Shown piece after piece: positions 1 to 48,342 of a stretch of 48,342 nucleotides of DNA. Every line of letters begins with the position of its first letter. Within the stretch, counting starts at the first letter, position 1. Below the pieces are notes generated by a model, which was given only the letters and a program-made list of their open reading frames with translations, did no database searches and had not been told where the DNA came from. This stretch comes from Desulfocapsa sp. (GTDB taxonomy: Bacteria > Desulfobacterota > Desulfobulbia > Desulfobulbales > Desulfocapsaceae). Made by a program: the position numbers and the translations under genes. The DNA lies in NCBI GenBank assembly GCA_030145625.1, contig JAQYVF010000030.1:1-48342 (forward strand). The letters run 5' to 3'.

Positions 1-476
1 GTAAATAATGCATCTTGAGCAGCTAATCTGTTGTTAATATGGTTCGCACTCCATTTTCTACTTTCTTTATTTTCGAAAGGGTTGCTGTTTTTTTGTATGT
101 CAATTTCATTTAGACATTTTGCAAAATACACAGCCCCATCATTTTGATAATTACCGCTGCACGCAAAATATAATGCCACCAATGGGTTACGTGTCCAGTC
201 TAATAAGCGTGTTGGCAGTCCGTGGTGTTGTGCTAAAGCAAGCCATTCCCAATCGTTGCTTGGTAGTATGTTGAGAAAAGGGGATGCTCGGATTTTGAAA
301 TTATCAAGCAGATGTTCTTCTGCGATTTTTAACAAATTACCAGAAAGGTGCCAGTTTCTAGAAACCTTGGGAATTAATTTATATCCAACATTCGAAACGC
401 CACGAAACATATAAACTGTTGTTTTTTCTAAAATGCGTTGGAATCCTGTCAAAGATGTGATTGTGGAAAAATTCAT
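1..476 (-). CDS. FRG-domain protein, C-terminus beyond the window
   Basis: The minus strand is open from an ATG at 476 to the window edge, giving 158 visible residues. The FRG domain is recognised from an FRG triplet at residues 24-26 (in VYMFRGVSN) and from the segment [13 protein letters not shown] at about 83-95, followed by [10 protein letters not shown]. These are the two signature blocks of the family. The biochemical function of FRG domains is not established; they are often met in accessory and defence-like loci. No clear Shine-Dalgarno precedes the ATG, and the upstream DNA holds a large palindrome. The rest of the gene and its partners lie outside the window, so any second domain is unknown. 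Confidence 0.8.
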
Positions 477-1059
477 CTACTGTCTTTTGTCAAATTTTAT
501 AGTTAACATGATATAGGCCTCGTACGCATTTCCTGGGAAAATTCACGTTTTGGCCTCTTTTCGTTCCGCATTTGCTGGAAAGCATATGTATTATCAGGTG
601 CTCTGGGAAATCGTTGTGATTCCTGAGTGTGTTTGTATGAAGGACTTACATTTCAAGTAGTTAATTGATATCAATTGTGTCTGTAAAATGCAATAATTCT
701 TTTGTTTTTTTGTTTGTTCCACCTTGATTTTCCCAGGATAGGCGGAATCCGCCTATCCTGGGAAAATCAATATTTTTTGACGCAAAATGATAAGTACAGG
801 ACTATTACCACGGATAATTAGTCAGGCTTTATATGAAAACCGATTCTTCTGCAAAGGGGTGGTAGCTTTTCATTAAAAGGTGTTTGATTCCTTGAACGAA
901 AAGTATGGGGGACCCCATATCTGCTACAAAAGCGGCTTCTAGGGCGAGAACCTGGCTATTTTCTGGAGATTAATTTCTTAATATCAAACTGATAGGCTTG
1001 GTTTGACCCCGAATTCACCCGGATGAACTGGTGCCATCCTTGTATATAGGGAAAGTTAT
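477..1059. other. Gene-poor intergenic stretch with palindrome
   Basis: No coding region is supported here. The stretch is AT-rich and separates the leftward FRG gene from the rightward acetyltransferase, so it should hold both promoters, but no convincing -35/-10 pair stands out. It contains the 47-bp palindrome at 724-770 and related CTGGGAAA-type words near 531-541, 577-590 and 602-611. Confidence 0.6.
724..770. repeat. 47-bp perfect palindrome
   Basis: Two 23-base arms (724-746 and 748-770) are exact reverse complements around a single central A at 747. The arm contains TTTTCCCAGGATAGGCGGA. No T-run consistent with a simple terminator immediately follows on either side, although TATTTTTTGA lies just beyond the right arm. 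The word TCCTGGGAAAAT from the right arm recurs at about 531-542. It could be a cruciform-forming site, a terminator shared by converging transcripts, or the remains of a mobile-element end. Confidence 0.9.
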
Positions 1060-1518
1060 ATGGAACTATTTGCACTTAAACAAAAGCCTGAATATTTAGA
1101 CCAGGTAGCCGAGTGGTTGTATCTCGAATGGGGTATGAAAACAGCGGACAGCAGTCTGTTAACTGTGCACGAGAAGCTGAAAACATTCAAAAATATCAAT
1201 AAAATTCCAATCAATTACGTCGCGGTTAAAGGAGATAAGTTGGTTGGTACCTTCAGTCTTATGCTGTTTGACCCTCCAGCAAGAAGAGATCTTTCTCCAT
1301 GGCTCGGCAGCTTGTATGTCGAACCAACTTGTCGTAATCATGGAATAGGCACATTCTTAGTGGACTATGCTGTTGCAGCGGCCAGATCTTTCAAAATTAA
1401 AAAACTTTATCTGTGCACTTCCACTCAGGAGCAAATGTACGCGAAGTTGGGATGGAAGCCTATAGACGAAGTGAGATTTCGTGATGAACGTGTCACAATT
1501 TTGGAAATTTGTACATAA
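1060..1518 (+). CDS. GNAT-family N-acetyltransferase
   Basis: This 152-residue protein has the compact GNAT fold layout. A central strand reads WLGSLYVEPTCRNHGIG and contains the acetyl-CoA pyrophosphate-binding R/Q-x-x-G-x-G/A motif (RNHGIG), followed by the long helix and a C-terminal YAKLGWK segment, the usual GNAT motif B region. It should transfer an acetyl group from acetyl-CoA to an amine; the substrate cannot be told from sequence. The ATG is preceded by a weak GGGAAAG. The gene stands alone in an AT-rich, gene-poor stretch, which suggests accessory DNA. Confidence 0.85.
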   Translation: MELFALKQKPEYLDQVAEWLYLEWGMKTADSSLLTVHEKLKTFKNINKIPINYVAVKGDKLVGTFSLMLFDPPARRDLSPWLGSLYVEPTCRNHGIGTFLVDYAVAAARSFKIKKLYLCTSTQEQMYAKLGWKPIDEVRFRDERVTILEICT

Positions 1519-2146
1519 TAAGTGAATGAGGTGATGTCATCGGCCTGTGAGGCGACGGGAAATGATGTTTTCGGTAGGTCTTTCGGTAATTCGAAGATGC
1601 GGAATCTGCGACTAAGGGACGAAATGGAATAAATGTTTTGGGAGTTGTAATTCAGCGTTCGGACGAAGGGGGATGAAAAATTGGGAAAGGCGACTTAATG
1701 TCTGTTTTTCCGGATTCTATGGTCTCGTCAGGAATAGACACTCTATGTCGGCATGCGTATGAATAATATCCTTCAGCCTATGTGTAGGAGTATGCACTAA
1801 TTAGATAAGTAAGTAAAACTTCGATGGGACGTTATCATTTCCTCTGCCATTAATATCTGGATACGGCACGTTTTGATGGGTGATCCGGCATCTGTTGTGC
1901 CCGTATCTGAGAGATATCCAAATCTGCACAAAATTACTTGATCTATAGGTGGTAAGGGACACGTAAAGACAGGGTAAGATTTTGAATTATAGGAACACAA
2001 TAGATCAAGAGCTGTTTCGTGTTTCTAAGGATTTAACTGTTGTGATATCAATAGGGGATCCCAGTGAGGGGCTGCCGGACATCTGCATTAAAATTCATCA
2101 AGTGCCTCGATTTCGAAAAAACTATCTCACTAATGGGCAGACCTCG
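1519..2146. other. Intergenic, no supported gene
   Basis: Two short open frames cross this stretch on opposite strands, but neither has a ribosome-binding site, recognisable motif or convincing composition. It may be degenerated DNA between the acetyltransferase and the convergent secreted-protein gene. I see no RNA gene or clear terminator. Confidence 0.5.
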
Positions 2147-2686
2147 TTAACGCCCACCATTGCCTCCACACATGAAACTGCCTAGATTGTATGGGAGGTA
2201 CACGTTGACGAGGTTGGAAATACCGTTGCAAAAATTTGTGCATCCGATTGCATCGAGGGCTGAAAACTGAAGACAGTCGATGCTGCATGCTGCGGAGCTC
2301 CAGCTATCAGTGCCAAGTCGACAGCCCCAGAACATCCCAAGGTTCCCTTTCACACCATAAATATCTACATTCTTTAATATATAGATATTTTTCAAATCGT
2401 TATCCCCAACGACTATACCTGAGCCATCATGGTAACCCCTGGTTATTGTTTGATTCGCAATTGTTGGCGTTATAACTTGTCTGCCGATATTGGGCATGGT
2501 GCCAAGAAGACTTACTGCATACTTATTGGAAAAAGTCTTTCCTTGAAGCACGTCATCCGCCGCAGCGTTACCTTTGCTCTTATTACAACTTACAGGCACA
2601 ATCATAAACGTGCTTTGGTCGATGGCAAAAGCAGAACAGGTAAAAATACAAATTGTGACCAAGAAGACAACGGATCCAATCTTCAT
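2147..2686 (-). CDS. Secreted protein with tail-fibre-like module
   Basis: The protein has 179 residues from the ATG at 2686. A TTG at 2704 would add six residues, but it lies inside the AAGGAGG ribosome-binding site of the ATG, so the ATG is preferred. A signal peptide is clear: MKIGSVVFLVTICIF then CSAFA. The middle contains DDVLQGKTFSNKYAVSLLGT, ITPTIANQTITRGYHDGSG and IYGVKGNLG. This recurring module is known from phage tail proteins and from secreted proteins of Geobacter-like and Desulfobulbus-like bacteria, often next to DUF1566/Lcl domains. The C-terminal third is Cys-rich, with eight cysteines in roughly the last 65 residues. Function is unknown; export to the periplasm or surface is likely. 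Confidence 0.7.
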   Translation of the reverse strand: MKIGSVVFLVTICIFTCSAFAIDQSTFMIVPVSCNKSKGNAAADDVLQGKTFSNKYAVSLLGTMPNIGRQVITPTIANQTITRGYHDGSGIVVGDNDLKNIYILKNVDIYGVKGNLGMFWGCRLGTDSWSSAACSIDCLQFSALDAIGCTNFCNGISNLVNVYLPYNLGSFMCGGNGGR

Positions 2687-3403
2687 CGCCTTTTCCTCCT
2701 TCAAAAATAATGTATCACCAAAGAAAATTGCAGGTGCAATGCCTTAGGGGCTTGCTTCTGTTTGTTCTTCTTCGTAAATGCTTAGTAGATCCTGTTTGTT
2801 GCGTGTCCCAATACCAGATTATCGCTTTTGAATTTCATGGATAATAGCGCTGAGAGAGCATCCTGTTTTTATGTAACAGATGGCTTTTTATACCGTAGTG
2901 TATCATTTTTTTTGTGGATTCAAGCAAAGAAAAGGGGCAAGCGCGATCTTTAACTTTTATTCAGCATGTCATGATGTCAGGTCTTATTCTGAGTCTGGGG
3001 AGTTTCTTTCTAAGATTACCGTAAGGATCAGGAATGGAAAATCATAACAATCACATTGTGTGGTACCTTCACCTCTTGTCAATTGTCATGGAAAAATTTT
3101 ATGAGAGCCCTACGCCTATGAAGGTCGAAAATGACTGGGTTATTTTTTGTGTGAATATCATTTGAAATCAGGTGGGTATGGTTTTTTGAGTTGTGGTGAA
3201 ATCTTTCGGCGCCACCTTTTGTTTATCCTCTCAAATTTAAAAAATAATTAAAGATTTCTACTTTTACGTCGAATAAACATTACAGAGTCTTGATTCTGAC
3301 ACCCATCTTTTAAATAAAAAAAACAGCAAATTACCATGTCGGTATACTTTTGCAAAAGGCAACGGTGGTACGTTAATCTTATTAATCATAAGGAGGTAAA
3401 AAA
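2687..3403. other. Intergenic between divergent genes
   Basis: This 717-base AT-rich stretch separates the leftward secreted-protein gene from the rightward repeat-protein gene. It should contain both promoters. The only coding candidate is a 43-residue open frame at 3034-3165. No terminator or known riboswitch signature was recognised. Confidence 0.5.
3034..3165 (+). CDS. Possible 43-residue small protein
   Basis: An ATG at 3034 is preceded by AAGGA at a plausible six-base spacing and opens a 43-codon frame ending with TGA at 3163-3165. The product begins MENHNNHIVWYLHLLSIV and has one moderately hydrophobic segment. No family is recognised and chance is a fair explanation. The ribosome-binding site is the only positive support. 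Confidence 0.22.
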   Translation: MENHNNHIVWYLHLLSIVMEKFYESPTPMKVENDWVIFCVNII

Positions 3404-3781
3404 ATGACGGTTTCAGCAACTATGTCTAATCTGGGAAATATGGCTTATAAATTTGCGTCAAATCACCCTGGAATAACACGTGCAGCAAAGAATCATCCGG
3501 GCATAGCCAAGGAAGCAGTAGAACATCAGGGCATAGCTAAGGAAGCAGTGGAACATCAGGGTATTGCCAAAGAGGCTTATAGTCGTCAGGGCATAGCCAA
3601 GGAAGCAGTAGAACATCAGGGCATAGCCAAAGAGGCCTATAGCCGTCAGGGTATAGCTAAGAAGGCCTTTGAATATCAGGGTCTTGCTAAACAGGCCTAT
3701 AACCATCAGGAAGTAGCCAAGCGGGCCTATGAAAATCAGGATGTTGCCAGGCGAATCTACAGTCATCAGGATGTTGCCTAG
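3404..3781 (+). CDS. Small protein built of 10-residue repeats
   Basis: The 125-residue protein has a strong ribosome-binding site (AAGGAGG, seven bases before ATG). After a 20-residue leader it consists of ten consecutive 10-residue units (residues 21-120) and a final half unit. The consensus is HQGIAKEAVE/Y-S: position 2 is mostly Q or P, position 3 G, E or D, positions 4-6 a hydrophobic-A-K/R pattern, and position 8 nearly always A. The last three units drift to HQEVAKRAYE, NQDVARRIYS and HQDVA. There is no signal peptide, cysteine or membrane segment. The period does not fit a heptad coiled coil, but a solenoid or an amphipathic helical rod is possible. No family is recognised. A strong terminator follows 60 bases downstream, so the gene is probably monocistronic and well expressed. 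Confidence 0.75.
   Translation: MTVSATMSNLGNMAYKFASNHPGITRAAKNHPGIAKEAVEHQGIAKEAVEHQGIAKEAYSRQGIAKEAVEHQGIAKEAYSRQGIAKKAFEYQGLAKQAYNHQEVAKRAYENQDVARRIYSHQDVA
3464..3778 (+). repeat. Tandem 30-bp coding repeats
   Basis: About 10.5 tandem units of 30 bp make up this stretch and are in register with the codons of the repeat protein. The central units are nearly identical at DNA level, with CATCAGGGCATAGCCAAGGA recurring. The outer units have diverged. This pattern indicates recent unequal crossing-over or slippage in the middle of the array. Confidence 0.9.
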
Positions 3782-3839
3782 TGCTCATTTCTCATCAAAA
3801 TAAACAGTGAAGAGGGTAAGCACAGCCTTTCTTGCAGGA

Positions 3840-3889
3840 ACAAAAACACTCGCAGACGTACTAGACAGTATTCCTGCGAGTGTTTTTGT
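3840..3889 (+). terminator. Strong intrinsic terminator
   Basis: A 16-bp perfect stem (3840-3855 with 3874-3889, arm ACAAAAACACTCGCAG) closes an 18-base loop. The descending arm ends in TGTTTTTGT, which provides a U-rich tail. It lies 59 bases after the repeat-protein stop codon and should end that transcript. Confidence 0.8.
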
Positions 3890-4320
3890 CTTTGTGTCTT
3901 GGCACTACAGCACTCCTCACTTTCTTTGGCGGTTTTTTTAAAAAAAGGTACCGCTATGCATGTTACCCATCCAATTCAAATTCATAAATTTCTCCCTTCC
4001 ACAATACAGTAAGGTGAAAGGAAACATTAAAACGATCTCCCTTCAATCTATGGAGAATACACCGTTTTTCTTTGTTCCTTTCGGTTGAATTTCTGCCGAG
4101 CATATGACATGGGTCAATCCTTCCGACTCGTTTACGACAAAGGGGGCATTTAATGGGTGCACCCTTTGGCTGTACAACTAATTGTTAGCGCAACAAGTCG
4201 AAATGAGATAGGCTTTTAAGGAGATGATAAATAAGGTCTATGCTTGTATGGAAAACAGTGTCTTTCTAGAGGCTTGTTTGCTGAATTGTAATTTTTTTAG
4301 GAAATGTGAGAGGAAGTCCG
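3890..4320. other. Intergenic upstream of the PAS-GGDEF gene
   Basis: No coding frame is supported. The stretch should contain the promoter of the diguanylate cyclase gene. A GTG at 4306 is in frame with that gene, but it overlaps the GAGGAAG ribosome-binding site (4309-4315) of the ATG at 4321. Confidence 0.5.
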
Positions 4321-5223
4321 ATGCGATTGGAAAAGGAATCTTATGCAAGGATAATTGAGAATCTACATGATGGCTTGTATTTTGTAGACAAAAACAGGGT
4401 CATTCTCTATTGGAATAAGGCTGCTGAACAGATTTCCGGTTTTCTAGCCAGCGAGGTTGTTGGGAAATCCTGTTCTGATAATATAATTACTCACGTTGAT
4501 AGTGAAGGCAATAGCCTTTGCAATGGGATGTGTCCTCTTGCAGCATCAATATCTGATGGAGTGTCTCGTGAAGCTGAAGTGTATATGCACCACAAGGATG
4601 GTCATAGAATTCCTGTTTCTGTCCGTGTCAGCACGTTAACCGATGAAGATGGTAATGTTATCGGCGGCATAGAATTGTTTGCAGATATTAGTAACCAGAG
4701 AACCAACGAATTGAGAGTAAAAGAGCTTGAGAAGTTGGCTCTTCTTGACAACCTGACTCAGTTGGCAAACAGAAATTATATCGATCGAGAAATCAAAATC
4801 AAATTTGAAGAGAGAAAACGTTTTAATCTCCCTTTTGGTGTTCTGTTCATAGATATTGATCATTTTAAGAAATTTAATGACCAGTATGGGCATGTTTTGG
4901 GTGATGATGTCCTGAAATTTGTGGCAAATACTTTTGTTGCTAATGCCAGGCCTTTTGATCTGTATGGTCGTTGGGGAGGTGAAGAGTTTATTGGGATCAT
5001 ACCGAATATAACTGACGGTGATCTCGAAAACCTGGGAAACAGAATGCGGAATCTTGTAAAAAAATCATATATAATTCATAACAATAAAAAGCTGCAGGTT
5101 ACAGTTTCTGTTGGAGCGACGATCGCCATGGAAAATGATACCCTGGAAAGTCTGATGAAAAGAGTTGATAAGCTTTTATATCAAAGTAAGGCAGCGGGGA
5201 GAGATTGTCTGACTATGGGGTGA
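4321..5223 (+). CDS. PAS-GGDEF diguanylate cyclase
   Basis: The 300-residue protein has an N-terminal PAS domain (about residues 5-125, starting YARIIENLHDGLYFVD) and a C-terminal GGDEF domain (about 135-298). The active-site loop reads RWGGEEF, a catalytically competent GGEEF form. An inhibitory I-site RPFD lies five residues before it. The protein should make cyclic di-GMP from two GTP under control of a PAS-sensed signal. No membrane segment is seen, so it is cytoplasmic. The ATG at 4321 has GAGGAAG at good spacing, which is why the in-frame GTG at 4306 is not used. The gene converges on the patatin gene, with 23 bases between them. Confidence 0.93.
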   Translation: MRLEKESYARIIENLHDGLYFVDKNRVILYWNKAAEQISGFLASEVVGKSCSDNIITHVDSEGNSLCNGMCPLAASISDGVSREAEVYMHHKDGHRIPVSVRVSTLTDEDGNVIGGIELFADISNQRTNELRVKELEKLALLDNLTQLANRNYIDREIKIKFEERKRFNLPFGVLFIDIDHFKKFNDQYGHVLGDDVLKFVANTFVANARPFDLYGRWGGEEFIGIIPNITDGDLENLGNRMRNLVKKSYIIHNNKKLQVTVSVGATIAMENDTLESLMKRVDKLLYQSKAAGRDCLTMG

Positions 5224-5246
5224 ACAGTCACAGTGACCGTTTAGAT

Positions 5247-6068
5247 TCAGCCGAGAACAGCCGCCGCTTCTTCATATCCCTTTGCTATGATCGGTTCGAA
5301 CTTGTCAAAATCATAGAGATTGAATTCAGCCAGTTCCGGTTGCAGGGAGACAATGTTTTGTTGCTGAGCACAGGCTGTTCGTGTCTGATTTTGCACCATT
5401 AGATAGAAACTGCGCTCGTACATGTCTATGATTTCTGCCGGACGTTCATACCACGACGAATCTTCCGGTTGGTACAGCCCGTTGGCACGGGGAGACATGA
5501 CATCAACGGCAATGATGGGTTTGCCGGGGTCTGATACCTGTTGCACCGGCAGGTTTGCGCAGAGAAAACCGTCAACATAGGATGTGTCTTCCAGGGGGAC
5601 CGGTGGAAACAGGACAGGAATGGACATGGAGCAGGATACGGCTTCGTGGAGCAGGATTGTGTCCTCGGCATTAAAAACACGAATCCGGCCATCATTAAAA
5701 TCCGTGGCTATAATTTTCAATGGAATGTTTGTGTCCCCCATGTGCTGTTCTGCAAACAGGCTTGAGAAAACAGCGTGTATCTTCTTGGAGTCAAATAATG
5801 CCGGGTGGGAGAGTGAGGGCCTTAGCCAGCGGCTCAGACTTGAGAATTCCTTGATATGTTTTGTTATCTCATCTGGTTGGAAGCCGACAGCACAGGCTGC
5901 GCCTATCATCGCTCCCATGCTGGTGCCGATGATTTCGTCTGGTAGTAGCCCCTTTTCAAAGAGATAAGAGAGAACGCCAACGTGCGCATATCCTCGTGCT
6001 GCGCCACCGGAAAGGACCAGAGTGAATCCTTGTTGCAGCTTGCTATGGTCTGTTGTGTGATTGTTCAT
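5247..6068 (-). CDS. Patatin-like phospholipase
   Basis: The 273-residue protein carries the patatin catalytic dyad. The nucleophile elbow is GTSMG at residues 48-52 (Ser50), the oxyanion-hole loop is GGAARG at 21-26, and the catalytic aspartate lies in VDGF (Asp166). The length fits the bacterial RssA/YlbK group. It should hydrolyse acyl esters of lipids, but the substrate is unknown. No signal peptide is present. Its ATG overlaps the stop of the upstream RACo-like gene by four bases (6065-6068), so translation is probably coupled. The pairing with a corrinoid-activator-like protein is unexplained. Confidence 0.92.
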   Translation of the reverse strand: MNNHTTDHSKLQQGFTLVLSGGAARGYAHVGVLSYLFEKGLLPDEIIGTSMGAMIGAACAVGFQPDEITKHIKEFSSLSRWLRPSLSHPALFDSKKIHAVFSSLFAEQHMGDTNIPLKIIATDFNDGRIRVFNAEDTILLHEAVSCSMSIPVLFPPVPLEDTSYVDGFLCANLPVQQVSDPGKPIIAVDVMSPRANGLYQPEDSSWYERPAEIIDMYERSFYLMVQNQTRTACAQQQNIVSLQPELAEFNLYDFDKFEPIIAKGYEEAAAVLG

Positions 6069-8071
6069 GGAATGGTTTTGTCCGGTTCCATAACGGCACC
6101 TTCGCGAATGTTCCTGCGCTGCTCGACCTTAGGGAAGAGGCTGAGATCGGTGTGCGGAAGAAAGATGGAGGCCACGTATTGATCTTTGAAGCTTGGGACT
6201 TCGGAGAGCTCGAAGCTGGTCATCTTGCGCACTACCTGTACCACATCCTTGCGGATATGGTTGGAGAGTTCACTCATCCAGGCACCCATGAGGGAGCCGT
6301 TGCCCACATAGAGAACCTTGTCTGGATCTACTTCCGGGAGCAGGCCCACAGTCATGGCGCTGTCGAGATCGATAAAGGAGCCGAAACCGCCGGCCAGGAT
6401 GATCTGTTCCAGGTCGTTTACCTGCAGTCCTACCTGCTCAAGCAGGGTAGTGATTCCTGCAAAAATGGCACCTTTTGCCCGGATAAAGTTATTGATGTCT
6501 ACCTCGTTGATGACGATGTCGTGATCGGCCGCACATTCATCTTTCCAGGCCAACACGTATTCCCTGCCGTTTCGTCCTTCCCGGATGCGGGGATTGTCAA
6601 TGGCATTGAATTTTCCGCTCTGGTTCAGCACTCTGTGTTCAAAAAGAGTGGCCACGAGAATGAGAAGACCTGATCCGCAGATACCCAGAGCCGGTTTTTC
6701 ACCCACGGTGACATTCATTGGTTCCAGAGTCTCCGGGTTGATGCTGAAGTCACTGATGGCTCCTTCCACCGCCCGCATGCCGTGGGTGATGCCGCCGCCC
6801 TCAAAGGCAGGGCCTGCCGAGCAGGCGGCGCAGGCGAGCCACTCCTTGTTTCCAATAACGATCTCGGCATTGGTGCCCACGTCGATGAAGAGGGTGAGGA
6901 GTTCAGTGCGGTACATGCCCGATCCCATCACTCCGGCCACGATATCACCGCCCACGTAACTTGAGATTGCAGGATAGAGCAGGGCCACACAGTGGTGGGG
7001 CAGCGTGAGACCTAAGTCTTCTGCTCGCATGGGTGGGAAAAAGGTGGAGACCGGCACATAGGGCGAACGCCGGATGTTGTCCGGCTCCAGCTGCAGAAGC
7101 AGATGGGTCATGGTGGTGTTGCCGGCAATGGTGATGGAGTTGATCTCGTCCCGAGTAATGGGGCCGTGGCTGGAATTGGGCGGTAGCGGAGCTGTTTGCA
7201 GCAGTTTGGTGATGATCTCGTTCATGGCATCTCTCACCAGTTCATACATCATTGCCAGGCCTTTGGGCTTTTCGGCATGGATGATCCTGGCAATTACATC
7301 CTCGCCATAACTCATCTGGGGATTGTAGCAGGAATCTTTTGCCAGGATCTTTCCACTGTTGAGATCGATAAGTACCCCGTAAACGGTGGTAGTGCCGATG
7401 TCAAAGGCCAGGCCGAAATTACGGTGAGTCCAGCGGCCCGGTTGGATATTGAGGAGGTGGCTTTTGGACTTATCATTCACTGGCAGCTCAATGGTCACTG
7501 TGACCAGAAAATCATTTTCCCTGAGTGCCCGCCTGATTTTTCTCAGCACCGTGAGTCCGGTAACCAGCCGGTGCCTGTCCATCTGGTCTGCCAAGCCCTG
7601 GATAAGACGACCTACGTCAGCCCGGTTGTCGTGGACATCCGGTCTGGACAGTTCCACGCAGACCTTTTCCACCGGTGGATAAAAGAGCCCTTCTTTTTTG
7701 AGGTCTTCTATGTCAAAGACATGCATACGCGCATGGTGCCGGGGCGGGATGTCAGTGCTGAGGCCGCCTTTTTGCCGTCCGGATTCCTCGGGGATACGTA
7801 CGGTGATGTCTGCATGGATTTCGGCAATACAGGCCTGTCGATATCCGCGTGCATACTCTTCTGCAGAGAGCTTTTCGCTGTTCCCCCCTTGTAGCTCTCC
7901 TTCTTCCAGGAGAACTCGGCATTTGCCGCATACACCGGCACCGCCGCAAGAGGCGTTGATGTGCAGACCGGCTTTTCTGGCTGCCTTGATCAGGCTGCTT
8001 CCGGCCTTGACTCGTATGGTTCGGTTTGCCGGAAGAAAAGTGATTGTATATTTTTGTTGAGTATTGCTCAT
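6065..8071 (-). CDS. RACo-like ASKHA ATPase with 2Fe-2S domain
   Basis: The 668-residue protein starts with a plant-type 2Fe-2S ferredoxin domain with cysteines at 42, 48, 51 and 81 (SCGGAGVCGKC, then QACIAEI). A linker region follows, then a large ASKHA ATPase part (DUF4445) with the phosphate-loop-like FDIGTTTVYGVLIDL near residue 225 and further Gly-rich motifs (AGNTTM, GTNAEIVIG, GGFGSFID). This is the layout of the RACo family, which reductively activates corrinoid proteins of methyltransferase systems at the cost of ATP. No corrinoid protein or methyltransferase lies in the window, so the target is unknown. It is the first gene of a two-gene operon with the patatin gene. Confidence 0.9.
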   Translation of the reverse strand: MSNTQQKYTITFLPANRTIRVKAGSSLIKAARKAGLHINASCGGAGVCGKCRVLLEEGELQGGNSEKLSAEEYARGYRQACIAEIHADITVRIPEESGRQKGGLSTDIPPRHHARMHVFDIEDLKKEGLFYPPVEKVCVELSRPDVHDNRADVGRLIQGLADQMDRHRLVTGLTVLRKIRRALRENDFLVTVTIELPVNDKSKSHLLNIQPGRWTHRNFGLAFDIGTTTVYGVLIDLNSGKILAKDSCYNPQMSYGEDVIARIIHAEKPKGLAMMYELVRDAMNEIITKLLQTAPLPPNSSHGPITRDEINSITIAGNTTMTHLLLQLEPDNIRRSPYVPVSTFFPPMRAEDLGLTLPHHCVALLYPAISSYVGGDIVAGVMGSGMYRTELLTLFIDVGTNAEIVIGNKEWLACAACSAGPAFEGGGITHGMRAVEGAISDFSINPETLEPMNVTVGEKPALGICGSGLLILVATLFEHRVLNQSGKFNAIDNPRIREGRNGREYVLAWKDECAADHDIVINEVDINNFIRAKGAIFAGITTLLEQVGLQVNDLEQIILAGGFGSFIDLDSAMTVGLLPEVDPDKVLYVGNGSLMGAWMSELSNHIRKDVVQVVRKMTSFELSEVPSFKDQYVASIFLPHTDLSLFPKVEQRRNIREGAVMEPDKTIP

Positions 8072-8344
8072 TCAGGCCTCGTTAAAAATGATGGCTGTCT
8101 ATGGTGTGTATTGCCTGTGTTGCGGGATTTTGCTTTTGCTGGAGCAGGTTTGTAGCCTGCTCCTCAATGTTTCTCGCAAAGTTTGATTTATAATGAGTTG
8201 GTGTGTTGACATGGGATCTTGTAATAAACAAAAGGTTCAATCTACAAGATTGAACCAGCATCGAGCATTATGAGGAAGATTTAACCGGTACGGACAGGGA
8301 GGGCCAACAAAACGACCCTAACCCGAAATCATACAGCGTCAACC
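8072..8344. other. Intergenic between two minus-strand operons
   Basis: This stretch holds the formate dehydrogenase operon terminator (8223-8256) and a second hairpin, 8141-8148 with 8156-8163 (arm GGAGCAGG), in the probable leader of the RACo-like gene. The second hairpin has no T-run, so it is not an obvious terminator. No coding frame is supported. Confidence 0.55.
8223..8256 (-). terminator. Intrinsic terminator of the formate dehydrogenase operon
   Basis: A 10-bp perfect stem (8234-8243 with 8247-8256, arm GGTTCAATCT) has a three-base loop. Read on the minus strand it is followed by TTTTGTTTATT. It lies about 90 bases past the last stop codon of the operon and separates it from the RACo-like gene. 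Confidence 0.75.
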
Positions 8345-9178
8345 TCACCCCAACTCCATCACATCCATGGTTTTCAATTGAGCAAGACTGAAGACCGGGC
8401 CGTCTATGCAGACCAGTTTCCCGTCCAGATGACAGTGGCCGCAAATTCCCATTCCACACTTCATGTGACGTTCCAGGGTGGTAATGATTGCTTCGTCTGT
8501 ACATCCCATGGCAGAGAGGCGGGCAATGACAAAGCGGATCATGATTGGTGGTCCGCAGACCAGGGCCGTTGTCTGCTCTGTCACGGTGCAGCCGTCCAGG
8601 AGATCTGTCACCAGTCCCACTGTTCCCTGCCATTTTTCATCTGCAATGTCCACGCTCAGCCTGCAGTCGATACCCTGCTCCTGCCATTTCTTGATTGCCT
8701 CCTGGAAGGCGATGTCGGACGGTGTCCTGCTGCCGTAGAGCAGGGTCATGTCCTGTGCTGCTTCTTCCTCCAGTTCTTGTTGAAAGAGGCAGAAATCAAT
8801 GACGCCTTTGAGCGGGGCAAGGCCAATGCCGCCGGCGACAAAGAGGAGGCTGCGGCCACTGAAATTTTCCACGGGAAAGGCTTTGCCAAAGGGGCCGCGA
8901 ATTCCAACCTGGGCACCGGGCTGCATTTTGTGGATGGCAGTGGTCAGCTCCCCTGCCTTGCGGATTGACAGATCAATCAGGGGCAGGGCGGTGGGGGACG
9001 AGGAGATAGAGATGGCTGCCTCGCCGCAGTGGGGAGCGGAGAGCATGAGAAACTGGCCAGGGAGAAAGGTGAAGGGACGCGTTTTGTCCAGAAGTTCCAG
9101 GCGAATGGTATGGATCTGTTCGTTTTCGACGATGAGTTCTCGGATCACGGCACGTTCCGGAATAAAATTCTCTTTCAT
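8345..9178 (-). CDS. FAD/NAD(P)-binding electron-transfer subunit, sulfhydrogenase gamma type
   Basis: The 277-residue protein has a ferredoxin-reductase-like FAD domain (FLPGQFLML and ISISSSP, near residues 38-62), an NAD(P)-binding part (LLFVAGGIGLAPL; LVCGPPIM) and a C-terminal iron-sulfur cysteine cluster (MKCGMGICGHCHLDGKLVC). This is the layout of the gamma subunit of sulfhydrogenase (HydG/ShyC) and of AsrB. It should exchange electrons between Fe-S centres and NAD(P). The ATG at 9178 has GGAGG upstream and overlaps the stop of the preceding gene by four bases. The longer open frame reaching 9268 is only the overlap with that gene. As the last gene of the operon it probably supplies the pyridine-nucleotide site of the formate dehydrogenase complex. 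Confidence 0.88.
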   Translation of the reverse strand: MKENFIPERAVIRELIVENEQIHTIRLELLDKTRPFTFLPGQFLMLSAPHCGEAAISISSSPTALPLIDLSIRKAGELTTAIHKMQPGAQVGIRGPFGKAFPVENFSGRSLLFVAGGIGLAPLKGVIDFCLFQQELEEEAAQDMTLLYGSRTPSDIAFQEAIKKWQEQGIDCRLSVDIADEKWQGTVGLVTDLLDGCTVTEQTTALVCGPPIMIRFVIARLSAMGCTDEAIITTLERHMKCGMGICGHCHLDGKLVCIDGPVFSLAQLKTMDVMELG

Positions 9179-10224
9179 GGGACCTCCGCAGCAGTGATCA
9201 GGTGAATAAAGGTGGTAATGTCTACCCCGCCGAAACAGATGTCGACACAGCGGCCGCATCCGGTACATGAGACCTTTCCGTGCAGGGTGAGATCATCTTT
9301 GAGTTTGTGGAGGAAACGTCGTTTGAGGGCGTGCTGACGACGATCTACGGGGTTGTGGCCACCGGCCATCCTGGTAAACCCACTGCTGGTGCAGGCATCC
9401 CAGCTTCGAAGCCTCAGTCCCTGGGTTTTGTTTAAGGGCATGTCGTCCACCGAAAAACAGGTACAGGTGGGACAGACATAGGCACAGCCTCCGCAGTCGT
9501 AACAGCGGCGGGAGAGGGCCTCCCATATTGTTTCGGGGACCGGATGTTGCTGCAGTCGGCGGCAGGCATGGGCCACCTGCACATTCCTGGTGAATTTCCC
9601 TCGGGATTCTAAAAAGAGCTGATAACGAATCTTTCGGTCTTTTTCACCAACTTCTCTGAAAAAATATCCCCATCTCTCCAGGATGTCTGCGCCCTTTCTC
9701 CGTCCGGCAGAAACAAAATAGCAGTCACCCAGATCGATGAGTTGTAAATCGTAGCCATATTCCAGGTAGGGGCCGCTCTCTGTGGCTTCACAAAAACAGT
9801 TGGGGAAGGGGTTGTTGCAGCCCAGGGTGATGATCAGAGACTGGTTGCGGCGTGCATAGTAACTGCTGTCCCTTGTCGGCTTGGAAAAGATGAGGTCCGT
9901 GTAGAGGACAGCGGTCAGGTCGCAGGAACGTACTCCGAAGTAGATTGTAGCCTGTTCTTTCTCCGGGGGGGTAAATGTGTACTCCTCTTTGTCGATAGTG
10001 TACTGGGCCAGGGTTTCCTGCTGAGGCAGGAGAAATGGTTTGAGGGAGGACTGGGGCTGGCTGTCAAGATCGATTACAGTGGTATCAAGGTCGGAGATTT
10101 CTGTAAAGAAGGTGTCGCCATATCCGTTTTTCACCGGTGCAATGAGCCTGGCCTCTTTTTTCAGCTTGCGCAGCAGGGGAATGAGGTTGTCCTTGGCCAG
10201 GATCAGTTCTTTGAGATCAATCAT
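9175..10224 (-). CDS. 4Fe-4S electron-transfer subunit, sulfhydrogenase beta type
   Basis: The 349-residue protein has two C-terminal 4Fe-4S motifs: CYDCGGCAYVCPTC, and CTGCGRCVDIC close to the end. It also has the conserved Cys-rich patch GCNNPFPNCFC in the first half, typical of the beta subunit of sulfhydrogenase (HydB/ShyB) and of AsrA. It should relay electrons between the formate dehydrogenase catalytic subunit and the FAD subunit encoded next. Its ATG (10224) overlaps the catalytic-subunit stop by eight bases, and its stop overlaps the next ATG by four. This tight coupling suggests fixed stoichiometry. No hydrogenase catalytic subunits are present, so a hydrogenase role is not supported here. 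Confidence 0.9.
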   Translation of the reverse strand: MIDLKELILAKDNLIPLLRKLKKEARLIAPVKNGYGDTFFTEISDLDTTVIDLDSQPQSSLKPFLLPQQETLAQYTIDKEEYTFTPPEKEQATIYFGVRSCDLTAVLYTDLIFSKPTRDSSYYARRNQSLIITLGCNNPFPNCFCEATESGPYLEYGYDLQLIDLGDCYFVSAGRRKGADILERWGYFFREVGEKDRKIRYQLFLESRGKFTRNVQVAHACRRLQQHPVPETIWEALSRRCYDCGGCAYVCPTCTCFSVDDMPLNKTQGLRLRSWDACTSSGFTRMAGGHNPVDRRQHALKRRFLHKLKDDLTLHGKVSCTGCGRCVDICFGGVDITTFIHLITAAEVP

Positions 10225-12262
10225 TTTTTACCTTCCTCAAATTGACCGAGCAGACCTTGAACTCGGGACATTTTGATTTCGGGTCCAGGGCATCGATGGT
10301 CAGGCGGTTGATCGGCACCTCCCAGAAGTGAAAAGAGGTGAAAACTGTGCCGGGCTGCACCCGGTCGGTGATATGGGCCTTGACCCGGACCTTGCCGCGT
10401 CTGGAACTGAGTTCCACCAGTTCCCCTTCACGTAGTCCCAGCTTGTCACAGTCTGCCTGGTTTATTTCCAGGAGCGCCTCCGGATATTCGCGTACCAGTC
10501 GTCTGGACTGTCGGGTCATGGTTGCGGTGTGGTAATGGTGGTAGGAACCCCTGCCCGTAACCAGAGTGAAGGGATATTTTTTATCCACATGTTCTTTGGG
10601 TTCCTGATGTTCGGTGATGGTGAATTGTCCTTTGCCCCTGGCAAAATAGTACTTGTGGAGAAAGGTGGTGCCCGGGTGGTCGCGGTTCCAGCAGGGCCAC
10701 TGCAGGCCCCAGCTCCCCTCCAGCCTGTCGTAATGCATGCCGCCGTAGATGGGGGTGAGCAGGCTGATCTCTTCCATGATCTCTGCATCTGATTCAAAAT
10801 CCATTCCCGGACACCCCAGTCGTTTGCCCAGTTCCATGATGATCCGACTGTCGGAGCGGCAGTTGCCGATGGGAGCGATGGCCTTGTGGCAGAGTTGAAC
10901 CCGTCGTTCGGAGTTGGTGATGGTGCCACCTTTTTCCGCAAAGGATGCCGCCGGGAAGACAACGTGGGCAAGCCTTGCGGTCTCGGTGAGAAAAATATCG
11001 GAGACAGCGAGAAAATCGAGGTGCTGCAGGGTATCTTGTACCCGCTTGAGGTGCGGGTCGCTGAGCACCGGGTTTTCGCCCATGATGAACATGGCCCGTA
11101 TGGCTCCATCACGCCCGGAGTGAGTCATTTCGGTGAGACTCAAGCCTGGAGTCTTGGGAGGGGCAACACTCCAGGCTGCCCTGAATCGTTCCCGGACTTC
11201 AGGGCTTGTGAGAGCCTGGTAACCTGGCAGGACTGCGGGCAGGGCCGCCATGTCGCAGGCACCCTGAACGTTGTTCTGGCCACGCAGGGGGTCGACGCCG
11301 CCATGTTCTTTTTCCACGTTGCCGGTGAGCATGGCCAGGTTGGCCACGGCCTGGACATTATTTGTGCCGCAGGTATGTTGGGTGACTCCGAGGCAGTAAC
11401 AGATCACGGATTTGCAGCTGCGGGCATAGATGCAGGCCGCCTCGCGTATGGTATGGAGGTCAATTCCGGTGACGGCTGCAATTTCATCAAGGTCCAGGCG
11501 GTGGAGGTAGTCGCGCATGGAGGTGAAATTTTCCGTGCGCATGGAGATGAAGAGATCATCGGCCAAATCTTCGTCGAGGATGATCCGCATCATGGCGTTG
11601 ATGAGAGCAATGTCTGTTCCCGGGCGCAGGGCCAGATGGATATGGGCCTCTCGGGCCAGGTCGGTTTTTCTGGGGTCGATGACGATCAGTTTGGCACCCC
11701 GGTCTACGCCTTTTAAGATATTGCGGGCGATCTGGGGATGGGTTTCGGTGGTGTTGGAGCCGGTGACCAGCAGGACCTCGGCGCCTTCCAGTTCACCTAT
11801 GGAGTTTGTCATGGCCCCGCTGCCAAAACTTGTGGCAAGACCTACCACAGTTGAAGAGTGTCAGAGCCTGGCACAGTGGTCGATGTTGTTGGTCTGCAGG
11901 CCTGCCCTGGCCAGTTTCTGCAGCAGGTAGTTCTCCTCATTGCTGCATTTGGCAGAGGCCAGGAAACCGATGGCATCAGAACCGTGCTGCTCTTGGGTCC
12001 TGCGCAGACCCTTTGCCGTATAGTCCAGGGCTTCATCCCAGCTAGCCGGGCAGAGTTTGCCGTCTCGGCGTATCAGGGGCTCGGTCAGCCGCTTTTGTGA
12101 ATGGATGAATTCATGGAGGTGCCAGCCCTTGGAGCAGAGGTTACCCTGGGAGATGGGATGGTTTTTGCTGGGATAGGACCCAACAACCCTGCCCTGTTTC
12201 ACGCGAAGGTAGACTCCGCAGCCACAGCCGCAGTAGTTGCAGATGGTCATGACATCTTGCAT
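10217..12262 (-). CDS. fdhA: Selenocysteine formate dehydrogenase catalytic subunit
   Basis: One 681-residue molybdopterin (or tungsten) oxidoreductase is read through an in-frame TGA at 11863-11861, taken as selenocysteine 134. The two halves are exactly in frame. The context CARL-Sec-HSSTVVGLA aligns with the active-site block of E. coli FdhF (CARV-Sec-HGPSVAGL), where Sec and the following His are catalytic. The N-terminus has the 4Fe-4S site CNYCGCGCG plus GNLCSKGW. C-terminal molybdopterin-dinucleotide binding blocks are present (VTGRGSYHHYHTATMTRQS). The length is close to FdhF (715). It oxidises formate to CO2 or the reverse. No Tat signal is seen, so it is cytoplasmic. It is the first gene of an operon with the beta- and gamma-type electron carriers. 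Not a pseudogene: both sides of the TGA are intact and a SECIS hairpin follows. Confidence 0.95.
11831..11863 (-). promoter_or_regulatory. Selenocysteine UGA with bacterial SECIS hairpin
   Basis: The TGA (11863-11861) is followed after exactly 11 bases by a 7-bp stem, UGUGGUA with UGCCACA (11849-11843 and 11837-11831, one G-U pair), closing the loop GGUCU. The E. coli fdhF SECIS, as I recall it, has the same GGUCU apical loop, bound by SelB, and the same 11-base spacing. The hairpin lies within the coding sequence, as bacterial SECIS elements do. Confidence 0.93.
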
Positions 12263-12501
12263 GGGAGTTGTTTCCTTTGAGGACGTTTCCTGTTAATAGA
12301 TCTGTCTCCTATCAGATTACGGGAGAAATTGAGTGAAAGTCAAGAAATTATGAAGAAATTCGGGAAGTCGTGAGCGTTGCAAGGTCGTGTGTGCCAGCTA
12401 TTGTATACTCGACTTTGTAAGGAGATAGTGTTATCGGGAACAGATTGGGAAAATTTTCTACTATCAACTGTTTTTTTCATTCTTAATTATTCATTCAGCC
12501 T

Positions 12502-13671
12502 ATGCCGCATCAAATGGTGGTCACACTTCTGTTGTCAGTCTATATCGCCTTGCTGGGTATCGGCATCATTGTTCCTGTCATGCCGATTTTTGCCACTGAT
12601 CTTGGCGCAAGTGGTTTTGGACTGGGTTTGATTATTGCTGCCTTTTCCATCAGTCGCGGTGTGCTGCAGCCCATAGTCGGTGCTCTCTCCGACCGTTGGG
12701 GACGTAAGCGATTCCTGGTTAGCGGTCTTTTTGTGTATGCCTTGATCGGTCTTATTCTGCCCCATGCCGCCTCTGTCGGGAACCTTGTTCTGATTCGGGC
12801 CCTGCATGGGGTGGGGTCGGCAATGATCGTCCCTGTGGCCATGGCCTATATGGCGGACATGGCGCAGGAGGGCAAGGAGGGGCAGGCCATGTCCATGCTC
12901 AATATTGCCATCTTCTGCGGAATCGGTACCGGACCGCTTTTGGGTGGGGTGTTTACCGATTTATGGGGTATGGAGTCTGCATTTTATGCCATGGCAGCCT
13001 TGAGCGGACTTGCGCTTGTCCTGGTTCTGCTACAGATGCCTGCCTCCGCCGACCAGGCTGGAGCTGTCCGTAAGTTGACCATGTTACAGACCTTGGGCAG
13101 TCTGTTGGCAGGTCGGAGAACCAGAGGGATCCTTATGGCTCGAATGTCGACCATGATTATCATGGTTCCTACCATGGCGTTTCTTCCCCTGCTTATGCAT
13201 CAATGGTTTGAGGCAAGTGGGTTGCAGATCGGATTGGTGATTGCCTGTCGAACCTTTGTTAATGCCTTGCTTCAGACCCCCTTTGGCCGGCTCGCTGATC
13301 GCAGAGATAAGGTCTGGCTTTTGAAGATCGGCTGTCTGGTGGTGAGTGGAGTGATGTGTCTGGTGCCATTGGCTGGGAGTTTTGGCTGGCTTCTTTTTCT
13401 CTTTGCGATTCTCGGAGTGGGTGAGGCTGTTATCTGGCCGGTTCTCGGAGCCTTGGCCACAGAGGAGGGGCGGCGTTATGGTCAGGGGAGCATGATGGGG
13501 ATATTCAGCCTGGCCATGAGTATGGGGGTGCTTTTGGGGGCGCTGGGAGCAGGCGTGAGTGTGGATCTTTTCGGCTTGGGGGCTTCTTTTGTCATCATTG
13601 GCATTGCAGTCCTGGGTCTGACGTTTTGGGCAGCCTCCCTGATCAGTCATGGTCCTGTGCTGGTGGAGTGA
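12502..13671 (+). CDS. MFS transporter
   Basis: The 389-residue protein is strongly hydrophobic, with about 12 membrane helices. The MFS motif A is present between helices 2 and 3 (GALSDRWGRKRFLV) and a weaker copy lies after the middle (GRLADRRDKVWLL). Overall it resembles bacterial drug-efflux or sugar-efflux members of the family. The substrate cannot be predicted. No strong ribosome-binding site precedes the ATG at 12502, and an ATG at 12514 is equally possible. The gene is divergent from the formate dehydrogenase operon, with 239 bases between them that must carry both promoters. Confidence 0.88.
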   Translation: MPHQMVVTLLLSVYIALLGIGIIVPVMPIFATDLGASGFGLGLIIAAFSISRGVLQPIVGALSDRWGRKRFLVSGLFVYALIGLILPHAASVGNLVLIRALHGVGSAMIVPVAMAYMADMAQEGKEGQAMSMLNIAIFCGIGTGPLLGGVFTDLWGMESAFYAMAALSGLALVLVLLQMPASADQAGAVRKLTMLQTLGSLLAGRRTRGILMARMSTMIIMVPTMAFLPLLMHQWFEASGLQIGLVIACRTFVNALLQTPFGRLADRRDKVWLLKIGCLVVSGVMCLVPLAGSFGWLLFLFAILGVGEAVIWPVLGALATEEGRRYGQGSMMGIFSLAMSMGVLLGALGAGVSVDLFGLGASFVIIGIAVLGLTFWAASLISHGPVLVE

Positions 13672-13787
13672 CCTGCCTCCGTAAAATGATGCTTTTGCTT
13701 TGCGATTTGAAGAGCTGGACATATACTATGAGAAGGGATTGTTGACTGGAGATATCAAGCGAGGGAGAACTCACAAGGGAGAGAGTC

Positions 13788-14115
13788 ATGGTGAACTTTG
13801 TGGTTAAGGATATGTCGAGAGGGCTTCTGTTGTTTCTTGCTGGGATCTGTTTGTTCACCCTTTCCTGTACCGGCCCCTGAAGGAAATGGTGTAGACGGCG
13901 CACGCTGGTTTGCCATGCAGCACTGTGATGGTTGTCATGGCGGGGATGGGGCTGGTGGCAGGGCTCCAGTGGTCAGGGGTGTGGGCTTAAGTTATGGGAA
14001 GTTGCGGGCAAAGGTGAGAAAATCGAGTTCAGCCATTATGCCATCCTATTCCGCAGAACGTCTTTCTGATAAAGAGATAGCGGATATCTTGGCATTTCTG
14101 GACGAGGTGAAGTGA
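13788..14115 (+). pseudogene. c-type cytochrome lipoprotein split by a frameshift
   Basis: An ATG at 13788 with AGGGAGA upstream starts a lipoprotein signal peptide ending in the lipobox FTLSC-TG, but this frame stops at 13878-13880, right after a CCCC run (13874-13877). The adjoining frame continues at the same spot with PEGNGVDGARWFAMQHCDGC, a CxxCH heme site (CDGCH), a probable Met ligand in IMPSYS and a typical C-terminal helix (DKEIADILAFLDEVK). Removing one C would join the two into a protein of about 108 residues. So this is a membrane-anchored monoheme cytochrome c with a one-base insertion, either a real mutation, a phase-variable tract or a sequencing error. Electron transfer in the periplasm is the family role. 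Confidence 0.75.
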
Positions 14116-14169
14116 TGGTTGTGTCCAGGCGACCTTGTCTGGTGAATAATCGCAGAGAGAGCAGCGGAT

Positions 14170-15468
14170 ATGAAAAAGACAAAAAACAGAAGATATGACG
14201 GGTTATTGGCGGTATCTCTGATTTTTCTTTGTCTTTTTTTTGTTCTCTCTCCAGTCTATGGCGTTGCTGTCACCTTTACTGTTAACTCCAGGGCTGATAT
14301 GGGCGATTTAACACCTGGAAATGGTGTGTGTGTAGCTTATGTCGATTTTTTTCCTCCTTTTTATGTCATACCCAAATGTACTTTGCGGGCTGCAATTGAA
14401 GAGTCGAACAGTCTGGCAGGTTCAGATACGATTCTCCTCACTTTTGGGGAATATTTTTTAGAAGAGAGTGGTTCCGGGGAAGACGATGCGGCCACTGGTG
14501 ATCTGGATATTGCAGGGTCGGTGACGATTTTCGGAAAGGGGGCAGGAGCTACCGTGATTAGCGGAGGAGGGTTGGATAGAATTTTTGATATCCATGGCGC
14601 GGATAACCGCGTAGTGATACAGGCCCTCGGCCTTCAGGGTGGAAACCTGGTGGCTGACCCTGGGGATTCGGAGAGGGGGGGCGGAGCCATCCGTAATAAC
14701 GGCTTGCTGATTCTGCGAGAGGTGATATTTACTGACAATCATGTGCAGGATGGTCCGGGTGTGGCCGGTGGCGGGGCTCTCTATAATCGTGGCGACTGCA
14801 CATTGATCGATTCTTCTCTTTTTTCCAACACGGCAACGCTGGGCGGTGCCATCTGGAACGGTCCCGGTTCTATATTGCATGTGAATGGGACAACGGTGCG
14901 CCAGAATGTCAGTGACGGCGCTGGAGGTGTGTTGAATCAGGGGCTGATGTACCTTGAAAACTCTACGGTGAGCAGTAACAGGATAATAGGTAATGGATCT
15001 CGCAAGGGGGCAGGTATTCATAACAGCGGTCTCCTCGAAATTGTCCAGTCAACCATTGCCGAGAATCAGGTGGGTAGGTATGGTGTCGGCATCTTTAATG
15101 AGGGTGAGCTTACGACCATCAACAGTCTCATCGCTTCCAATGAGGGGCGTAACTGTCTGCTCTCTTCTCCTCTGGATTCCTTTGGTGGCAACCTGGACAG
15201 TGACGGCAGTTGTCAGCTCAATCATGGAACAGATCTGGACAGGCTTGACCCTCTCCTGGGTCCGCTTCGCGATAATGGGGGACTCACCTGGACCCATGCT
15301 CTGCTCTTTGGGAGCCCGGCCATAGATAGTGCGCATGATTTGTCGGAGCAGGGGATACTCCTCGATCAGAGGGGCGACGCCAGGCCTCAGGGCAAGGGCT
15401 ATGATATTGGTGCTGTTGAAAAACGTTTCTTTGCTGTGACTCCTTTTCTTGTTCCGCTTTTACTGTGA
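14170..15468 (+). CDS. Secreted CSLREA/beta-helix protein
   Basis: The 432-residue protein has an N-terminal signal peptide (LLAVSLIFLCLFFVLSPVYG). A CSLREA-type block follows (VTFTVNSRADMGDL, then CTLRAAIEESN). A long right-handed beta-helix-like stretch has repeated GGAIRNNGLL / GGALYNRGDC / GGAIWNGPGS units. A final choice-of-anchor-Q-like segment reads LGPLRDNGGLTWTHALL, GSPAIDSA and DIGAVE. Such proteins are exported and often surface-attached. The function is unknown, possibly adhesion or polysaccharide binding. The C-terminus ends in a short hydrophobic tail (TPFLVPLLL) without a basic tail, unlike standard sorting signals. It lies 54 bases after the cytochrome gene, possibly co-transcribed. 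Confidence 0.83.
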   Translation: MKKTKNRRYDGLLAVSLIFLCLFFVLSPVYGVAVTFTVNSRADMGDLTPGNGVCVAYVDFFPPFYVIPKCTLRAAIEESNSLAGSDTILLTFGEYFLEESGSGEDDAATGDLDIAGSVTIFGKGAGATVISGGGLDRIFDIHGADNRVVIQALGLQGGNLVADPGDSERGGGAIRNNGLLILREVIFTDNHVQDGPGVAGGGALYNRGDCTLIDSSLFSNTATLGGAIWNGPGSILHVNGTTVRQNVSDGAGGVLNQGLMYLENSTVSSNRIIGNGSRKGAGIHNSGLLEIVQSTIAENQVGRYGVGIFNEGELTTINSLIASNEGRNCLLSSPLDSFGGNLDSDGSCQLNHGTDLDRLDPLLGPLRDNGGLTWTHALLFGSPAIDSAHDLSEQGILLDQRGDARPQGKGYDIGAVEKRFFAVTPFLVPLLL

Positions 15469-15828
15469 GCCGATGGTGGAAAAGTCGATTGTGGAACAAC
15501 TCTCTGCATGAAAAAATCAGAATGAACAAATGGTAGTCCAAAAAACAATATGAAGGGAGGAGAGAAAAAAAGGCTTCCCCTGACCGCCTAAATAAGGTAC
15601 TATAGGTAGTTTTTCTTGCCTTGCTAGTTGGCTGGCGAGTTTGCGAGGCGGGTAATCTCTTGAAATATTGGCGAATCCAATGATGGAGAATAGGGCCTCC
15701 TTTTGTTTATCTGTTGAATGAGGAGTTGCAGTGTGCTGTGACTCCTTATTTTTTTATTTCATTTCGAGCTCTGGAATGAGCTGAGTCGGGTTTCACCGGC
15801 CGGAAGAATCTGGTAGAGGTTAGCAGAC
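15469..15828. other. Leader/intergenic region before EF-G
   Basis: No gene is supported. A GC-richer segment at about 15615-15700 (TTGCTAGTTGGCTGGCGAGT) is self-complementary in places and precedes an intrinsic terminator at 15721-15757. The EF-G ATG lies only 72 bases further on. The stretch therefore either ends the upstream transcript or forms an attenuating leader for EF-G. Confidence 0.45.
15721..15757 (+). terminator. Intrinsic terminator 72 bases before EF-G
   Basis: An 11-bp stem (15721-15731 with 15736-15746, two internal G-U pairs) closes a four-base TGTG loop and is followed by a T-rich tail (TATTTTTTTATTT). It could terminate the CSLREA transcript or act as an attenuator for EF-G. 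Confidence 0.65.
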
Positions 15829-17913
15829 ATGAGTGTAGATTTAAGCAATGTGCGGAATATCGGGATCAGTGCCCATATTGATTCAGGGAAAACTACCTTG
15901 ACTGAGCGCATCCTGTTTTATACAGACAGGATCCATGCTATCCATGACGTACGTGGAAAAGATGGTGTCGGTGCGAAGATGGACTCCATGGAGTTGGAGA
16001 GAGAGCGTGGTATCACAATCCAGTCGGCAGCTACCTTCTGCAATTGGAAGGATCTGAACATCAATATCATTGATACCCCCGGTCATGTTGACTTTACTGT
16101 TGAGGTTGAGCGAGCACTTCGTGTTCTGGATGGTGCGGTATTAATCCTCTGTTCTGTTGGCGGGGTTCAGTCCCAATCCATTACTGTGAACAGGCAGATG
16201 GATCGTTACAATGTCCCTCGTATCTCCTTCATCAATAAATGTGACCGTACCGGTGCCAATCCCGAGCGAGTGACTGATCAGCTTCGAGACAAACTGGGGT
16301 TGAATGCCCATATGCTCCAGCTGCCTATCGGACTTGAAATCGATCTGGAAGGTGTGATTGATCTGGTCACCATGAAGGCCCTCTACTTTGATGGCGAGAA
16401 TGGCGAGACCATCCGGGAAGAGGAAATTCCGGCTGAACTGAAAGATGCGGCCGATGAGAAACGTGAAGAACTGCTTGATGCCGTATCCATGTTCTCCGAG
16501 GAGCTGATGGAGGCCATGCTTGAGGAACAGGAAATTGATCCCATTATGGTCAAAGAGGCAGTTCGCGCAGGAACACTTGCACTTGAGTTTTCTCCGGTGT
16601 TTATTGGTTCCGCCTACAAAAACAAGGCGGTGCAGCCTCTGCTCGATGCAGTGGAGTATTACCTGCCTTCTCCGACAGATGTTGAGAACATAGGTCTGGA
16701 TCTGGAAAAGGATGAGGAAGAATTTGCGGTATCCAATGATTCCGATGATCCTCTGATCATGCTTGCTTTTAAACTGGAAGATGGCCGTTACGGTCAGCTT
16801 ACCTATGTTCGTACCTATCAGGGAACACTCACTAAGGGTGATACCGTTTACAATACGCGTACCAATAAAAAAGTCAAAGTGGGTCGCCTGGTGCGAATGC
16901 ATTCAGACGAGATGGAGGAGATTGACTCTTGCACTGCCGGTGATATCGTGGCCCTGTTTGGCGTGGACTGTGCCTCCGGCGACACCTTTACCGATGGTAA
17001 ACTCACCTGTTCCATGAGCTCCATGCATATCCCCGAGCCGGTTATTTCATTGGCAGTACTGCCGGTGGATAATCAGGCACAGGTTAATATGTCCAAGGCC
17101 CTTAATAGATTCACCAAAGAAGATCCAACCTTCAAAACCTTTGTTGATCATGAGACCGGTGAGACGATTATCTCCGGTATGGGCGAGTTGCATCTCGAGG
17201 TCTATATCGAGCGTATGAAACGTGAGTATAGCGCCGAGGTTGAAGTGGGTGCGCCTCAGGTTGCCTATCGTGAGACTATTTCCGCCCGGGCTGAATTCAA
17301 TTATACCCACAAGAAACAGACTGGTGGTTCCGGACAGTTTGGCCGTGTTTCCGGGTATATGGAACCCCTGGAAGAGGGTGAGTACGAATTTGAAGATAAG
17401 ATCGTCGGTGGTGCCATTCCCCGTGAGTTTATTTCTTCCTGTGATAAGGGCTTTAAGAAGAGTCTGCAAAAGGGTGTCCTTTGCGGCTCTGCGGTGACCG
17501 GCGTTCGCTGCGTCATTAATGATGGGTCTTTTCATGCCGTCGACTCCTCTGACGTAGCCTTTCAGTTAGCTGCTATCGGTGCCTTTAAGGAAGGATATAT
17601 GAAGGCCAAACCGACCATTATGGAGCCGATTATGAAAGTGGCTGTCGAAGGCCCTTCCGAGTTCCAGGGTTCAGTTATGGGAAGTATCAACCAGCGTCGC
17701 GGTATGATTATCGGTACCACAGAGGAAGGAACGTATACTGTGGTTGAGGCTGAAGTTCCTCTTTCTGAAATGTTCGGCTACTCTACTACCCTGCGCTCAT
17801 TGACTCAGGGGAAGGCTGAATTCACCATGGAATTTGCTCTTTTTAAGCCGGTTCCAAAGAGTGTCAGTGAAGAGTTGATCAAAAAATTTCAGGATGAGAA
17901 AAAGGAAAAATAG
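15829..17913 (+). CDS. fusA: Elongation factor G, mitochondrial/spd-like type
   Basis: The 694-residue protein has the complete EF-G domain order. The GTPase domain shows G1 [10 protein letters not shown]2/switch [15 protein letters not shown]3 DTPGHVDF and G4 NKCD. Domain II, domains III-V and the C-terminal EF-G fold follow. It drives ribosomal translocation with GTP. The serine in AHIDSGKTT, where classical bacterial EF-G has alanine, is the form found in mitochondrial EF-G1 and the spd-type EF-Gs of spirochaetes, planctomycetes and delta-proteobacteria. The gene stands alone, with no rpsL, rpsG or tuf nearby, so it is probably a second EF-G paralogue or a relocated main copy. Confidence 0.95.
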
Positions 17914-18008
17914 GCTTCTTTCCTGAAATGCGATACAATTGTTATGTTACTGGTAGATTATTATCCGGTAATATCGGCCTCGTAGGCTGAGGTAATTGAA
18001 TAGATAAA

Positions 18009-18081
18009 GTAAGAGTTTACCAGCCTCACCTTCTCCGGATTAGTCTGAAAGGACGAATGTGCAGCTCTGGCAAACTCTTAC
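18009..18081 (+). ncRNA. Candidate structured leader RNA
   Basis: GTAAGAGTTT (18009-18018) is exactly complementary to AAACTCTTAC (18072-18081), with CCAG and CTGG also able to pair just inside. Within the loop, ATTAGTC and GACGAAT flank TGAAAG to form a second hairpin with one A-G mismatch. The result is a closed multi-helix element 70 bases before the P-loop ATPase start codon. It matches no riboswitch signature that I recognise. It could be a new leader element, a small RNA, or chance. Confidence 0.35.
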
Positions 18082-18150
18082 AGCACGGTGGGTTAACCAA
18101 AATGGGGTTCCCTCCAGTGAACTGTTATTAGATAAAAGAGGTACATTGCC

Positions 18151-18864
18151 ATGGGAAAAGAAGACCTGGTATCAAGCAATCCATTACGTGCCCTCGGGCT
18201 GGAGAAAACAGAAGAGGGTGACGGACATCGGGCCGGCCTGGTTATGGCCCGTGCCGGTCTGGGAAAGACTGCCATCTTGGTGCAGATTGCACTGGATTCC
18301 ATGCTCCGTGACAATAAGGTCCTGCACGTATCCATAGGCGAAGGTGTCGATAAGACCAGGACCTGGTACGATGATATTCTGAACCTGATGAATGAAGAGA
18401 AGAAGGTTGAAGGCTTTCAGGAGATAGTGGCCGATGTCATGCAGCATCGAATGATCATGACCTTCAAGGAGAGCGGTTTCAGTGCTGCAAAGCTGGAAGA
18501 GAGACTGGCGGATATGGTACAGCAGGATATCTTCAAGCCCGCCAGTCTGATGATTGATGGCTTTGATTTTGCAGCTCCAGAAAGTGAGTCTTCTCTGGTT
18601 GAATTAAAAGGGCTTATGGAAAAAAACGATCTGAAGATGATCTGGCTTTCTGCTGTCAGCCATCGCGATGATACCAGAGTCAGTGACAATGGTGTTCCAG
18701 CGCCGTGTCACGAAGTAGATGGATTTTTCGATACTGTTTTACTTATCTCTCCCGAAGATAATGCCCTGAAGCTGAAGACCCTGAAATGCTCTGCGGATTG
18801 TTCAGTGGATGCCGGGAAATCCCTGCTCCTTGATCCGGCAACTATGCTGATTAAGAAAGCCTGA
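18151..18864 (+). CDS. P-loop ATPase of unknown role
   Basis: The 237-residue protein has a P-loop at residues 33-41 (ARAGLGKTA, a variant Walker A with Ala instead of the first Gly) and a Walker B-like strand (SLMIDGFDF). The arrangement resembles RecA/KaiC-type ATPases: hydrophobic strands (VLHVSIGEG; KMIWLSAVS) alternate with helices. No signal peptide or membrane segment is present, and no partner domain is recognised. The ribosome-binding site AGAGGT is adequate. The gene has a structured leader upstream and a 20-bp-stem terminator just downstream, so it is probably a single-gene transcript. The biological role is unknown. Confidence 0.7.
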   Translation: MGKEDLVSSNPLRALGLEKTEEGDGHRAGLVMARAGLGKTAILVQIALDSMLRDNKVLHVSIGEGVDKTRTWYDDILNLMNEEKKVEGFQEIVADVMQHRMIMTFKESGFSAAKLEERLADMVQQDIFKPASLMIDGFDFAAPESESSLVELKGLMEKNDLKMIWLSAVSHRDDTRVSDNGVPAPCHEVDGFFDTVLLISPEDNALKLKTLKCSADCSVDAGKSLLLDPATMLIKKA

Positions 18865-18906
18865 GCAAAAAGACAGCTAGTCTCCATGACTGTCAGCTAG
18901 AATCCA

Positions 18907-18950
18907 CAAGAAAGGCGGGTGCTTCCATCGGGAAGCACCCGCCTTTCTTG
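18907..18950. terminator. Very strong intrinsic terminator
   Basis: A 20-bp perfect stem (18907-18926 with 18931-18950; the inner arm includes AAAGGCGGGTGCTTCC) closes a four-base ATCG loop, followed by TTTGCTTATTTTG. It ends the P-loop ATPase transcript. It also shows that the HisA frame cannot start at 18919, which lies inside the stem. Confidence 0.9.
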
Positions 18951-18990
18951 TTTGCTTATTTTGAAAACTAAAAAACTGAAAAAACTCCCC

Positions 18991-19761
18991 ATGCAATTTC
19001 GTCCCTGTATTGATCTTCATAACGGTAAAGTAAAACAGATTGTCGGTTCAACCCTGAAGGACGATGAGCCGGAGAGTCTGCAGACCAACTTCACAGCTGA
19101 TCACCCCTCTTCCTGGTTTGCCGATCTTTATCGTTGTGACAAGCTCACCGGTGGTCATATTATCAAGCTGGGTCCCGGTAATGATCAGGCTGCTACCGAG
19201 GCCTTGGCTGCCTGGCCGGGTGGCATGCAGATTGGCGGCGGGATCAGTGCTGACAATGGCCGTGAGTGGCTGGATAAAGGGGCCTCTCATGTCATTGTTA
19301 CTTCTCATGTTTTTAGCGATGGTCGGGTGAACCGTGAGCGGCTGCAGAGATTGGTGAAGGCAGTTGGGAAAGAACACTTGGTGCTGGATCTCAGCTGTCG
19401 CAGGAGAGACAGTGACTACTATATTGTCACTGATCGCTGGCAAAATTTTACTGATGTCATAATCAGTCCGGAAATTCTAGAAGAATTTTCCGGCCTCTGT
19501 GATGAGTTTTTGATTCACGCCGCAGATGTGGAAGGACAGTGTCGCGGTATTGAGACGGAACTGGTAGAGAGGCTGGCCCGGTGGAGTCCGATTCCTACAA
19601 CCTATGCAGGAGGCATCAAAGATCTTTCGGATATGGAACTGATCCGGGATCTTGGAGAGGGACACCTGCATGCAACCGTTGGCAGTGCTCTCGATATCTT
19701 CGGCGGCAGCACCATGACTTACCAGGAGGCCGTGGCCTTTCACCGGGCCCAGCAGTCATGA
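18991..19761 (+). CDS. hisA: Eukaryotic-type HisA isomerase
   Basis: The 256-residue protein matches the eukaryotic (yeast HIS6-like) branch of phosphoribosylformimino-AICAR ribotide isomerase. Blocks seen are CIDLHNGKVKQIVGSTL, HIIKLGPGNDQAA, QIGGGIS, VIVTSHVF, LDLSCRR, EFLIHAADVEG, YAGGIKDLSD and TVGSALDIFGG. It catalyses the Amadori-type isomerisation in histidine synthesis in a TIM barrel. The start at 18991 (MQFRPCIDL) is chosen because the longer frame begins inside the terminator. No other his genes are present in the window. The four-base overlap with the next gene suggests coupled translation. Confidence 0.93.
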   Translation: MQFRPCIDLHNGKVKQIVGSTLKDDEPESLQTNFTADHPSSWFADLYRCDKLTGGHIIKLGPGNDQAATEALAAWPGGMQIGGGISADNGREWLDKGASHVIVTSHVFSDGRVNRERLQRLVKAVGKEHLVLDLSCRRRDSDYYIVTDRWQNFTDVIISPEILEEFSGLCDEFLIHAADVEGQCRGIETELVERLARWSPIPTTYAGGIKDLSDMELIRDLGEGHLHATVGSALDIFGGSTMTYQEAVAFHRAQQS

Positions 19762-19970
19762 TGGGGAGGGAAAAGCAAGAGGAAAGATTTGGGTCGATAG
19801 GAGAAGATCCTGGAGCAGATGGGTTGGTTGAGTTGAAGCTCAAGGTTCCCGCAGATCTGTTTCGTGCCTATCAGCGCTGTTCGTGGATTATTATCAATGA
19901 AACCGGTCGAGACCAGCTCGATATTATGGAAGAGATGGTCTATGATTTTTTAGTGAAAAATGAGTGTTGA
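19758..19970 (+). CDS. 70-residue protein coupled to hisA
   Basis: The ATG at 19758 overlaps the HisA stop (ATGA), giving a 70-residue product that begins MMGREKQEERFGSIGEDPG and ends FLVKNEC. The longer open frame starting at 19581 lies within hisA and is rejected. The C-terminal half (LKLKVPADLFRAYQRCSWII, then DIMEEMVYDFLVKNEC) looks like a small folded unit with a helix-rich end. There is no signal peptide or recognised family. Its position suggests a small partner or regulator of HisA, but that rests on coupling alone. Confidence 0.65.
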   Translation: MMGREKQEERFGSIGEDPGADGLVELKLKVPADLFRAYQRCSWIIINETGRDQLDIMEEMVYDFLVKNEC

Positions 19971-19989
19971 TCTGCAGGGCCGGCAATGA

Positions 19990-21546
19990 TCAGGGTTGAG
20001 GGGAGGGTAGCGGATCCTGCTTCGAAACGGGAAGACAGACAGTGACGATGGCACCGCTACCGGGAGTGGAGTTCACTTCTATGGCACCACCATGTTTACG
20101 GATGATGGAATGGGCCAGTGACAGGCCTAATCCCTTGCCCTTTGTGCTTCCCATGGCTTTTGTGGTAAAGAAGGGGTCAAATATTGATGGCAGGGTTTCC
20201 TGGGCAATTCCCTTCCCATTGTCTGTAAAGGTCAGAGAGGTGTAGGGGCCGGATGGCAGGGAGTAAGGGTTGCGTTCGCCTAAGGTTACGCACTGTTGTT
20301 CGATGGTATATTGTCCTCCCTCCGGCATGGCCTCCAGAGCATTGCGTGAAATACTCTCAAAAACAAGTCTGATCTGCTCTCTGTCGGCAACAAGAGGGGG
20401 ATTGTTTTGTGAGAGTGGCAGCGTGCACTGGACGCTGCTGTCTGCAAAGATAGGAATGACACATTCATGGATCAGGGCATCCAGGTGCATTTCTTTTTTC
20501 AGAGGAGAACCGCCTTTGGAAAAAGTAATCAGTTTTTCACAGAGTTGATTGATCTTTTTACATCCGTTTTTGGCATTGAACAGATGGGGCGCAATCTGTT
20601 CGTTGTCAGGGGATGAAATGATATTGACCATATCCAGGCTTCCCATGATAACCGTAAGGATGTTGTTGAGATCGTGTGCCATGCCTCCGGCCAGTACTCC
20701 GATGGATTCCAGCTTTTTCTTTTTCTGGAGTTCTGCCTCCATCTGTAATGTTTTGCTGATGTCCTGTCCGATGAGGATGACACAGTTTTTCTCATTAAGA
20801 CTAAAGGGGACTCCGGTGAAGTAAAAAGGGATTGTTTCACCTGTACGGCGGCAAAGGCGACTGGTGAAGTGTGCCTGTCCTGAGTGGAGAATGGTTTCGA
20901 TCTCGCTGCTCATTACAGTCCTGTCTTCTGCCATGACAAGATCGAGCGCTGGTGTTTTGTCAAGCTGCTGGGTTTTGTAGCCAAGACAGTGAAGAAGGGT
21001 TTTGTTGACATGGAGCAGATGTCGATCCTGATCGAGGAGCATGAAGATGGAAGGCAGACCATCAATGATGGCTGCGGCAAAGCGCTGCTGCTCTCTCAGG
21101 CTGTTTGTTCTCTCCTGTACCATGCATTCCAGGTTCTCCTGGTAGTTGGCCAGCTCCGCCTCCCGTTGTTTTCTCTTGGAAATATCACGAATGACAGCCC
21201 CTATGCACTCGCTCTCCTCTCCATTGTTGATGAGGAATCCTTTTACTTCTACGAAGATATAGCTGGTATCTTTTTTCAGCAGTCTGATTTCACGAAGCAT
21301 TGATTCACCTCCGGCAAAGATCAGTTCCATATCTTTGGCGATGAGCGATCTGTCCTCGGGATGAATGAGATCTATGGCTGGACGTCCGGCAAGTTCTTCC
21401 GGATGGTAGCCGAGGATCTCTTCCGTGATTGGATTTACATAGAGGATAAGGCCATCAGGGGTGTTGAGGTGGACCATGTCCGTGGTGGTGTTGATGATGG
21501 CCTGAAGTGTTTCAGCAAAAGAGATGGGGATGGAGAATTTAGGCAT
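19990..21546 (-). CDS. Cytoplasmic PAS-PAS sensor histidine kinase
   Basis: The 518-residue protein has two PAS domains (about residues 10-125 and 155-270), the first followed by a PAC-like IGAVIRDISKRKQ and a short coiled coil. The kinase core has the phospho-acceptor His291 in GGMAHDLNN and then the ATP-binding HATPase with N-box NALEAM, G1 FTDNGKGI and G2 GKGLGLSLAHSI. No membrane segment or receiver domain is seen, so it is a soluble kinase. No response regulator gene is adjacent, so its partner is elsewhere. The signal sensed by the PAS domains is unknown. Confidence 0.92.
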   Translation of the reverse strand: MPKFSIPISFAETLQAIINTTTDMVHLNTPDGLILYVNPITEEILGYHPEELAGRPAIDLIHPEDRSLIAKDMELIFAGGESMLREIRLLKKDTSYIFVEVKGFLINNGEESECIGAVIRDISKRKQREAELANYQENLECMVQERTNSLREQQRFAAAIIDGLPSIFMLLDQDRHLLHVNKTLLHCLGYKTQQLDKTPALDLVMAEDRTVMSSEIETILHSGQAHFTSRLCRRTGETIPFYFTGVPFSLNEKNCVILIGQDISKTLQMEAELQKKKKLESIGVLAGGMAHDLNNILTVIMGSLDMVNIISSPDNEQIAPHLFNAKNGCKKINQLCEKLITFSKGGSPLKKEMHLDALIHECVIPIFADSSVQCTLPLSQNNPPLVADREQIRLVFESISRNALEAMPEGGQYTIEQQCVTLGERNPYSLPSGPYTSLTFTDNGKGIAQETLPSIFDPFFTTKAMGSTKGKGLGLSLAHSIIRKHGGAIEVNSTPGSGAIVTVCLPVSKQDPLPSPQP

Positions 21547-21710
21547 AGGTGGTTAGGATGGGGTGAAAAAAAGATTAATAATAATAGATTTTGTTATCTA
21601 TAACAAAAAAAAGGAGGAAGGGCAATGCGGGGGTAACTATTTGGGACTGTAGCGTACAAAAAGATGGAATTTTGGGGAGTGTTGTGGTTGCTTCTTGTGC
21701 TACAGGAATT

Positions 21711-22466
21711 CTAAGGGTTGGTTACGCTATCCTCTGTCAGGTGAAGAATTACTTCGTTGGCCAGAGTCAGGCCGAAGATTCCGGTAATGGTAGGCAGGGA
21801 GCCCAGGACATTTCGTTTTCTTCCCCTATTTTCATAGGGTGATGCAGCTGTTTCTGTCTTTTCAGGGCCCTGGTAGGAGAAGTTCACTCGTTCGGTGGAA
21901 TAGATGCAGTGTATCCCTCCTTCTATTCCCAGTCGGCGCAATCGGTTGCGAACGTGTTTGGCAAGGGGGCAATGGTTAGAGGTCATGATGTCGCCGGTCT
22001 TGATTTTTGAGGGATCTGAACGCAGGGCTGCGCCCATGGAGGAAAAAGTGGTGATGCCACGTTGGTGGGCTCCGGCAAGGAGCTGTACCTTCGGGTTTAA
22101 GGAGTCAATGGCATCAATGAGGATATCCGGCCGCGGGAAGAGAATCGTGTCCAAGGTTTCTTCTGCGGCAAAAATCTGCATGGCTTCAACGTGGCATTCC
22201 GGATTGATGTGGCTGATTCGTTCTCGGGCTGCCTCGACCTTGGCCTGGCCGATGGTGCTCTCCAGAGCGAGGATTTGTCTGTTGATGTTGGATGGTTGGA
22301 TGGTGTCAAAATCTACCAGGCGCAAGTGGCCGATGCCGGCTCGGGCCAGACCTTCGGCGGCATATCCTCCCACGGCACCGAGGCCGACGATGGTGACCAT
22401 CGCCTTCTGCAGAAGGGTAAATTTTTCTTCGCCGAGGAAGCAGCGTGTTCGGGAAAAACGTTCCAT
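21711..22466 (-). CDS. tcdA: tRNA threonylcarbamoyladenosine dehydratase
   Basis: The 251-residue E1-like protein begins MERFSRTRCFLGEEKF, typical of TcdA (CsdL/YgdL). The ATP-binding Rossmann motif is VTIVGLGAVGGYAAEGLARA, followed by LVDFDTIQPSNINRQ, the conserved E1-like adenylation block. It converts the t6A modification at position 37 of ANN-decoding tRNAs into its cyclic form, with CsdA/CsdE-type sulfur partners in E. coli. The length is close to the family's 260-270. It is upstream of the histidine kinase on the same strand, but 164 bases separate them, so an operon is uncertain. Confidence 0.93.
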   Translation of the reverse strand: MERFSRTRCFLGEEKFTLLQKAMVTIVGLGAVGGYAAEGLARAGIGHLRLVDFDTIQPSNINRQILALESTIGQAKVEAARERISHINPECHVEAMQIFAAEETLDTILFPRPDILIDAIDSLNPKVQLLAGAHQRGITTFSSMGAALRSDPSKIKTGDIMTSNHCPLAKHVRNRLRRLGIEGGIHCIYSTERVNFSYQGPEKTETAASPYENRGRKRNVLGSLPTITGIFGLTLANEVILHLTEDSVTNP

Positions 22467-22637
22467 GGTGTCTGCCTAACATATCTCTCTAATTTTCGGC
22501 AATAATATAATTCCCCTTTTACTCTTTGCCCCTCTCCCCTTGACCTCCCTTACAGCTTACTATACAATAGATAACGGAAAGTAATTTTGTTCTGTTTAAC
22601 ATGTTGAATTATATATATTTTGGTGGATTGGTTAGTG

Positions 22638-23498
22638 ATGGAAAAAGATAGAGAAGCCCATCGGAAAAAGATAGAAAAGTTTATCAACCGTATGCCCAGT
22701 CTTTCCACAACTGTGGGAAAGGTTATGGAGATTTGCAGTCGTACGGATGCTTCGCCCAATGAGTTGAATAAGGTAATTTCTCTCGATCCGGTGTTGACCG
22801 GACAAGTGCTGAAATTGATTAACTCAGCCTACTATTCTCTCATGAATAAAGTGACCTCGCTGACCCGGGCCATCACCATGCTGGGGATGAATACGGTTAA
22901 GAATATGGCGCTCAGTACGGCTATTATTTGCACGGTGTCAGGGGCGAAAAAATCCAAGGCCCTGCCCACCTCCAAGTTTTGGGCCCATTCCATTGGTACC
23001 GGTGTCTGTGCCAAGCTGCTGGCTCGGGCCAACAATGTTCCTGTGCTGGAGTGTGAAGAATACTTTGTTGCAGGGCTGCTCCATGATCTGGGTAAGATTC
23101 CTTTTGGTGATGAGTACAGTGATGTATTGATGCGGGCCAGAAAAGAACAACGTCCGCTTATTGAGGTGGAGCGGGAGATGTTGGGGATCGATCATCAGGA
23201 AGTGGGACGATTGATAGCAGAAAAGTGGACGTTAAATGAGGCCATGAGCAGCGCCATCAGTTTTCACCATGATGTGGAGGCTGCCGCAGAAGAACATAAG
23301 GTCCGGGCAGCTTATGTTGGGCTGGCTAATATGTATGCCAATATCCTGGATATCGGCTATGCCGGAGATCCCTTCCCCTCAGATCAGGATGCGGAAAAGA
23401 TGCTGGAATTAACCGGTCTGACATGGGAAATGTTCAGTGAGGTTGCTGAAGGTATGGAGGCGGAACTTGATAAGGCTCAGATATTCCTCCAGATATAA
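22638..23498 (+). CDS. HDOD-domain signalling protein
   Basis: The 286-residue protein contains an HDOD domain (about residues 20-220), recognised from RMPSLSTTVGKVMEI, SAYYSL, ITMLGMNTVKNMAL and VAGLLHDLGKIPFG. The HD pair is retained (LLHDLGK). These proteins act in signalling, and some are linked to c-di-GMP or two-component control. The catalytic status is not known. The ATG at 22638 is preferred; an in-frame TTG at 22620 would add six residues. It is followed after 17 bases by a metallo-beta-lactamase-fold protein, which suggests a two-gene operon. Confidence 0.88.
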   Translation: MEKDREAHRKKIEKFINRMPSLSTTVGKVMEICSRTDASPNELNKVISLDPVLTGQVLKLINSAYYSLMNKVTSLTRAITMLGMNTVKNMALSTAIICTVSGAKKSKALPTSKFWAHSIGTGVCAKLLARANNVPVLECEEYFVAGLLHDLGKIPFGDEYSDVLMRARKEQRPLIEVEREMLGIDHQEVGRLIAEKWTLNEAMSSAISFHHDVEAAAEEHKVRAAYVGLANMYANILDIGYAGDPFPSDQDAEKMLELTGLTWEMFSEVAEGMEAELDKAQIFLQI

Positions 23499-23515
23499 AA
23501 AAATGAGATAATTAC

Positions 23516-24436
23516 ATGATGAAAGTCAAGTTTTGGGGAGTCAGGGGATCCATTCCCTGTCCCGGGCCCAATACCATGAAATATGGCGGTAACGGCGCCT
23601 GTATGGAACTGCGGGTGGAAGGCAGAAAGGAGATTATTGTTATTGATGCCGGTTCCGGTGTCAGAGAACTTGGTACTTCTCTCCTGAGAAACGACCTGCC
23701 CAACGGTCCTCTTGAGATCGCTCTCTATCTCTCCCATACCCATTGGGATCATATAATGGGGTTTCCCTATTTTACCCCTATCTATATCCCTGGGACCACC
23801 TTGAAAGTGCATGGTCCCGTGAGTTATGAAGATGATCCGCTGGCAGATGTAGTGGGCGGTCAGATGAAATATCGCTATTTCCCGATTAACGTGGGTGAAC
23901 TGTCTGCGAATATCAAGTATGAACGTCTTCGTGAAGAGCCCGGTCGTGATCTGGGTGGTGGTCTGGTTTTGGCTACAAAATTTCTCAATCATCCCATCAC
24001 GGCCCTGGGGTATCGTTTTGAATATCAGGGAAAGGTCTTCTGTACCTGTTATGATCACGAACCATATCGAAATCTATTTATCACTGATCCTGATCACCCT
24101 GAGTATGATGAGGCCATGGCCTATGAGGGAGAGGAGGTGGCAAAGGAGCAGAACCGTGCCGTTGAAGAGTTTTTCCGAGGGGCGGATTTGCTGGTCCATG
24201 ATTCTCAGTATACTGATGAAGAATATCAGACCAAGGTCGATTGGGGACATTCAACTTTTGAGTCTGCCATAGCTGCTGCCAATAGGGCCGGAGTGAAAAA
24301 ACTTGCCCTTTTTCACCATGATCCGGACCGAAGTGATGCCCAGATTGATGAGATGGTCAAGATTTATTGCCAGCCTGGAAAATACGGAAAGACCGAAGTG
24401 TTTTTTGCCACTGAAGGAACAGAAATTATTCTTTAG
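23516..24436 (+). CDS. Metallo-beta-lactamase-fold hydrolase
   Basis: The 306-residue protein has the binuclear metal motif HTHWDH (residues 74-79), an Asp-containing strand in LLVHDSQYTD and later histidines in WGHSTFE and LFHHDPDRSD. The N-terminus KVKFWGVRGSIPCPGP is typical of the group that also occurs fused to response regulators in deltaproteobacteria, related to RNase Z/PhnP-type phosphodiesterases. Hydrolysis of a phosphodiester or cyclic nucleotide is likely, but the substrate is unknown. No signal peptide is seen. Its pairing with the HDOD gene suggests a signalling role. Confidence 0.88.
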   Translation: MMKVKFWGVRGSIPCPGPNTMKYGGNGACMELRVEGRKEIIVIDAGSGVRELGTSLLRNDLPNGPLEIALYLSHTHWDHIMGFPYFTPIYIPGTTLKVHGPVSYEDDPLADVVGGQMKYRYFPINVGELSANIKYERLREEPGRDLGGGLVLATKFLNHPITALGYRFEYQGKVFCTCYDHEPYRNLFITDPDHPEYDEAMAYEGEEVAKEQNRAVEEFFRGADLLVHDSQYTDEEYQTKVDWGHSTFESAIAAANRAGVKKLALFHHDPDRSDAQIDEMVKIYCQPGKYGKTEVFFATEGTEIIL

Positions 24437-24439
24437 GGT

Positions 24440-24573
24440 ACCTTGAAAAATTAGAATTTTCGTTCAAAATCGAGGCATGAGAGAAATTTCACCGCAGGCA
24501 TATATTTGATATTCCGAGGATAAAATTTATCTCATAACGAAGCGTTTGGGCGAAAAGGCAATTTTGCAAGGTG
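24440..24573 (-). repeat. Short interspersed repeat, copy 1
   Basis: Copy 1 is bounded by ACCTTGAAAAATTA and AATTTTGCAAGGT, which are imperfect inverted repeats of each other. Read in reverse complement it shares the ends and the word CTCATGCCTCGATTTTGAAC with copy 2 at 27161-27235. Copy 1 carries about 55 additional internal bases. It lies between the MBL hydrolase and the M43 protease genes. Confidence 0.8.
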
Positions 24574-24632
24574 GCCTTTAATATTGTTGTAATGATTGGT
24601 TGTTGTTGTGTTCAATGACCAAGGGTGTTTTC

Positions 24633-25700
24633 GTGTATAAAAAATTACTGTTAGTGGTTGCACTGATACTCTCTATTGTCTCTTTTGCCTTTGCCGAAAA
24701 TACAGGTTTTCGCATAGCGGCGAATGGCTCCATAGAGATTCAGGGGCTTCGTTTTATCGATTCTGAGACGTATCTTCGGTCGAATTTTTTTCGGGAGCAG
24801 GGTATGCGTTGTGGTACCAAGTCTCCATTGCCGGATGTGGCAGACTTGATAATGGCTAAGTCTGTTGCGGAGTGCACCAAAACATTGACCTCAATTCAGC
24901 CGGAATACTGGCCTTTATCTATTACCTATGTCATGCCGGTTTGGTTCCATGTGATTTATCGAAGTGATGGGACTGGGTATGTCAGTGATGCAAGCATACA
25001 TGCGCAGCTTCAAGTATTGAATGAGGATTATGGCGCCCTGGCCGGAAGCATGGGAGCAGATGGCTATAATACCCGTATTCAGTTTGAACTTGCCGGTATT
25101 AGCCGGACCGAGAATGATGCCTGGTTTGATGATGACGATCAGGATGCCTACAAGCTGGCCTTGAACGAGGATCCATCAAGGTACATCAATGTTTATACGA
25201 CAAGTGCCGGTGGTTATCTGGGCTATGCCTATTTTCCTCAAGATGCAGCCGGGCAATGGTGGGACGGTATTGTCCTCTTGCATGAAGCAGTGGGGGGCCG
25301 TTATAACGGTTTTGGTGCCTATAATCAAGGGCGCACCCTGGTGCATGAAATGGGTCATTATCTGAGCCTCTATCATACCTTTGAAGGCTACGGGGCCTGC
25401 GAAAACAGTTACATTGGCGGAGACCTCATTGTTGACACCCCGGCAGAGGGAGACGACCATTATGGCTGTCTTCAGACCACTACCTGCAGCAGCCCTGATC
25501 CCATCCATAATTATATGAACTATACCGATGACAGTTGTATGTATCAGTTTAGTGCAGAGCAGGCCAACCGGACTGTTTGTTCTCTGGTCAATTACCGTCC
25601 AGCTACCTATAGGGTGATTTCTGATGATCCTGATCCTGATCCTGTAAAGGGACCGGCTGCTCTTGGTGCCATACTCATACACCTGTTTCGGAGTCAGTAA
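24633..25700 (+). CDS. Secreted M43-type zinc metalloprotease
   Basis: A signal peptide (YKKLLLVVALILSIVSFAFA) leads a 355-residue protein from GTG 24633, which has AAGGG eight bases upstream. An ATG at 24615 is the alternative. The zinc site is HEMGHYLSLYH (codons from 25344), the extended HExxHxxxxxH motif, with a downstream Met-turn region NYMNYTDDSCMYQFSAEQ. Together these place it near the pappalysin (M43) family. It should be an exported endopeptidase. Cysteine pairs near the active site probably form disulfides. It ends in a DP-rich linker and a short hydrophobic tail (GPAALGAILIHLF), which might be a membrane anchor but is unusual. It converges with the YprB-like gene. Confidence 0.87.
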   Translation: MYKKLLLVVALILSIVSFAFAENTGFRIAANGSIEIQGLRFIDSETYLRSNFFREQGMRCGTKSPLPDVADLIMAKSVAECTKTLTSIQPEYWPLSITYVMPVWFHVIYRSDGTGYVSDASIHAQLQVLNEDYGALAGSMGADGYNTRIQFELAGISRTENDAWFDDDDQDAYKLALNEDPSRYINVYTTSAGGYLGYAYFPQDAAGQWWDGIVLLHEAVGGRYNGFGAYNQGRTLVHEMGHYLSLYHTFEGYGACENSYIGGDLIVDTPAEGDDHYGCLQTTTCSSPDPIHNYMNYTDDSCMYQFSAEQANRTVCSLVNYRPATYRVISDDPDPDPVKGPAALGAILIHLFRSQ

Positions 25701-25728
25701 AAAAAGTCTCGTTGCTTTTTTCCAGAGC

Positions 25729-26556
25729 TTATTGCAATCTTCTTCTGATCCGTTCTACGGAGTCAAAATCAGGCTGGTAGGGAATGGGAGGAGAGACAGG
25801 AAGTGGGAGAAGGAGCTCTTCTCCAAATGGGGTTTTAAGGACGTTGCGGTTATAGGCCTCAACCAGGAGTCGTTCGAGGTTGACGGTGTCTTCGATGTTA
25901 TAGGCAAGGAGAGTTTCCAGGGCCTTCTTATTGTTGTTGTTTATGTAATCCTGCCAGAGGAGGACGGCAAAGTAACCATTTACGCCATCCAGTGTGCCTC
26001 GATGTATCCCTAGTTGTTTTTCACAGCCTTTCAACCCTCCAGTGAAGCCAAGTTTTGCCAGGATAAAGCGTAGGTCTATATGGGCCTGGGTGAGTTTAAT
26101 GCGGAACCAGCGTTCGATGACGGGGATATCGAAACCTTTACCGTTGTAGGTGACAAGTATCTCGTAATCCCATATGTCTCTTTCAAAATCATCCAGGTTG
26201 TGGCCATTGACATAGCAGCGGATACGGTGACCCTCATAGAGGGCGATGGTGGTGATCTCTGCCTGCGGTCCCAAACCGGTGGTTTCGATGTCGAGGTAGG
26301 CAGTCTGTTCCCGGAAATGGGAAAAGAGTCGCCACTGCTCATTTGCAGCGAGGCGGCTGCTGAAAAAGGTCGGCCCCAGTTTCAATTCCTCTGAGGAGCA
26401 TTGCAAGAGTCTGTTGAGTTCAGGAAGAGAACTGTTTGGGAGCTTGATTGACGGTATTTCCTGCCACTGGTTCCAGTGGTGGATACCTCGACGCCACAGT
26501 CGTTCTTCCGTTTTTGTTCCTATTCCCGGCAGGTGGATAAAGGTGTGGGTAAGCAT
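25729..26556 (-). CDS. YprB-like RNase H-fold exonuclease
   Basis: The 275-residue protein has the DEDD-type exonuclease motifs: motif I AYLDIETTGLG, motif II TYNGKGFDIPVI and a final YNIEDTVNLERLL. These match the YprB/RNase_H_2 family of predicted 3'-5' exonucleases. An N-terminal segment of about 80 residues, LPGIGTKTEERLWRRGI onward, resembles a helix-hairpin-helix-like DNA-binding region. The molecule should act on single-stranded or structured nucleic acid in the cytoplasm. The gene converges with the protease gene, 28 bases away. Confidence 0.83.
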   Translation of the reverse strand: MLTHTFIHLPGIGTKTEERLWRRGIHHWNQWQEIPSIKLPNSSLPELNRLLQCSSEELKLGPTFFSSRLAANEQWRLFSHFREQTAYLDIETTGLGPQAEITTIALYEGHRIRCYVNGHNLDDFERDIWDYEILVTYNGKGFDIPVIERWFRIKLTQAHIDLRFILAKLGFTGGLKGCEKQLGIHRGTLDGVNGYFAVLLWQDYINNNNKKALETLLAYNIEDTVNLERLLVEAYNRNVLKTPFGEELLLPLPVSPPIPYQPDFDSVERIRRRLQ

Positions 26557-26602
26557 ACTTTCCGCCTGGCAAAAGGGGTAAGGAAGGGGAGGGGCAGCTG
26601 AA

Positions 26603-26640
26603 TAAAAAAAAGCCTGTCACCCCATGATGGGAGAGCAGGC
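26603..26640 (-). terminator. Second intrinsic terminator after ppnP
   Basis: Read on the minus strand, GCCTG and CAGGC (26640-26636 and 26616-26612) with an inner CCCATCATGGGG pairing are followed by a T8 run (26611-26604). It lies downstream of the ppnP gene and just upstream of the YprB-like gene, so it insulates the two. Confidence 0.7.
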
Positions 26641-26665
26641 AGATTATTAAAAATATATATGTAAA

Positions 26666-26708
26666 ACAGGAGGAAATGGCACCTGTGAAGGCGGCCATTT
26701 CCTCCTGT
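26666..26708 (-). terminator. Long hairpin after ppnP
   Basis: A 15-bp perfect inverted repeat (26666-26680 with 26694-26708, arm ACAGGAGGAAATGGC) closes a 13-base loop. On the minus strand it is followed by TTTACATATATATTTTTAA. Together with the next hairpin it forms a tandem terminator. Confidence 0.65.
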
Positions 26709-26838
26709 GGAGTACTTCTTCTATAAAGAGGAAATATAATAAAGGGGACAATAGATAACAGAGTTGGGAGAGTGACGCAAGCATTTTCTCTTCTGTTTTC
26801 TGTTTTTCGAACTCTGCGATGAGATTTTGGATAGGCTC

Positions 26839-27120
26839 TTATTTATAGACGCAGAGGTAACTTGTCTCTACGGTTATTCGAACACCGAATTTGACTCCTT
26901 TTCCCACCTCAAAGCTCTCACCTTTCTGGAAGGTCTTCCACTCATCACTGCCTGGCAGTTTGCTCTCTATACTTCCGGAAACGACAGTCATTATCTCAAT
27001 GGAATCGGTTCCGAATGTATATTCTCCCACGGCCATGACGCCGACTGTGGCTGGTCCATCAACGCTGGTAAAGGCAATTGATTTTACTTTACCGTCAAAA
27101 TATTCGTTTGTCTTAAACAT
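26839..27120 (-). CDS. ppnP: Pyrimidine/purine nucleoside phosphorylase
   Basis: The 93-residue cupin-fold protein matches PpnP (YaiE, DUF1255). Blocks are FKTNEYFDGKVKSIAF, ATVGVMAVGEYTFGT, EIMTVVSGSI and GESFEVGKG, with the C-terminal VRITVETSYLCVY. The E. coli protein cleaves ribonucleosides with phosphate to the free base and ribose-1-phosphate, with broad specificity. Length is the usual 93-95. It appears monocistronic, ending at a tandem terminator, with the repeat elements upstream in its promoter region. Confidence 0.95.
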   Translation of the reverse strand: MFKTNEYFDGKVKSIAFTSVDGPATVGVMAVGEYTFGTDSIEIMTVVSGSIESKLPGSDEWKTFQKGESFEVGKGVKFGVRITVETSYLCVYK

Positions 27121-27160
27121 GCTGGTTTCCTCTTGGAATATGTCTTGTTAACTGGAGGCC

Positions 27161-27235
27161 ACCTTGCAAAATTACCTTCTCGTCCGAATTTTTCTCATGC
27201 CTCGATTTTGAACGAACATCTTAATTTTCAAGGTA
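27161..27235 (+). repeat. Short interspersed repeat, copy 2
   Basis: Copy 2 runs from ACCTTGCAAAATTACC to TTAATTTTCAAGGTA, with CTCATGCCTCGATTTTGAAC in the middle. It is the reverse-complement relative of copy 1, with an internal segment missing. The near-inverted ends (ACCTTG...CAAGGT) suggest a MITE-type or REP-type element. Confidence 0.8.
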
Positions 27236-27334
27236 TCCTGGAGTTGAATGAAAAGAGCAGTACCCTCTTTTGCAGCAGATGTAAATGGGCTTTATTGAGG
27301 AATAGTGTGCAGGATGAAGAACAGAGGTAGAGGC

Positions 27335-27511
27335 ACCTTGCAATGAAGGAGGTATCTTGGTAGAATACCAATATATTCTCTGTTGGAATATTGTTTTTTA
27401 TTCTTCATTTGCCAAATGAAGGGAATGTCATATGCAGAAAATTCTGTCTTGTTTTCCTTCTCCTGTCAGGCAGGTTTGTTCACAATCGAAAATTCTAATT
27501 TTTCAAGGTAA
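27335..27511 (+). repeat. Short interspersed repeat, copy 3
   Basis: Copy 3 starts ACCTTGCAATGAAGG and ends AATTCTAATTTTTCAAGGTA, which reproduces the end of copy 1 in reverse complement over more than 20 bases. The interior differs from the other two copies, so it is an older or recombined copy. Confidence 0.65.
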
Positions 27512-27565
27512 CCATAAGAAGCCAGATCTCCAAATTGTCTACTTTAAAACCATGGTGGAGGAGCA

Positions 27566-28468
27566 ATGATGAATGTTCTCATAACAGGTGGTTCCGGGTT
27601 TGTCGGCAGATTTCTTACCGATCTTCTCTTGAAAAAGGGGTATGTGGTGACGGCCCTGGGCGGACACAAGCACGATAATTTGTCTCTCCATCAGGACTTT
27701 CGTTATGTGGTGGCGGATACGACTCAACAGGGTGAGTGGCAGGAACTGGTTGTACGGCAGGATGCACTCATCAACTTGGCGGGCCGCTCAGTTTTTCATC
27801 TCTGGAATGACTCGTATAAGAAACAGATCTATGACAGTCGTATTCTTACCACCCGTAATCTTGTGGAGGCACTGCCGTCTGTCGACGGGCCACGGGTCCT
27901 AATCAGTACTTCTGCCGCCGGATTTTACGGCAATGGCGGAGAGCAGGACCTGGATGAGAGTGCTGCTGCCGGAGATGATTTTTTGGCCAGCGTCTGTGCT
28001 GACTGGGAGGATGAAGCAAGGGCGGCGGAGAAGAAAGGTGTCAGGGTGGCCCTTGCCCGTTTTGGAGTGGTGCTGGGGCCGGGTGGTGGAGCCCTGCAGA
28101 CCATGCGTCTTCCCTTTCAGTTGGGACTGGGCGGTCCTCTTGGCAGCGGAAAACAGTGGTTTCCCTGGATTCACCTGCAGGACCTGGCCGAGGCCATCTG
28201 TTTGATTCTGGAGGGAGAAAATCTGAGTGGGCCCTTTAATTTTACTGCTCCGGAAAGTGTACGTCAGAAAGAGTTCGCCGATTCCCTTGGCCGGGCATTA
28301 CATCGTCCAACTTTTTTTCCAACACCGGCTTTTATGATGAAACTGCTCCTCGGTGAATTTGGTGTTTCCCTGTTGCAGGGTCAGAAGCTAGCCCCTGCTG
28401 CACTTCTCAATTCTGGATTTTCCTTTTCCTTTCCTCAGTTGGCGATGGCCCTGGATGATCTGGTCTGA
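27566..28468 (+). CDS. TIGR01777-family NAD-dependent epimerase
   Basis: The 300-residue protein is an extended short-chain dehydrogenase/reductase. It starts MNVLITGGSGFVGRFLTDLL (nucleotide-binding GxxGxxG) and shows the family blocks ALINLAGRSVFH, STSAAGFYGNGGEQDL, DWEDEARAAEKKGVRVALAR and LAPAALLNSGFSF. This is the YfcH/SDR39U1 group, whose substrate is unknown. The ATG at 27566 has GGAGGAG upstream. It overlaps the next gene by one base (TGATG), and that gene's C-terminal half is a paralogue of it, so this is a tandem duplication kept in one operon. Confidence 0.88.
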   Translation: MMNVLITGGSGFVGRFLTDLLLKKGYVVTALGGHKHDNLSLHQDFRYVVADTTQQGEWQELVVRQDALINLAGRSVFHLWNDSYKKQIYDSRILTTRNLVEALPSVDGPRVLISTSAAGFYGNGGEQDLDESAAAGDDFLASVCADWEDEARAAEKKGVRVALARFGVVLGPGGGALQTMRLPFQLGLGGPLGSGKQWFPWIHLQDLAEAICLILEGENLSGPFNFTAPESVRQKEFADSLGRALHRPTFFPTPAFMMKLLLGEFGVSLLQGQKLAPAALLNSGFSFSFPQLAMALDDLV

Positions 28469-29871
28469 TGGAGGGGACTACGCTTTTTATCTGGAAAAGT
28501 CGGTTTGACTGTTCTGTGACCGAGTTGTACAATTGGCACGCCCGACCAGGGGCTCTGGAACGATTGATTCCTCCCTGGGAGGATACCTGGGTGCTTGCGC
28601 GAAACAGGGAGGGGATTCGTCCCGGTACAAAAGCCAGATTACGGGTCCATTTCGGGCCCATTCCTCTTTCCTGGCATGCCTTGCATCTCAGCGATGAGCC
28701 GGGCAGGAGTTTTTGCGATGAACAGAGCAGGGGGCCCTTTGCATTTTGGCGACATCAGCATCTCTTCACTGATAGCGGTGATGGCGGGGCTATCCTTGAA
28801 GACCGAATTGAGTACCGGATGCTCTTTCATCATTTCATGCCGTCTGTGTTGAAAAAACATCTGAGGCAGCGATTGGAAAATACCTTCCTCAGTCGTCATG
28901 CAACCCTGGCTGCAGATCTGGCTGTGCATCGACGTTGCAGTAAGCACCCCCTGCGCTTTCTGGTATCCGGGAGTGGAGGATTACTTGGCCGGGAGCTGCT
29001 CCCCTTTCTCACCACTGGTGGACATGAGGTGTGGAGCTTGGTACGAAGAGTTCCGCGAGCCGGCAGCCGCGAGATATACTGGGATCCGCTCCAGGGGGAA
29101 ATTGATGTGGGACGGCTTCCTGAGATTGACGGGATTATTCACCTGGCTGGTGAAAATGTTGGTCAGGGACGATGGACAGCAGAAAAGAAAAGAAGGATCA
29201 TGGACAGCAGGGTCAAGGGGACGTCTCTTCTTGCCAGGACTGCCGCTTCGCTGCCGGTGAAACCTAAGGTCTTTGTTTCGGCCTCGGCAATTGGCTGTTA
29301 TGGGAATAGCGGCAGTCAGTGGGTTGGAGAGGAACAACCATATGGCAGTGATTTTATCTCAGAGGTCTGTCGATGCTGGGAAGAGGCTGTTCGGCCGGCC
29401 ATGGAGGCTGGAATACGTACTCCACTGCTGCGCATCGGTGTTGTCCTTACTCCCAAAGGAGGAGCATTGGCTCAGCTGCACTCAGCGTTACATTTTGGCA
29501 TCGGCCGGTTGGGCAATGGTGAACAGTACGTGAGCTGGATCACTATTGATGATATGATTTCCGCCATCCTTCATGCCGCTGTCTGTCCTAAGCTTGATGG
29601 GCCCGTGAATGTTGCCGCCCCGGAGCCGGTCAGTAACAAGATACTTATGGCTGCCATGGCTGGCTGTCTTGGTTCCAGGACAGTGTTGGCTGCTCCCCCC
29701 TGGCTTTTACGGGCTCGGTTCGGGGAGATGGCCGACGCAGCCGTTCTTGCCGGTTGCCGGGTCAGAACGGACCTATTGCAGGGGAGTGGGTTTTCCTTCC
29801 GTCATCCGACCCTCGCTCTTGGTTTGCCGCATTTACTGGGGAGTGGCAGGGAGCAGGAGAAGAAAGAATGA
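28468..29871 (+). CDS. SRPBCC-TIGR01777 epimerase fusion
   Basis: The 467-residue fusion has an N-terminal SRPBCC/polyketide-cyclase-like domain (about residues 1-155: LFIWKSRFDCSVTELYNWHA, LIPPWE, then ILEDRIEYRM), followed by a TIGR01777 epimerase (about 165-460: FLVSGSGGLLGRELLPFL, GIIHLAGENVGQGRW, SASAIGCYGNSG). The epimerase half parallels the preceding gene. The SRPBCC fold binds hydrophobic ligands, so a lipid- or polyketide-like substrate is plausible. It overlaps the upstream stop by one base and the next start by four. Function is undetermined. Confidence 0.87.
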   Translation: MEGTTLFIWKSRFDCSVTELYNWHARPGALERLIPPWEDTWVLARNREGIRPGTKARLRVHFGPIPLSWHALHLSDEPGRSFCDEQSRGPFAFWRHQHLFTDSGDGGAILEDRIEYRMLFHHFMPSVLKKHLRQRLENTFLSRHATLAADLAVHRRCSKHPLRFLVSGSGGLLGRELLPFLTTGGHEVWSLVRRVPRAGSREIYWDPLQGEIDVGRLPEIDGIIHLAGENVGQGRWTAEKKRRIMDSRVKGTSLLARTAASLPVKPKVFVSASAIGCYGNSGSQWVGEEQPYGSDFISEVCRCWEEAVRPAMEAGIRTPLLRIGVVLTPKGGALAQLHSALHFGIGRLGNGEQYVSWITIDDMISAILHAAVCPKLDGPVNVAAPEPVSNKILMAAMAGCLGSRTVLAAPPWLLRARFGEMADAAVLAGCRVRTDLLQGSGFSFRHPTLALGLPHLLGSGREQEKKE

Positions 29872-30962
29872 GCAGATCGCTGAAATGGTTTTTCCTGTTG
29901 ATGATGAGTGGTGCCCTGATGTTTGGCTTTATGCATCAAATTATACCGATGGAGAAAATGAATTTTGAACGTCTCCACATCTTTCTCTTTAACCTCTGTA
30001 CCGGTGGCACCCTGCTGCTTTACTTCAGTGAAAGGCAGGCCGGGCTTTCTCTTCGAGGAAGGCTTTTTCTCTTCCTTGCCATATGTTTTGCTCTCAGTGC
30101 CTTTTTTGATTATTCTCCGGCCGCCATGCTCCTGCCCTGGCCCCTGGCTGTTTTGGTGGAACAGGTCCGGGTCAGAACCTTTGGCAGAGTTTTTCCTTAT
30201 GGACTCTTTTCGGGAAAGGAGAGTGTTTCGCGTAAGTTCCACCAGGCAGCTCTCCTGTGTCTGGCCCTGGCCCTGGTGTTTTCAAGTTTTGTGGTTTTTA
30301 ATCAAGAATTCGGGCCATGGGTTACACTGGATGGATTTACCCTTAACACCTTTTATCTTGCCTTTTCCTTTCCGGTATCGCTTATCAGCATGGCAGTGAT
30401 TTTTGCCCTGATGCAGGGGGAATCTGTTGGCTTGATACACTCTTTGAAAGAGATTGCCTTCTGGGGGGTTAACCTGGGGGTAATTATCTTTTTTCTTTTT
30501 ATTCTTGGCCATCTCTACCTGCCGCAGATGGCCATTGCCACAACTCTCTTCCTCCTGGTCCTCCTTGTTTTTCTCCTCTACCAGCGTCTTGGTATCAGGA
30601 CCCAGCAGAAAAGCTTTCTCACTTCCGGGATTCTCTTTCTCCTGATTACGGCTCTCTCCGGAATTTTCTATATCTTCATGAAGTATTCTGGGGACTGGAG
30701 CCCTGAACAGCTTCAGCCCCTGCTTCGTCTCCACGCTTTCACAGCACTCTACGGTTGGAATCTGAGCGGGCTGACGGTGATTTGTCGGCAGGGTGATTTT
30801 CCAATCCAGCTCCATTCCAGCAAGGTGATCGTGCTGCACTGGGTTACCGTGCTTATTCTCTGTCCCTTGGGATATTTTTTTCTACCCTTTGCCGTGGCCG
30901 CTGTTGTGGCCTATCTGGTGCTTCTGAAAAAATTACTTTTTTCAGAATCTGTACCCGTTTGA
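29868..30962 (+). CDS. Multi-pass membrane protein, unknown function
   Basis: The 364-residue protein starts at ATG 29868 (MSRSLKWFFLLMMSGALM), overlapping the previous stop by four bases. A longer open frame from 29754 lies inside the previous gene. About nine to ten hydrophobic segments are visible, beginning with WFFLLMMSGALMFGFM, and loops are short. No family is recognised. Its overlap with the SRPBCC-epimerase gene argues that it works with the two epimerases at the membrane, for example on a membrane-borne intermediate, but that is inference. Confidence 0.7.
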   Translation: MSRSLKWFFLLMMSGALMFGFMHQIIPMEKMNFERLHIFLFNLCTGGTLLLYFSERQAGLSLRGRLFLFLAICFALSAFFDYSPAAMLLPWPLAVLVEQVRVRTFGRVFPYGLFSGKESVSRKFHQAALLCLALALVFSSFVVFNQEFGPWVTLDGFTLNTFYLAFSFPVSLISMAVIFALMQGESVGLIHSLKEIAFWGVNLGVIIFFLFILGHLYLPQMAIATTLFLLVLLVFLLYQRLGIRTQQKSFLTSGILFLLITALSGIFYIFMKYSGDWSPEQLQPLLRLHAFTALYGWNLSGLTVICRQGDFPIQLHSSKVIVLHWVTVLILCPLGYFFLPFAVAAVVAYLVLLKKLLFSESVPV

Positions 30963-30983
30963 AACTGTGGTAGATAGAGATGT

Positions 30984-31027
30984 CCTCTGTCCAGTCTAGA
31001 TGTAGCCTGTAGGGACTGGACGAGAGG
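30984..31027. terminator. Hairpin between convergent genes
   Basis: CCTCT-GTCCAGTC (30984-30996) pairs with GACTGGAC-G-AGAGG (31014-31027), giving 13 bp with one bulged G. There is no T-run, but the position between two convergent genes suggests a bidirectional terminator or transcript-end stabiliser. Confidence 0.4.
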
Positions 31028-31032
31028 AGGGG

Positions 31033-32718
31033 TCACACTCGGAATTGATTGACCAGATCGCTCAGTTGTCCTGCCAGTTTGGAGAGGTCATTGGACTGGC
31101 TGTTTACCTGATCGCTGTTGCCGGATATCTGTGAAGAAATCTGACTGACTTCGGTGATCTCACTGGCAATCTCCCCGGAAACGGAAGAGCTCTGTGCTAC
31201 ATTTTCATTGACTTCGGTAATACCTTGAGCCGCCTGGGCCAGGTTACTGGTGATTTCAGCGGTGGAGACAGACTGTTCTTCCACTGCAGAGGCAATGGTG
31301 GTGACGATTTCATTGACGTCGTTGATGACAGTACTGATCTCTTTGATCTCGGTAACTGTGAGATCGGTTGAAGATTGGATATCTTCAATCTTTAGCTTGA
31401 TTTCCTGGGTGGCTCCAGCTGTCTGCTTGGCCAGTTCTTTGATCTCATTAGCAACGACGGCAAAGCCTTTGCCCGCTTCCCCTGCTCGTGCCGCTTCAAT
31501 GGTGGCGTTCAGGGCCAGGAGGTTGGTCTGTTCCGAAATTTCCGTTATGACCTCGGTGACCTTGCTGATTTCTTTGGCTGCACTGCCAAGCTGGTCAACC
31601 CGACTCGAAGCCCTGTCGGTGCTGCTGACAGCCTCTTCGGTAATTGTTCTTGCCTTGGCTGTATTGCCGGCGATCTCATGGACGGTGGCACTCATCTCTT
31701 CAGTGGCTGAAGCCACCATGTTGATGTTAACTGAGGCCTGCTCACTGGCGGCAGCCACGGCATTCATGTTTGCGCTCATCTCTTCGGAAGCGACTGCAAC
31801 CGTGTTGGATCGGCTGCTGGCATCATCGGATCCTGAGGACATTACTTCGGCAAGTGTTAAGAGTTCTCCTGAAGAACTGTTGAGGGTGGTGATGTTGGTC
31901 TGGATTTCCCTGATAATTCCCTGCAGTTTTTCCACAAAGGTATTGAACCAGCCAGCCAGCTCTCCTGTCTCGTCACCAGTGACCGAGAGTCTCCTGGTCA
32001 GATCTCCCTCGCCCTGGGCAATATCCTTAATCATGTCCCTGGTGGCGGCAATGGGGGAGAGTATGGAACGAGCTGTGAAAAAAATCACAGCTCCTGAGAC
32101 AAGCAAAACCACAAGGATGAAAATTCTTCTGTAAAGCGTCAGGGAATGAATAGTGCTTTCCAGATGTTCTGCCACTTCTTGTACTTCTTCAGTGACTGAT
32201 GCTTTTACTTTTGTCAGCGCAGCACTTGCTTTTCCATGGAGTTGGTCGATACGATCATCCATCTCGTGAAAGACCTCTTCTCCTGCACGTGCCCGAATAT
32301 CTCGAATCAATTCTTTGACAATAGCTTGTTCGAGTTCAGTGTATGCCTGGACAACTCTTGATGTCTGTTGTTTCTCCTCTGCTGTGTCAGCCAATTCATT
32401 CAGCATTGGCAGAGAGTTATTGATAAAGCTGGTGTTGGTCCTGATCTCCTCCATGAGTTCAGGTGCGACTTCACCCCCATCCTTATCAATGACGGCATCC
32501 ATGGCGGCCAGAGTCAGTTGGAGGAGCGAAAAGTCGATTTGGGTGATTGTTTCGAGCTGTTTTTGTCGCATCGTATTCAATGCGTTTGCTGAGTCAATGG
32601 AGCGCTGGGAGTAAAGGGAAAAGAACTCCATGGCAGTAAGTGCTATGACAAAGAGAATACCGATAAAAATAAGTTTGGCCTTAATGGTTTGTAGTAAGCC
32701 GGATGAGGCGGTAGGCAT
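31033..32718 (-). CDS. Methyl-accepting chemotaxis protein
   Basis: The 561-residue receptor starts at ATG 32718; an in-frame TTG at 32730 is an alternative. It has a first membrane helix ([18 protein letters not shown]), a helical four-helix-bundle-like sensor part, a second membrane helix ([18 protein letters not shown]), a HAMP domain, and a long cytoplasmic signalling coiled coil with the conserved tip ([20 protein letters not shown]). No CheR-tether pentapeptide is at the C-terminus (LVNQFRV). It should signal to CheA/CheW, which are not in the window. The ligand is unknown. Confidence 0.95.
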
Positions 32719-33143
32719 GATTGTGCTCAAATTTAAGCAGATTTAGGAAGGGGAGTTATTGTTACTTTCAAGTAATGGCGAAATGGCTTTTATTTGTCAA
32801 GAAACTAATAAGAAAAATCGTTTTTTTGAAATTTCTTTGAATAAAAAAATCTTGTTTTGTGTTTATTCGAGAGGTCTGTGCAAACGGGTGGTTGATTTTT
32901 TTGTGAGAATTAAACTGTGCTGTCGCAGTCTGTTGGAGGTGGAGGTGGGTAGTAACGTTATGCTTTACAGATAAAGCTTTTAATCTGCCAGATGCTGGAA
33001 AATTTAGGGCAGAGGAGAATTAATCTCTTCAGGAGTCTCCTGCCGGGGGAATGGATGGCAGTTCAGCATTGATGGGTTCCGGCATGGTCTGATCAGTGAT
33101 CAGTAGGTCGAAGTCTTACGAATCTGGTGGCGGAGGTCGTTGG
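32719..33143. other. Intergenic, probable MCP promoter region
   Basis: Between the receptor start and the end of the Cache-GGDEF gene I see no supported gene. The AT-rich part next to the receptor should hold its promoter. No terminator with a clean T-run is visible for the Cache-GGDEF gene. Confidence 0.5.
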
Positions 33144-34637
33144 TCAGGACAAAGCAGCAGATTCATACCGGTCACGACCCCTTCCTTTCGCAAGGTAGAG
33201 GGCTTTATCTACACGTTCAAACAGTTGTTTGTCCTCCTCACCCTGTTCATGCTCGGTTACTCCGATACTCACTGTTACGTCTATATTGCTTTTGTCCTGG
33301 CAGAATTGGTGGTCGCGGACTGTCTGGCAGATAGAATCGGCAACGCGGCAGCCCTGTTCCAGGGTACATTTTTTAAGGAGAAGGAGAAACTCTTCACCTC
33401 CCCAGCGACAGAAGATATCTTCTTTGCGAATGATTCGCGATATCTTTTCTGTCACCTCCTGCAGAACGGAATCCCCGACCGGATGGCCATGGGTGTCGTT
33501 CACCAGTTTAAAATGGTCGATGTCGATACTGAGAAGGGTGAAGGGGAGGTATTGACGATTTTGCTCTTTTAAATGTTGCTGAAAAAGCATCTCAAAAGCC
33601 TGCCGGTTGTGAATGCCTGTCAGTTTGTCGATGGTGGCCATGAGTTCCAGTCGTTTCTGGTATCCGGAAACCAGCCAGTTGGTCAGAAAAAGGACCAGGA
33701 TGGCAATGGTCAGGCTGATGCCGATATTAAACAGAAAGGTATTTTTGACGGCAGCAATGGCCTCGCCCTCGGTCTCTTCGACAAAGAGGTACCAGTCAAA
33801 TTCGGGGATGTAGCGGCTGTGAAGGTAGACTGTGGAGCGGTTGAGCTGGTAATGGTGACGGTTTGAGAGCTCCTTGTTTGTCAGGATTTGTTTGAGGACG
33901 ACCTCGGAATTCGGGATTTCAAAGATTGATTTTTCAGGAAAATGGCTGACCGGGCTTTTGACCGTGATGTTTCCCTGTGGGTTGACGAGATAGATCCGGC
34001 GGTGATAGCTTTCCTGATAGTCCTGTATCAATTCTTTGACGTGATTGATGGCAAGCCCCACTCCGACCACACCAATGAAATTATTGTGATAGTCAAATAC
34101 CTTATAATTGATGAAAATGCTCAGAGTATCGTTGTTGGCAAGATCTACATCCACGTTGGTCTCATAGGTGTCTTTCATCTGGCGGACACGGAAATACCAG
34201 ACATCTCTGGGTTCCTGTTCATTGACCTGTTTCAGTATCCCTTCCGAATGGTAATATTTTTTGGTTTTTTCTGAGACAAAGAAACTGTTGAAGGTGTTGT
34301 ATTTTTCTTTGATTTCTTTCAGGTATCTACTGATCTGTACACTATCTGATTCACCGGACAGGACCCAGTCTCGCAGAAAGGTGTCGTTGGCCATGAGGGA
34401 AGAGATGAAAATCGGCTGCAAGAGGTCTCGTTGGATCTCCGAATAGATATTGTCGCTGGTGAGAGGAAGATCGTTGTGGGTGATCTGTTTTTGCAGGAGA
34501 TTTTTTGAGACGCTGTAGCTGAAAAAACTGGTGGCCAGAAAACCGAGGGTGATGATAAGTGTGAAGGTAAACATCACCTTTTTTTTACTGTTCAAGAATC
34601 CTTCCATGGCGGAGGTGGATGGTAATAAAATATTCAT
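33144..34637 (-). CDS. Cache-GGDEF diguanylate cyclase
   Basis: The protein has 497 residues from ATG 34637; a TTG at 34700 (518) and an ATG at 34607 are other in-frame options, and none has a clear ribosome-binding site. Two membrane helices (TFTLIITLGFLATSFFSYSV and FNIGISLTIAILVLFLTNWL) flank a periplasmic Cache-like sensor, seen as VWYFRVRQMKDT, YKVFDYHNNFIGVVGVGLAI and RIYLVNPQGNI. The C-terminal GGDEF domain has active-site RWGGEEF, with I-site RKED five residues before. It should make c-di-GMP in response to an extracytoplasmic small ligand. The neighbouring ArfB gene lies upstream on the same strand. Confidence 0.92.
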   Translation of the reverse strand: MNILLPSTSAMEGFLNSKKKVMFTFTLIITLGFLATSFFSYSVSKNLLQKQITHNDLPLTSDNIYSEIQRDLLQPIFISSLMANDTFLRDWVLSGESDSVQISRYLKEIKEKYNTFNSFFVSEKTKKYYHSEGILKQVNEQEPRDVWYFRVRQMKDTYETNVDVDLANNDTLSIFINYKVFDYHNNFIGVVGVGLAINHVKELIQDYQESYHRRIYLVNPQGNITVKSPVSHFPEKSIFEIPNSEVVLKQILTNKELSNRHHYQLNRSTVYLHSRYIPEFDWYLFVEETEGEAIAAVKNTFLFNIGISLTIAILVLFLTNWLVSGYQKRLELMATIDKLTGIHNRQAFEMLFQQHLKEQNRQYLPFTLLSIDIDHFKLVNDTHGHPVGDSVLQEVTEKISRIIRKEDIFCRWGGEEFLLLLKKCTLEQGCRVADSICQTVRDHQFCQDKSNIDVTVSIGVTEHEQGEEDKQLFERVDKALYLAKGRGRDRYESAALS

Positions 34638-34731
34638 AATGCGTATGAACTGGGATACTGCAACGTGACTTTTGTCACTGATAAATATTATTGTTTGCAA
34701 AGAAAATATGAAAGGTTTTTCTTTCCAGGTG

Positions 34732-35145
34732 TCAAAAGCGAACTTTTTTACGTTGGGCCTTGAGCTGTCCGTGATGCTTTTTGCTTTCCAAACGTTTTTT
34801 GCGGGCGGATTTGCCGGGGCGGGTCGGACGCCGCTTTTTTTGCTGCTGCAGGGCCTGGATGATAAGTTCTTTCAGGCGAAGGAAGGCATCTTCCCGGTTT
34901 TTTTCCTGACTTCGGTGTTGCTGGGCCTTAATCACCAGGACACCTTCTTTGGTCAGGCGCTGGTCATGCAATGCCAGGAGGCGTTGTTTGACATTTTCAG
35001 GCAGGGAAGAAGCGCGGATCTCAAAACGGAGATGTACGGCTGAAGCTACCTTGTTGACGTTTTGTCCACCTGCCCCTTGAGAACGAATAAAATTGAGCTC
35101 GATTTCCTGTTCAGGAATACTTAGACTATTGGATATGTGTAACAT
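34732..35145 (-). CDS. arfB: Alternative ribosome-rescue factor B
   Basis: The 137-residue protein is a short class-I release-factor homologue. The GGQ motif lies in IRSQGAGGQNVNKVASAV and the C-terminal tail is strongly basic (KKRRPTRPGKSARKKRL, LKAQRKKVRF). The tail inserts into the empty mRNA channel of stalled ribosomes. It releases peptides from ribosomes that have run off the mRNA. Length and motif order are typical of ArfB (YaeJ). It is close to the Cache-GGDEF gene on the same strand but with no obvious functional link. Confidence 0.95.
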   Translation of the reverse strand: MLHISNSLSIPEQEIELNFIRSQGAGGQNVNKVASAVHLRFEIRASSLPENVKQRLLALHDQRLTKEGVLVIKAQQHRSQEKNREDAFLRLKELIIQALQQQKKRRPTRPGKSARKKRLESKKHHGQLKAQRKKVRF

Positions 35146-35360
35146 GCTTTTTGTTTAGTTAAGACGGAGAACGTCTAGTTTAATTACTTGCCAGCAATTC
35201 AGCTGGTTAGCAAAAGGCTAAAGAGTGAAGAGAGCAGTGACCTGTTTCATGTGGGATACTGGTTGCTTGTGCCCTTTCAGTCTGTTAACCAGAACAGTGT
35301 ACCCCAATACTTTAGTTTTTTGTTATAAAAAGCAAGTGAATTACTTTAAAAGGCATGAAA

Positions 35361-35894
35361 ATGAAAACTAATATTGCTCTAATTGGTATGGCTGGTGCCG
35401 GAAAAAGTAGCGTTGGGCTGGAACTTGCCGGCCTCCTGGGCCTGGCATTTGTTGATGTGGATATTTTGATTGAAGAAGATCAGGGCCGGCCTCTGCAAGA
35501 AGTTCTTAACCTCTCTGGATTGCAAGGTTTTCGTGCGCTTGAAGAGAAGGTGTTACTCACTCTTGATTGTGAAAATCATGTCATTGCCACTGGCGGCAGT
35601 GCCATTTACAGTGATGCTGGTATGGCACATTTGGAAAAATCCGCTTATCTTGTCCTTCTCGACGTGGCTTTGCCGGTTTTGGAACAGCGGGTTGGCGATT
35701 TTGCCCAGCGTGGTCTGGTGAAAGAGGGGGGGCAGAGCTTTGCGCAACTATTTGCCGAAAGGCAACCTCTCTATAGAAAGCATGCCGATCTGGTTGTTCC
35801 CTGTACTGATCTTCCAGTCCCTGCTATCTGCAAATCTATCCAAGATTGGTGGCAGATGTTGTTGAAAGCAGAGATGGAAAAGGCGGAAAGCTAA
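35361..35894 (+). CDS. aroK: Shikimate kinase
   Basis: The 177-residue protein has the Walker A GMAGAGKSS, the DxD-like FVDVDILIEE, the substrate-binding FRALEEKV (equivalent of AroK Arg58), and ERQPLYRKHADL near the C-terminus. It should phosphorylate shikimate at the 3-hydroxyl with ATP. The usual GGG motif reads GGS here (ATGGSAIY) and the lid has RGLV where many have RPLL, so either a divergent AroK or a close relative is possible. The ATG at 35361 sits at a good spacing from AAAAGG, while the ATG at 35355 is too close. No other shikimate pathway genes are adjacent. Confidence 0.83.
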   Translation: MKTNIALIGMAGAGKSSVGLELAGLLGLAFVDVDILIEEDQGRPLQEVLNLSGLQGFRALEEKVLLTLDCENHVIATGGSAIYSDAGMAHLEKSAYLVLLDVALPVLEQRVGDFAQRGLVKEGGQSFAQLFAERQPLYRKHADLVVPCTDLPVPAICKSIQDWWQMLLKAEMEKAES

Positions 35895-35913
35895 GCTTTC
35901 CGCCTTTTTTTTT
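35882..35913 (+). terminator. Terminator containing the aroK stop codon
   Basis: A 10-bp stem (GGCGGAAAGC at 35882-35891 with 35895-35904) has the stop codon TAA itself (35892-35894) as its loop, followed by a T9 run. The last codons of the gene therefore form the ascending arm. Confidence 0.9.
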
Positions 35914-35939
35914 CTTGCTGTAGTAGCAGGCTGCAGATT

Positions 35940-37394
35940 TTAGCCCTGTGGATTAATGGTCATGGATTTTTTCACCATATCGATAATGGGAACTGCAGGA
36001 ACCTCCTTGATACCATAGATTGCGTCAAGGTGGATGTCATCTGGTACGTGACTGAGAAGCTTTTCTGCAACTTTTTGAGTGGCCTGACGGAAACGGAGTT
36101 TGACTGTGAGGGTTAGAGGACCGTGATCGGAAGCATTGATCCCATAATAGACTTCCCGGTATCCTTTTGGGGGAATGGTGTCATGTCTGGAGAAAGAGAC
36201 GATTTCCCAGGGATCGAGCGCAAAGTGCAGGTTCTCTCCCATGCCGTCTGAGTTAAAGAGGCGGGTGTTCTCAGGCAGTTTTCCCTTGTCATCCAGGTGA
36301 CCGCTGCTCATGACTACCTTGCCGCTGGCATCCACGGCTGTGACTTCCAGCCACATTTGCCTGATATTAGTAAGTGATGTGGGAAGGTTGTGACCTGCTC
36401 GTTTATTGTTGACCCGGATCTTGATCTCTTGCAGTTTACCTTGTTCGTAGATAGGAGTGACGTCAAGTTCGGCAGCAGCCTGCAGGCGTCCGACTGCCAT
36501 GTCAAACTTTTGCTGTAAATTGACGGCAAGCTCTTCATCGCCACTTTTTTTGGCTGCCAGTCCGGCTAGGTGGTAGACGAGGAAGTTGGCACCATTGAAG
36601 TAGTGCCGATATTCTTCTCGTGTGGGGCGCTGCAGCTTGTCGGCAGAGCGCTTGAAGGTCTCCATTTCGACCATATGACAGTCCTGACAAGCAATGCCTT
36701 TAACTGCGTAGCTGCTGTTTTTCCATTCGCTGTAAGTTGCTTCCAGGGGAGTATGGGTCTCGTAGTGGGTGACCTGGTGACAGGAGGCACAGAGTTCAGC
36801 CTGCAGGTGCAGGGGAGATTCCACACATTCATGGAATCCTTCACCACACCCTTCTTCCGGGGGGAAGGGGCCGTATTTTGTCAGGATCGTCTCTCCATCA
36901 ACCTCTTTGCCGGGAGAAAGTATGAAGGATCCATTCTCCGGTTGATGGGTGGGGGTCTGCCAGTGGGTGTGGCCCTTAATTGAGTGGCAGACATCGCAGG
37001 AGACACCGGCCATGGCCATGGGGCTGAGATCTTTCAACCCAGCCCCTTTGATTTCTCCAGTCACCACAGCGGCAGCAGTGTGGCAGCCTTCACATTGTTT
37101 GGCGATATCATGGCCCACTGCTGCAATGGCCAGATTCAGTTCTCCCTGGTAAATGGGGTCCTGAAAGGCCAGGGCGTGCATGGAACCACGCCATTCCTCA
37201 TACTTGTCGGGATGACATTCTGCACAAGTGGAGGGTTCGGTAAATTCTGCCGAGCTTTTTTCCCACTGTATTAGAGAAGGGGCGTAAGGATATTGTTCTT
37301 TGTCAACCTGCCCTGCTGATGCCGTGCATAGCATTGAGAAGGATGCAAAAAGCATACTACTGCCAACGATGAGTCTTCTAGTCGTTTTGCTCAT
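35940..37394 (-). CDS. Five-heme c-type cytochrome
   Basis: The 484-residue protein has a signal peptide (RLIVGSSMLFASFSMLCTASA) and five CxxCH heme sites in the first 240 residues: CAECH, CEGCH, CDVCH, CASCH and CQDCH. It resembles the cytochrome c554/multiheme group. The C-terminal half (from about residue 290) has no heme sites and looks like a beta-rich domain. It should be a periplasmic electron carrier or reductase. AAAGGAG precedes the ATG. It is monocistronic; no quinol oxidase or membrane anchor is adjacent. Confidence 0.9.
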   Translation of the reverse strand: MSKTTRRLIVGSSMLFASFSMLCTASAGQVDKEQYPYAPSLIQWEKSSAEFTEPSTCAECHPDKYEEWRGSMHALAFQDPIYQGELNLAIAAVGHDIAKQCEGCHTAAAVVTGEIKGAGLKDLSPMAMAGVSCDVCHSIKGHTHWQTPTHQPENGSFILSPGKEVDGETILTKYGPFPPEEGCGEGFHECVESPLHLQAELCASCHQVTHYETHTPLEATYSEWKNSSYAVKGIACQDCHMVEMETFKRSADKLQRPTREEYRHYFNGANFLVYHLAGLAAKKSGDEELAVNLQQKFDMAVGRLQAAAELDVTPIYEQGKLQEIKIRVNNKRAGHNLPTSLTNIRQMWLEVTAVDASGKVVMSSGHLDDKGKLPENTRLFNSDGMGENLHFALDPWEIVSFSRHDTIPPKGYREVYYGINASDHGPLTLTVKLRFRQATQKVAEKLLSHVPDDIHLDAIYGIKEVPAVPIIDMVKKSMTINPQG

Positions 37395-37683
37395 GTTTTT
37401 CTCCTTTGGAAAGGGTGGACTGGTTACCTGCAGTCAGGATCTGTTGCCCCCAGACAGTGGGAAAAGGTAAGGTTCTCTTTTTCTTGAAAGTAAATTTGTC
37501 TATTTGCAGTTTCCTGTCAAGAAGATAGGAGACATATGCAAAAAAAACATATAAAACTCAGAGGACCTTTGCTTTCTGTAGCCTTGAAGATCTGGCTACC
37601 AATTTCAGCAGAGATGTGCTACAGTGCTTCCCTCGTAATGAATTTCCTATGCTTAAAAATCATGAAAAATAGAGGATGTAGAG

Positions 37684-38112
37684 ATGACACAGGCAAAAAC
37701 AGGTGACAAGGTTCAGGTACATTACAAAGGAACGCTGGTGGATGGATCGATCTTTGATTCTTCTGAAGGCAAACCGCCACTGGATGTGACTCTGGGTTCA
37801 GGTCAAGTGATTCCCGGTTTTGACGAGGCCCTTGTCGGTATGACGGTGGGTGAGAAGAAGACAGTGACCATCCCTTCGGACAAGGCCTATGGTCCTCATA
37901 ATGCGGAGATGGTGATGCAGTTGCCGGCGAATCAGGTTCCCGCTGATTTGAAGCCGGAAATCGGACAGAAGCTTCAGGTCGGTGGCACTGACGGCGAGGT
38001 GATGGCTGTGGAAGTGGTTGATTTTAATGACGAGTTTATCGTTTTGGATGCCAATGCCCCCCTTGCCGGTAAAGATTTGACTTTTGATTTAGAGATGGTA
38101 GCTATAGTCTGA
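37684..38112 (+). CDS. SlyD/FkpB-like FKBP peptidyl-prolyl isomerase
   Basis: The 142-residue protein has the FKBP part (KVQVHYKGTLVDGSIFDSSE, VIPGFDEALVGMTVGEKK) with an inserted flap domain (AYGPHNAEMVMQLPANQVP onward) and the return strand DLTFDLEMVAIV. This is the SlyD/FkpB layout. It lacks the metal-binding His/Cys tail of SlyD. It should isomerise prolyl bonds and act as a chaperone in the cytoplasm. AGAGGATG before the ATG is an adequate ribosome-binding site. Confidence 0.92.
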   Translation: MTQAKTGDKVQVHYKGTLVDGSIFDSSEGKPPLDVTLGSGQVIPGFDEALVGMTVGEKKTVTIPSDKAYGPHNAEMVMQLPANQVPADLKPEIGQKLQVGGTDGEVMAVEVVDFNDEFIVLDANAPLAGKDLTFDLEMVAIV

Positions 38113-38118
38113 TAGCTT

Positions 38119-39387
38119 TTATTGTTGTCCTTGCCCCTCTACAGAGGGGGCAAGGGCGGCAGAGCGTCCAGCCAGCCAGCCGGTTGAAAAGGCTGCCTGG
38201 AGGTTGTAACCCCCGGTATTGCCGTTAAGGTCCAGAATTTCTCCGGCCAGATACAGGCCTGTGAGAATTTTCGATTCCATGGTTCTGGGATCTATCTCTT
38301 GAAGATGTACTCCTCCGGCAGTAATGATAGCTTCTGTAAAGGGACGATGGCTGCTGACCTCCATGCGCAGGTCTTTGAGCCAGTGCAGCAGTCTTTTTCT
38401 TTCTTTTTTTGAGATTTGACCAACCAGTTGTTCTGCCGGGATGTCGGTCTGCTCCAGGCAGAGGGGGACAAGCTGGGCCGGTAGCAGGCCGCGCAGGACC
38501 TGGTCAAAGGATTCCTTGTGGCGTTTTTCAAAGTCCCGAATCAAGCGTGCGTCCATCTTTTGCAGGTCCAGCGCTGGTTTGAGGTCCACTGACAGAACCA
38601 CTTTTTTTCCCTCCCGCAACCCATCCACCACTGCCCCGCTCAGTGTCAGAATAACCGGTCCGCTTACTCCGGTTTTAATAAAATGCATCTCGCCAAAGAG
38701 TTGTTGGCACCGTTTTCCATTAATAACGAGACGCACTTCCACGTTTTTCAGTTCCAGTCCGACAAGTTCAGGGTGAATCCCACCCGTAACTTCCAGAGGC
38801 ACCAGGGCCGGGCGGATGGGGATGGTGCTGTGTCCGGCCGACTCTGCCAGTCTGTATCCGTCACCAGTGGAGCCGGTGGCAGGATAGGAGGCACCGCCTG
38901 TGGACAAGATAACTGCATCACAGCGAATCTCTTTTTTGTTCGTGATCACACCCTGTAATTTGTTGCCATTCATGAGGAGACCCTGCACAGGACTGTTGTC
39001 GCGGATTTCCACCTTCAGCTTGGCTAGCCAGCGAAGAAAGGCCTTGAGGATGTCCGGGGCCTTACCACTTGCAGGAAAGTACCTGCCGCCCCGTTCGAGC
39101 ACGATTTCCAGTCCGTTTTCTTGGAAAAAATCGATGAGTTCAGAAGAGAAGAAGCGGGAAAAAGCCTGGCGTAAAAAACGGCCGTTTTTTCCAAAGTGAT
39201 TGATGAAATCACCTGGTGCAGCACTGTTTGTAATATTGCAGCGCCCTTTGCCGCTGATGCATATTTTACGCCCCGGCCGCTTCATTTTTTCCAGAAGAAT
39301 AACACGGGCACCACATTGAGCGGCTTGACCTGCAGCCATGAGGCCAGCTGCTCCTCCGCCAATGACCACCACTGTTTTCTGTTTCAT
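38119..39387 (-). CDS. BaiN/YhiN-like FAD flavoprotein
   Basis: The 422-residue protein begins with the dinucleotide-binding motif VVVIGGGAAGLMAAGQAA and contains the family block GRKICISGKGRCNITN. Later blocks are AVILSTGGASYPATGSTGDG and LYLAGEILDLNGNTGGYNLQ. This is the HI0933/YhiN group. Members reduce unsaturated substrates with flavin and NAD(P)H in some species, but most are uncharacterised. AAGGAAAG precedes the ATG. It converges with the FKBP gene, six bases between stops. Confidence 0.92.
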   Translation of the reverse strand: MKQKTVVVIGGGAAGLMAAGQAAQCGARVILLEKMKRPGRKICISGKGRCNITNSAAPGDFINHFGKNGRFLRQAFSRFFSSELIDFFQENGLEIVLERGGRYFPASGKAPDILKAFLRWLAKLKVEIRDNSPVQGLLMNGNKLQGVITNKKEIRCDAVILSTGGASYPATGSTGDGYRLAESAGHSTIPIRPALVPLEVTGGIHPELVGLELKNVEVRLVINGKRCQQLFGEMHFIKTGVSGPVILTLSGAVVDGLREGKKVVLSVDLKPALDLQKMDARLIRDFEKRHKESFDQVLRGLLPAQLVPLCLEQTDIPAEQLVGQISKKERKRLLHWLKDLRMEVSSHRPFTEAIITAGGVHLQEIDPRTMESKILTGLYLAGEILDLNGNTGGYNLQAAFSTGWLAGRSAALAPSVEGQGQQ

Positions 39388-40052
39388 GATTTTCTTTCCT
39401 TAGAGCTATATAAAGCGGATCCTGCTGAAGAATGGGGTGGGTCAGTGGAAGTCGCTGATCCATCAATCTCTGTTCATTGATGGTGATTGTAGCAAACTCT
39501 CTCTTATCTTACCCGTAGAAAGAGTTGCATGTCGTCTCCTTCAGTTGTTTCAGGACTATTTATGGAGACAAGTTTAGTGGGAATCATTGTTTCTTTGGGC
39601 CGGGTATTCTCACTATTTTATCTTTATTGTCAGCCCACAGTTACTGAGGAGATGTCTGTCATTCATGTCAGGTCACCTTCGATTATCTCGAGTTTTTAAT
39701 GGGTTGTTGGCAATATTTCGGTTTGTAAGCTTGTTGGACCTAAAAAATCGAATGATGAGGCTGCTGTTTTTTGGGTTTTGAGAAAAGTATTGACTCTCAA
39801 TCTCGCATATTGTAGTCCAAATTTATATTTGGATAAAAATAATGGGGAATATGATGGGACAAAACCAAAATCAACGGGCCATAAAAATGAGAGCCTGCTT
39901 CTGCACCAAACCGATAGTTAAGCCAATGACTGGCATTTTCTATCGTCCCTGGAAATCCTATGGGTCCTTGTCATGTTAACGAGGGAAAAGCGAATCCCCG
40001 TCATCCTAAAATCTTATAAGACTGCAACGCATCTGTATTGTCCGGAGGGTTC
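39388..40052. other. Intergenic upstream of the porin operon
   Basis: This 665-base AT-rich stretch carries no convincing gene. A 45-codon open frame at 39842-39979 (begins MGNMMGQNQNQRAIKMRACF) has no ribosome-binding site. The promoter of the porin operon should be here; TTGACT at about 39791 is a possible -35, but a good -10 at 17 bases is not seen. The gene start at 40053 is supported by GGAGGG at 40043-40048. Confidence 0.45.
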
Positions 40053-41267
40053 ATGAATCGATCCTTGGGTGCATTCTGTACCTTCCTGTTCGGGCTCATT
40101 TCTCTGCAAATGGTTTCTCCCTGCCAAGCCTATAATGTAAGTGAGAATCTAAGTATCAACGGCTTCTTGTCTTTTGGATACATCAAAAGCCGCAACAATA
40201 ATTTCCTGGGAGAGTCTTTGGATGGTTCTTTTCAGCTGAACGAATTCGCTCTGACGACCAACTATATTGCAAATGATAATCTGCGTTTTGGCTTTCAGCT
40301 TCTTTCCCGGGATGTGGGAGAAGAAGGAAATAATGATATTCTGATTGACTGGGCGGTGGCCGATTATCGCTGGCAGGACTGGCTTGGAATGCGTCTTGGC
40401 AAGGTGAAGCTCCCCATTGGACTCTACAATCAGGGCCGAGATATTGATTTTTTGAGGCCCATGGCTTTTTTGCCGCAAAGCATCTATGACGAAAATAAGC
40501 GAACTCTTGTCGTTGCCGCTCTTGGCGGCTCCATTTATGGGAATATATCATTCGGAGACAGTGGCGATCTTGACTATCAGGCCTACTATGGAAAGGTAGA
40601 TTTTCGTGAAGATTCAGGGCAGGCACGTGGGATGGAAAAACTGCTGGGCAAAACCGCCATGCAGAAAGGTCTGGGGGAGGTGTATGGCTTTGAAGCTGAC
40701 AACAGGTATGTGTATGGAGGTTCATTGGTGTATGCTCCTCCCCTTGACGGTCTGCGTCTAGGAGCATCCTATTTTACCGGTCAGACAGATTTTGATTTTA
40801 AAATTGGTGCGAAAGACGGGTATGCCAGGGGGACTAATAAAGATTTTGTTGTTCTCTCCATGGAATACTTTCTCCCCGACTGGAAATTGGCAGCAGAGTA
40901 CACTGAGTTTACAGGTGACCGTGAGGTTTTGGGAATAGATATTCCGGACGGCCGTTCCCAAGGGGGCTATGTCCAGCTTTGTTGTCATATCTTTGAACCA
41001 ATTGTGTTGTCTGTACTTTATGATGTTTTTTATGCTGACAAAGATGATCACAATGGCAGTAACTTTGTTGCGAAGGGACAACCCGATTTCCTCGGCTGGC
41101 GAAAGGATGTCGGCCTTGGTTTACGTTGGAATATCAGCGATCAGTGGATTATTAAGGCAGAACATCACTGGTTAAATGGGGCAGCTCTTCAATTACCGAT
41201 ATTTAATCCAGAAGGTGTTGAAGAGGACTGGAGCTATTTTGTTCTGAAAACCTCATTTAATTTTTAG
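40053..41267 (+). CDS. Outer-membrane porin-like protein
   Basis: The 404-residue protein has a signal peptide (SLGAFCTFLFGLISLQMVSP) and an alternating hydrophobic/charged beta-strand pattern throughout. It ends in the aromatic C-terminal residue typical of barrel proteins (VLKTSFNF). It looks like a large trimeric-type porin. The GGAGGG-preceded ATG at 40053 is preferred over the in-frame TTG at 40038. Ten bases separate it from a periplasmic binding-protein-like gene, so substrate delivery is plausible. Substrate is unknown; phosphate-like anions are one guess from the neighbour. Confidence 0.83.
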   Translation: MNRSLGAFCTFLFGLISLQMVSPCQAYNVSENLSINGFLSFGYIKSRNNNFLGESLDGSFQLNEFALTTNYIANDNLRFGFQLLSRDVGEEGNNDILIDWAVADYRWQDWLGMRLGKVKLPIGLYNQGRDIDFLRPMAFLPQSIYDENKRTLVVAALGGSIYGNISFGDSGDLDYQAYYGKVDFREDSGQARGMEKLLGKTAMQKGLGEVYGFEADNRYVYGGSLVYAPPLDGLRLGASYFTGQTDFDFKIGAKDGYARGTNKDFVVLSMEYFLPDWKLAAEYTEFTGDREVLGIDIPDGRSQGGYVQLCCHIFEPIVLSVLYDVFYADKDDHNGSNFVAKGQPDFLGWRKDVGLGLRWNISDQWIIKAEHHWLNGAALQLPIFNPEGVEEDWSYFVLKTSFNF

Positions 41268-41277
41268 GGGTGGGGGA

Positions 41278-41706
41278 ATGAAACTGCTAAAAAGTTTTAT
41301 TGTTCTCTGCTTCCTGCTCATACTTTTTCCTGGAAGGATGGAAGCTGCTGATTTTGTATTAGTGGTGAATAAGAAAAATCCGATTGAGTCCATGAACAGA
41401 TCTGATGTCAAAAAGATCTTTTTAGGGAAGAAATCATTCTGGCCTGATGGAAAGGGGATCGATGTATTTTTGCAGGCCGAAGGTGATATCCATCGCAGCT
41501 TTGTTTATGACATTTTAAACAAATCCCCACGTCAGCTCACATTATACTGGAAGCAAGTACTTTTTTCCGGAATAGGGGTGCCGCCTAAAAAACTTCCGGA
41601 TAACAGATCGGTCAAAGAAGCTGTTGCTTCGAACCCACAGGCCATTGGCTATGTAGATATCCTTCAGCTTGATGAGTCGGTCAAGCAAGTTTATTTAAAC
41701 TTTTAA
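41278..41706 (+). CDS. Small periplasmic PstS-like binding protein
   Basis: The 142-residue protein has a signal peptide (KLLKSFIVLCFLLILFPG) and resembles the short phosphate-ABC-substrate-binding-like family: VNKKNPIESMNRSDVKKIFLGKK, then FVYDILNKSPRQLTLYWKQV, and NPQAIGYVDI near the end. It is about half the length of a true PstS, so it probably represents a single-lobe version. No ABC permease or ATPase is present. GGGGTGGGGG precedes the ATG. It sits between the porin and a HAMP-PAS-GGDEF sensor, so it may present a ligand to the sensor rather than to a transporter. Confidence 0.82.
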   Translation: MKLLKSFIVLCFLLILFPGRMEAADFVLVVNKKNPIESMNRSDVKKIFLGKKSFWPDGKGIDVFLQAEGDIHRSFVYDILNKSPRQLTLYWKQVLFSGIGVPPKKLPDNRSVKEAVASNPQAIGYVDILQLDESVKQVYLNF

Positions 41707-41719
41707 AAGTGAGAATTTT

Positions 41720-43426
41720 GTGCGGTTAATCAACACAATACGCAAGAAAATATGGTTCTGCGTTAATGTGGCCTTTGTTGGCTTCATTGTGGCAACAGGT
41801 TTTACGTTGCATTCGAATCATCAGCAGCAGATCCACCTTACTCATATCCGTGATTTTGATTTTCACTTGGCGATGCGCAGTAACGAGCTGTTGAATCTGT
41901 TCGTCATACAGAAAAATTATTATAAAGAAAGTTTTTTGTTCGGCTCTTCTGATTCGGCAATTAGAGGAAATGCGCTCTGTGAAAAAATAACGACTGAAAT
42001 TGAATCAATTACAAAAATAAAACGGAGTCTTCGTCTCCTTCCTGTCGACAGGGCCGAGAGTCTCAGGGAGCTGCAAAAGAAGTATACTGACTATGTGGAA
42101 CAGGCAACAGAGTTGTATCCTCTGCTTGCCCAGGGCAATGATGCTGAAGATCATATTGAAGCACTTCAGCTGCTGGCTGCAGCCCAGAATGAAATCCAGA
42201 GTAATCTTGAATATTTTGCCAAATTCTATCGCCGACATTTCAGTAATAACGTTACTATTTTGATGGACATGAGCAAGAGGAGCAGCAGGTTTCTTGCACT
42301 GTTTTTTGTGCTGTTGCTTGTCACCATGTCCTTGGTAGTGAACTGGGCTGCAAAACGGACTTTGATTACTCCGCTGGCCCATATCAAGGAGGCGGTGCGT
42401 GGGTTTGGACGTGGGCAGCGTAGTTTTCCAGCACTTGAGGTTATGAATGACAAAGATGACATTGGTGAACTGGGAGTGGCTATCATAACCATGACAAAAG
42501 ACCTGGTAAACACCACTGTCTCTAAGGCTTATGTGGATAGTATTCTGCAAAATATGAATGACAGCCTTATTGTCACCTCCAATGATTTCCTCATTTGCAG
42601 TGTCAACCAGGCTACTCTGGATTTACTCGGATATAAAGAGAATGAACTCATTGGGTTGCATATCAATAAGGTTCTCAGTGAGTTTGTTTGTGGGAAGGCA
42701 GAGAGTGCCGTCGACGATATTGATGGAGAGCTGTCTTTTCAATTGTGTAGTAATGCAGGAAACATCTTTCTTACCAGGAGTGGAGATGAAATCCCAATGT
42801 TGCTCTCTGTCTCTCGGCTTAAGGACGGAGACAATGCTGCCCAGGGACTTGTTTATGTTGCCAAGGATATAACTGAACGAAAAAAAGCTGAACAGAAGCT
42901 GGAACAGATGGCTCTCTACGATTTTCTAACCGGTCTGCCCAATCGTATGACTTTTAATGATCGGCTGGAACAGACATTGAAACAAGCGCTTCGTGAAGGA
43001 CAACAGGCAGGTTTGATGTTTCTTGATCTTGATCGCTTCAAAGAAGTTAATGACACCATGGGGCATGATTCTGGTGACGCACTGTTACAAAACGTGGCCA
43101 AATGGCTCAGTAGCTGCGTGCGGGAAAGTGATACTGTGGCGCGACTCGGTGGGGACGAGTTTGCTGTAATACTTGATAAGCTACACGAGCCCCAGGATGC
43201 CGTCATTACTGCTGAACGTATTCTTGACGCATTTGTCGACCCAGTACTCTATGAGGGCAAAGAAATCTTTGCCACTCCCAGCATAGGCATAGCTCTTTAT
43301 CCTTCAGATGCCGGGAGCAGTGTAGATCTTCTTAAAAATGCCGACACGGCCATGTACCAGAGCAAGCAAAATGGTGGCAACAATTACTGTTTTTTTTCCG
43401 GAAGAAATAAGCAGCTCTTACAATAA
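41720..43426 (+). CDS. HAMP-PAS-GGDEF diguanylate cyclase
   Basis: The 568-residue protein starts at GTG 41720 with AAGTGAG upstream. It has a first membrane helix (WFCVNVAFVGFIVATGF), a roughly 160-residue periplasmic helical region, a second helix (FLALFFVLLLVTMSLVV), then HAMP, PAS (LQNMNDSLIVTSNDFLICSV onward) and a C-terminal GGDEF domain. The active site is RLGGDEF and the I-site RESD lies five residues before. It should produce c-di-GMP under control of a periplasmic signal. It is the third gene of the operon with the porin and the binding protein, and no EAL domain is present. Confidence 0.92.
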   Translation: MRLINTIRKKIWFCVNVAFVGFIVATGFTLHSNHQQQIHLTHIRDFDFHLAMRSNELLNLFVIQKNYYKESFLFGSSDSAIRGNALCEKITTEIESITKIKRSLRLLPVDRAESLRELQKKYTDYVEQATELYPLLAQGNDAEDHIEALQLLAAAQNEIQSNLEYFAKFYRRHFSNNVTILMDMSKRSSRFLALFFVLLLVTMSLVVNWAAKRTLITPLAHIKEAVRGFGRGQRSFPALEVMNDKDDIGELGVAIITMTKDLVNTTVSKAYVDSILQNMNDSLIVTSNDFLICSVNQATLDLLGYKENELIGLHINKVLSEFVCGKAESAVDDIDGELSFQLCSNAGNIFLTRSGDEIPMLLSVSRLKDGDNAAQGLVYVAKDITERKKAEQKLEQMALYDFLTGLPNRMTFNDRLEQTLKQALREGQQAGLMFLDLDRFKEVNDTMGHDSGDALLQNVAKWLSSCVRESDTVARLGGDEFAVILDKLHEPQDAVITAERILDAFVDPVLYEGKEIFATPSIGIALYPSDAGSSVDLLKNADTAMYQSKQNGGNNYCFFSGRNKQLLQ

Positions 43427-43439
43427 GCAGAAGTTGTTG

Positions 43440-46400
43440 TCAAAAAGTTACTTTTTCAGCGTCACCAGTTAGACCGGCAAACTCGCTGTGCCAGTTCGCC
43501 CCACCAATGGTTTCAGCAAGGAGTACTGCCATGTGTTGCGGTTGTATGTTGAGGTCCCTGTTGCGGCCAAGACCTGAGAGGCAGGAGGGGCAGTTTGTGG
43601 CCAGGATTACCTCATTGTTATCCGGTTGGGCTTTTTTTATGGATTCTCGTTTTCGTTCACACATGGCATTGGAGATATCTGGTCTGGAGATGGCCAGCGT
43701 CCCTGCCTCGGAACAGCAATTGGGCACGTTTTTCACATCCTCATAGAATCGTCCCAGCAGGTTTGCCCCTTCACCGTCAAAAGAATCGTGGCAGGGAGTA
43801 TGATAGAGCACTGTCTCAGCTCTTTTGCTACTGTTGTACTGCCACCCGGTATGTTCCAGGACAAACTGGGCGACATCATCGATCTCGCAATCAAAAATTT
43901 CACCACATCCCATTTCCTGCAGCGCTTCTCTGCAGGTGCCGCAACTGATCAGAAATGCATCGAATACCAGATGGCCGAGCATGTCCCGAATCTGAGTGAG
44001 AATGATTGTATCCCGCAGTGAGATCTCCCCGGCCATTTTCTTCTTGGCATTGACCTTGGCTGGAAAACCGCAACAGAGAAAAGGTGGCGGCAGGATGACT
44101 CGAACGTTGTTTTTCAGCAGGAGGTAGATTGCCGCCATGGAGATGTCTGCATAGAGTCGTTCCGAACCGCAGCCCGGAAAGTAGAAGACGGTTTTATTTA
44201 CCTCTCCTTCGGGCAGGATTAGTAAGGCTTCATTTTCCGAACAAGGGGGAAGCAGGGAAAAAAGTGTTGTCTCGGATGCCGGCATCATTGGTGATTTCAG
44301 CATATTTAAGGGACGCCACTCGTTTTCCGTGATGACAGGGGGACTCTTTTTAAAGGCCATGCTGCCAAGGCGCTGCAGCGAACTACCCCATTCCATCACG
44401 CCTTTTCGAAACACCTTGTTAAAGGTTTGATTTCGGTTTTGCAGATACATGAGCGAGAGTTTTGTTGCAGGGGCAGTATGTTTGTAACCAAGGTCGCTCA
44501 GGATTTCCCGTTCCAGGATGGACACCTCTGCTGTGTCGATGTCCACAGGGCAGGGGGCGAGACATTTTCCACACATGGTGCAGTGGTCGGCGATTTCCTC
44601 AAGATTCTTGAGTTGATTGAATCGTGGCAGATGCGAGCGTTGCATGTCATAGAGCAAGGCTTCGATTAACGAGCCGATGACCATGTTTTTGTTTCTGGGA
44701 TGAAAGAAAATATTACTCCCGGGAAAGTAGACACAGCAGTCCGGCATGCATTTTCCACAACGGACACAGCGGGAAATTTTTGACGACAGCTCGGCCAGAG
44801 AACCATACTGTAATATCTTGGCTTCCAGTTCGAGGAGGTTAAACGATGGAGTGAAAACTTTTTCAATAATCAAAGGATCGCTGAGCATCCCGGGGTTCAT
44901 GAGCTTGTCGGGATCTACCTTTTGCCTGTAAGTTTTCAGTTCCTCAAATCGTTTTTCTTCCAGAAATTTCATTTTGGTGATACCGATACCATGCTCCCCG
45001 CTGACGACGCCACCAAGTTCCACCGCCTTGGTCATCACGTCTTCGGCGGTCTTGTCAGCCCGTTTCATCATCTCCCGGTCGTTGGAAAATACGGGAATGT
45101 TCACATGGTTATTGCCGTCCCCTGCGTGCATATGGGTGGCAATGATAATCCGTTTCGAGCGGACATCCGTATAGATCTTTTCTATGATGGTACTGACTTT
45201 ATGATACCCGCTGAAGAGTTCCAGTAGATCCGTCATTAATTTCTTGATATGGATTTCATGGCGAACCGACTCTGTGCTACGTAGTCCGAGCTTTTCCAGG
45301 GTCTCCCTGCAGAGTTCATTGGCTTTTGGCATTTTTGCCTCCAGCCAGTCCGGATCCGAAATGGGTTCCGCTGTTTCCAGGTAGGTCATGACCGCATGGA
45401 TGCACTGTTCTTTGTTATAGAGATCTTCTTCAATATTGTATTCATCAACGAAGCGGGAAAATTCGGCAAGGGCCGGCAGAGGGAGAACAATGTCCTCATT
45501 GAGTTTGAATGCATTGGTGCGGGCTGATATCGCTCCCAGGCGTTTTCGATCTCTCCAGAAACGGGCTGCTTCATCGGCATCTTGAGCTGTGAAGAGTTCG
45601 GTGTTTATATAGGGAGTCAGGAGTGTTTCCAGTCTTTGTTTTCCTCGAAGTACCTGTTCCGAGGTGTGTCCCACCATGTCGATGAGGAGAACCGCCTTGG
45701 GATGTTCGCTTCGTGCCGCCTTGAATTTGTACTTGATTGCCCGGATGTATTCTTCGTCAAAATGTTCAAGGGCCATCAGGGCTTCCTCCCCCTGATTGAC
45801 AAACTCTTTAGAGATCTCAACGATTACCTTGCTGGCTTCGTCCATATCGTCACCGTAGAACTCAAGACAAAAGGTGATCTTTTTCTCGAAGGCTTGATAG
45901 AGGACGAATTCTCCGGATGTGATGACGCCGTCGGTACCCTCTTTCTGAAACCCGGGAAGCCCCTTTAATGCCTTATTTGTGATATCTTTCCACAGCCCTT
46001 TCTTGCGGAGATCAGTCCCTGTAAGTTTGATATTATTCAGGACATTCTTTCTGGAATCGATGACCTGAAAATGGAGCAAATCGTCGGGGAGAATCTTGCG
46101 CATGGGGTGGTTGATCCGCTGCACGGTCAGTAGATCCTGGCCTGGCATGGCGATGGAATAGGAGAGGATGTTGTCTATGGCTGTGCCCCAGAGAACAGCT
46201 GTCTTTCCTCCGGCGTTTTCAGCGATATTGCCGCCAATGGTGGAAGCCCAGGCGCTGGTCGGATCGGTGGCAAAGACAAGGCCGTCATGGGTAGCATGTC
46301 CCATGGCATCTGATGTGACAACGCCTGCTTCGACTTTTAAGGTCGGTACTTGGGGCCCTGCTCCAAGATGGGGGAAGTCTTTGTAGGTTATAGGGTGAAT

Positions 46401-47081
46401 TTTGGTCAGCTTTTCAGTGTTAATGATCACGCAGTCCTTGGTGACCGGGACGCTGCCGCCGGTTAATCCGGTTCCTCCTCCACGGGGGATGATTTTTAAT
46501 CCCAGTTCAGCAACGGCTGCCATCAATGGCGGTACCTGTTCTTCGGTGGCAGGGCGCAAGACAGCCAGTGGCAGGAAAAGACGCCAGTCAGTTGCATCTG
46601 TCGCATGGCTGATAAGGGTGAAGGGATCGAAACGGACATTTTCTTTGCCAATGATTGGCGCAAGTTTTTTAACTGTTCGGGCACGCGTGGCTGATATCTT
46701 GGAAATTTCGTTTTTCAATTCTTCAAGGCGATCCCGGCAGAGGTTGACAAGGCGCAGTACTTTGGCGCTGCCCTCTGTTCCAACCCGAACGGTTTTCCCA
46801 GCTTTCTCAATTATGGAGAGGTCCTCTTCGGCTGTTGAAAAAAAATGGTTCCGGCGGGATGAGGAGTCGATGAGTTCCTGATAGAGAAAAGGATTTCGTC
46901 TGAGGATAAAGAGATCACCCATAAAACGCATGACAAGTCGTGCTGATCTGCCGGAGATCCTCTGGCTGCGCAATTCTTCCAAGTCATCCCAGACTTCCGG
47001 GCCAAAGAGCAGGTTGATGATAAGTCTGTCGTCTGCAGATGTGAAATTATAGGGGATCTCGCGATAATTTTTCGTATTCAT
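43440..47081 (-). CDS. FAD/Fe-S D-lactate or glycolate dehydrogenase fusion
   Basis: The 1213-residue fusion comprises: an N-terminal DUF3683-like part (about 1-130); an FAD-binding_4 domain (about 140-310, PRGGGTGLTGGSVPV); an FAD-oxidase C-terminal domain with HMHAGDGNNHVNIPVF and GGVVSGEHGIG; a double 4Fe-4S domain (CVRCGKCMPDC and CTMCGKCLAPC, about 790-860); and a CCG-type heterodisulfide-reductase-like domain (PGCGSERLYADISM; LCCGFPAK; CHDSF; TNCPSCLSGLG). It should oxidise a 2-hydroxyacid such as D-lactate or glycolate and pass electrons through Fe-S clusters to quinone or another carrier. It is larger than separate GlcD/GlcF-type subunits combined. The gene ends close to the convergent GGDEF gene, 13 bases between stops. 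Confidence 0.92.
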   Translation of the reverse strand: MNTKNYREIPYNFTSADDRLIINLLFGPEVWDDLEELRSQRISGRSARLVMRFMGDLFILRRNPFLYQELIDSSSRRNHFFSTAEEDLSIIEKAGKTVRVGTEGSAKVLRLVNLCRDRLEELKNEISKISATRARTVKKLAPIIGKENVRFDPFTLISHATDATDWRLFLPLAVLRPATEEQVPPLMAAVAELGLKIIPRGGGTGLTGGSVPVTKDCVIINTEKLTKIHPITYKDFPHLGAGPQVPTLKVEAGVVTSDAMGHATHDGLVFATDPTSAWASTIGGNIAENAGGKTAVLWGTAIDNILSYSIAMPGQDLLTVQRINHPMRKILPDDLLHFQVIDSRKNVLNNIKLTGTDLRKKGLWKDITNKALKGLPGFQKEGTDGVITSGEFVLYQAFEKKITFCLEFYGDDMDEASKVIVEISKEFVNQGEEALMALEHFDEEYIRAIKYKFKAARSEHPKAVLLIDMVGHTSEQVLRGKQRLETLLTPYINTELFTAQDADEAARFWRDRKRLGAISARTNAFKLNEDIVLPLPALAEFSRFVDEYNIEEDLYNKEQCIHAVMTYLETAEPISDPDWLEAKMPKANELCRETLEKLGLRSTESVRHEIHIKKLMTDLLELFSGYHKVSTIIEKIYTDVRSKRIIIATHMHAGDGNNHVNIPVFSNDREMMKRADKTAEDVMTKAVELGGVVSGEHGIGITKMKFLEEKRFEELKTYRQKVDPDKLMNPGMLSDPLIIEKVFTPSFNLLELEAKILQYGSLAELSSKISRCVRCGKCMPDCCVYFPGSNIFFHPRNKNMVIGSLIEALLYDMQRSHLPRFNQLKNLEEIADHCTMCGKCLAPCPVDIDTAEVSILEREILSDLGYKHTAPATKLSLMYLQNRNQTFNKVFRKGVMEWGSSLQRLGSMAFKKSPPVITENEWRPLNMLKSPMMPASETTLFSLLPPCSENEALLILPEGEVNKTVFYFPGCGSERLYADISMAAIYLLLKNNVRVILPPPFLCCGFPAKVNAKKKMAGEISLRDTIILTQIRDMLGHLVFDAFLISCGTCREALQEMGCGEIFDCEIDDVAQFVLEHTGWQYNSSKRAETVLYHTPCHDSFDGEGANLLGRFYEDVKNVPNCCSEAGTLAISRPDISNAMCERKRESIKKAQPDNNEVILATNCPSCLSGLGRNRDLNIQPQHMAVLLAETIGGANWHSEFAGLTGDAEKVTF

Positions 47082-48088
47082 TCGTTAATTATGTACAGCT
47101 AAAGGGTTCGTCTTGGTTTGTTCTAATTATAGGATGGAAAGGGGATGACAGCAGAAGTTGAGTCGTGAGAGTCAGCGGTTTGTATTGCCCTGATTTTCCA
47201 AGGGGCCATGATAGCACTCAACCCATATTTTAAAACTGTTTTTTTCTGCAGCGGCAAGCATTTCTCGAGGAGTCTCACATCGTATTACCGAGCGGAGAGC
47301 GTTGCCACCTCTCAGATAACTACAATTGATGCTGTGAATTCGGAAGGCTAGTCCATATGAGTTGCAAATAAATTGATTGCAACAAAGGTACCAGATTGAC
47401 CTAATAAAAAAAGCAGGAGTGATGGATTCAGAGATTATCACTATTCCTCAAGTTCATAATTCCATAGTTTGCTGTGAGTCAACATAGAAGATCGGTGGGA
47501 GAGGATATAGATTAAAACAGGCCCATGGTCTTGCTCAAGACCGAAAGATAAGCACTGTTCAAAGGTGTATTGCCCGTACTGGTTTGTTTTAGGAATGAGG
47601 TTTTCATGAAAAGAAGACAGGCCTTATTCGATGCTCTTTTTTAAACTTGTTTTTAGATTTTTAGCGACATCTTTTTGGAAACGATGGGGGCATTTTGCCA
47701 CAAGACCCTGCTGTTTCCGGGTCATTTTGTCCATGCTCCCTTTGGACCCCCTTTAATATGTCATCTGATAGTGCCTGTTTCCTGTTGTTGAGGCTTCAAA
47801 ATCACTCTCCTTTGTTTTTTTGAAGACATTTAGTCCCATGGATACATGAGGAGTATTCGGTTAACGTGTTGATTTTATAGAGTTAAGGTTTTGGCTTATA
47901 ATTTGCAATAAAAATTCAATAGACCATTGGCGGATTGTGTCGTTGTCGTGCTGAATTGTTGGAGTATTCAGTAGAGGAGGGCGTCTTCCATGGTAATGGA
48001 TTTTTGTGAACTGGCTGTGCAGATGAATAAGCTGAAATACGGCTATGCGAAGTGTCTGCTCATCCGTAACTTATTTGGAAGGAAAAAA
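47082..48088. other. Roughly 1 kb gene-poor stretch
   Basis: This AT-rich stretch contains only one weakly supported small frame at 47172-47441 (minus). A 7-bp hairpin GGTCTTG-CT-CAAGACC lies near 47530. GAGGAGG at 47975-47980 precedes an in-frame ATG at 47990 for the DUF4242 gene, so an N-terminally extended form is possible. No tRNA or known RNA is seen. Confidence 0.45.
47172..47441 (-). CDS. Possible 89-residue hypothetical protein
   Basis: The ATG at 47441 has GAGG seven bases upstream. The product begins MIISESITPAFFIRSIWYLC and ends ENQGNTNR, with several cysteines. No family is recognised. The context is gene-poor, so a degraded gene fragment or chance are both possible. Confidence 0.3.
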   Translation of the reverse strand: MIISESITPAFFIRSIWYLCCNQFICNSYGLAFRIHSINCSYLRGGNALRSVIRCETPREMLAAAEKNSFKIWVECYHGPLENQGNTNR

Positions 48089-48342
48089 ATGCCTAAATTT
48101 ATTATTGAACGAGAAATTCCCGGGGCTGGTGATTTGACTTCAGCAGATCTGCAGTCCATTTCGCAAAAATCATGTTCTGTGCTGGGGGAAATGGGAACAA
48201 AGATTCAGTGGGTTAACAGCTATGTTACTGATGAAAAAATATACTGCGTATATCTTGCACCAGACGAAGTAACAATACGTGAGCATGCCAATAAAGGCGG
48301 ATTTCCAGCAGACAGTATTTGTAAGGTCAGGCAAGTAATCGA
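48089..48342 (+). CDS. DUF4242 nickel-binding-like protein, 3' end beyond the window
   Basis: The first 84 residues are visible. MPKFIIEREIPGAGDLTSAD, SQKSCSVLGEMG, IQWVNSYVTDEKIYCVYLAP and HANKGGFPAD match the DUF4242 family (SCO4226-like), small proteins of which some bind nickel. GGAAGG precedes the ATG. The open frame continues upstream in frame to an ATG at 47990 with its own GAGGAGG, which would add 33 residues (starting MVMDFCELAVQMNKLKYG) not typical of the family. The shorter form fits better. Confidence 0.87.
   Translation, partial: MPKFIIEREIPGAGDLTSADLQSISQKSCSVLGEMGTKIQWVNSYVTDEKIYCVYLAPDEVTIREHANKGGFPADSICKVRQVI

Follow-up and report, generated by a model that had tools for sequence, protein, structure and literature searches.

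A recurrent gene trio encoding a porin-like protein, a half-length PstS and a diguanylate cyclase in Desulfocapsa: a likely envelope-spanning sensory cassette

Gene content and organization

The window analyzed here is the whole 48,342-nucleotide stretch of contig JAQYVF010000030.1 from a Desulfocapsa sp. assembly (GCA_030145625.1). Three genes follow one another on its + strand. The first encodes a porin-like, putative outer-membrane barrel of 404 aa (40053..41267), the second a single-lobe, PstS-like periplasmic protein of 142 aa (41278..41706), here termed a half-length substrate-binding protein (half-SBP), and the third a transmembrane diguanylate cyclase of 568 aa with PAS and GGDEF domains and a GTG start (41720..43426). 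The tight spacing described in a first-pass annotation, with gaps of 10 and 13 nt, was verified on this strand. The start of the porin-like gene is placed at ATG 40053, which has a GGAGG-type site ahead of it; a mechanical ORF caller picks a TTG 15 nt upstream. As that annotation had also held, no ABC permease or ATPase is recognizable by eye among the ORFs adjoining the trio. Elsewhere in the genome lie a second, diverged trio and a separate Pst operon that encodes a two-lobe PstS of its own. A sequence scan returned 11 promoter-like sites, compared with 6.7 (sd 2.7) in shuffles, and 6 terminator-like sites, compared with 3.7 (sd 1.9); neither excess is informative. The heme-binding motif CXXCH is absent from all three trio proteins.

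As judged from the sequence only, the first protein has a signal-like N-terminus and ends in F; the C-terminal residue is F in 32 of the 32 rows of an alignment of porins that neighbor half-SBPs. However, the window porin has no Pfam or NCBIfam match of its own at E <= 1, and a hydropathy-alternation test gave no barrel signal for it, with 400 of 2000 shuffles equally high. In an alignment of its relatives (68 rows: 63 porin-profile members and five other neighbor genes included on purpose), Pfam matches are to Porin_4 (17 rows), OMP_b-brl (12), Porin_O_P (10) and BBP2 (6). Porin_O_P, the family of the OprO/OprP-type phosphate-selective porins, is thus matched by some neighbor genes, but not by the window porin. 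The porin profile, grown from a single seed in four rounds at E 1e-6, finds two places in the window genome at E <= 0.01, each adjoining a half-SBP gene.

Most of the HAMP-PAS-GGDEF architecture first proposed for the cyclase is retained. Pfam recognizes GGDEF (E = 3.4e-50) and PAS (E = 4.6e-11) domains, and the GGDEF motif is intact (RESD...GGDEF at 468, RESDTVARLGGDEF); the protein is predicted to make c-di-GMP. The HAMP domain, in contrast, is weak (E = 0.01, under the cut-off); among the 62 receptors scanned, 35 have a HAMP match at E <= 0.01. There are two transmembrane segments, near residues 11-31 and 189-211, and a periplasmic helical sensor domain is modeled at residues ~32-189 (41813..42286, + strand). 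The model of the sensor region contains helices at 7-74, 77-103, 109-137 and 142-230 (pLDDT 81.6, pTM 0.60), and in Foldseek it resembles NarQ- and Vc1313-like helical bundles. A Bestrophin-like match of the cyclase was weak and was set aside, as a matter of judgment, as a helical artefact.

A single-lobe PstS-like protein

The half-SBP begins with a Sec-like signal at approximately residues 1-24. It covers only positions 93-186 of the 267-position PBP_like_2 family (24.9 bits, below the curated cut-off of 27), which bears out the earlier description of a half-length binding protein, and against TIGR02136 of NCBIfam it scores 30.5 bits, far under the cut-off of 206.6. PstS is also matched in a PDB sequence-profile search. 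The best Foldseek matches of the AlphaFold model (pLDDT 95.2) correspond to one lobe of PstS proteins, with E down to 8.7e-10; across the first 11 hits, which include PDB entries 4exl, 4gd5, 1twy, 4lat and 4q8r, the TM-score is 0.68-0.76 by query and 0.33-0.40 by target. As modeled, the protein has the PstS fold with one lobe only, and the second lobe and hinge are missing.

The place of the PstS phosphate-binding loop falls at residues 63-75, VFLQAEGDIHRSF (41464..41502, + strand). The SGT phosphate loop is absent from the 12 residues ahead of an invariant F in 145 of 145 half-SBPs (the set is defined below), whereas 17 of the 20 full-length controls carry it. Three residues ahead of the invariant F, 134 of the 145 half-SBPs carry H, R, Y or K. 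They also share a conserved FSGxGxPP loop, the last P of which (98 %) is mostly A in PstS. Two lobes with a hinge, the SGT loop and PstC/PstA/PstB partners would characterize a PstS-type phosphate ABC substrate-binding protein; the half-SBP lacks the first two, and no such partners are recognizable beside the trio. Given the missing lobe, hinge and SGT loop, the first-pass suggestion that it captures a ligand, taken as anion binding in the manner of PstS, is not supported, and neither is phosphate capture. It may be that the half-SBP binds a different ligand, or that it is an adaptor at the porin. A single lobe would also be a poor candidate for serving an unlinked ABC importer.

In two relatives (L186 and L187), the half-SBP lies at the end of a longer protein with a hydrophobic segment at ~209 and a long low-complexity linker. 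A gene matching the porin profile adjoins the tethered half-SBP gene in both, and no receptor domain is recognized within either fusion. The occurrence of a membrane-tethered half-SBP beside a porin gene hints that the half-SBP works at the porin.

Conservation of the gene neighborhood

The 145 half-SBP genes were drawn from the order (61), the phylum (31) and another class, that of genome G530 (53). The order set derives from 65 places with E <= 1.7e-10, which also served in the 242-genome porin test below; 36 weaker rows, mostly full-length PstS as judged by open frame, were omitted, and the window's own gene, G002:C64, G095:C28 and G177:C71 were then removed. The phylum set derives from 36 rows at E <= 4.7e-11, four of them already in the order set, with G412 omitted. 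The G530-class set consists of 53, mostly best-scoring, of 129 half-SBPs; three rows judged full-length (G623, G707 and G763:C118) had been removed from this list, and a few of the retained rows still have long open frames. A Kangiellaceae locus (L019) was used only to reach a second class, and it was dropped as a relative, as the half-SBP profile finds nothing in its genome at E <= 1e-5.

The recurrence by which the first-pass annotation had proposed to judge the trio is observed. In the same-strand chain of the half-SBP genes, a porin, counted as a single profile family, is present in 119 of 145 cases, a receptor (GGDEF, histidine-kinase or chemoreceptor protein) in 98 and both in 81, compared with 0, 2 and 0 of the 20 full-length PstS controls. 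Within 1.5 kb on either strand, the corresponding numbers are 129, 109 and 94 of 145 half-SBPs versus 0, 5 and 0 of 20 controls, and at 114 points 4.5 kb off (half-SBP and control loci pooled) there are 2 porins and 20 receptors. A recognized receptor is missing within 1.5 kb of 36 of the 145. The porin is within 500 nt of 129 half-SBPs, with a median gap of 12 nt (130 genes), and is located upstream in 86 cases, downstream in 28 and on both sides in 4. It is not obligatory, because an NHL-type protein is found in its stead directly upstream of the half-SBP in 12 of the 145 loci, 8 of which have a decaheme cytochrome ahead of it.

The association is also apparent from the porin side, where 54 of 61 porin places (242 genomes) and, in the class of G530, 73 of 80 strong porin places (274 genomes) adjoin a half-SBP gene. 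The Fisher values of 2e-31 and 4e-38, respectively, ignore phylogeny, and this reverse test is not blind, because the profile was grown from one seed and an alignment drawn from half-SBP neighbors. When the full list for that class is considered, only 80 of the 129 half-SBPs have a same-strand porin match no more than 2.5 kb away. At least one half-SBP place is present in 72 of these 274 genomes, with a maximum of 11 in one genome.

Genes for multi-TM proteins of 250-340 aa, here counted as permease-like neighbors, occur in the chain of 1 of 145 half-SBPs versus 13 of 20 full-length PstS controls. This scarcity, the over-representation of receptors near half-SBPs and the two-lobe PstS encoded in the window genome's own Pst operon together make it very improbable that the half-SBP is a scavenging or uptake protein feeding an unlinked ABC importer, with the cyclase as a chance or loosely linked neighbor, even though public annotation names the protein as a phosphate ABC transporter substrate-binding protein. 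The half-SBPs beside both a porin and a receptor within 1.5 kb are probably not transporter parts.

Receptor outputs and correlated divergence

Among 62 receptors, output types include GGDEF (21), EAL (11), HisKA (21) and MCP (20). In other genomes, the porin and half-SBP accompany a histidine kinase, a chemoreceptor or a GGDEF-EAL protein, and the input therefore appears to be a reusable module. In 23 trios, half-SBP distances correlate with those of the porin (0.865), the sensor domain (0.82) and the GGDEF domain (0.61). Partial correlations given GGDEF are 0.78 for the porin and 0.70 for the sensor domain; the partial correlation of half-SBP with GGDEF given the sensor is 0.19. In 17 of the 23 trios, the nearer of the window genome's two copies is the same for all three genes.

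Correlated divergence can also stem from joint inheritance. A rival account makes the trio a single inherited gene order, kept by chance or phylogenetic hitch-hiking and without functional meaning; the order is common to close relatives, and all the tests reported here are uncorrected for phylogeny. However, the porin and half-SBP pair persists while receptor types and gene orders vary, and it is found also in another class and on plasmids; hitch-hiking is very improbable.

Models for function

We consider it reasonably likely that the three genes form one envelope-spanning sensory cassette in which porin, half-SBP and cyclase work together. Because the cassette recurs in many bacteria with differing signaling outputs, it is probably a little-studied means of sensing something extracellular, not of importing it. 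The first-pass preference for sensing over transport agrees with the interchangeable outputs, the rarity of permease-like neighbors and the separate Pst operon, and a sensing role is well supported. In the proposed mechanism, the half-SBP would sense, within the periplasm, either a solute from outside the cell or the porin's own state, and it would dock on the cyclase's periplasmic four-helix bundle; the signal would then run from HAMP through PAS to the GGDEF domain, altering c-di-GMP. The physical contacts, the ligand and the sign of the response are all putative.

This cassette model takes two forms. In one, put forward tentatively, the half-SBP carries no ligand; it would sit on the periplasmic face of the porin channel, or of a different outer-membrane conduit, and signal across the periplasm to the receptor whether that conduit is occupied or assembled. 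The position of the porin as the commonest partner, the loss of both the SGT loop and the second lobe, the conserved FSGxGxPP loop with its distinctive last P and the tethered fusions beside porin-profile genes are consistent with such a role, as is the replacement of the porin in 12 loci by an NHL protein, which is often accompanied by a decaheme cytochrome. However, the basic residue and the invariant F close to the former anion site are just as compatible with a newly evolved ligand site, and the L186 and L187 fusions have no recognized receptor domain.

In the other form, advanced with the same reserve, the porin admits a small anion, which the half-SBP binds via new residues before activating the receptor. 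The PstS fold itself, the H/R/Y/K residue where PstS has its loop and the Porin_O_P matches in the alignment of relatives point in this direction, and PstS-CtpL (PMC4926252) and NspS-MbaA (PMC8967002) provide precedents in the excerpts of those reports. Against this stands the loss of the SGT loop, and a lone lobe should be unable to enclose a ligand unless paired with another protein or with itself.

A broader and more doubtful possibility is a widespread module for signaling across the envelope, in which the half-PstS is a repurposed lobe, no longer a solute carrier, that clamps an outer-membrane conduit and relays its state to receptors. The conduit would be a porin or, in some operons, a multiheme cytochrome/NHL assembly; the receptor outputs (c-di-GMP, phosphorelay or chemotaxis) would be interchangeable, and the tethered linker/half-SBP fusions would represent a hard-wired form.

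Relationship to known systems

The trio can provisionally be assigned to an already known kind of system, the binding-protein-dependent receptor: a binding-protein gene is linked to a gene for a transmembrane receptor with a periplasmic sensor domain. NspS, of the Vibrio cholerae polyamine-sensing system, is a two-lobe PotD-type protein. In that system, the c-di-GMP enzyme MbaA, a transmembrane protein, is controlled by a periplasmic binding protein with which it associates (PMC8967002). The trio, known from genes alone, shares the combination of binding protein and transmembrane c-di-GMP enzyme, but NspS belongs to another binding-protein family, and a dedicated porin is not mentioned in the excerpts of that report.

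In Pseudomonas aeruginosa phosphate chemotaxis, a PstS protein stimulates the transmembrane receptor CtpL, according to the excerpted report (PMC4926252). That PstS is full-length, phosphate-loaded and also serves a transporter, whereas the half-SBP has one lobe, no SGT loop and no linked transporter. In XylFII-LytS, TorT-TorS and LuxP-LuxQ, a transmembrane receptor offers its sensor domain as the docking site for a binding protein; these solved systems have bilobal binding proteins, unlike the single-lobed half-SBP, as well as histidine-kinase outputs, and a porin partner is not mentioned in the excerpts of the source (PMC6321045). LytS-N is among the Foldseek matches of the cyclase sensor model, with a TMt of 0.83 but an E of 0.37.

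No description of the trio was found in the titles and abstract openings of the open-licence PMC literature searched, among them that of a paper on Gallionellaceae (PMC10734462), nor in the excerpts of papers on a beta-myrcene receptor (PMC13111069) and Geobacter electrode sensing (PMC5585712).

Implications for annotation

It is common for small proteins to carry the label "phosphate ABC transporter substrate-binding protein". If the sensory reading is true, this routine annotation would be corrected, many orphan GGDEF proteins, kinases and chemoreceptors would gain an input, and bacterial reading of the state of outer-membrane channels would become testable. Existing annotations already place the genes side by side: in Pseudoalteromonas donghaensis, as on a plasmid of P. 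aeruginosa, a protein so named accompanies a porin and an MCP, and in Caballeronia it accompanies a porin-size hypothetical protein and EAL/GGDEF genes.

The porin-like, half-SBP and predicted diguanylate cyclase genes

The trio lies on the + strand and begins with a 404 aa porin-like protein (gene 1, 40053-41267), which has a signal-like N-terminus and a C-terminal phenylalanine and matches no Pfam or NCBIfam model at E ≤ 1. Gene 2 (41278-41706) encodes the half-SBP, a single-lobe PstS-like periplasmic protein of 142 aa; its partial match to a PstS-type profile covers only positions 93-186 of 267 and, at 24.9 bits, falls below the cut-off of 27. Gene 3 (41720-43426) encodes the GGDEF enzyme, which has a RESD...GGDEF motif and transmembrane segments at about residues 11-31 and 189-211. 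The open reading frames reproduce the gaps of 10 nt (genes 1/2) and 13 nt (genes 2/3) reported in the first-pass annotation. Its description of the enzyme as HAMP-PAS-GGDEF holds for the GGDEF (E = 3.4e-50) and PAS (4.6e-11) domains, but the HAMP match is weak (0.01). Because the upstream neighbor (38119-39387, 422 aa, flavoprotein-like by eye) is on the opposite strand and the downstream one (43440-47081, 1213 aa, FAD/Fe-S oxidoreductase-like by eye) is converging, the trio is an isolated unit.

In the window's genome, the half-SBP profile matches three proteins, two of them half proteins and the third a full-length PstS. The second half protein (36% identity to gene 2) belongs to a locus encoding, in order, a histidine kinase (593 aa), a sigma-54 response regulator (448), a porin (403), the half-SBP (148) and a GGDEF protein (557). 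Both places found in this genome by a porin profile (32 rows drawn from half-SBP neighbors) adjoin a half-SBP. Downstream of the full-length PstS (280 aa) are two multi-transmembrane proteins of 285 and 293 aa and an ATPase-like protein of 254 aa; judged by gene order and reading of the sequence, this is a predicted Pst operon.

Conservation of the gene cluster

At E 1e-5, the half-SBP profile matches 70 of the order's 242 genomes, full-length PstS included, and half-SBPs proper occur in 42. Matches were also obtained in 56 of 297 genomes of the phylum, with full-length PstS likewise mixed in, and in 74 of 274 genomes of a second class, that of genome G530. The family is expanded in some genomes, with 11 places in G634 and 8 in G540.

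Neighborhoods were compared for 145 half-SBP genes at 140 loci and 20 full-length PstS-type controls, a chain being defined as genes on the same strand with gaps ≤ 250 nt, counting up to four genes on each side. A porin-profile member is present in 119/145 half-SBP chains (directly adjacent in 118), a receptor (GGDEF, kinase or MCP) in 98 and both in 81, versus 0/20, 2/20 and 0/20 for the controls. The median porin-to-half-SBP gap is 12 nt (n = 130 genes). Within 1.5 kb on either strand, the counts for porin, receptor and both are 129, 109 and 94 of 145 half-SBPs, and 0, 5 and 0 of 20 controls; at points 4.5 kb away, with half-SBP and control loci pooled, they fall to 2/114 for the porin and 20/114 for receptors. 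The co-occurrence of the three families expected in the first-pass annotation is thus found. Its reading of the trio as a sensing system would fail if the half-SBP fed an unlinked ABC transporter; this is disfavored by the permease-like neighbors, found for 13/20 controls versus 1/145 half-SBPs, and by the separate Pst operon with its own full-length PstS. The cassette very probably serves sensing rather than transport.

The association also holds when approached from the porin, although the counts are not blind, as the profile was trained on half-SBP neighbors. In the order's 242 genomes (E 1e-10; neighbors on the same strand within 2.5 kb), 54 of 61 porin places have a half-SBP neighbor; conversely, a porin within these limits was found for 50 of 65 half-SBPs. 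Six of the seven remaining porin places, in five loci, were read, and no half-SBP was found there; one of these loci is at a contig end, beside kinase genes. In the class of G530 (274 genomes), a half-SBP adjoins 73 of 80 porin places at ≥ 100 bits, 2 of 3 at 80-100 bits and 8 of 38 below, and a porin match accompanies 80 of 129 half-SBPs.

Public annotation agrees in part with an association of porin, half-SBP and receptor. For example, Pseudoalteromonas donghaensis has a porin, a half-SBP and a converging MCP; Caballeronia a porin-size hypothetical protein, a half-SBP, an EAL protein and a diguanylate cyclase; and a P. aeruginosa plasmid an MCP, a porin and a half-SBP. In P. xiamenensis, the half-SBP and porin have no receptor directly beside them; more distant genes, on the other strand, encode an ATP-binding protein and a sigma-54 regulator. 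Alteromonas has a half-SBP and a porin-size hypothetical protein with no annotated receptor, and the Halomonas record carries no annotation. On the Alteromonas mediterranea plasmid MRG65-300, a half-SBP and a porin-size gene occur near type IV CRISPR csf1, csf2, csf3 and csf5.

The half-SBP as one PstS lobe

The AlphaFold model of the half-SBP (32-row alignment; pLDDT 95.2, pTM 0.86) matches PstS proteins in Foldseek (best E 8.7e-10), and its sequence profile also matches PstS chains in the PDB. In the first 11 Foldseek matches, TM-scores are 0.68-0.76 by query and 0.33-0.40 by target, and the protein thus corresponds to one of the two PstS lobes. In PstS, this lobe carries an SGT loop that binds phosphate. 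The R-D/E/K..SGT form is present in 17/20 controls, and in none of the 145 half-SBPs does SGT occur in the 12-residue stretch leading up to the invariant phenylalanine. SGT is found elsewhere in 25, in 23 cases 22 residues past that phenylalanine, in the FSG loop. Three residues before the phenylalanine, 134/145 have H, R, Y or K. In the FSGxGxPP loop, the first glycine (91%) is common to PstS, and the last proline (98%) is mostly alanine there.

The three controls lacking the SGT loop are at loci L163, L164 and L171; an MCP gene is directly downstream in L163 and a kinase gene in L171. It may be that full-length PstS proteins have likewise moved into signaling.

Receptors and a model for signaling

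Pfam domains were assigned (E ≤ 0.01) in 62 receptors, 61 of the 113 in chains plus that of the window. These include HAMP (35), GGDEF (21), EAL (11), HisKA (21) and MCPsignal (20), as well as dCache_3 (8), dCache_1 (5), 4HB (2) and CHASE8 (1). The periplasmic part of the window cyclase is modeled as four long helices (pLDDT 81.6, pTM 0.60). Its nearest folds are NarQ (E 8.7e-4, the sole match below 0.001) and the ligand-binding domain of Vc1313 (TMt 0.82, E 0.02); a weak match is LytS-N as found in complex with XylFII (TMt 0.83, E 0.37).

In a comparison of 23 trios from the order, distances between half-SBPs correlate by rank more strongly with those of the porin (r = 0.865) and the sensor domain (0.82) than with those of GGDEF (0.61). 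Given GGDEF, the partial correlations are 0.78 with the porin and 0.70 with the sensor; given the sensor, that with GGDEF is 0.19. In 17 of the 23, all three genes are nearer to the same window-genome copy. This pattern fits contact between the periplasmic parts, but joint inheritance and slower change in GGDEF can also yield it.

In the most likely mechanism, the signal would start at the porin and pass to the half-SBP, which would dock on the four-helix sensor; HAMP/PAS would then relay it to GGDEF, altering c-di-GMP. This chain as a whole is fairly likely, less so than a sensing role as such. The half-SBP may carry a ligand or may instead read the porin itself, and we give these readings about equal weight.

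Receptors that depend on binding proteins are known, including PstS-CtpL (PMC4926252), NspS-MbaA (PMC8967002) and XylFII-LytS, TorT-TorS and LuxP-LuxQ (PMC6321045), and PMC9602780 describes the mechanism as general and widespread, listing chemoreceptors, kinases and c-di-GMP enzymes. However, the binding proteins covered in PMC6321045 are bilobal, whereas the half-SBP has one lobe. What is new, as far as we have seen, is a PstS derivative of one lobe that is paired with its own porin and joined to exchangeable outputs; the open-licence literature searched yielded no description of such a cassette, which does not prove its absence.

Variant loci

In 12 of the 145 cases, the porin is replaced directly upstream of the half-SBP by an NHL-type protein related to that of L051, where the operon spans 1222-9156; the other loci are L043, L045, L047, L049, L050, L052, L053, L055, L074, L075 and L076. 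A decaheme cytochrome (10 CXXCH) precedes the NHL protein in 8 of these, and GGDEF and/or kinase genes follow the half-SBP in 11. In L051, a redoxin/TPR protein is encoded further upstream. In L186 (3744-5765) and L187 (2731-4434), the half-SBP forms the end of a fusion protein, behind a single hydrophobic segment around residue 209 (1.61 and 2.35, respectively, on a 19-residue hydropathy scale) and a long low-complexity linker, and a porin-profile gene adjoins. The L187 fusion contains a DnaJ domain; that of L186 has no Pfam match. L067 (167-7814) encodes two porin-profile proteins, a half-SBP, an SBP_bac_5 protein and a 986 aa fusion of a periplasmic binding-protein domain with a mechanosensitive-channel domain. 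Together, these variants suggest that the half-SBP has a conduit in the outer membrane or periplasm as its steady partner and an inner-membrane protein as its second.

Other features of the window

Two open reading frames on the - strand (10217-12262) join via an in-frame TGA if it is read as selenocysteine (residue 134, ...HCARLUHSSTVVG..., from translation of 11700-12262). The read-through protein, named from its motif, is presumably formate-dehydrogenase-like. On the + strand, a 125 aa open reading frame (3404-3781) consists of degenerate HQGIAKEAVE-like repeats.
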